A DNA stretch of 30,628 nucleotides from a virus. Of the stretch, positions 1 through 30,628 are shown piece by piece. The position numbers were made by a program, and so were the translations under genes. The notes under the pieces were generated by a model. It was not told the origin of the DNA, made no database searches, and was given only the letters and a program-made list of their open reading frames with translations. How positions within the stretch are numbered: the stretch's first letter is position 1; each line of letters starts with the position of its first letter. The stretch is taken from positions 1-30,628 of the IMG/VR virus record IMGVR_UViG_3300005524_000016; one strand, written 5' to 3'.

Positions 1-241
1 TTGGAATGTCGTCGGTGACGAGCGCCGAGCGGCCCTCGGCGTCGACGGCGTAGATCAGGGCGCGGCGCCCGTAGGGGTGTTCGGCTTCGAGAGCGGGCGC
101 GGCGACGTGGCGTGCTTCGGCCAAGGTTCGTGCGGAAGCGTGCGCGTACTTGCCGCGACCAATGAAGAGCGCGATGTCGAACCCGACCGCATTCGCGATG
201 ATCGCGGCATCGCGTTCGCTTGGCGGATGAACTTTCGGCAT
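1..241 (-). CDS. Small hypothetical phage protein, 3' end outside window
   Basis: This leftward gene starts at the ATG at 241 and is still open at the left edge, so only about 80 residues are visible. The start is supported by a GGAGGG ribosome-binding site six bases upstream, seen on the minus strand. The visible protein contains LFIGRGKYAHASARTLAEAR and then a RRALIYAVDAEGRSALVTDD stretch. I recall similar small proteins of unknown role next to the packaging genes of alphaproteobacterial prophages, but I cannot assign a function. It is divergent from the terminase genes, so it probably belongs to the early or regulatory part of the phage that lies to the left. No catalytic motif, signal peptide or membrane segment is visible. 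Confidence 0.7.
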   Translation of the reverse strand, partial: MPKVHPPSERDAAIIANAVGFDIALFIGRGKYAHASARTLAEARHVAAPALEAEHPYGRRALIYAVDAEGRSALVTDDIP

Positions 242-343
242 GGATTGCCCTCCGTTTGACGGGGGTCAGTCAGGCTCGACCCGTGCCGGAGAGCAACTGC
301 CAAGTCACTGGAATTTCGAGCATATCGGGAGCGCTGAAGCAGC

Positions 344-922
344 ATGGGTCTTTCCCGCAGGGCTTATGCGCGCCATCGCGGCGTCGCCGAGAACGCCGTT
401 CGCAAGGCGATCGCCGCGGGCCGGATCACGCTCGAACCCGACGGCACGATCGACCCCGAGAAGGCCGATCGCGACTGGGCCGCGCGCACCGATCCGGCGC
501 AGCAGCGCGGCCGTCATGCGCCCATGGCGGAGAAGTCGGCGCGGGAGCCCGGTCAGGAAAAGGCGGTCCCGCGCACGGCGCTGGATACCGTTCAGAAGAC
601 ACTCCGCGAATCCGGAGAAAGGTCGGAAGGCGACGTGACCTTCCTGCGCGCTCGCACCGCGAACGAGGTGATCAAGGCGCAGGAGCGCAGCGTCCGCCTC
701 GCAAAGATCAAGGGCGAGCTGGTTGATCGGGCGCGCGCCGTCGCGACGATCTTCGGCCTGGCGCGTCGCGAGCGCGATGCATGGGTGCAATGGCCCGCGC
801 GCGTCGCCGCCCTGATGGCGAACGAGCTCCGCGTCGATCCGCATCAGATGGAAACGGTTCTGGAAAAGCATGTCCGACGGCATCTCGCCGAGCTCTCGGA
901 CCTCCGGGTCGAACTCCGGTGA
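344..922 (+). CDS. Probable terminase small subunit (Nu1-like, 'elements of external origin' type)
   Basis: This 192-aa protein lies directly before the large terminase subunit. Its N-terminus (SRRAYARHRGVAENAVRKAI, residues about 4-23) reads as a DNA-binding helix-turn-helix, followed by a short wing-like segment with EPDGTIDPEKADRDW. The middle is charged and low in complexity. The C-terminal half (from about residue 105) is helical and conserved, with RTANEVIKAQERSVRLAKIKGELVDR. This layout matches proteins often labelled 'elements of external origin' in Rhizobiales prophages, which are probably small terminase subunits. The role would be to recognise the packaging site and recruit the large subunit. 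The ribosome-binding site is weak. The 3' end overlaps the next gene by 53 bases in another frame. Function is inferred from position and the N-terminal motif. Confidence 0.75.
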   Translation: MGLSRRAYARHRGVAENAVRKAIAAGRITLEPDGTIDPEKADRDWAARTDPAQQRGRHAPMAEKSAREPGQEKAVPRTALDTVQKTLRESGERSEGDVTFLRARTANEVIKAQERSVRLAKIKGELVDRARAVATIFGLARRERDAWVQWPARVAALMANELRVDPHQMETVLEKHVRRHLAELSDLRVELR

Positions 923-2873
923 GGCCTATGACGGCGAGGCCGACATCATCCGCGCCTGGGCGCGGGGCCTCGCCCCCGATCCGGCGCTGATAGTTTCCGC
1001 ATGGGCGGACCGCTATCGCATCCTTTCCTCGCGCGCCTCCTCGGAGGCTGGCCGCTATCGCACCGATCGCACGCCCTACATGCGCGCCATCATGGACGCG
1101 CTGTCGCCCTCGCACCCGGCGCGAAAGATCGTGTTCATGAAGGCGGCGCAGGTCGGCGCGACGGAAGCGGGCAACAACTGGATCGGTTACTGCATCCACC
1201 AAGCACCGGGACCATTTCTCGCCGTTCAGCCGACGACGGATCTCGCGAAGCGGCTCTCGCAGCAACGCATCGAGCCGCTGATCGAGGAAAGCCCGGAACT
1301 CCGCGGGATCGTCATGCCGGCGCGCATGCGCGATTCCGGAAACACCGTTCTCGCGAAGCGCTTTGCCGGCGGGCAGCTCGTCCTTACCGGCGCGAACAGC
1401 GCCGTCGGCCTGCGGTCGATGCCGGCGCGCTGGCTGTTCCTCGACGAGGTGGACGCCTATCCGGGCGATGTCGAAGGCGAAGGCGATCCCGTGGTGCTAG
1501 CCGAAGCGCGCACGAGAACCTTCGGGCATCGCCGGAAGGTGTTCATGGTCTCGACGCCGACGATACGCGGCCTCTCCCGCATCGAGCGCGAATACGAGGC
1601 CTCGGATCGTCGCCGCTACTTCGTCCCCTGCCCGCATTGCCGGTTCATGCAGTGGCTCAAGTTCGAGCGGCTGCGCTGGGAGAAAGGCCGTCCGGAGACG
1701 GCCGAGTACATCTGCGAGAACTGCGAGCGGAGCATTGCAGAGCACCACAAGACCGCGATGCTGGCGGGCGGCGAGTGGCGTGCGACCGCCGAATGCACCG
1801 ATCCTCATGTGATCGGCTTCCACATCTCGGGACTCTATTCTCCGGTGGGCTGGCTCTCATGGGCGCAGATAGCCCGCGAGTGGGAGGCGGCGCAGGGCAA
1901 CGACGCCGCCTTGAAGGCGGCGAAGAACACGCTGCTCGGCGAGACCTGGCAGGAGCGCGGCGAAGCGCCCGACTGGCAATGCCTCTACGAGCGGACAAAG
2001 GATCATGCGCTCAAGACCGTGCCGCGCGGCGCGCTCGTGCTCACCGCCGGCGCGGACGTTCAGCGCGAGCGGATCGAGGTTGATGTCTGGGCTTGGGGCC
2101 GCGGCCTCGAAAGCTGGCTTGTCGATCACGTCGTCCTCGAAGGCGACACATCCGGCAGCGCCGTCTGGGACACCCTGACAAAGCTGCTCGGCGCGACCTG
2201 GGAGCACGAAAGCGGCGCGCTCATGCGGATCGCGCGCCTTGCCATCGATTCCGGCGACGGCCGATCGACATCGCAGGTCTATTCCTGGGTGCGGAGGTTC
2301 GGTGCGGGAGTCGCGGTTGCCGTCAAGGGCATCGACGGATTCGATCGTTCAACACCGATCGATGGTCCGAGCTATGTGGACGCCACGGAGGACGGCCGAA
2401 AAATCCGCCGCGGCGTGAAGCTATGGAAGGTCTCGGTCGCGGTCTTCAAATCCGAGACCTATCGTTTCCTGCGGCTTGATCGCCCCACCGACGAAGAGCT
2501 TGCCGACGGGATCGCGTTTCCGGACGGCTTCGTGCACCTGCCGGCGGGCATCACGGCCGAGTGGGTGAAGCAGCTTACGGCCGAGCAGCTCGTCACGGTC
2601 CGTGATCGGCGCGGCTTCTCGAAATTGGAATGGCGGCAGATGCGCGAGCGCAACGAGGCCCTCGATTGCCGCGTCTATGCCCGCGCTGCCGCGTGGCTGC
2701 TCGGCATCGATCGCTGGACCGAAGCGAAGTGGCAATCGCTCGAGCGGCAGGTCGCGGACGATCGGCCGAAGGAGCAGCAGGCGGGGCAGGTGCGCCTGCC
2801 GGTGAAGGCCGGTGAAAAGAGGCGATCGGATTGGTTTTCCGGCCGCGACGCCGGCAGAGGATGGCTGAGATGA
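870..2873 (+). CDS. terL: Phage terminase large subunit, GpA family
   Basis: This 667-aa protein is the packaging motor that cuts and translocates phage DNA into the prohead. A Walker A-like loop lies at about residues 91-104 (KAAQVGATEAGNNW), which is the divergent form normal for the lambda GpA family. Walker B is WLFLDEVD at 188-195. A four-cysteine zinc-binding segment starts at about residue 254 (CPHC, later CENC). The C-terminal nuclease domain begins near AGADVQRERIEVDVWAW (about 393-409) and includes DSGDGRSTSQVYSW. The length is usual for the family. The chosen ATG lies inside the upstream gene; no other good start is visible. The stop overlaps the gpW-like gene start as ATGA, which points to translational coupling. 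Confidence 0.96.
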   Translation: MSDGISPSSRTSGSNSGEAYDGEADIIRAWARGLAPDPALIVSAWADRYRILSSRASSEAGRYRTDRTPYMRAIMDALSPSHPARKIVFMKAAQVGATEAGNNWIGYCIHQAPGPFLAVQPTTDLAKRLSQQRIEPLIEESPELRGIVMPARMRDSGNTVLAKRFAGGQLVLTGANSAVGLRSMPARWLFLDEVDAYPGDVEGEGDPVVLAEARTRTFGHRRKVFMVSTPTIRGLSRIEREYEASDRRRYFVPCPHCRFMQWLKFERLRWEKGRPETAEYICENCERSIAEHHKTAMLAGGEWRATAECTDPHVIGFHISGLYSPVGWLSWAQIAREWEAAQGNDAALKAAKNTLLGETWQERGEAPDWQCLYERTKDHALKTVPRGALVLTAGADVQRERIEVDVWAWGRGLESWLVDHVVLEGDTSGSAVWDTLTKLLGATWEHESGALMRIARLAIDSGDGRSTSQVYSWVRRFGAGVAVAVKGIDGFDRSTPIDGPSYVDATEDGRKIRRGVKLWKVSVAVFKSETYRFLRLDRPTDEELADGIAFPDGFVHLPAGITAEWVKQLTAEQLVTVRDRRGFSKLEWRQMRERNEALDCRVYARAAAWLLGIDRWTEAKWQSLERQVADDRPKEQQAGQVRLPVKAGEKRRSDWFSGRDAGRGWLR

Positions 2874-3079
2874 GCTGGACGCAGGCAGAGCTTGATGCGC
2901 TGAAGGCGGCCTTTGCGAGCGGCACGCTTCGCGTCAGCTATGACGGCAAGACCGTCGAATATGCATCGGCCGATGATCTGAAGAAACGCATTCAGACCAT
3001 CGAGAGCGCGATCAACGCCGCGAACGGCAATTCGCGCCCGATCGCCGGCTTCGCCTCGTTCGGCCGTGGTGATCGATGA
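2870..3079 (+). CDS. gpW-like head-tail joining protein
   Basis: This 69-aa protein resembles lambda gpW (68 aa), the small protein that sits at the portal and prepares it for the tail connector. It starts MSWTQAELDALKAAF and carries a YDGKTVEYASADDLKKRI stretch, the same helix, beta-hairpin, helix pattern as gpW, where the motif reads V-(F/Y)-x-S/T-x-x-DLKKxI. I chose the ATG at 2870 over an ATG at 2861 because AGAGG at 2856-2860 lies nine bases before it, and because it overlaps the terminase stop as ATGA. Its own stop again overlaps the portal start as ATGA. The gene order terminase, gpW, portal is the lambda order. Confidence 0.88.
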   Translation: MSWTQAELDALKAAFASGTLRVSYDGKTVEYASADDLKKRIQTIESAINAANGNSRPIAGFASFGRGDR

Positions 3080-4611
3080 ACCGAGCGAAGTCCTTTACCG
3101 CGCCGTCGTTCCTCGATCGCGCGGTTGCGATCGTTGCCCCGCGGGCCGCGGTCAAGCGCCTGGTCGCGCGGCAAGCGTTCGCCGGCCTGGCGCGGCGCGC
3201 TTATGACGGCGCCGCCGCCGGCCGGCGCACCGACGGCTGGCATTCGACCGGCGCGTCCGCGGATGCGGAGATCGCGTCGGCCGGCGCGGTTCTGCGCAAC
3301 CGCATGCGCGACCTCGTGCGCAATAACCCGCACGCGGCGAAGGCCGTGAGCGCCTGGGTCAGCAACATCGTCGGCTCGGGTATCTGCCCGCGCGCGGCAA
3401 GCGGCGACGAGGCGCTCGACAAGAGGATCAACGATCTTTTCGCGGAATGGTCGAAGGTTTGCGACGCGGACGGCCGCAGCGACTTTCATGGGCTGACCAC
3501 GCTTGCGGTCTCCGGAATGGTCGAGGCGGGCGACATTTTCGCCCGACGCCGTATCCGCCGCGCAAGCGACGACCTGCCCGTGCCGCTGCAAATCCAGCTG
3601 AACGAGGCGGACCATCTCGACGAGTCGAAGATCGACGGCCGGCCGGACGGCAGCCGCACGATCCGCGGCATCGAATACGATCCGCTCGGCCGGCGCGTCG
3701 CCTATTGGCTGTTCCCGGATCATCCCGGCGACATCGCGGTGCCGTTGTCGCACAGCGTCGCGTCCGTTCGCGTTCCGGCGGACGGCGTGATCCATCTCTT
3801 CAAGCGCGACCGCGTGCAGCAGCGCGGCGTTCCCTGGGGCGCGCCGGTCATGCGCGCGCTACGCGATCTCGACGACTGGACCAACGCCGAGCTCGTCCGG
3901 AAGAAGACTGAGGCTTGCCTCGTCGGCATCGTGATGGGTGCGGAGGACGCCGATCAGGGCGTGGCGCCTTCGGTCGTGGACGCCGACGGCAAGACGATCG
4001 AGCAGTTCGAGCCGGGCTTGATCGCCTATGCACGCGGCGGAAAGGACATCAAGTTCAACCAGCCGGCAGCGAGCGCCGGCGTGAGCGAATGGCTCCGCGC
4101 GCAACTCCACATCATCGCAGCCGGCTTCCGCATCCCTTACGAGCTTCTCACCGGCGACTTGAGCCAAGTGAACTATTCCTCGATCCGCGCCGGGATCGTG
4201 GAATTCCGCCGCATCGTCGAAGCGATCCAGTGGCAGGTCGTCATTCCGGTCTTCTGCCAGCCGATCTGGAACTGGTTCACCGAGGCGGCATACATCGCCG
4301 GCCTTGTGCCCGCGCCGAGGATCGCGGTCACGTGGTCGCCGCCACGCTTCGAGTATCTGAACCCGCTCGATGACGCGCGCGCCGATCTCATGATGCTGCG
4401 CATGGGCGCCACATCGCTCCCGCGGGTCATCAGCCGGCAGGGCGAAGACCTGGACGACATCCTCGCCGAGATCGCCGCGACCAACGCCAAGCTCGACGCG
4501 CTCGGCATCATTCTCGACAGCGATCCGCGCAAGGTCACGCAACAAGGCCTCTATCAAAAGGACCCGGCGAACGAGAACGCGCCCAAGGCCGGAACGAAGA
4601 CGAACAACTGA
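3076..4611 (+). CDS. Phage portal protein, lambda family
   Basis: This 511-aa protein forms the dodecameric ring at one vertex of the head through which DNA enters and leaves, and it anchors the neck and tail. Family hallmarks are the N-terminal region with RMRDLVRNNPHAAKAVSAWV (about 76-95), a middle section with GIEYDPLGRRVAYWLF, and the C-terminal wing with IPYELLTGDLSQVNYSSIRA (about residues 353-372), which is the most conserved part of lambda-type portals. The length is typical. The start overlaps the preceding stop as ATGA, so the two are probably translationally coupled. The last 20 or so residues are polar and likely flexible. Nothing looks damaged. Confidence 0.96.
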   Translation: MNRAKSFTAPSFLDRAVAIVAPRAAVKRLVARQAFAGLARRAYDGAAAGRRTDGWHSTGASADAEIASAGAVLRNRMRDLVRNNPHAAKAVSAWVSNIVGSGICPRAASGDEALDKRINDLFAEWSKVCDADGRSDFHGLTTLAVSGMVEAGDIFARRRIRRASDDLPVPLQIQLNEADHLDESKIDGRPDGSRTIRGIEYDPLGRRVAYWLFPDHPGDIAVPLSHSVASVRVPADGVIHLFKRDRVQQRGVPWGAPVMRALRDLDDWTNAELVRKKTEACLVGIVMGAEDADQGVAPSVVDADGKTIEQFEPGLIAYARGGKDIKFNQPAASAGVSEWLRAQLHIIAAGFRIPYELLTGDLSQVNYSSIRAGIVEFRRIVEAIQWQVVIPVFCQPIWNWFTEAAYIAGLVPAPRIAVTWSPPRFEYLNPLDDARADLMMLRMGATSLPRVISRQGEDLDDILAEIAATNAKLDALGIILDSDPRKVTQQGLYQKDPANENAPKAGTKTNN

Positions 4612-4625
4612 ACAGCAGGTAGTTG

Positions 4626-6671
4626 ATGCCCGAAGCAGCCCTTCGGGAGCGCCGGCAGGCGCTCCCGATGCAGACCCGGTTTGCGCCGGTTTCCTCGATT
4701 GACGCGGAGGCGCGTACGGTCGATCTCGTGTGGACCACCGGCGTTGCGGTGCGCCGACGCCGCTACGATTGGGAGAGCGGACGGGTCCTCAACTACGACG
4801 AAATCCTCGTCGTATCGGAGAGCGCGGTCGATCTTTCGCGCCTGAACGCCGGTGCGGCCGTTCTAGACAGCCACGACACGTGGTCCACCCAATCGCAGGT
4901 GGCGGTGGTCGAGCGCGCGTCGATCGAGGCCGGCGAAGGCCGGGCGACCGTCCGCTTTCCGAAAGCCGGCGTCGACCAGGCCGCCGATCGCCTGTTCGCG
5001 CTCGTCGCCGATCGGATCGTCCGGAACGTGTCGGTCGGCTACTCGATCGACAAGGTCCGCATCGAGAAGTCCGAGCAGGCCGGCGAGGTCGAGAAGTGGT
5101 TCGTCGAGCGCTGGACCCCTTACGAGATCAGCTTCGTGACCATCGGCGCTGATCCCGGCGCGCAAGTCCGGTCGGCGCCGCCCGACCGCCTTTTCCCCTT
5201 CGAAGTTACGAACCGGGCGGAGCCCGGCCATCAGGAGAACCATGCCATGTCGAAGAAGGACGACGTGCCGGGCAACGCGCCGGCCGACAATCACGAGCAA
5301 CCCTCTACCGACCAGAACCGTTCCGTGAACTCGCCCGGCGAGGCGGCGTTCGATACCGATCAAGTTCGGGCCGAGGAGCAGGAGCGCATCACAACCATCA
5401 CGGGCCTGGTCGAGCAGTTCAAGCTCGAGCGCCCGCTCGCCGACGATCTGGTAAAGCGGAACGTCTCGATCACCGATGCACGCAAGGTCATCCTCGATAA
5501 GCTCGCGGAACGGGACGCGCGCGGCGCCGGCCACTCGCAGATCTCCATGCCGGCAGGCGGTCTCGACGCTACCGTCACTCGCCGCGAAGCGATTGCCGAA
5601 GCGATCCTTCATCGCGCGCAGCCGCAGGCCTTTCAGATGACCGACCGCGCGCGCGAATACCGCGGCATGCGCCTCATTGACGTGGCGCGCGATTGTCTTG
5701 AGGCGGCCGGCGTCCGCACGCGCGGCCTGACGCCGAACGAGATCGCCTATCAGGCGACCCGCGCCGCCGGCATGCAGGGAACGTCAGACTTCCCGTTGAT
5801 CCTGGCTGCGGTGGCGGGCAAGCGCCTTCGCCAGGCCTATGCGATGACGCCGCGCACGTTCCAGCAATGGGCGCGCGGGATCACGGCGACCGATTTCAAG
5901 CCGATGTATCCGACGCAGATCGGCAGCTTCCCCGCTCTCAAGGCAGTGATGGAAGGGGCCGAGTTCAGCTACGGCTCGATCGCGGAAGGCCGCGAGTCCT
6001 ATCAGCTCGCGACCTACGGGCGCATCGTCCCGCTGACGCGGCAGGCGATCATCAACGATGATCTTCGCGCCTTCGACCGCGCTCTCGGCTCCGCCGGACA
6101 GCGCGCGGCCGATCTGGAATCGGCCATCGTCTACAACGTGCTTCTTGCCAACGCGAACCTCGCCGATGGGATTGCGCTCTTCCACGCAAACCACGGCAAC
6201 GTCGGCACGGCCGCCGTGATCGGCGAGACCGCGCTGTCGGAAGCCTGGGAGAAGATGACCCAGCAGAAGGACCTCGGCGACGGAACGGGCGCCGATAAGG
6301 AATACATCGACGCGCGCCCGCGGTTCATCCTCGTCCCGCCCGGCCAGCGGTCGATCGAGGCGCGCAAGATGATCGCCGCGACCACGCCGGCGAAGGCCTC
6401 CGACGTGAATGCCTTCACGGGATCACTGACGATCGTCGAAGAGCCGCGGCTGTTCAGGACCGGCGGTCCGCAGCCCTGGTACCTCGCCGCCGACCCGAAC
6501 CTCGTCGATACGGTCGAGTACGCCCATCTCGAAGGGCAGACCGAACCGTTCATCGATCAGCGGGCGGGCTTCGAGGTCGATGGCGTCGAGATCAAGGTGC
6601 GGCACGACTTCGCCGCCAAGGCGCTCGACTTCCGCGGCCTCTTCTACAACGCCGGCGTCAACCCGGCGTAA
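4626..6671 (+). CDS. Prohead protease / major capsid protein fusion (gpT-like capsid)
   Basis: This 681-aa protein joins a maturation protease to the shell protein. Residues 1 to about 190 form a prohead protease with the expected His-Ser-Glu pattern: H83 in VLDSHD, S136 in RNVSVGYS and E167 in PYEISFVTIGADPGA. Residues from about 208 on are a scaffold-like charged stretch and then a Mu gpT-like capsid domain, with ARGITATDFKPMYPTQIG, SYQLATYGRIVPLTRQAIIN and LFHANHGN. The ATG at 4626 is preferred to the adjacent TTG because AGG at 4616-4618 is better spaced for it. Fusions of this type are common in alphaproteobacterial phages. An in-frame internal ATG at 5247 with its own ribosome-binding site could yield the capsid part alone. 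Confidence 0.92.
   Translation: MPEAALRERRQALPMQTRFAPVSSIDAEARTVDLVWTTGVAVRRRRYDWESGRVLNYDEILVVSESAVDLSRLNAGAAVLDSHDTWSTQSQVAVVERASIEAGEGRATVRFPKAGVDQAADRLFALVADRIVRNVSVGYSIDKVRIEKSEQAGEVEKWFVERWTPYEISFVTIGADPGAQVRSAPPDRLFPFEVTNRAEPGHQENHAMSKKDDVPGNAPADNHEQPSTDQNRSVNSPGEAAFDTDQVRAEEQERITTITGLVEQFKLERPLADDLVKRNVSITDARKVILDKLAERDARGAGHSQISMPAGGLDATVTRREAIAEAILHRAQPQAFQMTDRAREYRGMRLIDVARDCLEAAGVRTRGLTPNEIAYQATRAAGMQGTSDFPLILAAVAGKRLRQAYAMTPRTFQQWARGITATDFKPMYPTQIGSFPALKAVMEGAEFSYGSIAEGRESYQLATYGRIVPLTRQAIINDDLRAFDRALGSAGQRAADLESAIVYNVLLANANLADGIALFHANHGNVGTAAVIGETALSEAWEKMTQQKDLGDGTGADKEYIDARPRFILVPPGQRSIEARKMIAATTPAKASDVNAFTGSLTIVEEPRLFRTGGPQPWYLAADPNLVDTVEYAHLEGQTEPFIDQRAGFEVDGVEIKVRHDFAAKALDFRGLFYNAGVNPA
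5233..5249 (+). promoter_or_regulatory. Internal ribosome-binding site and in-frame ATG for a capsid-only product
   Basis: AGGAG at 5233-5237 stands nine bases before an in-frame ATG at 5247, residue 208 of the protease-capsid fusion. The protein that would start here begins MSKKDDVPGNAP and contains the whole scaffold-like and capsid region (474 aa) without the protease. The motif is as good as the start signals of the separate genes around it. Use of this start is inferred; only the signal is visible. Confidence 0.5.
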
Positions 6672-6708
6672 CGGGGCACTGATCGCAGCGCAAGAGCCAA
6701 CCGGAACG

Positions 6709-6730
6709 GGCCGCCGCCGAGCGGCCTTTT
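6709..6730 (+). terminator. Terminator-like hairpin between capsid and DUF2190 genes
   Basis: GGCCGC at 6709-6714 pairs with GCGGCC at 6721-6726 around a six-base loop, and TTTT follows. It lies inside the late operon, so it is more likely to attenuate transcription or protect the 3' end of the capsid message than to stop all transcription. A similar hairpin with the same downstream leader occurs at 23454-23476. Confidence 0.5.
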
Positions 6731-6749
6731 CCGTTTCAGGAGACACTTC

Positions 6750-7100
6750 ATGAAAAACTACGTCCAGGCAGGCGACACGATCACGGTCGCCGCGCCATAT
6801 GACCGAACCGCCGGCCAGGGCGCGCAGGTGGGTCAGCTTTTCGGCGTCTGTGTCGGCGACGCTTTGAGCGGCGCCGACGTGGCGCTGAAGACCACCGGCG
6901 TGTTCGATCTCACCAAGATCGGCTCGCAGGCCTGGACGGTCGGGCAGCTGATCTATTGGGACAATACCAACAAGCGCTGCACCAACGTCGCCACCGGCAA
7001 TCTGCTGATCGGTGCGGCTGTCGCTGCGGTTGACAATGCAGCCGGCAGCACGACCGGCCGCGTCCGACTCAACGGCGCGGCGCGCGCCAACGAGGCCTAA
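6750..7100 (+). CDS. DUF2190 family protein, probable capsid decoration protein
   Basis: This 116-aa protein begins MKNYVQAGDTITVAAPYDRT and ends in a small, alanine- and glycine-rich region with GAAVAAVDNAAGSTTGRVRL. That is the DUF2190 pattern: an N-terminal segment with an ITVxAP motif, a GxxVGxLFGV core and a repeated beta structure. Members lie just after the capsid gene in many phages and are thought to bind to the outside of the shell as trimers that stabilise it. The start has a strong site, AGGAG at 6738-6742, seven bases before the ATG. The role is inferred from family and position. Confidence 0.88.
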   Translation: MKNYVQAGDTITVAAPYDRTAGQGAQVGQLFGVCVGDALSGADVALKTTGVFDLTKIGSQAWTVGQLIYWDNTNKRCTNVATGNLLIGAAVAAVDNAAGSTTGRVRLNGAARANEA

Positions 7101-7105
7101 CCCTG

Positions 7106-7426
7106 ATGCAGGCCGCCTTCGGCGCGGCGATCGACGCGATCTTCCGCGACGCCAATGTCGCGGAGGATGCGCGTTGGCGGACGGGCGGCACCGGCGGCGG
7201 TCTTGCCGTCCGGGTCATCCGCAAATCGCCGGATGAGGTGGTCGGGTTCGGAAGCAGCCGCGCCGTCATGGCGACCGTCTTGATCGACGTGCGAGCCTCT
7301 GAAATCGCATCGCCTGCATCGGGCGATACCGTCGAGATCGCCGGCGATCTGTTCGAGATCATCGGCACGCCCGTGCGCGACAGCCTCGGTCTCGTGTGGA
7401 CGTGCGAAGCAGGTCGTCGGAACTAA
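7106..7426 (+). CDS. Probable head-tail joining (neck) protein
   Basis: This 106-aa protein follows the decoration protein and, but for the inserted DUF262 gene, would be followed at once by the tail-completion genes. It has GLAVRVIRKSPDEVVGFGSS in the first half and, near the end, DTVEIAGDLFEIIGTPVRDS. Small beta-rich proteins with an 'xGDxFEIxGxPxxD' ending at this position are head-tail joining or connector proteins of the lambda gpFII kind. The start at 7106 has GAGG at 7092-7095 upstream. Family membership is suggested by pattern and order only. The stop lies 12 bases from the end of the convergent DUF262 gene. Confidence 0.7.
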   Translation: MQAAFGAAIDAIFRDANVAEDARWRTGGTGGGLAVRVIRKSPDEVVGFGSSRAVMATVLIDVRASEIASPASGDTVEIAGDLFEIIGTPVRDSLGLVWTCEAGRRN

Positions 7427-7438
7427 CATTCGCTGCAG

Positions 7439-9040
7439 TCAAACACCGAGGTACTTATTCGCCTGCTCGGCCAAAAGCTTGCGACGCTGGGCCAAAAACT
7501 CCTTATAGCGCGATACACGCCATAGATCGTGATTCAGCGGAATACACTGCTTCTCCAACTCAGATTCTGGGACGTTTAGCCGATCAAGATATGTGGCCGG
7601 TTCTTCGGTGGATACATTCAAATTCGTCCTTGCACTGAGCACCGCATAGTTCGCGAACGTATTTATGTCAGCGGGCCGAAGCTCCTTCCGCTTGTTCAGC
7701 AGAGCTCTTGGAAAGAAATGATGAACCTGAAGTGGCGCGCCATGCCCGATCACCGTCCCATCCAGCGGGCTGTCGGTATTTTGCCAGTCCTTCGCGCTAC
7801 AGTCCCGGAGCATCGAAAGGAACAACGACATGATGGGACCGCTCAAGCGGCCTGTCTCGAAATCGTCTGCGCGCAAACGTCGAAGGGAGCGTTTAGTGGC
7901 GGTCCATAGATGATTTACGGACGGCGCACTTTCAATTGATCGGAGAACCTTGTCGAGTTGCGTCTCGACCGATCCACTGAAGTATCCATGTACGGAAGCA
8001 AGAAGCAGCCATCTTCGCGCTAAACGCCTGTCTTCGATGGACCAGTTATTGCCGTGTGCGAGAACGACGACCAAGGGAATCAGGGAATTGAAAGATGGAA
8101 TAAGCGAAGCAGATGTCCATCGCACGGTGCCTGTAAGAAATTCGACAAGCTTGCCAATGGCGCGTTCAGTCCGCTCCCATGACTTCCTGATCTCGCTCGG
8201 CTTGGCTGTTTCCCAGAATTGCTCGGGGTCCGGAATCCGAAACCGGCCTGAATGTACCGCTAGTAAGCACTGGACAAGGAATGGCATTGTGAACCGGAAA
8301 TCCTGCCAACGGGTTTGCGCCTGACGGACCTCCTTCGAGACCAACCCAGGAACGTGGATCGCAAGTTCAGCGATGCTGAGATCGCTACGTCGGAGCTTTC
8401 GGCCGGTCGAGTTAAATCGAATAAAGAGCTCCGTAGCGAGTTTATAGTCGTCCGTTTCGAACTCAGTGACGCCGACCAAATAGTCCCGGATTCGGGTCAA
8501 GGCCGATATGTCTTGTCGAATAATTTCTTCGTGTTCGGGCTTGAACCGCTCGCTGGCTTTGATGGCGTTCAGCCGCTCGGTGAGACTGAAGTCCTCTGAG
8601 AGGACTTCCGCCACCGGGATGCGCCAAGGGTCATCTCGTTCGTTCTTGCCGCGCCAGTAAAATGTTTCGTCGCCGTCAGCCTCCCTCTGCGGCCAAACAT
8701 AGAACATCAACGGGTACTCTTCGTCTCCATCCCGAAGGTGGGCGAGAGCTGTCAATCGTTGTTGTCCGTCAAGCAAGTACCCGTAAAAGCCATCAAGGCG
8801 GACGCCGCGTTTGAGCCGCTTCTTATCAAATGCCTTCGCATCAACGGCGGTTGTGGCCTTCCAGACTAACATGTGCCCGATGGGTAATCCCCGGTACAGG
8901 GAATCGATCAGGAGTTTGATCGCCTTTCTGGTCCAGACGAAGTCTCGCTGTATCTCTGGAAGAACCAATTGCTGTCGATCCACCAGCTCAAGGAGCTTCC
9001 CAATGGATCTCGTGACATTGCTCACACTCGATGTTGGCAT
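7439..9040 (-). CDS. DUF262 / HNH-type (GmrSD-like) restriction protein
   Basis: This 533-aa leftward gene stands alone between head-tail genes of the opposite strand. The N-terminal DUF262 domain shows all its signatures: LVLPEIQRDFVW (25-36), a GLPIGHMLVWK segment, DGQQRLTAL (91-99) and LFIRFNSTGRKLRRSDL (205-221). The C-terminal part has VHHFFPRALLNKRK (439-452) and then NTFANYAVLSARTNLN, which is the DUF1524-like HNH nuclease pattern. In GmrSD this pair makes a nucleotide-dependent type IV endonuclease that attacks modified phage DNA; SspE is a related effector. The start at 9040 has AGGA six bases upstream. Base composition is visibly less GC-rich than the flanking phage genes, which suggests recent acquisition. 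A role in blocking other phages is inferred. Confidence 0.9.
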   Translation of the reverse strand: MPTSSVSNVTRSIGKLLELVDRQQLVLPEIQRDFVWTRKAIKLLIDSLYRGLPIGHMLVWKATTAVDAKAFDKKRLKRGVRLDGFYGYLLDGQQRLTALAHLRDGDEEYPLMFYVWPQREADGDETFYWRGKNERDDPWRIPVAEVLSEDFSLTERLNAIKASERFKPEHEEIIRQDISALTRIRDYLVGVTEFETDDYKLATELFIRFNSTGRKLRRSDLSIAELAIHVPGLVSKEVRQAQTRWQDFRFTMPFLVQCLLAVHSGRFRIPDPEQFWETAKPSEIRKSWERTERAIGKLVEFLTGTVRWTSASLIPSFNSLIPLVVVLAHGNNWSIEDRRLARRWLLLASVHGYFSGSVETQLDKVLRSIESAPSVNHLWTATKRSLRRLRADDFETGRLSGPIMSLFLSMLRDCSAKDWQNTDSPLDGTVIGHGAPLQVHHFFPRALLNKRKELRPADINTFANYAVLSARTNLNVSTEEPATYLDRLNVPESELEKQCIPLNHDLWRVSRYKEFLAQRRKLLAEQANKYLGV

Positions 9041-9262
9041 CTACGATCCTGCACGTTGACGAGCGGCGCCCTTGCTCGCGCCACTCTCTGAAGCCGGCCG
9101 GGTTGCTATTAACGCCAAAAGCGCCCCTACGCAGCTCTATTCATTGCACAATTCCAAATGATGGGGAACTTGGCTTCTCACGGATGAGGCATCAGTAGCT
9201 CAAGGCTGCGCCGCTTGCTGAACGCGCATCCTGCCAGTCTAGGGGGCCTTGAAGGATCAGTC
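9041..9262. other. Right flank of the DUF262 insertion, no gene seen
   Basis: This 222-base stretch separates the start of the leftward DUF262 gene from the ribosome-binding site (AAGGA at 9252-9256) of the next tail gene. It should hold the promoter of the DUF262 gene, but I could not find a pair of boxes good enough to name. Its composition shifts from mixed to GC-rich near 9200, which may mark the insertion edge. Confidence 0.4.
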
Positions 9263-9904
9263 ATGCGCTTTAGCTTCAAGGCCGACGATCTTAGCGCCGT
9301 CCTCAAGCGCGCCTATGATGACGGCGAGCGCGCCGTTTCCGAAGCCATGAATGAGGTGCAAGCAGGCCTTCGGGACGAGCTTCGCGGCCAAGTGGTTTCC
9401 GCGGGAATGGGCCAGCGGCTCGCCAAGACTTGGCGCGGCAAGCGGTTCCCCGAAAGCGGTGCGAGCATCAATTCAGTGGCCTACGTCTGGTCGCGCGCTC
9501 CCGACATCGTGGACGCGTTCGAGCGCGGCGTTCCGATCGTCGCGAGGAACAGACGCTTCCTTGCGGTGCCGACGCGCGACGCGGGCGTGAGCCACACGAC
9601 GGTCAAGAACAAGCGGCTGACGCCCGCGATCTGGGAGGCCGAAACCGGCGTGAAGCTCAGGTTCGTTCCCCGCGGCGGGCACGCGCTGCTCGTGACCGAT
9701 GCCCACTACGCCCGCCAACCCGCGCGGTGGAGGCGCCGCAAGTCGTTCAAGCCGATCCGAACGCCTTTGACCGGCAGTCGTAAGGTGCTCGTGATCTTCG
9801 TCCTGGTCCCGATGGTCAATCCCGGCACGCGGCTCGATGTCGAAGGCGCCGGCAATCGCTGGGCCGATCGCGTCGCCAGCATCATCGCGTCTCATTGGAG
9901 ATAG
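9263..9904 (+). CDS. DUF6441 family phage protein (neck / tail completion region)
   Basis: This 213-aa protein starts MRFSFKADDLSAVLKRAYDD and contains GLRDELRGQVVSAGMGQRLAKTWRG, then PAIWEAETGVKLRFVPRGGHALLV and a basic ARQPARWRRRKSFKPIRTP stretch. I recognise it as the DUF6441 family, found at this place in Rhizobiales prophages and gene-transfer-agent relatives. By position it may be the equivalent of a gpZ-like or tail-completion protein that joins the tail tube to the neck. The ATG at 9263 is preferred to one further upstream because AAGGA lies six bases before it. It is separated from its expected upstream partner only by the DUF262 insertion. Confidence 0.8.
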   Translation: MRFSFKADDLSAVLKRAYDDGERAVSEAMNEVQAGLRDELRGQVVSAGMGQRLAKTWRGKRFPESGASINSVAYVWSRAPDIVDAFERGVPIVARNRRFLAVPTRDAGVSHTTVKNKRLTPAIWEAETGVKLRFVPRGGHALLVTDAHYARQPARWRRRKSFKPIRTPLTGSRKVLVIFVLVPMVNPGTRLDVEGAGNRWADRVASIIASHWR

Positions 9905-9907
9905 GTC

Positions 9908-10342
9908 GTGGCGAGCAAGCGCGAGCAGGTGCTTGAAGCGATCAAGGCACTTGTCGCTTCCGCTTTGCCCTCCGCCGAGGTGAAGCGCAATCTCGACAAG
10001 CCGGAGCGCATTCCGCCGGGCGGCCTGGTGATCGTCCGCGACGGCGATCCCGGCGAGCCGGAGATCCTCCTTTCGCCGCTGACCTACATTTACGAGCACC
10101 GCGTTCCGATAGAAATTGCGGCGTTCGCCTCGGCCTCGCTGACGCGCGAGCAGGCGCTCGATCAGATGCTTGCCGCGATCGGGGAAGCCGTCGCCGCCGC
10201 CCGGACCCTCGGCGGCCTATGTGAATTCCTCGAGACGGAAGCGCCGACTTCCGACGACCTGGAAACGGCCGGCGCGATCTCCGGCCGGTGGGCGGACGCA
10301 GCGATCATCGCCAGCTACGCCACCGCCAATCCACTTACCTGA
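9908..10342 (+). CDS. Probable tail terminator protein (often mislabelled acyl-CoA transferase)
   Basis: This 144-aa protein starts at a GTG three bases after the DUF6441 stop. It contains RIPPGGLVIVRDGDPGEPE, then LSPLTYIYEHRVPIEIAAFA, an alternation of strands and helices, and a last strand ADAAIIASYAT. I recall close relatives in Rhizobiales prophages carrying the name 'acyl-CoA transferase', which nothing in this short sequence supports. Its size, fold pattern and position just before the tail tube gene fit a lambda gpU-like tail terminator that caps the tube at the head-proximal end. The function is inferred from order. Confidence 0.72.
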   Translation: MASKREQVLEAIKALVASALPSAEVKRNLDKPERIPPGGLVIVRDGDPGEPEILLSPLTYIYEHRVPIEIAAFASASLTREQALDQMLAAIGEAVAAARTLGGLCEFLETEAPTSDDLETAGAISGRWADAAIIASYATANPLT

Positions 10343-10363
10343 ACGACAATCAAGGAGGCTTCC

Positions 10364-11650
10364 ATGGCCCGCGCTCGCGGCGCCAATGCCGTCATGGCAT
10401 TGGCGTTCGAATCCTCTTACGGCACGCCGCCCGGCTCGGGCTTCAAGAAGGTGCCGTTCGTCTCTGCCGCCCTCGGCGAGCAGCAGAACCTGATCGAAAG
10501 CGATCTCCTCGGCTACGGCCGCGATCCTCAAGCCCCCGCGCGCGACGTGATCAACAACGACGGTGATGTCGTCGTCCCGCTCGATCTGAGGAATTTCGGC
10601 TACTGGCTCAAGCTTCTCTTCGGCACGCCCACCACCAGCCAGGGCCTCGCTGCATCGGGCAGCTTCACCTTCGACGGCCAGCCGGCGAACAACAGCACGA
10701 TCTCCATCGGCGGCGCCGACTGGACCTTCGTTTCGAGCGCTCCCGTCGGCGACGAAAGCCTGATCGGCGCCACGCTGCAAGAGACGCTTGCGAATGCGGT
10801 GGTCGGCCTCAACAGAAGCGCCACGGCCGCGCTCGCGGCGCAATCCTATTCGCTCAATCTAGCCGGCAACGCGATCCTCGTCACGTCCGACACGATCGGC
10901 ATGGCCGGAAACAGCGTCACGCTCGATGCCTCGACGACGCCGGACTCCAATGCGACGGCCTCGGGCGCCACGCTCGCCGGCGGCTCCGCTTCGGGGCCTT
11001 ACAATCACGTGTTCACGTCCGGCGCGCTGTCGCTGCCGTCGGCCTCGATCGAAGTCGGCATGCCCGATGTGCCGAGCTACGGAATGAATTTCGGGGCTAT
11101 GGCCGACAAGCTGTCGATCCAGCTGCAACGCTCGGGGTTGCTCAACGGGACCGTCAGCGTCATCGCGCAGGGCGAGACGCGGGGCGGCGCCTCGGGCGCG
11201 GGCTCGCCGACCGAGCAGGTCATCGAGCGATTCACGCAATTCACCGGTCAAATCCGACGTGACGGCGTGCCGCTCGGTAACGTCGTCTCGGGCGCGTTCA
11301 CCTATGCGAACAATCTCGACAAGGTAGAAGTGATCCGGCCCGACGGGCGTATCGCCGGCGCCGATCCCGCGATGCTGGCCGTCACGGGACAGATCGGCGT
11401 GCGCTTCGCCGACACTTCCCTCCTTGATCTCGCCGTCGCGGGCACGCCGATCGAATTGATCTTCGAGTGGTCGATCGCCGCCGGGAAGCTCCTGCGGTTT
11501 GCCGTTCACAATGTGAACCTGCCGAAGCCGAAGCTTCCGATCACCGGCCCGGCCGGCGTTCAAGCGACCTTCGATTGGCAGGCGTCGGAGCATCCGGCGC
11601 TTGCGAAGACGTGCACCGCACTGCTCGTCAACGACGTGGCCGCGTATTGA
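10364..11650 (+). CDS. Major tail tube protein with an inserted domain
   Basis: This 428-aa protein forms the tail tube. The outer parts are typical: an N-terminal half with ESDLLGYGRDPQAPARDVI and VVPLDLRNFGYWLKLLFG, and from residue 212 PYNHVFTSGALSLPSASIE and GMNFGAMADKLSIQLQRSG, ending GVQATFDWQASEHPALAKTC. Between them, at about 95-211, sits an extra segment with FTFDGQPANNSTISIGG and AGNSVTLDASTTPDSNATAS. That pattern recurs in unrelated phage structural proteins as a surface module. Without it the protein would be close to the roughly 310 aa I expect for the family. The start has a strong AAGGAGG site. The gene is followed at once by the leftward antitoxin. Confidence 0.9.
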   Translation: MARARGANAVMALAFESSYGTPPGSGFKKVPFVSAALGEQQNLIESDLLGYGRDPQAPARDVINNDGDVVVPLDLRNFGYWLKLLFGTPTTSQGLAASGSFTFDGQPANNSTISIGGADWTFVSSAPVGDESLIGATLQETLANAVVGLNRSATAALAAQSYSLNLAGNAILVTSDTIGMAGNSVTLDASTTPDSNATASGATLAGGSASGPYNHVFTSGALSLPSASIEVGMPDVPSYGMNFGAMADKLSIQLQRSGLLNGTVSVIAQGETRGGASGAGSPTEQVIERFTQFTGQIRRDGVPLGNVVSGAFTYANNLDKVEVIRPDGRIAGADPAMLAVTGQIGVRFADTSLLDLAVAGTPIELIFEWSIAAGKLLRFAVHNVNLPKPKLPITGPAGVQATFDWQASEHPALAKTCTALLVNDVAAY

Positions 11651-12001
11651 TCACGCCGCGCGGGCGGCGGCGAGCGCCGCAAGCGTGCCTTCGGGATCGC
11701 GCGCAACGAGGATCAAGAGCGATCGCGCCGCCGGATCGATCCCGTTGCGGCCTTGTTCCCAGTTCCGCAGCGTCGCGACGGGAATGCCGAGCGCGTCGGC
11801 GAATTGCTCTTGCGTCATGCCGAGGCGGCGCCGCAGGTTCTTGGGCGCGATCAGCATGTCGAGCGTCAGTTCAGGCGCCGTGTCCGGGTCTTCCGCGATC
11901 TGGCGGGCAATATCCTCGTCGGTCGTCGCCTCGATTTTGGCGCGGTCGATCGCGGGCTTCGTCGCCCGTATCTCGTCTAGCGCTTTGCGAACAATCGCCA
12001 C
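11651..12001 (-). CDS. BrnA-like antitoxin with helix-turn-helix domain
   Basis: This 116-aa leftward protein is the likely antitoxin for the overlapping BrnT. The start is a GTG at 12001, supported by AAGGAG eight bases upstream; reading further upstream runs back through the toxin in another frame. The first part has ATTDEDIARQIAEDPDTAPEL, which matches the N-terminal linker typical of BrnA antitoxins. Instead of the usual ribbon-helix-helix end it has an XRE-type helix-turn-helix, LRRRLGMTQEQFADALGIP and TLRNWEQGRNGID. It should neutralise BrnT and repress the operon by binding the palindromes upstream of brnT. It overlaps the toxin gene by 25 bases, so the two are probably co-translated, toxin first. 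Confidence 0.88.
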   Translation of the reverse strand: MAIVRKALDEIRATKPAIDRAKIEATTDEDIARQIAEDPDTAPELTLDMLIAPKNLRRRLGMTQEQFADALGIPVATLRNWEQGRNGIDPAARSLLILVARDPEGTLAALAAARAA

Positions 12002-12252
12002 GTCTCGCGCTCCTTTCGGTTTGCCGGCCGAGCCGAGATGATCCGGCGCACCCCGCTGCGGTCGGTGTAGACCACAACGAGCACCATGCCATCGACTTCG
12101 CCAATGGCGATGATGCGCTCCTCGCCGTAGTCGCGCCGCTCGTCGGGCGTGGTCTGAACCGGCGCCTCGAAGATGCGGGCGGCCGCGGCGAAATCCACCC
12201 CGCGCTCCCTTCGGGTCCACTCGCTCTTGGCTTCGTCCCACTCGAATTCCAT
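11977..12252 (-). CDS. brnT: BrnT family toxin (ribonuclease)
   Basis: This protein of 91 aa from the second ATG matches the BrnT family (DUF497), RelE-fold ribonucleases that block translation under stress. It shows the family opening MEFEWDEAK, a RGVDFAAAARIFEAP stretch, RRDYGEERIIAIGEVDGMVL, and the catalytic-region end RIISARPANRKERETW. An upstream in-frame ATG at 12258 would add two residues, but it lies inside the predicted -10 box, so the message probably begins at or near the ATG at 12252 without a leader. The toxin gene comes before the antitoxin, as in known brnTA operons. The pair sits leftward between tail genes, which suggests a moron that helps keep the prophage. Confidence 0.9.
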   Translation of the reverse strand: MEFEWDEAKSEWTRRERGVDFAAAARIFEAPVQTTPDERRDYGEERIIAIGEVDGMVLVVVYTDRSGVRRIISARPANRKERETWRLFAKR

Positions 12253-12256
12253 CGCC

Positions 12257-12284
12257 ATTCTACGCGAATCGCGTAGTCCGTCAA
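12257..12284 (-). promoter_or_regulatory. Predicted promoter of the brnT-antitoxin operon
   Basis: On the minus strand, TTGACG at 12284-12279 and TAGAAT at 12262-12257 are separated by 16 bases; each matches the sigma-70 consensus at five of six positions. The -10 box covers the first candidate ATG of brnT, so transcription would begin about 12250-12252, at the second ATG. One palindrome lies in the spacer and -10 box and another just upstream of the -35 box. Confidence 0.7.
12260..12276. promoter_or_regulatory. Operator palindrome 1 of brnT operon
   Basis: CTACGCG and CGCGTAG form a perfect seven-base inverted repeat around AAT. It overlaps the spacer and the -10 box, where a bound antitoxin would block RNA polymerase. 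It resembles the second palindrome, which also has a GCG-rich core and a three-base spacer. Confidence 0.65.
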
Positions 12285-12289
12285 AGCAA

Positions 12290-12310
12290 AACTGCGCGAT
12301 CCGCGCAGTT
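12290..12310. promoter_or_regulatory. Operator palindrome 2 of brnT operon
   Basis: AACTGCGCG and CGCGCAGTT form a perfect nine-base inverted repeat around ATC. Its centre is 32 bases, about three helical turns, from that of palindrome 1, so two dimers could sit on the same face of the DNA. It lies upstream of the -35 box. Confidence 0.65.
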
Positions 12311-12338
12311 CCGAATCCTGCCCGGAGGTCACTCTAAC

Positions 12339-12779
12339 ATGCTGAAGCTGCACCCGAATCGACCCGATCCCTATTGGCTCGATCTCCTTCCCGGCGTCCG
12401 GATCAAGGTCCGGCCGATCAGCGTCGCGGCGATCATCGGCGCACGGCAGGCCGCTGCAGAGGCGATGAAGACTCAGGACGGCCAAGAAATCTTCGTCGGC
12501 AGTGCGGCCTTCACGCGCAGCATCGCACGCTGGGGAATCACCGAATGGGAAGGCGTGGGCGACGCGGACGGCACGCCGCTCTCGCCGAGCCCGGAGAATA
12601 TCGATGCGCTGCTCGAACTCTGGCAGGCGTTCGATGCGATCGACCGGCTCTATATCGCGCCGGCGCTGATCCTGGCCGACGAAAAAAACGCATCCTCGCC
12701 CTCGCCGAATGGCATTTCGGCGGGGGCGAAGCCTACTGCGCCGCGTGCACGCAAACGTGCTCCGGCTGTCCGTACCTAG
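12339..12779 (+). CDS. Tail assembly chaperone, short form (gpG-like)
   Basis: This 146-aa protein is the zero-frame product of the chaperone gene. It begins MLKLHPNRPDPYWLDLLPGV and carries RIKVRPISVAAIIGARQAA, ending in a polar tail after the slippery site. Chaperones of this kind coat the tape measure while the tail tube is assembled around it. The gene stands between tail tube and tape measure, as G does in lambda. GGAGG at 12324-12328 lies ten bases before the ATG. After the shift site at 12683-12689 the zero frame runs about 30 residues to a TAG with a low-complexity composition, as expected when the biologically conserved sequence continues in the other frame. Confidence 0.85.
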   Translation: MLKLHPNRPDPYWLDLLPGVRIKVRPISVAAIIGARQAAAEAMKTQDGQEIFVGSAAFTRSIARWGITEWEGVGDADGTPLSPSPENIDALLELWQAFDAIDRLYIAPALILADEKNASSPSPNGISAGAKPTAPRARKRAPAVRT

Positions 12780-13000
12780 AACACGCGCCGCAGACCGACG
12801 ACGGCAAGGCGGCCTGGGAGGTCTTCCGTCGCTCCGCCGGACAAGTCCGCGCGGTGATGGGCGGCGTCTACGGCCTCGATTTCGGAGCCGTGCTTCTCCT
12901 CGCCGATGCCATGGGCGCGCTCAACCCGGTCCTTGTGGATGCGCTCCCCGAAATCGAGCCGCTCTTCGTGCGCGCCTACGCCAGGGGCAATGAACCTTGA
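12339..13000 (+). CDS. Tail assembly chaperone, long frameshift product (gpGT-like)
   Basis: A -1 shift at the slippery heptamer joins the zero frame (12339-12689) to the frame that ends with TGA at 12998-13000, with base 12689 read twice, giving 220 aa. The joint reads ADEKKRILALAEWHFGG. The downstream part has a four-cysteine segment, EAYCAACTQTCSGCPYLEHA, and then a conserved helical end (GKAAWEVFRRSAGQVRAVMG, ALPEIEPLFV). Nothing with a good start codon or ribosome-binding site begins in this second frame near the junction, so it depends on the shift. In lambda the T part binds the tail tube protein while G binds the tape measure. The stop overlaps the tape measure TTG start. Confidence 0.82.
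12683..12729 (+). promoter_or_regulatory. Programmed -1 ribosomal frameshift signal (heptamer plus hairpin)
   Basis: The heptamer A AAA AAC at 12683-12689 is in the correct phase (GAA AAA AAC). After a six-base spacer, bases 12696-12709 pair with 12716-12729 in a 14-base-pair hairpin with one G-U pair and a six-base loop (TGGCAT). Heptamer type, spacing and stem all match the known signal for simultaneous -1 slippage. Confidence 0.88.
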
Positions 13001-16000
13001 CCGACCGCAACGTCTCGATCCGCATCGGCGTCACCGGAAAGGATGACGTCCGACGCGCGTTCGAAGAAGTCGGCAGGGCCGGTGAGGCAGCGTTCAACAA
13101 GACCGCAGCCGCCATCGATGCCGCCGGCGCGGCGACCGATCGCGAGACGCAACGTCTCCAGCGCCTGGCGCAGGCTGCGCGGCAGGCGGCGAGCGCCGAC
13201 GAGGCGCAGCGCAAGTTCAATGCTTTTATGGGCATCGGGACTTCGAGCGCCGGTTCCGCCCGCGAGTCGGCGCGGGTGTTCGAGGAAGCGGCGAAGGCGA
13301 CCGAAGATCTCGAAAGGCGGACCAGGGCGCTGCGCGCGCAGATCGATCCGCTCGGCGCCGCGCAGGCGAAGCTCAACGCCGAGATCGCGGAAGCGAACGC
13401 CCTCTTCAAGGCAGGCGCGATCTCGGCGCAGGAGCAGGCCGCCGCGCATCAGCTTGCGCGAAACCGCTTCGACGCCACGGCGAAGGCGCTCAAGGGCGTA
13501 GGCGACGGCTCGCAGCTTGCGAGCTATCAGATCGTCAATCTCGGCTATCAGCTGAACGATGTGGTCGTGGGCCTGGCGAGCGGGCAACGGCCGCTTACCG
13601 TGCTGGCGCAGCAAGGCACTCAGATCGCGCAGATTTTCGCCGGCTCCGGTATCGGCGTCGGCGGCGTCCTGAAGGAACTTGGCCGGACTGTGCTCGGGCT
13701 CGTTTCGCCGACAACCTTGCTGGTTGGCGGGCTTGCGGCCGTGGGCGGGACCGCGCTCTACGCCTACAACAGCTACATCACTGCGCAGAAGGAGCTTCAG
13801 GTCGCGACCGCCGGCGTCGGTCGCGCCGCGGGCGCCACCATCGACCAGCTCAATCGGATCGCCGACAACGCTTCGACGGCCGGGCGCATCTCGGTCGCCG
13901 CCGCCCGCGACATGGAGGTGGCCTTCCTCCGCACGGGTCGGATCGGGGTCGATCAATTCGGCGATCTGATCGCGGTCGCGAAAAACTACGCCGCGACCAC
14001 GGGCCAGGACATCGAGGCGGCGACCAAGGAGCTTGCCGAGGCCTTCGCCGATCCGGCCAAGGGCGTCGATCTCTTGAACGCGAAGGTTGGCGGCTATGAC
14101 GACCGGACGCGGCTTCTCATCAAGACGCTCGCGGCGCAGAATGATCTGACCGCCGCCCAAAAGGTCCTCTTCGACAATCTCAAGCCATCGCTGATCGATG
14201 CCGCCCAGACGACGACGGCGCTCGGCCGCGCGTGGGATTTCGTCGCCCGCAATGCTTCCAACGCAGTGGATGCAATCGGCCGCGCGATCGACCGAGCGAC
14301 CGATCCGACGCTGCAACAGCGGCTTGACGACCTCCTGAAGGAGCGCGCCAACGCCACCACGCTGGGCGGGCAGTATGTTCCCGGCGTGATGGGCATGCTG
14401 GCTTTCGTGCCGGCGCGCCCGCTTTCGGCCATCGACGCCGATATCGCGAGCGTCAAGCGGCAGATTGCCGAGATCGAGCGGAAGGCCGCCGATGCCAAGG
14501 CCGACGCCCTCGCCGCGCGTACCTCGACGCTCGCCGGCGAGGTCGCACGCAACGTCACGCCGGGCTTCAACGAGCTTCAGACGCTCAAAGAGCAGCAGGC
14601 GAAGCTCGCCGCGGCCCTGAACGATCCGCTCGCCCGGCAGAAGGTCGCCGACCTGAGGCAGGTCGAGGCCGCCTATGACGCGGTGACGCGCGCTGTCACG
14701 AGCTGGCTCGATCCCGCCGAAAGGGCCCGCCGCCTCGACGAGCTCGAAATCCAGGCGCTCAACGCCAAGACGCCGGCGCAGAAGGCGGCTATTGCCGAGG
14801 AGCGCCGGCGCCTCGAGCTCGCCGGCCAGGCGATCACGACTGGCACGGCGGAAGCCGAGATCACGCGCGCCGGCACGAAGGCGCGAGCCGAAGCAACGCA
14901 CGCCATCGCCGAGCAATCGCTCGCGCTGACGGTGAACGCGCGCGCTTCGCTTGATGTGGCGAACGCCTATCTCAAGGGCGCCGCCGCCGCTGAGGTCGCC
15001 GAAGCGAAGCGAAAGGCGCTGACCGAAGCGATCCGCAACGGCGTCGATGTCGAGATGCGGATGCGGCAAGTCCTTGCCGACAAGATCGCGCAGACCGCAG
15101 TCCAATCTGCGAAGTCGGCGAGCGACATCGCCGCCCAGGCCGCCGCGCAGAAGCGGCTCAACGACGCCATCGCCTCGGGTTCGCTCACCGTCGAACAGGC
15201 GCGCCGGCAAATGCAGGTCGAGCAGACGCTTCGGCCTCTGCTGGTCGCGCAATCGCTTGCGGAGGGCGAGGCAAAGGCCACGCTCACGCGGATTATCGAT
15301 GCGCTGCGCGCGGCCTATGGTCGCCTGAACTCCGAGGAGTCGCGCAACGCCGCGCTCGGTCAGATCGCGACGCAGAGGAGCCAGATCGAGCTCCTTCAAA
15401 AGCAGATCGAGCTCGTCGGCACGAACGAGTCGCTCGCCGCGATCGAGATCGCGCAGCTTCAGGCGAAGCAGCAGCTGATCCAGCAAGGCATCGATCTCGG
15501 CTCGAAGGAAGCGCAGGTCATCATCGCCAACGCCGGCGCGATCGAGCGTCTGAACCAGCAGCTTCAACTCGCGAAGGCATCGCAGCAAGAGCTCATCAGC
15601 CTCACCGACACGACGTTCAACCGATTCGCCGACCTGATCGCGCAAGGGAAGACGGACTGGAAGTCGTGGGCGGACGCCGGCCGCGCGGCGATCCTCGACA
15701 TCAACCGCGAACTCCTGAAGCTCGCGCTCCTCAATCCGCTCAAGAACCTTCTCTTCGGAACGAACCTGCCCACCATATCGTCGGTCGGCGGTCTCTTGGG
15801 ATCACTCCTCAGGGGGTTCGGTGTCGGACACGCCGGGGGCATGGCCGAACAACTTGCCGGCACCCGCACGGCGCCGTTGATGCTGTTCCGCTTCGCGCCG
15901 CGCCTGCACGAAGGCGCGTTCCTGTCTCCGGACGAAGTGCCGGCAATCCTCCAGCGCGGCGAACGCGTGCTCAATCGCGAGGAGACTAGGGCCTACAACC

Positions 16001-16134
16001 GCGGCGAACGCGCCGACCAGCCGAACATCTACGTCACGATCCAGACGCCGAACCCGGCCGCATTCCAGGCGAGCCGGACGCAGCTTGCAGCCGATCTCTC
16101 GCGCGCCGTGCAGATGGGCTTCCGAGGTCGCTAG
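12997..16134 (+). CDS. Tail tape measure protein
   Basis: This 1045-aa protein sets the tail length and is later ejected with the DNA. It starts at a TTG that overlaps the chaperone stop, with AGGGG upstream. The first 220 residues are coiled coil and alanine-rich, with the phage tape-measure pattern YQIVNLGYQLNDVVVGLASG and LAQQGTQIAQIFAGSG near 175-210. A hydrophobic section follows (LLVGGLAAVGGTALYAYNSY, about 240-260), then long helical repeats to about 900 rich in Ala, Gln, Lys and Glu. The C-terminus has a glycine-rich hydrophobic stretch (SVGGLLGSLLRGFGVGHAGG) and PDEVPAILQRGERVLNREET, usual for lambda-type tape measures. A long open frame on the other strand is a composition effect. 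Confidence 0.94.
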   Translation: MTDRNVSIRIGVTGKDDVRRAFEEVGRAGEAAFNKTAAAIDAAGAATDRETQRLQRLAQAARQAASADEAQRKFNAFMGIGTSSAGSARESARVFEEAAKATEDLERRTRALRAQIDPLGAAQAKLNAEIAEANALFKAGAISAQEQAAAHQLARNRFDATAKALKGVGDGSQLASYQIVNLGYQLNDVVVGLASGQRPLTVLAQQGTQIAQIFAGSGIGVGGVLKELGRTVLGLVSPTTLLVGGLAAVGGTALYAYNSYITAQKELQVATAGVGRAAGATIDQLNRIADNASTAGRISVAAARDMEVAFLRTGRIGVDQFGDLIAVAKNYAATTGQDIEAATKELAEAFADPAKGVDLLNAKVGGYDDRTRLLIKTLAAQNDLTAAQKVLFDNLKPSLIDAAQTTTALGRAWDFVARNASNAVDAIGRAIDRATDPTLQQRLDDLLKERANATTLGGQYVPGVMGMLAFVPARPLSAIDADIASVKRQIAEIERKAADAKADALAARTSTLAGEVARNVTPGFNELQTLKEQQAKLAAALNDPLARQKVADLRQVEAAYDAVTRAVTSWLDPAERARRLDELEIQALNAKTPAQKAAIAEERRRLELAGQAITTGTAEAEITRAGTKARAEATHAIAEQSLALTVNARASLDVANAYLKGAAAAEVAEAKRKALTEAIRNGVDVEMRMRQVLADKIAQTAVQSAKSASDIAAQAAAQKRLNDAIASGSLTVEQARRQMQVEQTLRPLLVAQSLAEGEAKATLTRIIDALRAAYGRLNSEESRNAALGQIATQRSQIELLQKQIELVGTNESLAAIEIAQLQAKQQLIQQGIDLGSKEAQVIIANAGAIERLNQQLQLAKASQQELISLTDTTFNRFADLIAQGKTDWKSWADAGRAAILDINRELLKLALLNPLKNLLFGTNLPTISSVGGLLGSLLRGFGVGHAGGMAEQLAGTRTAPLMLFRFAPRLHEGAFLSPDEVPAILQRGERVLNREETRAYNRGERADQPNIYVTIQTPNPAAFQASRTQLAADLSRAVQMGFRGR

Positions 16135-16137
16135 ACC

Positions 16138-16728
16138 ATGCCGCAGCCGTTCGTCGACATCTCGTTCCCGGACGCCGTGGCGCGCGGCGCCACCGGCGGT
16201 CCCGGCTTCTCGACGAACGTAGTCACGTTGGGCTCGGGCGCGGAGCGCCGCAACATCCAGTGGGCGAACGCGCGCGGCGAATGGAACATCTCGACGGGCA
16301 TCCGCACCCGCGCCGAGATGCAGGCGGTCATCGCGCATTTCTACATCGTCAAGGGCCGCGGCCACTCGTTCCGGTTCAGGGATTGGAACGACTACCAAGC
16401 CGCCGACATGCCGATGGTTCAGGTCACGCCGACGGTGTGGCAGCTGGTGAAGCGCTACAATATCGGCGGCTATGAGCACGTCCGCACGATTACCAAGCCC
16501 GTCGTCGGCACGGTGACGTGCAAGGTCGGCGGGTCGCCGGTCATGCCTTCCAGCATCGACTATCTCACCGGGTTGGTGACGTTCGGCAGTGCGCCAGGAT
16601 CGGCGCCGACCGCGACGTTCGATTTCGACGTGCCGGTCCGGTTCGATACCGACAAGCTCCCGGTTCAGGCGAACGCCTGGGACCAGCAGATCGTCCCGCA
16701 GATCAACCTGATCGAGGTCAATGAATGA
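16138..16728 (+). CDS. DUF2460 family distal tail protein (GTA gp12-like)
   Basis: This 196-aa protein starts three bases after the tape measure stop. It has FSTNVVTLGSGAERRNIQWA, the WNISTGIRT segment and FYIVKGRGHSFRFRDWNDY, which are the signature of DUF2460 (TIGR02217). The C-terminal half is beta-rich, with SSIDYLTGLVTFGSAPG. In the Rhodobacter capsulatus gene transfer agent the homologue makes the distal tail ring to which the hub and megatron attach. It is followed, with an ATGA overlap, by the DUF2163 gene, the usual order. The ATG has only a weak ribosome-binding site, so it may depend on coupling to the gene before it. Confidence 0.94.
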   Translation: MPQPFVDISFPDAVARGATGGPGFSTNVVTLGSGAERRNIQWANARGEWNISTGIRTRAEMQAVIAHFYIVKGRGHSFRFRDWNDYQAADMPMVQVTPTVWQLVKRYNIGGYEHVRTITKPVVGTVTCKVGGSPVMPSSIDYLTGLVTFGSAPGSAPTATFDFDVPVRFDTDKLPVQANAWDQQIVPQINLIEVNE

Positions 16729-17615
16729 AGACGCTCGACGCCGGCCTCGCCGCGCATCTCGCCGGCGGGGTCACGACGCTTTGCCATTGCTGGCGCGTAG
16801 CGCGGAAGGACGGCGCGGTCCTCGGCTTCACCGACCATGACCGCGACGTCGTGATCGACGGCACAACCTACAAGGCAACGACCGGATTCACCGCGACCGC
16901 GATCGAGGATCAGCTCGGTCTGGCGGTCTCGAACCTCGATGTGGACGGCGCGCTTTCATCCGCGGCCATCGCCGAGGACGATCTCAATGCCGGCCTCTAT
17001 GACGATGCGTCCGTCATCATCATGCGCGTCAATTGGCAGGACGTGTCGCAGCGCGTCGTTCTCCGCTCGGGCTTCCTCGGCCAGGTCACGCGCGGCGAAG
17101 CGGCATTTTCGGCCGAGCTTCGCGGGCTCGCGGCGAAGCTCGACCAGAGCGCGGGCCGCGTCTTTCAGCGCACATGCGCCTGGGAGCTCGGCGATTCGCG
17201 CTGCCAGATCGATCTCGGCGCACCCGCCCACAACGGCAGCGGCACGGTCGCGAGCGTCATCAGCAATTTCGACTTCACGGCAAGCGGGATCGGCGCGTTC
17301 GCCTCCGGCATCTTCAGCCGCGGCAAGATCGTCTGGACGAGCGGAAACAATGCCGGCCTTGCGATCGAGGTGAAGGCGCATTCGCAGGGGACGCCGAATG
17401 CGCGGCTGTCGCTGTTCCTGCCCATGCCGCGCCCGATCCAGGCCGGCGACACGTTCTCGATCACCGCGGGATGCGACAAGCGGTTCGAGACCTGCCGCGA
17501 TCGGTTCGCGAACGTCGTCAATTTCGGAGGCTTCCCGCACATGCCCGGCAACGATTTTGCGCTGGGTTATGCCAAGCAGGGCGACAACAATGACGGGAAA
17601 TCTCTTGGTGGTTAG
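16725..17615 (+). CDS. DUF2163 family tail hub protein (GTA gp13-like)
   Basis: This 296-aa protein begins with an ATGA overlap and shows the DUF2163 pattern: HCWRVARKDGAVLGFTDHDR (21-40), TGFTATAIEDQLGL, and a C-terminal DRFANVVNFGGFPHMPGNDF (259-278). Four cysteines, C151, C160, C250 and C257, stand in CAWELGDSRC and CDKRFETC. In the R. capsulatus gene transfer agent the hub protein binds an iron-sulfur cluster through conserved cysteines, so the same is likely here. The trimeric hub closes the tube and links the distal tail ring to the host-specificity protein. The gene overlaps the following peptidase gene by 26 bases. Confidence 0.94.
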   Translation: MKTLDAGLAAHLAGGVTTLCHCWRVARKDGAVLGFTDHDRDVVIDGTTYKATTGFTATAIEDQLGLAVSNLDVDGALSSAAIAEDDLNAGLYDDASVIIMRVNWQDVSQRVVLRSGFLGQVTRGEAAFSAELRGLAAKLDQSAGRVFQRTCAWELGDSRCQIDLGAPAHNGSGTVASVISNFDFTASGIGAFASGIFSRGKIVWTSGNNAGLAIEVKAHSQGTPNARLSLFLPMPRPIQAGDTFSITAGCDKRFETCRDRFANVVNFGGFPHMPGNDFALGYAKQGDNNDGKSLGG

Positions 17616-18045
17616 GCGCAGCGACATCCTCGCCGAGGCGCGCTCGTGGATCGGCACGCCCTATGCGCATCAGGCTTCCGTGAAGGGCATCGGTTGCGAC
17701 TGCCTCGGGCTCGTCCGCGGCGTCTGGCGCGCGATCTATGGCGTCGAGCCCGAAGAGCCCCCGCCCTACACGCGCGATTGGGCCGAGCTTCATGGGCGCG
17801 AAACGCTCGCCGAAGCGGCGAGCCGGCACATGATCCCTGTTGCGATCAACGCGATCCGCCCCGGCGATATGCTGCTCTTCGCGATGAAGGACCATTCGCC
17901 CGCCAAGCACTGCGCGATCCTGACCGCACCCGGCCGCATGGTCCACTCGATCGAGGCGCATCCCGTTGCCGAGGTCTCGCTCTGGTCGGGACACGACCGC
18001 CGGCGACTGCGCTTCGCCTTCTCGTTCCCCGATCTGATCGACTGA
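17590..18045 (+). CDS. NlpC/P60 cell-wall peptidase of the tail tip (GTA gp14-like)
   Basis: This 151-aa protein has the NlpC/P60 arrangement: WIGTPYAHQASVKGIGCDCL, where C38 in DCLG is the probable nucleophile, and PAKHCAIL with H107. A PGDMLLFAM strand precedes the histidine. Tail-borne peptidases of this type cut cross-links in peptidoglycan to let the tail tip through the cell wall during DNA delivery. I chose the ATG at 17590 inside the previous gene; a GTG at 17608 would also serve and would remove six residues. Order after DUF2163 and before the host-specificity gene is that of gene transfer agents. It is distinct from the lysis peptidase at 23498. Confidence 0.92.
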   Translation: MTGNLLVVRRSDILAEARSWIGTPYAHQASVKGIGCDCLGLVRGVWRAIYGVEPEEPPPYTRDWAELHGRETLAEAASRHMIPVAINAIRPGDMLLFAMKDHSPAKHCAILTAPGRMVHSIEAHPVAEVSLWSGHDRRRLRFAFSFPDLID

Positions 18046-18049
18046 CATC

Positions 18050-20845
18050 ATGGCAACACTTCTGCTAACGGTCGGCGCATCGGTGCTGACCGCCGGCTCC
18101 GCTGCGTGGGTCACGACGCTCGCGACTGCCGCCGCGACCGTTGCCGGAAGCTATATCGACGCGCGCTTGTTCGGCCCCGGACCGCAAATGCTGGAGCAAG
18201 AAGGACCGCGGCTCGACAACCTTCAAGTCCAAGCCTCCACCGAAGGCGCGCCGATCCCCGAGATCGCCGGCCGCGTGAGGCTTTCCGGCCAGGTCATCTG
18301 GGCGACCAAATTCAGGGAAGTAGCGACGACCAAGACGCAAACAGTCGGAGGCGGAGGAGGAAAAGGCGGCGGCGGCGGAGGCGGGAGCACCGTTCAGACC
18401 ACGACCTACACCTACTATGCCAATTTCGCGGTGGGCTTAAGCGAAGGCGCGATCGACCGGATCGGCAGGATCTGGGCCGACGGCAAGCCGCTCGACATGA
18501 GCCGCGTGACCATGCGCGTGCACAAGGGCACCGCGAACCAGTCGCCGGACCCGCTGATCGAAGGCATCGAAGGGACCGGCAACGCACCCGCCTACCGCGG
18601 CACGGCCTATGTGGTTTTCGAGAACCTTGAGATCACGCAGTTCGGCAATCGCCTGCCGCAGCTCGCATTCGAGGTTTTCCGTCGCGTCTCGCCGTCCGAC
18701 GGCTCGGGGCTTGAGGATATCGTCCAGGCGGTGACGCTGATTCCCGGCGCCGGCGAACGCGTCTACGACACGATCGTCCATACCCGCGATCTCGGCGGCG
18801 GCGCGACCACGCCCGAGAACAAATTCGCGGGCCAGGACACGGCCGACTGGAACGTCGCCCTCGACGATCTCCAGGCTTCGATTCCAAACGCGACCACCGT
18901 GCTGCTCGTCGTCGGCTGGTTCGGCGACGATCTGCGGGCGGGCAACTGCACCATACGGCCGAAGATCGAGGTCTCGAACAAGAGCACGACGCCGAACGCC
19001 TGGAAGGTCCATACGCTGACCCGCGATGGCGCCTTGGTGGTGAGCACGGTTGACGGCAGGCCCGCCTACGGCGGCACGCCCTCGGACGACTCGGTGGTGC
19101 GTGCGATTCGCGACCTCAAGGCGCGCGGGTTCTCGGTCGTCTTCTATCCCTTTCTGTTCATGGACATCGCCCAAGGAAATGCCTTGCCCGATCCGTGGAC
19201 CGGCAATACCGGCCAGCCTGCCTACCCCTGGCGCGGGCGCATCACCTGCGATCCCGCTCCGGGCCGGCCCGGCACCGCGGATAAGACCGCAGCGGCCGGC
19301 ACGCAGATCGACGCGTTCTTCGGCACGGTCGCGCGTTCCGACATCACGGTTTCGGTGAACGGCAGCAGCAATACGGTCTCAACCTCCTATTCGGGGTTGA
19401 GCGAGTGGGGCTTCCGGCGCTTCGTCCTGCACTACGCCAGGCTCTGCGCTGCGGTGAACGCGATCGACGCCGGCGCTGTGGACGCGTTCCTGATCGGCTC
19501 GGAGCTCAAGGCCCTCACCACGGTCCGCGACAGCGCGACGAGCTACCCGGCGGTAACGAAGCTTAAGGTGCTTGCCGACGACGTGAAGACGATCCTGGGC
19601 TCCGGCGTGAAGGTCGGATACGCAGCGGATTGGTCAGAGTATGCCAACCACAATCCTGGCGACGGCACGGGCGATCTCTTCTTTCACCTCGATCCGCTCT
19701 GGGCCGACGGCAACATCGATTTCGTGGGCGTCGATCTCTACCTGCCCCTGTCCGACTGGCGCGACGGCAACGCCCATCTCGATGCGCTCGCCGGAGCCTC
19801 CTCGATCTACGACCTCGATTATCTGCGCTCCAACATCGAAGGCGGTGAATATTTCGACTGGCACTACGCTTCGCAAGCAGACCGCGACGCGCAGAACCGA
19901 TCGCCGATCACCGACGGCGCCTACGGCAAGCCGTGGGTGTTCCGCGCCAAGGATTTTCGCAACTGGTGGCTCAACCAGCACTTCAATCGGCCAGGCGGTG
20001 TCGAAAGCGGATCGCCCACGGCCTGGGTGCCGCAGTCGAAGCCGATCTGGTTCACCGAGTTCGGCATCCCCTCGGTGGACAAGGGGAGCAACCAGCCGAA
20101 CGTCTTCCATGATCCAAAGTCGTCCGAGAGCGCATTGCCCTACTATTCGCGCGGCACGCGCGACGACCTGATCCAGCGGCGCGGCATCGAGGCAATGGTC
20201 TCCTATTGGGCGGCCAACAGCCCGGTGTCCTCGGTCTATGGCGGGCCGATGATCGGGCGGCTCGCCGTCTGGACGTGGGACGCTCGGCCATACCCTGCTT
20301 GGCCCTCGCGGACGGACGCCTGGGGCGACGGCGATCTCTGGCCGCTCGGGCACTGGCTCAACGGCAAGATCGGGCTCGCCGATGTCGCGGCGCTCGTGGC
20401 CGAGCGCTGCAAGCGCGTCGGCTTCACCGCCTACGACGTGACCGCGCTTGCCGGCATCGTCGTCGGCTATGTGCGCGACCGACCGATGAGCCCGCGCGCC
20501 GAGATCGAGCTGCTCATGAACGCCTTCGCCTTCGACGCGGCGGAGAGCGAAGGCGTGATCCGTTTCGTGCCGCGAGGGCGCGCCGCCGTGGCCGAATTCG
20601 ACGCCGACGACTGCGTGCTCCCCGATCAGGGCGACATCCTGAAACTGACGCGCGCGCAGGAAACGGACCTACCGGACATCGTCTCGGTCACGTTCATCGA
20701 CGGTAGCGGGAACTACGAGCAGGGAACGGTCTCGGCGAGCCGCATCGCCGGCTATTCCGAGCGCAAGACGGACGTGACCGTGCCGCTCGTCATGGACGAA
20801 ATTCAGGCGCAGGCGATTGCCGACCGGGCGCTCGCCGAAGCCTAG
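18050..20845 (+). CDS. Tail host-specificity protein (GTA megatron-like), N-terminal fragment ended by amber codon
   Basis: The first 931 codons of a tail-tip protein related to gene transfer agent gp15. The N-terminus has a hydrophobic region and the usual glycine-rich loop at about 100-112, then YTYYANFAVGLSEGAIDRIG. A TIM-barrel-like domain follows, with YPWRGRITCDPAPGRPG near 392 and WFTEFGIPSVDKGSNQPN near 666. The frame stops at TAG (20843-20845) directly after QAIADRALAEA. The same frame continues at once with IGREAAKYALPPDRIDLDAG, which is conserved in relatives, so a tryptophan codon TGG has most likely become TAG. The truncated product would lack the last quarter, which helps to carry the tip fibre. 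TAG ends other genes here, so read-through is not expected. Confidence 0.9.
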   Translation: MATLLLTVGASVLTAGSAAWVTTLATAAATVAGSYIDARLFGPGPQMLEQEGPRLDNLQVQASTEGAPIPEIAGRVRLSGQVIWATKFREVATTKTQTVGGGGGKGGGGGGGSTVQTTTYTYYANFAVGLSEGAIDRIGRIWADGKPLDMSRVTMRVHKGTANQSPDPLIEGIEGTGNAPAYRGTAYVVFENLEITQFGNRLPQLAFEVFRRVSPSDGSGLEDIVQAVTLIPGAGERVYDTIVHTRDLGGGATTPENKFAGQDTADWNVALDDLQASIPNATTVLLVVGWFGDDLRAGNCTIRPKIEVSNKSTTPNAWKVHTLTRDGALVVSTVDGRPAYGGTPSDDSVVRAIRDLKARGFSVVFYPFLFMDIAQGNALPDPWTGNTGQPAYPWRGRITCDPAPGRPGTADKTAAAGTQIDAFFGTVARSDITVSVNGSSNTVSTSYSGLSEWGFRRFVLHYARLCAAVNAIDAGAVDAFLIGSELKALTTVRDSATSYPAVTKLKVLADDVKTILGSGVKVGYAADWSEYANHNPGDGTGDLFFHLDPLWADGNIDFVGVDLYLPLSDWRDGNAHLDALAGASSIYDLDYLRSNIEGGEYFDWHYASQADRDAQNRSPITDGAYGKPWVFRAKDFRNWWLNQHFNRPGGVESGSPTAWVPQSKPIWFTEFGIPSVDKGSNQPNVFHDPKSSESALPYYSRGTRDDLIQRRGIEAMVSYWAANSPVSSVYGGPMIGRLAVWTWDARPYPAWPSRTDAWGDGDLWPLGHWLNGKIGLADVAALVAERCKRVGFTAYDVTALAGIVVGYVRDRPMSPRAEIELLMNAFAFDAAESEGVIRFVPRGRAAVAEFDADDCVLPDQGDILKLTRAQETDLPDIVSVTFIDGSGNYEQGTVSASRIAGYSERKTDVTVPLVMDEIQAQAIADRALAEA

Positions 20846-22003
20846 ATCGGACGCGAGGCCGCAAAATACGCGCTGCCGCCCGATCGGATCGATCTCGATG
20901 CGGGCGATGTGATCAATCTCGTGATCGACGGCCGTCCGCGCGAGTTCCGCCTGACCCGAATCAACGACGCATGGTCGCGCGCGATGGAGGCGCAGCGCTG
21001 CGAAGGCGCGGTCTATGCGCCGCCGCTTCCGGGCCTGAAGCCGCCCGCTTTCGAGCCCCCGCCCGTCTATGGCCGCGCGATCCTCGAGCTGATGGATTTG
21101 CCCATGTTGCGCGACGACGACGTGGGCTTTGCGCCCTATGTCGGCGCCTCGGCGATGCCGTTTGTCGGCGTCACGCTCTTGGACAGCGCAACCGGCGTCG
21201 ATTACGCGCTCGATACCGTCCTCCCGGTGCGCGCCACGATCGGCGAAACCGTCTTCGACTTCTGGTCCGGCCCGACCGCCTACTTCGACATCGTCAACAC
21301 GCTGCGCGTGAAGCTCTATTCGGGCGAGCTTGCGAGCCTCGACGAGGCGACGATCCTCTCGGGCCGCGCCAACGCGCTCGCGATCAGGAACGCGGACGGC
21401 GATTGGGAAATCCTGCAATTCTGCAACGCCGCGCTCGTCGATGCCGGCGTTTACGATCTCACAAAGCTCCTGCGCGGCCGGCTCGGCACCGAGCATGCGA
21501 TGCGCAATCCGGTCGCCGCCGGCGCTCGAATCGTCGTTCTTGACGGCGTCATCGCCCAGATCCAGGCGGCGCTCGCCGAACGCGGCGTGACGCGGTTCTA
21601 CAAGTGGGGACCGTCGAGCCTCGATCCGTCCGATGTCGCCTGGCAGCAAGGCACGTTCACCGCGCGCTGCGTCGGACTGATGCCGTGGTCGCCGGTGCAT
21701 GTGGCCGGCGTCCGCAACGGCGCCGGCGATCTTGCGATCACATGGATTCGGCGCACCCGCTTCGGCGGCGACTGGGCCGACGGCGCCGACGTGCCGCTCA
21801 ACGAGGAAAGCGAGCGCTACGAGGTCGATATCCTCGACGGCGCCAACGTCGCCCGAACGATTGCGACCACATTTCCGGCCGCGACCTATTCCGCCGCGCA
21901 GCAGACGGCCAATTTCGGATCGCCGCAGCCGTCGATCGCCGTGCGGGTCTACCAGCTCTCGGCGACCGTCGGCCGCGGCCGGCCCGCTGCCGCCACGCTC
22001 TGA
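20846..22003 (+). pseudogene. C-terminal remnant of the tail host-specificity gene, after the amber codon
   Basis: This is the rest of the same reading frame, 385 codons from IGREAAKYALPP to the TGA at 22001-22003. It contains VINLVIDGRPREFRLTRI, a MINLV-type GTG at 20909, YGRAILELMDLPMLRDDDVG, a RGRLGTEHAMRNPV segment and, near the end, SERYEVDILDGANVARTI, all usual in the C-terminal third of gene transfer agent-like host-specificity proteins. No ribosome-binding site precedes the GTG at 20909, so independent translation is doubtful. Together with the upstream part it makes 1317 codons, close to the full length of the family. Apart from the one stop codon, no other damage is visible, which suggests a recent mutation. 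Confidence 0.85.
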
Positions 22004-22034
22004 ACACCAACGTTAGACTTAAGGAACCGAGGCG

Positions 22035-23102
22035 ATGCCGACGCCGCGTTTGGCGCTGCCCTACATCGTGCAGGGGCAGGCGCAGAAGGAAGTCACCCAC
22101 AACGATGCGCTCGTCCGGCTGGATGCGCTGATCGATCTTTACATCCTCGATCGCGATCTTTCCGCGCCGCCGGCCTCGCCTTCCGACGGCGACGCCTACA
22201 TCGTGGGCGCAAGCCCGAGCGGCGCCTGGGCCGGCCAGGCCGGCAACATCGCCTACCTGATCGATGGCGGATGGCGCTTCTATGTGCCGGTGAAGGGGCT
22301 CGTCGCCTATATCGCAGACGAGCAGAAGATGCTCGTCTTCACCGCGAGCGGCTGGGTTGATCTCGTCTCCGTGCTCGCGTTCCAAAACCTCTCCAAGCTC
22401 GGCATCCTTACCTCGGCGGATACGACGAATCGGCTCGCGGTCAAATCCAACGCCATCCTCTTCAGCCATGACGACGTGACGCCCGGCACGGGCGATCTGC
22501 GCGTCACGCTGAATAAGAGCGCCGCCGCGAAGGACGCGGGCTTCGTCTTTCAGGACGGATTCGGTACCCGCGCGCTGTTCGGGTTGCTGGGGGATGACAA
22601 CTTCACCGTCAAGGTGACGCCGGACGGATCGACCTTCTACACCGGCATGTTGATCGACAAGGCGACCGGCAAGGTCTCCTTCCCGGCCATGGCGAAGGTC
22701 TCCGCTTACATCAACTACGACCACTATGCGGCGACGACCTACGTCAATACGGACATCAACAACGAGGACCTGGACACCGCGAACGCGTTCGCCTCCAACG
22801 TGTTCACCGCGCCCAGCACCGGACTTTACAGGGTGGGATATTCCCTCGGCTGGACGCAGAACGGCGCCAACCTGCCCGCCTCCATACACGGCCGGCTGCT
22901 CAAGAACGGCACGACCGAAGTGCTGCCGTCGGCGGCATCAGCTTCAAACAACGCCGGCAACAGCGGCAAGATCATTATCTGCACGGAAGGCATCATCTCG
23001 CTGACCGCCGGCGACACCCTTCGTTTGCAACACAAGTTCTCGTCGCTTGACGGATACGCCTCGGCGAACATCACCCGCTTCCGGGTCGAGCAGATCACGT
23101 GA
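22035..23102 (+). CDS. DUF2793 tail protein with C1q-like C-terminal domain
   Basis: This 355-aa protein starts with the DUF2793 signature: TPRLALPYIVQGQAQKEVTH and NDALVRLDALIDLYILDRDL, then GWRFYVPVKGLVAYIADEQ. DUF2793 proteins follow the host-specificity gene in many Rhizobiales and Rhodobacterales phages and are thought to be fibre or baseplate components. The C-terminal part, from about 217 (MAKVSAYINYDHYAATTYV), has FTAPSTGLYRVGYSLGWTQN and ends DTLRLQHKFSSLDG and ITRFRVEQIT, the jelly-roll pattern of C1q/TNF-like domains, which often bind ligands at the tips of fibres. Cell-surface binding is therefore inferred. AAGGAACCGAGG precedes the start. Confidence 0.85.
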   Translation: MPTPRLALPYIVQGQAQKEVTHNDALVRLDALIDLYILDRDLSAPPASPSDGDAYIVGASPSGAWAGQAGNIAYLIDGGWRFYVPVKGLVAYIADEQKMLVFTASGWVDLVSVLAFQNLSKLGILTSADTTNRLAVKSNAILFSHDDVTPGTGDLRVTLNKSAAAKDAGFVFQDGFGTRALFGLLGDDNFTVKVTPDGSTFYTGMLIDKATGKVSFPAMAKVSAYINYDHYAATTYVNTDINNEDLDTANAFASNVFTAPSTGLYRVGYSLGWTQNGANLPASIHGRLLKNGTTEVLPSAASASNNAGNSGKIIICTEGIISLTAGDTLRLQHKFSSLDGYASANITRFRVEQIT

Positions 23103-23160
23103 CCGCCCGGCCGGGCCGTTTGCCGGCCTATAGTCGGAACAGCATGAGAAGGAGGCAGGC

Positions 23161-23424
23161 ATGGACCTGCAATGGTGGATCACCGTCATCGGCGTTCCGC
23201 TGGTGGGAGCGCTGTTCTGGCTGCGCTTCCATGATCGCGACGACGTGGACAAGGCGCTGCGCGGCCTCAAGGACGAGCTCGCGAACTACAAGCTTCTGGT
23301 GGCCACGAGCTTCGTTTCGGTCTCCTATCTCAAGGACGTTGAGGGCCGCATCATGGCCCACCTGGAGAAGATCGAGAAGAAAATCGACCGCGTGATCGAG
23401 CAGCGGCTCCCGCCGGCCGAATAG
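23161..23424 (+). CDS. Small membrane protein with coiled coil, lysis region
   Basis: This 87-aa protein has one N-terminal membrane segment (about 5-22, WWITVIGVPLVGALFWL) and then a charged helical part, DDVDKALRGLKDELANYKLL and HLEKIEKKIDRVIEQR, likely to form a coiled coil. A very strong ribosome-binding site, AAGGAGG, precedes the ATG. It stands between the last tail gene and the lysis peptidase. Its shape fits small inner-membrane proteins of phage lysis blocks, perhaps an accessory to the holin, but I do not recognise a named family, and a single membrane segment makes a classical holin less likely. A hairpin follows the stop. Confidence 0.7.
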   Translation: MDLQWWITVIGVPLVGALFWLRFHDRDDVDKALRGLKDELANYKLLVATSFVSVSYLKDVEGRIMAHLEKIEKKIDRVIEQRLPPAE

Positions 23425-23453
23425 CGCCGTCCCCAAGTCCCGCCTTCACACGA

Positions 23454-23476
23454 AAGCCCGCCACGCGTGCGGGCTT
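23454..23476 (+). terminator. Terminator-like hairpin before the lysis peptidase gene
   Basis: AAGCCCGC at 23454-23461 pairs perfectly with GCGGGCTT at 23469-23476 around a seven-base loop. Only short T runs follow, so termination would be partial. It is followed by CGTTTCAGGAGACA, the same leader as after the hairpin at 6709-6726. Confidence 0.5.
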
Positions 23477-23497
23477 CGTCGTTTCAGGAGACATCCC

Positions 23498-24028
23498 ATG
23501 CTGCCATCCCGCTACGCCTGGCTCGCCCGCGAGCCCGGCCCGAAGATGATCGTCGAAGCCCTCAAGCTCTTCGGCACGATGGAGAAGCCCGGCTCGGCGA
23601 ACAACCCGACCATCGTCGCCTGGGCGAAGGAGGTCGGCGGCGAGGTCGCCGATGTCTACAAGGCCGACAGCATTCCCTGGTGCGGCCTGTTCATGGCGGT
23701 GGTTGCGAAGCGCTCCGGCAAGGAACCGCCGAAGCATCCGCTCTGGGCCTTGTCGTGGTCCGCCTTCGGCGCCAAAACGCCGGCGCCGGCGCTGGGCGAT
23801 GTGCTCGTCTTCACGCGCAACGGCGGCGGCCATGTCGGCCTGTACGTCGGTGAGGACGCGTCCGCCTTCCACGTGCTCGGCGGCAACCAGTCCGATCGGG
23901 TCTGCATCACGCGGGTCGCCAAAGCCCGCCTCTATGCGGCGCGCCGGCCGCTCTATCGCGCCCAGCCCGCCAACGTGCGGCCGATCCATCTCGAAGCGAC
24001 CGGCGCGCTGTCGCTGAACGAAGCCTGA
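23498..24028 (+). CDS. TIGR02594-type peptidase, probable endolysin
   Basis: This 176-aa protein starts MLPSRYAWLAREPGPKMIVE and shows the TIGR02594 pattern: an N-terminal helix-rich part with NNPTIVAWAKEVGG, then DSIPWCGLFMAVVAKRSG with C62 as likely nucleophile, GDVLVFTRNGGGHVGLYVGE with H112, and FHVLGGNQSDRV with N130. This is an NlpC/P60-like cysteine peptidase arrangement. It has no signal peptide or membrane segment, so release would depend on a holin, candidates for which lie on both sides. Location after the tail genes and before holin- and spanin-like genes supports a role in cell lysis at the end of the phage cycle. AGGAG lies seven bases before the start. Confidence 0.85.
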   Translation: MLPSRYAWLAREPGPKMIVEALKLFGTMEKPGSANNPTIVAWAKEVGGEVADVYKADSIPWCGLFMAVVAKRSGKEPPKHPLWALSWSAFGAKTPAPALGDVLVFTRNGGGHVGLYVGEDASAFHVLGGNQSDRVCITRVAKARLYAARRPLYRAQPANVRPIHLEATGALSLNEA

Positions 24029-24030
24029 TC

Positions 24031-24060
24031 CTTTCCGCCTGTTTCCGCCCCTTTCCGCCT
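24031..24060 (+). repeat. Three tandem 10-base repeats
   Basis: CTTTCCGCCT, GTTTCCGCCC and CTTTCCGCCT follow each other in perfect 10-base phase directly after the peptidase stop. The eight central bases are identical in all three. The function is unknown. Confidence 0.75.
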
Positions 24061-24144
24061 GCGGTTCTCGGCGCCGTTGGTGCTGTCATCCGCGAACCGG
24101 CCCATGCGCCCGGCCGTGAATGCGGCGCTCCCATGGAGGCTCTC

Positions 24145-24327
24145 ATGCTCAAGGGTTGGAAGACGCTTGCCTTCAACGTCGCGCTGGCCGTGTTCGGCGT
24201 GCTTCAGGCGGCCGACTGGGTCGATCTGCTCGGGTCCGAGCGCGCCGGCATCGCCGTCACCGTGATCGGCATCGTCGGCGCGGTGCTCCGCTTCATGACC
24301 GACACGCCGGCGATGAAGAGCAAGTGA
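24145..24327 (+). CDS. Small holin-like membrane protein
   Basis: This 60-aa protein starts at the ATG at 24145, with GGAGG five bases upstream; an ATG at 24133 overlaps that site and is less likely. It has two hydrophobic segments, FNVALAVFGVLQAADWV (about 10-26) and AGIAVTVIGIVGAVLRF (about 38-54), separated by a short polar loop, and a basic C-terminus ending in KSK. This is the shape of a small class II or pinholin-like protein. Position after the peptidase gene and before spanin-like genes supports a holin role. No family name is certain. The next gene begins one base after the stop codon. Confidence 0.75.
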   Translation: MLKGWKTLAFNVALAVFGVLQAADWVDLLGSERAGIAVTVIGIVGAVLRFMTDTPAMKSK

Positions 24328-24328
24328 C

Positions 24329-24556
24329 ATGAACTGGCTCACGGTCCTGTCGGCCCTCGCCCGCATCGTTCTCGCCATCCTCGAAATGGCGCGCGAGCGG
24401 CGGGCGAAGGGCGCCGGCAGGGCCGAAGCCATCGCGGAGTCCGCCACCCATGCGCTCGATCTCATCCGCAAGGCGCGCGATGCGCGCCGCGCTGCTGCCG
24501 ATGCCGCTGCTGATCCTGGCCGGCTGCGCGACGACGACGGCTTCCGTCGGGACTGA
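24329..24556 (+). CDS. Possible inner-membrane spanin (Rz-like)
   Basis: This 75-aa protein has a single N-terminal hydrophobic helix, WLTVLSALARIVLAILEMA (about 3-21), followed by a strongly charged, helical stretch, RERRAKGAGRAEAIAESATH. An inner-membrane anchor with a periplasmic helix, overlapped in another frame by a lipoprotein gene, is the arrangement of Rz/Rz1 spanins, which fuse inner and outer membranes in the last step of lysis. It is shorter than most i-spanins. The gene starts one base after the holin-like stop, so it may be coupled to it. The assignment is from topology and gene overlap. Confidence 0.6.
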   Translation: MNWLTVLSALARIVLAILEMARERRAKGAGRAEAIAESATHALDLIRKARDARRAAADAAADPGRLRDDDGFRRD

Positions 24557-24767
24557 CGCGGTCGCGTGCTCGGCGTTCGAGCCGATCCGGTGGTCGGAAC
24601 GGGATACGCAAGAGACGATCCGGCAGGTGAAGGAGCCCAATGCGGCTTGGAAGGCCGTCTGCCTCCAGCGTTCCGAGCGCCGCGACTCGGCGGGACACCC
24701 AATCGCTCACCCAGAAAAAAGCGCTCCCAGTTCGATTTGGACCATGCAATCAGTGACGCGTAGGTGA
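24480..24767 (+). CDS. Possible outer-membrane lipoprotein spanin (Rz1-like)
   Basis: This 95-aa protein begins with a signal peptide that ends in a clear lipobox, LLILAGC with C16 as the lipidated residue. The mature part has CSAFEPIRWSERDTQETIRQ and PNAAWKAVC. It starts inside the preceding gene in the +1 frame and overlaps it by 77 bases, as Rz1 does with Rz. Relatives I recall end soon after the NAAWKAVC part; here the frame runs on about 30 more residues, rich in Ser, Arg and Pro, into DNA that looks like the border of the accessory region. The end may therefore have been replaced. AAGG lies six to seven bases before the start. Confidence 0.65.
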   Translation: MRAALLPMPLLILAGCATTTASVGTDAVACSAFEPIRWSERDTQETIRQVKEPNAAWKAVCLQRSERRDSAGHPIAHPEKSAPSSIWTMQSVTRR

Positions 24768-24853
24768 TTCGGCGTGCCGAGGCCGCGATCGGCCCTGACC
24801 TGTGCAGTCTCGGAGATTCCTCAACGAATAGACGTTTACTGCCGGCGGAACTC

Positions 24854-24861
24854 TATATATT
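24854..24861 (+). promoter_or_regulatory. Possible -10 region upstream of the methyltransferase gene
   Basis: TATATATT stands out in a GC-rich setting about 30 bases before the methyltransferase start. TTTACT at 24835-24840 could be a poor -35 box at 15 bases distance. The promoter is weakly supported. Confidence 0.35.
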
Positions 24862-24890
24862 GTATGTTTAGCTGGGGAGTTGTGAGCTGC

Positions 24891-25967
24891 ATGAGCGATT
24901 GGGGGACTATGTACAGCGTCGTGATCGAGCCGGGGCCCAAGGCACGCCGATGGGCCTCCAGGTCGATTTATGAGACGGAGCTGGGCGCAGCGTTTTGTGG
25001 CGACTCTCTCAAAGTGCTGCGGAGCAAGCGCCTTCAGCAACACAAAAAGGAAGTTCAGCTGGTCTTCACCTCTCCGCCGTTTCCGCTCAACACCAAGAAG
25101 AAGTATGGGAACCTTCAAGGGGAGGAATACATCGAATGGTTCTCGCAGTTCGCGCCGCTGCTCCGGGATTTCGTCGCCCCTAATGGTTCCATCGTTGTGG
25201 AAATCGGCAACGCGTGGGAACCGGGTCGCCCGGTAATGTCCACGCTCGTACTTCGGGCGCTCCTTCGGTTCCTCGAAGCAGGTCGGCTCAATTTGTGTCA
25301 GGAGTTCATTTGGTACAACCCCGCTCGGTTACCTTCACCTGTGCAATGGGTGAACGTTGAGCGGATCAGGGTCAAGGATGCGTTTACACGCATTTGGTGG
25401 ATGTCGCCATCCGATCGTCCAAAAGCAGATAACCGGAGAGTCCTTCGTGAATATAGCGCGAGCATGAAGAAGCTGATTGAGACCGGCAAATACAATGCAG
25501 GTCCGCGGCCTTCTGAACATCACATTGGCAAGAGCAGTTTCAAGACAAACAACAACGGTGCGATTCCGCCAAATGTCCTCGACGCGGACGATGCGCCATC
25601 CCTAAGCACCTTGCTAAAGGGCACCAACACGCACTCCAACGATCAGTATCAGTTGTTTTGCCGAGATCGTGGCATTCCCTTGCATCCAGCGCGAATGCCT
25701 GCAGATCTCGTCGAATTCTTCATCCGATTCTTGTCGGACGAGGGAGACCTAGTACTTGATCCATTTGCCGGCAGCAATACGACCGGTGCGGTCGCTGAAA
25801 AACTTGGCCGGCGATGGATATCATGCGAGGCAAATTGGGAATATGCGTCTTCTTCGATCGCACGCTTCACGCCCGAGAAAATTACGGAAACCTGTGACGA
25901 CCTGCGAATTTCCGCGGTTCCCACGCGGAGCAGAAAACGCCTCGGGGCTACTTCCTCGTTCTCTTGA
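24891..25967 (+). CDS. DNA methyltransferase, beta-class, probably cytosine-N4-specific
   Basis: This 358-aa protein has the catalytic motif IV (TSPPFPL, about 60-66) before the AdoMet-binding motif I (LDPFAGSNTTG, about 289-299), which is the beta-class order. SPPF rather than DPPY favours methylation of cytosine N4. Between them lies the target-recognition region with WYNPARLPSPVQWVNVERIR (141-160), a conserved stretch of this family, and HPARMP (265-270), part of motif X. The start is uncertain: ATGs at 24864, 24891 and 24909 are all in frame; 24891 has GGGGAG eleven bases upstream. It is less GC-rich than the phage genes. It converges on the leftward ATPase operon and overlaps its last gene by 20 bases. 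Confidence 0.92.
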   Translation: MSDWGTMYSVVIEPGPKARRWASRSIYETELGAAFCGDSLKVLRSKRLQQHKKEVQLVFTSPPFPLNTKKKYGNLQGEEYIEWFSQFAPLLRDFVAPNGSIVVEIGNAWEPGRPVMSTLVLRALLRFLEAGRLNLCQEFIWYNPARLPSPVQWVNVERIRVKDAFTRIWWMSPSDRPKADNRRVLREYSASMKKLIETGKYNAGPRPSEHHIGKSSFKTNNNGAIPPNVLDADDAPSLSTLLKGTNTHSNDQYQLFCRDRGIPLHPARMPADLVEFFIRFLSDEGDLVLDPFAGSNTTGAVAEKLGRRWISCEANWEYASSSIARFTPEKITETCDDLRISAVPTRSRKRLGATSSFS

Positions 25968-26631
25968 TCGCCTCAAATTGATGCGAAAATCGTTTCTCGA
26001 TCGCTTCTAAAAACTCGCGAAGCTTGAGGAGACTTTCTTTTGAAATCGCTTCCTCGCCACCGGAGACGCCGCGTCTGAAGCTGTCTGATCCGGTCTCGTT
26101 CAGCCATGCGAGAGCGTTCTCTATTGCGGTTCGAGTTGCCTTTCGCCGATCCTCGACGTGCTGGGCATCGTTACTTGTTAGGCCAAGAAATGAAGCCGCT
26201 CCAAGCCACATACGTGGCTCGTTAGGATCACTGCAGTACTTCCTAAAAACGGGATGGCGATAAAGGGGCGCGACAGCGTCATAGATTGGCTGCGGCGATC
26301 GATGGGACTTCTCACCCTGGCCTTTCATACCACCGAGACGATCAGCCTCAGAACGACCTATATCGGTTAGGCGATAATGATTTGCACGCGTCTTTTCAAT
26401 CCACCCTCGTCTCAGGGGATTATCCTTCTTTGTGGTGCCCATAATTTCCATCATGACCCGCTTGTGGTCGGGATAGAGATCTTCATATCCCCGGCAACCG
26501 AAACGGTTCGGGTTGCGCTTCCAAGTCGAAACTGTGAGATCCCATTCGGTGAACTCCTTCATTCCGGCCTGATCGAGGTCACGAGCACCGAACAAAATCT
26601 CCTGAGCGGCGGTTAGCCGTTCATGCGGCAT
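25948..26631 (-). CDS. Uncharacterised protein with probable winged-helix domain, third gene of ATPase operon
   Basis: This 227-aa protein overlaps the ATPase gene end by 11 bases, so the two are co-translated. I do not recognise the family. The N-terminal half (about 1-105) reads as a winged helix: MPHERLTAAQEILFG, a helix with TEWDLTVSTWKRNPNRFGCR, then MMEIMGTTKKDNPLRRGWIE and NHYRLTDIGRSEADRL, which is the strand and helix pattern of wing and last helix. The C-terminal half is helical, with TAIENALAWLNETG and KLREFLEAIEKRFSHQFEAI. It shows no nuclease motif. The ATG at 26631 is used here; GTG and TTG starts lie up to 15 bases upstream. A DNA-binding or targeting subunit is a fair guess. 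Confidence 0.82.
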   Translation of the reverse strand: MPHERLTAAQEILFGARDLDQAGMKEFTEWDLTVSTWKRNPNRFGCRGYEDLYPDHKRVMMEIMGTTKKDNPLRRGWIEKTRANHYRLTDIGRSEADRLGGMKGQGEKSHRSPQPIYDAVAPLYRHPVFRKYCSDPNEPRMWLGAASFLGLTSNDAQHVEDRRKATRTAIENALAWLNETGSDSFRRGVSGGEEAISKESLLKLREFLEAIEKRFSHQFEAIKRTRK

Positions 26632-29065
26632 CTTGGACAACAGCACTCTCCGCTCTGCTCAACAGTTGATCGCTCAGATCCCAAGCCGCATCGATGAAAT
26701 CGGCGCATTCGATTTCTGCAAATGCGGCAAGCTGAATGAACTCGAACTCAGTTACGGTTCGTCCCCTCAAGGCCTGCCGGACATGCAGACGCTTGAGCAC
26801 GTCAAAGCACTTGAGCGCCACGAAATGCATAAAGTTCTTGGAAGCAATGCTTCCAACCCCGGACGGCCCGCCGCGACTTCGACGAACCCTCATCGATTCC
26901 TTGCTTCTAGGATTAATCCAAACAACGTTTGGGAATAGGGGGTCCTCGATGATGGTCGGCAGCTCCTCGCCACCGGGCAATGTCCGCTGCTCTTCGGGAA
27001 AATCCTCCATGCCGGGAGCTTGCTCGCCGCACAGAAGAATTTCCGGGATATCACTTCCGCGGGCACCCTCAGTGTCCGGGGCGGGCACCCGTTCCGAGCC
27101 GATCTGGATCACGGTGGCGCGTTGTTGGTGTGGGCCCGCACCAAATCTGACTCGAACGGTTGCCTGGCCCTCCTTGAAGCCAGCCGTGAAACGGCCGTGG
27201 CGCCCGATCAGCCCCATACCAGGTTCGTCGATCGCCCCGTCTATAAGAAGGTCATCTCTGGGACCATTCGGCGTCTGAAATGTGATCGCCAGTTTGACTC
27301 GCTGCCCTTGCAGAAGGACTTCCGTCGGCACATCGATAGTGACCTCGGTCGCAGCTACGATTTCGCAGTTGATCTTGTTTGAGAACACAGTGCCGTCGGC
27401 GGTCTCCAGCCAGATCTCACCGCGACCAGTAACATCTCCCGATATTCGGTCGCCTTCGACCAAGGACGCGATCGGTGCTGATGAACCAAGGCGAAGGTCG
27501 GTAGCTCTCACCGGCTTTGACGAACCGTCAGGTTGGCGCTCGATGCATTTGAAACGGAGCGGGACGGACGTGCCCTGCGCGAGTGACACGATCGTCCGGC
27601 CCGGTTCAAGAACAATCTCGTCAATTCGCTCTCCGAACTCGGACCCTCGCCGTTTCCTCTTTTTGCCCTCGCCATCTTTTCCAGTTGGTCCAGAGCCCTG
27701 TTCTTCATCATCGGCACCCTCGCCCGATGTGTCCGGATCAAGATAGTGTCGCATGAGGTCGCGTATACTTTGGAGTGCCGCTTTGGCTTGCTCACGGTCC
27801 CGTGGCCTGTTCTCCGCCATCATTGCGCGATGCAGGTCTTCCGCTAGCTCTTTGACCTTTTGGCGTGCCCATTCCATCAGCGCTCGAACAAGCGGGGTAT
27901 CGGACAAATGGATTCGCTCTGCCCCGGAGAGGTGCTCGCCAACCAGTGAAGCGCAACGGAGCTCCCCATAGATGAAGCTTACCGACGTGACGAGGACACC
28001 CAGCGAGTGCAGTGGCCAATTCGCGACGTTGTTGCGACTATTCCAGACCCGAATGACATTCCTCGCCTTCGTCTCTTCCGACATTTGGAGCTGTCGGGAA
28101 GAGGTGTGAAGCCTAAGAAATCTTGGCCCATCGAGCCCTGCCACCATGTCAACCGGATCGCCCGTCTCAGGATCGGGGAGGATATCGGGGATCTGATGTT
28201 CAATCGGTTTTTCAAAGCCGGGATACGGCTCCAGCGCAATCGGCTTGATTGGCGAGGCAGTTACGAGTTCTCCGTCCACGACAACCCATACTTCGCAAGT
28301 CTCAACGCTCATCGCAGTCTGACCATGACTCGCGATGATCTCCGGGACGACCTCCTCAGCCAACCTCTTCACCTTCCGCTTTTGGCGTCCCTCCCAATCA
28401 GCGACGCGGCTAAGGAGCACCCCTGTGAAGGCTTTTCGCTTCTGAAATGCAGCGAGGGCATTCGGAGGAAGGTTCTCTCTTGAAATGCCACACTGCGCTA
28501 GGAAGGCATCGAAGCACGCCTCGGTATCAGGTGCGTCTATTGCCTTCACAATCACGCCGTTCTCTCGGGCGAACCCTGGTTTGTACCGATCCGTGGGGCG
28601 GTTGTTCTTGAAGCCCATCCGGGTGCGCTTGCCTTCAAAGCAGGACTCAAGGAATGAGAATTCGGAAGCCCCGCGGACCATGAATGCCTTTCCGCCATTG
28701 CCATGGCCGGCCTCAATATCGTCAGAAAGCTCGCTTCGCCCCGCGGTTCGGCTCGACCACGTCGTCCAACCGTCGAAGTCGGCCAAACGTGCGCCGGCGA
28801 AATCAATCACGGCGAGCCTGCGGTCGTCCGTATCGGCGACGACCACGATCTGCCGCACGGTGCGATCCGTGATTCCGAGCCGAGAGTATTGGTCTTTCGC
28901 GTTCTTTATGAGCTCTGGAAGTCCATCCCTGACACCGCGAAAACGGCTGGTCAGCTGGTCCAGTGTGTGCGCTGCGTCCATTGGAATCTGGTCGGGAAAG
29001 AGAAAGTCCGTCGCGGCGCCAACGGGTTTAGAAGCTGGTCCAATCTTAGAGCTTGAAGCGTGCAT
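26621..29065 (-). CDS. GHKL (MutL/MORC-like) ATPase with Ig-like C-terminal region
   Basis: This 814-aa protein carries the GHKL ATPase motifs: N box ELIKNAKD (E51, N55), a motif I segment VIDFAGARL around D88-G91, and the glycine loop EAGHGNGGKAF (118-128). The order and spacing fit the MutL/MORC branch rather than a histidine kinase. A second S5-like part with the expected lysine region follows to about 440. A charged linker with KKRKRRG (468-474) leads to two beta-rich segments, about 480-570 and 575-655, the second with GLIGRHGRFTAGFKEGQATV, an Ig-like (Big) pattern. A helical end closes the protein. The start at 29065 has AAGGGA upstream. No nuclease domain is visible. Confidence 0.88.
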   Translation of the reverse strand: MHASSSKIGPASKPVGAATDFLFPDQIPMDAAHTLDQLTSRFRGVRDGLPELIKNAKDQYSRLGITDRTVRQIVVVADTDDRRLAVIDFAGARLADFDGWTTWSSRTAGRSELSDDIEAGHGNGGKAFMVRGASEFSFLESCFEGKRTRMGFKNNRPTDRYKPGFARENGVIVKAIDAPDTEACFDAFLAQCGISRENLPPNALAAFQKRKAFTGVLLSRVADWEGRQKRKVKRLAEEVVPEIIASHGQTAMSVETCEVWVVVDGELVTASPIKPIALEPYPGFEKPIEHQIPDILPDPETGDPVDMVAGLDGPRFLRLHTSSRQLQMSEETKARNVIRVWNSRNNVANWPLHSLGVLVTSVSFIYGELRCASLVGEHLSGAERIHLSDTPLVRALMEWARQKVKELAEDLHRAMMAENRPRDREQAKAALQSIRDLMRHYLDPDTSGEGADDEEQGSGPTGKDGEGKKRKRRGSEFGERIDEIVLEPGRTIVSLAQGTSVPLRFKCIERQPDGSSKPVRATDLRLGSSAPIASLVEGDRISGDVTGRGEIWLETADGTVFSNKINCEIVAATEVTIDVPTEVLLQGQRVKLAITFQTPNGPRDDLLIDGAIDEPGMGLIGRHGRFTAGFKEGQATVRVRFGAGPHQQRATVIQIGSERVPAPDTEGARGSDIPEILLCGEQAPGMEDFPEEQRTLPGGEELPTIIEDPLFPNVVWINPRSKESMRVRRSRGGPSGVGSIASKNFMHFVALKCFDVLKRLHVRQALRGRTVTEFEFIQLAAFAEIECADFIDAAWDLSDQLLSRAESAVVQDAA

Positions 29066-29300
29066 CGGATTTTCCCTTGGGCGATGCGAAGCGGTTCTCG
29101 ACCTCGTTGACGGCATCCTTCAGCGCTCTGATGATTTTACGGACTTCAGCGTCCTCAAACTCATAAATCTGTCGGTTTGAGAGATTGCCGATCCGGCTGA
29201 TCGCTTCGAGCGCCTTGTTGGTCCTGTTCTCGGCGAGCGTCCGAAACTTTTCGCGCTTGCTCGCCCCGGCCTTCGGCTGCGTCTTGGCTTCTGCGGTCAC
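29046..29300 (-). CDS. Small helical protein, first gene of ATPase operon
   Basis: This 84-aa protein starts at a GTG at 29300, with GAGGA five bases upstream, and overlaps the ATPase start by 20 bases. A TTG at 29312 is a less likely start. It is basic at the N-terminus and then helical: SKREKFRTLAENRTNKALEA and ISRIGNLSNRQIYEF, followed by EVRKIIRALKDAVNEVENRF. I have an impression of this NRTNKAL-IGNLSN pattern in small genes beside restriction-modification genes, but I cannot name a family. It has no enzyme motif; a structural or regulatory partner of the ATPase seems likely. Confidence 0.8.
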   Translation of the reverse strand: MTAEAKTQPKAGASKREKFRTLAENRTNKALEAISRIGNLSNRQIYEFEDAEVRKIIRALKDAVNEVENRFASPKGKSDARFKL

Positions 29301-29359
29301 TATTTTCCTCAATATTCGACGACTATTTTGAGGGAACGCACGTTTTGCTTGTGTTCTTG

Positions 29360-29388
29360 AATATCTGGGACCGCAGTCAGTTTGTCAA
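29360..29388 (-). promoter_or_regulatory. Promoter of the leftward ATPase operon
   Basis: On the minus strand a perfect TTGACA (29388-29383) stands 17 bases from GATATT (29365-29360), which matches four of six -10 positions. Transcription would begin near 29353, about 50 bases before the GTG start. An inverted repeat lies immediately upstream. Confidence 0.7.
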
Positions 29389-29396
29389 TATTCGCT

Positions 29397-29416
29397 CGGA
29401 TACGTGAACGTATCCG
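29397..29416. promoter_or_regulatory. Inverted repeat upstream of ATPase operon promoter
   Basis: CGGATACGT and ACGTATCCG form a perfect nine-base inverted repeat around GA. It begins nine bases upstream of the -35 box, a position suited to an activator or an upstream operator. Confidence 0.65.
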
Positions 29417-29420
29417 CACG

Positions 29421-29437
29421 CATATTCGATGAATATG
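29421..29437. promoter_or_regulatory. ATATTC-type inverted repeat, candidate operator
   Basis: CATATTC and GAATATG pair around GAT. The half-site ATATTCG also occurs at 29388-29394, overlapping the -35 box, and at 29312-29318, near the start of the first gene. The repeats suggest one regulator with several sites. Confidence 0.55.
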
Positions 29438-29636
29438 TCGAAGACAGTCACTATCAGTGATCAGTTGCGCCTTTAGAAGCCTTTGGTTTCATTATCGTTT
29501 TGAGAACGGACACAGCTGCGCTCGATCCTCATCGGTTCCGACTCGGGCGATTGCCTGTTCGGCCAGTGTTCACCCGCGAGGGCGCCAGTCACCGGTTGGC
29601 CAGCGGTTTGCGGACGTATTGCGGAGTTGACATTCG
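29438..29636. other. Non-coding stretch between operon control region and hairpin
   Basis: I see no gene in these 199 bases. Frames that cross it are short or belong to the shadow of the integrase gene. It may be the border between the accessory operon and DNA that flanks the tRNA-derived site. Confidence 0.4.
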
Positions 29637-29664
29637 AACGCCCCGGACTCGGGTCCGGGGCGTT
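29637..29664. terminator. Strong GC-rich hairpin beside the tRNA fragment
   Basis: AACGCCCCGGA at 29637-29647 pairs perfectly with TCCGGGGCGTT at 29654-29664 around a six-base loop. It stands about 30 bases beyond the CCA end of the tRNA fragment, where the terminator of a leftward tRNA gene would be. The following T run is short in both directions. Confidence 0.6.
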
Positions 29665-29695
29665 TCCGTAAGAACTTGATCTTGCTTATGAATTT

Positions 29696-29742
29696 TGGTT
29701 GCGGGGGTAGGATTTGAACCTACGACCTTCAGGTTATGAGCC
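29696..29742 (-). other. 3' fragment of tRNA-Met(CAU), attachment-site core
   Basis: On the minus strand these 47 bases give the 3' part of a methionine, probably initiator, tRNA: from GGCTCATAACC in the anticodon arm, through the T arm with GGTTCAAATCC, to the acceptor strand and CCA. The anticodon CAT is within it. Beyond 29742 the sequence no longer matches a tRNA, so the 5' half is missing and the piece cannot be a working tRNA. With an integrase gene 170 bases away, it is best read as the identity segment of an att site. Confidence 0.85.
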
Positions 29743-29827
29743 GGTTGTAGCACTATATCTTGTGTGTTGATTTCCCGAACTGTTTTCGGCACAGTTGCAT
29801 TAAGCCTTTGGCATAACGATGAAATCA

Positions 29828-29858
29828 GACGCAATCGGGCGACATCCGACGCAACCGG
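29828..29858 (+). repeat. Pair of direct repeats between att core and integrase
   Basis: GACGCAATCGG (29828-29838) and GACGCAACCGG (29848-29858) match at 10 of 11 positions and are 20 bases apart, two helical turns. They are placed where arm-type binding sites of an integrase would be expected. Confidence 0.55.
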
Positions 29859-29912
29859 AATACCAGATTTAGCCACTAGGCGTGTTGACTTATTGTTGAC
29901 TCGGGGGGCCGC

Positions 29913-30628
29913 ATGTCCGCTTCCAATTCGCAACGTCTGACCGACGCCATGGTCCGCAAGGCGCTTCCCGCTGCGCGCGGGTCGGCGCTGCTTTGGGACT
30001 CGAAAGTCAAGGGCTTCTGCCTTCGCGTTTCGCCGGGCGGCGGCAAGAGCTTCATGCTCGATTACCGCGCCGGCGGACGGCAACGGCGGATCACCATCGG
30101 CTCGTATCCCGATTGGTCCGTCGCCGCCGCGCGCGAAGCCGCAAAGGCGATGAAGCGCGAAGTCGATCTCGGCCGCGATCCCATGGGCGAACGGCATGAG
30201 GAGCGCGCCGCGCCGACCGTTGCCGACCTTTGGGAACGCTATCGCGTCGAGCATCTTCCGACGAAGGCGGCGCGGTCGCAGAAGGACGAGACGATGATGT
30301 GGGAGCAAATCGTGCTTCCGCGCTTCGGCAAGATGAAGGTGGCGGCGGTCGCGCACGAGGACATCGATGCGCTCCATCGCGACATCACCAACATCCGCGG
30401 CACGCCGATCCGCGCGAACCGGACGGTCGAGGTGCTGCGCAAAGCCTTCAACCTTTCGATCCGATGGAAGTGGCGCACCGACAATCCGGCCTCGGGCGTG
30501 CGGCGCAACCCGGAGGAGCGGCGTAACCGCTATCTCAACAAGGTCGAGATCGCGGCGCTTGCCCGGGCGCTTCAGGACCATTCCGAGCCGGTGTCGGCGA
30601 ACGCGATCAAGCTCCTCATGCTGACCGG
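29913..30628 (+). CDS. int: Tyrosine recombinase / integrase, N-terminal part (3' end outside window)
   Basis: The frame from the ATG at 29913 is open to the right edge, 238 codons. It begins MSASNSQRLTDAMVRKALPA and shows the DUF4102-type arm-binding domain: LLWDSKVKGFCLRVSPGGGK, SFMLDYRAGGRQRRITIGSY and DWSVAAAREAAKAMKREVDL, then DPMGERHEE. The core-binding SAM-like domain follows, with VADLWERYRVEHLPTKAARS and VEVLRKAFNLSIRWKW. The window ends at AIKLLMLTG, just where the first catalytic arginine is expected, so the R-H-R-Y residues are not seen. A P4-type integrase of this kind usually recombines at the 3' end of tRNA genes, which fits the tRNA-Met fragment beside it. GGGGGG lies upstream of the start. 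Confidence 0.93.
   Translation, partial: MSASNSQRLTDAMVRKALPAARGSALLWDSKVKGFCLRVSPGGGKSFMLDYRAGGRQRRITIGSYPDWSVAAAREAAKAMKREVDLGRDPMGERHEERAAPTVADLWERYRVEHLPTKAARSQKDETMMWEQIVLPRFGKMKVAAVAHEDIDALHRDITNIRGTPIRANRTVEVLRKAFNLSIRWKWRTDNPASGVRRNPEERRNRYLNKVEIAALARALQDHSEPVSANAIKLLMLT

Follow-up and report, generated by a model that had tools for sequence, protein, structure and literature searches.

A baseplate gene of a temperate siphophage, carried on a viral record 30,628 bases long, is interrupted by a single in-frame TAG codon. We consider it likely that a recent nonsense substitution, from a Trp codon to TAG, broke this gene, known as megatron, and left a tail-defective temperate siphophage or prophage of Alphaproteobacteria. 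The whole record, referred to below as the window, comprises the structural half of the phage, with genes for the large terminase, a lambda-type portal, a fused protease-capsid protein, the tail tube and the tape measure, together with DUF2460, hub, NlpC/P60 peptidase, megatron and DUF2793 genes. Its closest relatives are IMG/VR contigs and genomes of Hyphomicrobiales and other Alphaproteobacteria.

The interrupted frame and its domains

The frame starts with the ATG at 18050 and ends with the TGA at 22001-22003 on the plus strand. It holds 1317 codons ahead of this final stop, and the TAG at codon 932 (20843-20845) is its sole interruption. The earlier note had described a frame continuous over 1317 codons around a single TAG, which is borne out by the homologues: these align over all 1317 residues without a stop, and a frame left open by chance is ruled out on the same grounds. 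The GC contents of the three codon positions (0.63/0.51/0.84 upstream of the TAG and 0.68/0.51/0.85 downstream) indicate that the coding signal spans the stop. The features of the locus are the following.

18050..22003, plus strand: megatron (baseplate multidomain protein) gene, matched by NF048004, PF13547 + PF13550 + PF23666, PHROG 4271 and RcGTA 6tba_8A
20843..20845, plus strand: the in-frame TAG, standing at codon 932, where 61 of 62 homologous places have Trp (TGG)
18050..20845, plus strand: predicted truncated product of 931 aa, with the iris, adhesin-like and peripheral (TIM barrel) domains and most of the central domain, from the RcGTA alignment
20846..22003, plus strand: orphaned 3' part of 385 aa, covering the last stretch of the central domain and the whole of the fibre-binding domain, from PF23666, the end of PF13550 and RcGTA residues 921-1299
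20909..20911, plus strand: GTG, first possible in-frame restart codon downstream of the TAG, without a Shine-Dalgarno-like sequence upstream

By its profile matches, the interrupted gene codes for megatron, a baseplate protein of the GTA type (NCBIfam NF048004) and a relative of Rcc01698 of RcGTA. The earlier note had labelled it a tail host-specificity gene; megatron baseplate protein is a better name than simply host-specificity protein. The NF048004 GTA_megatron profile is matched from position 1 to 913 before the TAG, with a score of 1350.8 bits for this part (cut-off 800), and from 917 to 1299 of its 1299 positions after it. Three Pfam domains, PF13547, PF13550 and PF23666, are found on the frame, which also matches PHROG 4271. 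The TAG splits PF13550, which breaks off at profile position 122 before the stop and resumes at position 125 after it. Because NF048004 and PF13550 each match on both sides of the TAG, two neighbouring genes are rejected. Chain 6tba_8A of RcGTA likewise aligns with both halves, residues 1-918 before the TAG and 921-1299 after it. The NF048004 equivalog model is matched over its length, but the frame is not uninterrupted, and the window gene is a broken copy of the GTA-type megatron family rather than an intact member.

Two characterized systems serve as references. The megatron of the Rhodobacter capsulatus GTA (Rcc01698, g15; PDB 6tba, 6teh) is homologous to the window gene along its whole length, and the gene order of the window, DUF2460 - hub (BR0599) - NlpC/P60 peptidase - megatron, is as expected. 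Unlike RcGTA, the window has one stop codon in its megatron gene, and it represents a phage that carries an integrase as well as cargo genes. The megatron of roseophage vB_DshS-R4C (PDB 8gtc) is homologous on both sides of the window TAG and is undivided, whereas that of the window is interrupted.

Codon 932 among relatives

The position of codon 932 was read in 62 homologous places, a number that includes some genes fetched twice: TGG (Trp) stands in 61 of them and GCC (Ala) in one, while a stop is found in none. Among the 23 first-round loci spanning the codon, 22 carry TGG and one GCC. This alignment agrees with the guess made in the earlier note of a change from TGG to TAG and supports Trp as the ancestral residue. 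Close relatives (70-85% identity) that contain the whole gene all have one undivided megatron frame. The situation that would have spoken against a broken gene, relatives with two separate genes, is thus absent, and a natural split gene is rejected. The locus combines a sense codon in relatives with a stop here, and homology and constraint are kept on both sides, as is characteristic of a nonsense allele; no homologue shows, at the position of codon 932, the stop that programmed readthrough or a split gene would call for.

Some relatives vary in other ways. The megatron homologue of related locus L012 (6185-11146) has two in-frame extra segments of about 450-540 bases in the TIM-barrel region, and that of L023 (10001-14332) has one of about 400-500 bases in the same region. 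The genomes of many relatives carry more than one megatron gene; two full ones, 81% identical to each other and about 49 kb apart, are present in the IMG/VR record of 92,497 bases that contains L002 (G006), an arrangement that points to a tandem pair of related prophages or to a joined contig.

Lone stops were also sought in a wider set of homologues from 397 genomes of one bacterial order. Among the 150 homologues listed, four carry a single in-frame stop, each elsewhere (query positions 290, 722, 973 and 1044) and none in common with the window. Since these positions are not shared, lone stops in megatron are sporadic, though not rare, and a recurrent stop position is rejected; those four stops may be errors too. 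In-frame stops in bacterial genes are reported to last only briefly, on a scale comparable to polymorphism, and to be over-represented among mobilome genes (PMC7918605). The window resembles the sporadic stops described by Belinky et al. 2021 (PMC7918605) from genes of bacteria and phages in having a lone stop in an otherwise constrained mobilome gene, whereas their stops are common to relatives and that of the window occurs in one record only. As to the cause of the change, the closest relatives read CCTGG at the TAG site, which matches a methylation hotspot of the CCWGG type, as in Dcm; beyond this sequence match the idea finds no support. The window contains 67 CCWGG sites against 49 expected, hence no depletion, and its methyltransferase is of the N6/N4 type.

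Competing explanations and the age of the stop

TAG serves as a normal stop in the window, as the earlier note had held from the genes ending at 9902, 12777 and 16132, to which a fourth case can now be added (17613-17615); most close relatives likewise end several of these genes in TAG. Altogether, four structural genes of the window end in TAG, one of them at 9902-9904 and the other three as follows.

12777..12779, plus strand: TAG ending the tail assembly chaperone frame; TAG also in L002, L005 and L008
16132..16134, plus strand: TAG ending the tape measure gene, with a gap of 3 bases to the following ATG; TAG also in L002, L003, L005 and L008
17613..17615, plus strand: TAG ending the hub (BR0599/Gp84) gene; TAG also in L002, L003 and L008

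Reassignment or recoding of TAG is rejected, as the codon ends several genes here and in relatives and just one in-frame TAG was found. Of five related host genomes, four have an RF1 (prfA) match that exceeds the curated cut-off; the weaker match of the fifth, which falls below it, may reflect a related release factor or an incomplete assembly. A search for tRNA genes in the window found none, nor did a search for a CUA tRNA in 25 related loci.

The orphaned 3' part is under purifying selection, with dN/dS values of 0.165-0.259; downstream of the TAG, the ratio is 0.183 between the window and L002, 0.165 between the window and L003, and 0.193 between L002 and L003. At invariant columns, defined as those without variation in nine other close sequences, changes private to the window amount to 11/494 before the TAG and 4/157 after it (Fisher p 0.77). 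Full neutrality over the whole branch would be expected to change about 74 of the 157 downstream columns. The time without constraint is accordingly at most about 6% of the window's branch, a crude upper bound obtained by assigning half of the pairwise dS to that branch. Since the downstream constraint resembles that of relatives and there is no excess of private changes, the TAG must be young, false or without effect.

A false TAG, absent from the phage itself, is the main rival. It would stem from a single-base error in consensus or assembly, or from a minority variant that became fixed when the consensus of the metagenome contig was built, and we regard it as rather unlikely. One wrong base would look identical to a very young mutation, and the gene does differ by a single base, being intact and under normal constraint elsewhere. 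The remaining recognised structural genes of the window are all open, so that a second sign of decay is lacking, which counts against a decaying prophage as well. The searches made found no second contig of the same phage that could confirm the TAG: none of the viral contigs searched matched the site exactly when any base was allowed at the variable position, and a DNA search of annotated phages with the 1.2 kb surrounding the TAG gave no match either. The surrounding sequence, however, is clean, without frameshift or homopolymer, and the single stops elsewhere in four of the 150 listed homologues make real nonsense alleles plausible.

A TAG without effect would be read through by a suppressor tRNA or by leaky termination, giving some full-length megatron and a functional phage. 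The 3' part is indeed constrained as in relatives, and readthrough of in-frame stops has been argued to be common in bacteria (PMC7918605), but the same constraint is equally expected of a stop that is very young or false. The stop occurs in no relative and is therefore not a conserved feature, TAG works as a terminator in the same operon, and neither the window nor the related loci supplied a suitable tRNA; we hold readthrough to be improbable. The dependence on a suppressor envisaged in the earlier note is accordingly not borne out. A more elaborate form, in which the lineage keeps the TAG, a suppressing host reads through it and short and full-length baseplate proteins together tune tail assembly, appears very improbable. 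We give hardly any credence to two present-day genes, the C-terminal fibre-binding part being made from a restart after the TAG and assembling with the truncated part. A 364-aa frame from the GTG at 20909 does stay open, but a Shine-Dalgarno-like sequence is absent before this GTG and the next starts, the break lies inside one folded domain and not at a linker, and the gene is undivided in all relatives checked. A nonsense substitution that is recent or still segregating remains the best reading.

Predicted effect and genomic setting

The domains of the RcGTA megatron comprise the iris (1-46), an adhesin-like domain (47-229), a peripheral domain (230-744), a central domain (745-984), with a part in anchoring the baseplate on the tail, and a fibre-binding domain (985-1304) (PMC7296036). 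On the RcGTA protein, the TAG corresponds to about residue 919, which belongs to the central domain and precedes the fibre-binding domain. After a single recent change from Trp to TAG, translation would break off inside the central domain, at residue 931, leaving a product without the end of this domain and without any of the fibre-binding domain. By analogy with the RcGTA structure, this genome copy would not give rise to a functional baseplate, unless the protein came from another megatron copy in the cell; such a copy may exist, because many relatives' genomes carry more than one. Until the gene decayed or the allele disappeared, the prophage would persist as a lysogen or the allele would segregate at low frequency. 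The undivided gene of relatives, the ancestral Trp, the use of TAG as a normal stop and the want of a convincing restart site together make a tail-defective phage likely. The earlier note had proposed that the phage makes no working tails or needs a suppressor: the former part stands as the likely outcome, on the strength of the RcGTA structure, and the latter is unsupported.

Other genes of the window are of interest in their own right. An integrase gene (29913-30628, plus strand) runs off the window end, and a tRNA-Met that lies near the right end of L002 (18644-18720) and of L003 (19391-19467) may serve this group of phages as attachment site. Between the head-tail connector and DUF6441 genes, a GmrSD_N/DUF262 gene (PF03235; PADLOC HEC-05, PDC-M55C) occupies 7439-9040 on the minus strand; because its two neighbours adjoin in L020 and L023, it is an inserted candidate defence gene. 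In the tail module, between the tube and chaperone genes, lies a BrnT-type toxin gene (PF04365, 4.2e-25; 11651-12258, minus strand), overlapped by a frame resembling a helix-turn-helix antitoxin, and BrnT homologues are also found in L003 and L023. A Type II-like N6/N4 DNA methyltransferase (24774-25967, plus strand) stands next to an 831-aa protein (26621-29116, minus strand), which gave no family match and in which GHKL-ATPase-like motifs (ELIKNAKDQ, GHGNGG) can be recognised by eye; the two, encoded close to the integrase, may form an uncharacterised pair with a role in restriction or defence.

The window TAG looks like a nonsense allele of the ordinary kind in a known gene, or like an artefact there, and not like a new way of reading genes, and it leaves knowledge of phage tails and of the genetic code unchanged. 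If the stop is real, it illustrates cleanly how the decay of a prophage begins, by a nonsense change in a probably essential tail gene at a stage when the remaining recognised structural genes have stayed intact, and a phage contig that passes as intact may thus be defective.

Follow-up and report, generated by a model that had tools for sequence, protein, structure and literature searches.

A tRNA-Met fragment beside an integrase gene in a virus contig as the probable seam of a prophage and a satellite in tandem

The DNA analyzed here is the full length (30,628 bp) of a virus record in IMG/VR (the window) and contains one tRNA core. With a probability of roughly 0.87, judged by comparison with related sequences, this core is an att scar left inside a tandem array that occupies a single tRNA-Met(CAT) gene and in which a prophage adjoins a second element, most likely a capsid-forming satellite. 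An earlier note on this DNA had listed a tandem of two elements at a single tRNA gene among its possible readings, and this option was supported by the kinship of the integrase, by mismatched arm repeats and by relatives with defined boundaries. The core is the following feature:

29696-29742, minus strand: 3' part of tRNA-Met(CAT), the att core common to both elements, identical at 47 of 47 positions to the intact tRNA-Met of G004 and of G005

The match to these intact genes confirmed that a genuine tRNA-Met 3' fragment lies beside int, the gap between core and integrase being approximately 170 bp. The 47-nt fragment starts with the final two bases on the 5' side of the anticodon stem and extends to the CCA, in line with the described cut at the anticodon stem. 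Likewise, the 5' half was absent from the 886 bases right of the core, up to the window end, as had been claimed. ARAGORN detected no complete tRNA in the window, and the Rfam tRNA model gave a partial, subthreshold match at 29707-29755 (20.6 bits versus 29). A 24-base piece of the core, with up to 3 mismatches allowed, had a single occurrence in the window and none in 100 shuffles.

The DNA left of the core is best read, from its gene content and alignments, as the tRNA-proximal end of an RcC-like siphoprophage. Its features are as follows:

344-24028, plus strand: structural module of the left prophage with terS, terL, portal, capsid, tail genes and endolysin (Pfam, RcDormio-type homologs, G004/G005 alignments)
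7439-9040, opposite (minus) strand: GmrSD-type gene (GmrSD_N, Pfam) interrupting the structural module
24774-29312, both strands: accessory cassette of the prophage, in a block (24475-29663) that is 95.4% identical inside prophage G004
24774-25967, plus strand: cassette gene for an N6/N4 DNA methylase
26621-29116, minus strand: cassette gene for an 831-aa protein
29046-29312, minus strand: cassette ORF of 88 aa
29608-29630, plus strand: arm-type direct repeat of the left (prophage) element, TTGCGGACGTA/TTGCGGAGTTG, matching the integrase side of G004 at 21 of 22 positions
29637-29664, strand not set: terminator-like hairpin in the prophage right end, not host DNA (fold z; sequence present in related prophage right ends)

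The late region encodes, in the order of RcC-like siphophages, a GpA-type terminase, a lambda-type portal, a fused protease-capsid protein and a GTA-like TIM-barrel tail protein. The closest relatives in the phage collection were RcC-cluster Rhodobacter phages (terL, 69%; TIM-barrel tail protein, about 52%), and the gene order is like that given for RcDormio in the portion of its description used here (PMC8601537). Unlike RcDormio-type phages, the window prophage carries additional cargo, and the group to which it belongs uses tRNA-Met as its integration site. Two accessory insertions, the GmrSD_N gene and the cassette, depart from the RcC plan. The GmrSD_N (DUF262-type) gene sits between the head-tail and the tail genes, and the stretch 7439-9040 gave no alignment with the relatives G004 and G005. 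The prophages also carry their own tRNA-Met(CAT) about 2 kb left of terL, besides the occupied host tRNA-Met (15492-15566 in L094, which belongs to G004; 14781-14855 and 63936-64009 in G005).

A scan of IMG/VR with the 831-aa protein returned one contig, G004 (50,513 bp), whose protein is 98% identical. The protein itself matched no family in Pfam, PADLOC or NCBIfam; it may carry a GHKL-ATPase-like motif. At the DNA level, G004 and the window are 94.2% identical over 1-7410 and 95.4% identical over 24475-29663, while the middle is a different tail region. The G004 prophage is bounded by a 3' core (2289-2336) with an integrase gene (3198-4523) on one side and by an intact tRNA-Met (50394-50470) on the other. 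The cassette lies between that integrase and the intact tRNA-Met, and because it is inside the prophage body, it appears to be prophage cargo. The host island that the earlier note had considered was rejected on the same ground. Given these bounds, the left flank of the window corresponds to the prophage end that touches the intact tRNA in G004.

The hairpin had been described as fitting a tRNA terminator in host DNA past the tRNA end. A hairpin is indeed present (fold z = -3.85 for the minus-strand stretch 29630-29700), but a clear U run in the tRNA direction is absent when the sequence is read. A scan with a short degenerate pattern drawn from the left-element end retrieved eight stretches on eight other contigs, revealing that the hairpin sequence is common to the right ends of related prophages. 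Four stretches abut an intact tRNA-Met (L160, L161, L162, which is G004, and L166, apparently identical to L161), three adjoin a 3' fragment with another element beyond it (L159, which is G005, L163 and L164), and one ends within the core (L165). Owing to this recurrence at related prophage ends, a host terminator was rejected, and the hairpin appears to belong to the prophage end.

Two features of the second element are visible right of the core:

29883-29904, plus strand: arm-type direct repeat of the right element, TGTTGACTTAT/TGTTGACTCGG, matching the right end of satellite G002e1 at 20 of 22 positions
29913-30628, plus strand: partial tyrosine integrase, 238 aa visible (Pfam Arm-DNA-bind_3, Phage_int_M)

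The integrase gene runs off the window end after 716 bp. Its visible product is 96 to 97% identical in amino acids to the integrases of L003 (G002) and L002 (G001) and 43% identical to the G004 integrase. The phage collection held no close relative (best match, 34%). In a tree of 66 integrases, with satellite or prophage labels assigned by hand from element contents, it was placed inside a clade of 18 labelled satellites (SH-aLRT 99), and the three labelled prophage integrases fell on a separate branch. The distance of approximately 170 bp between core and integrase fits the satellite type (156 to 184 bp at 60% identity or more) and not the G004/G005-like prophage type (252 to 862 bp). Furthermore, at the DNA level, window positions 29696-30628 share 92.8% identity with satellite G002e1 and 92.5% with satellite G001, and this similarity begins at the tRNA end, 29696. 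The reading as a tandem is supported by this starting point on the right and by the G004-like prophage on the left, which has another integrase and ends at an intact tRNA-Met. The right integrase and its arms are seen in the window, while the integrase of the left element, outside the window, is known from G004 alone.

The gene content of the satellites comes from relatives. In G002, two elements of about 17 kb follow each other without a break, each with a terminase, portal and capsid, and the array ends in an intact tRNA-Met. By PHROGs, G002e1 and the complete G018 element carry primase, terminase, portal, and capsid or decoration genes, and no tail family was detected among the 10 proteins scanned in each, a selection from the output of a simple ORF caller; for the G018 capsid, the identification came from tblastn. 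Among 21 distinct relatives with at least 60% integrase identity and at least about 9 kb downstream, 18 have a terminase within the downstream stretch, and none was found in the stretch available for the other three (L010, L022 and L035). In prophages G004 and G005, the terminase begins about 14 to 19 kb from the integrase start. The satellite proteins share 42% (terminase), 37% (portal) and 34% (capsid) identity with their counterparts in the window prophage, so the two heads are distant relatives. The right element, of which the window includes the integrase alone, is most likely a satellite of 15 to 19 kb with its own terminase, portal and capsid and without a tail, and it would, like these relatives, be complete. 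The coupling of integrase kind and element kind is imperfect: L139 has a satellite-type terminase (93%) and a prophage-like integrase (56%). At L129 and L130, whose integrases are 60 to 61% identical, an intact tRNA-Met lies left of the integrase.

In most complete elements, the two ends share a doubled repeat of about 11 bp. We compared the ends of 15 elements, chosen by hand as those with both ends in available sequence. In 11 of them, the best 22-base match between an element's own ends was 18 to 22, above every shuffled pair (150 pairs, single-base shuffling; mean 14.2, maximum 17). The other four did not exceed the shuffle maximum (G029, 17; G005p2, 16; G021, 16; G030, 14). When the two sides of the window core were matched to each other, the value was 16 of 22, which is at chance level. 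The left arm also matched prophage 1 of G005 (19/22). At ten other contig junctions, the sides matched each other at only 14 to 16 positions, and both elements are visible at six of these (G002, G005, L010, G004, L138 and L153).

These data bear on whether the fragment is the attP of one unintegrated or circular phage with its own integrase at 29913, as the earlier note had also proposed. RcDormio-like phages have their structural genes before the rest of the genome, late genes, attP, int and early genes would be a possible circular order, and the contig itself shows no host DNA. However, the integrase and arms of the near-identical prophage G004 are different, the arms on the two sides of the window core do not match, and the window integrase nests among satellites. 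We therefore rejected a single attP on the G004 integrase and the mismatched arms, and regard such a phage as very improbable.

The same arms could in principle belong to one hybrid, recombined at the core, with a satellite-type integrase and a prophage body. Hybrids do exist, since G021 is bounded as a single element and yet has mismatched arms (16/22), and L139 offers a comparable pairing of integrase and terminase. A swap would, however, leave noncognate arms, which are likely poor for excision, and tandem junctions, which are common, explain the picture without it; it is thus a highly improbable account of the window. The G021 locus L107, from Oceaniovalibus, has different arm types at its two ends and may be a fusion of two former neighbours.

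The tandem junction in the window has counterparts elsewhere. Among the 30 genomes searched, the core was found in 28, and 12 had at least two copies on the same strand of the same contig, several of them 15 to 19 kb apart. Several multicore arrays have an intact tRNA-Met at the right end; an intact tRNA stands at the far end of the array in G002, G004 and G005. The opposite order, with a satellite on the left and a prophage-type integrase on the right, was detected on five contigs (G004, L135, L136, L138 and L153). All five have the satellite arm type TGTTGACTC left of the core (20 to 22 of 22), and satellite head genes are visible on the left in three (G004, L138 and L153). From these comparisons, the neighbourhood of these prophage and satellite kinds appears to recur in other metagenomes.

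The window is the sole contig with the prophage on the left and the satellite on the right among those examined. We tried 29 satellite-type loci, chosen by hand for a core left of the integrase, of which L142 was too short. In none of the 28 scored loci was the prophage arm type found left of the satellite-type integrase at 19 of 22 or better, and one (L021) has another known arm type there. IMG/VR proviruses seem to be trimmed at host borders, several loci beginning at the integrase, and this trimming biases the share of prophages with a left-hand satellite upwards.

An assembly chimera, joining a prophage end and a satellite of the same sample across the shared core of about 50 bp, would account for an order present on this contig alone and for the separate contexts that both sides have elsewhere. 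Against it, five contigs have the same element kinds side by side in the reverse order, the arrays of G002 and G005 are unbroken, and sequencing reads are usually longer than a repeat of about 50 bp. We consider a chimera scarcely probable.

Further arrangements were observed at tRNA-Met cores. In G025, one core-integrase pair is oriented opposite to the other cores. Left of the satellite in L002, a large ORF (7806-9536; serine recombinase by Pfam) runs into the tRNA 3' core, and another large ORF in L106 (reverse complement, 717-2444), also left of the satellite and running into the core, resembles it by the start only; these ORFs may represent a further kind of element at the site. L154 (4,886 bp), with two cores 4.6 kb apart and a partial integrase, looks like a very small element at the same site.

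The tandem could have arisen by repeated use of one site. A crossover in the 3' half of a tRNA gene restores the gene with the attP copy, so each arrival can reuse the site, leaving one 3' copy between neighbours. Such accretion involves a shared att core, and the 47-bp core of the window is identical to the intact gene of its relatives. The siphoprophage would have integrated at tRNA-Met via its own tyrosine integrase, encoded outside the window, and the tRNA would have been restored by the 3'-end copy carried on the prophage attP. The prophage right end, which bears the methylase cassette as well as the arm repeats and the hairpin, would then adjoin an intact tRNA. A second element, with another integrase, would next have entered this restored gene through the identical 47-bp core, so that the 5' half would lie at the far end of this newcomer and the 3' end would persist as a scar separating the two elements. 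Alternatively, integration at the internal core of an older element would give the same local picture; since this is also possible, element order does not prove age. Each integrase would read its own arm repeats, making the elements separately excisable despite the identical core. An intact tRNA probably lies beyond the right element, and both this order of arrival and any helper relation are inferred.

Stacking at a shared att site is like the tandem accretion of ICEs and genomic islands as outlined in the sources consulted, except that those elements are conjugative or mobilizable, while here a phage and a satellite are combined. PICI/PICI tandems, two satellites at one att site, are described at fis and tRNA-Ile2 in the parts of PMC10111431 considered here. 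The elements at tRNA-Met resemble them in the shared att site, the related att copies between elements and the doubled arm-like attP motif; they differ in that the fis and tRNA-Ile2 tandems are satellite/satellite only, while prophages and satellites share tRNA-Met. The same parts of that paper present a PICI/prophage tandem at one site as a hypothesis, which needs prophages using that site. No prophage/satellite tandem at one tRNA was found in the literature searched, parts of papers whose scope did not extend to the main satellite catalogue.

The complete relatives are like the cf-PICIs as described in the passages of PMC10803314 considered here, with an integrase, primase, own terminase, portal and capsid, no tail genes and a size of approximately 15 to 17 kb. 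Unlike the cf-PICIs of the hosts listed there, they sit in alphaproteobacterial genomes, and the likeness is known from their genes, the window showing the integrase alone. One bounded satellite of this type is carried by Pseudooceanicola nanhaiensis DSM 18065. The list of main cf-PICI hosts in those passages lacks alphaproteobacteria, which does not establish their absence in print.

Satellites need helpers, and how they meet the right helper in one cell is rarely visible. A prophage and a satellite abutting recurrently on the same attB form a natural setting for helper choice, for co-inheritance and for separation at excision by the arm sites. The window prophage may serve as tail donor to the satellite. 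Tentatively, and with considerable doubt, a tail-less capsid-forming satellite lineage and an RcC-like alphaproteobacterial prophage lineage might have converged on the same tRNA-Met core and might regularly lie side by side as satellite and tail donor, in either order, and be separately excisable through different arms on identical cores. Inside a 'phage' contig, a tRNA scar next to an integrase can mark the seam of two elements, and such contigs should therefore be split.
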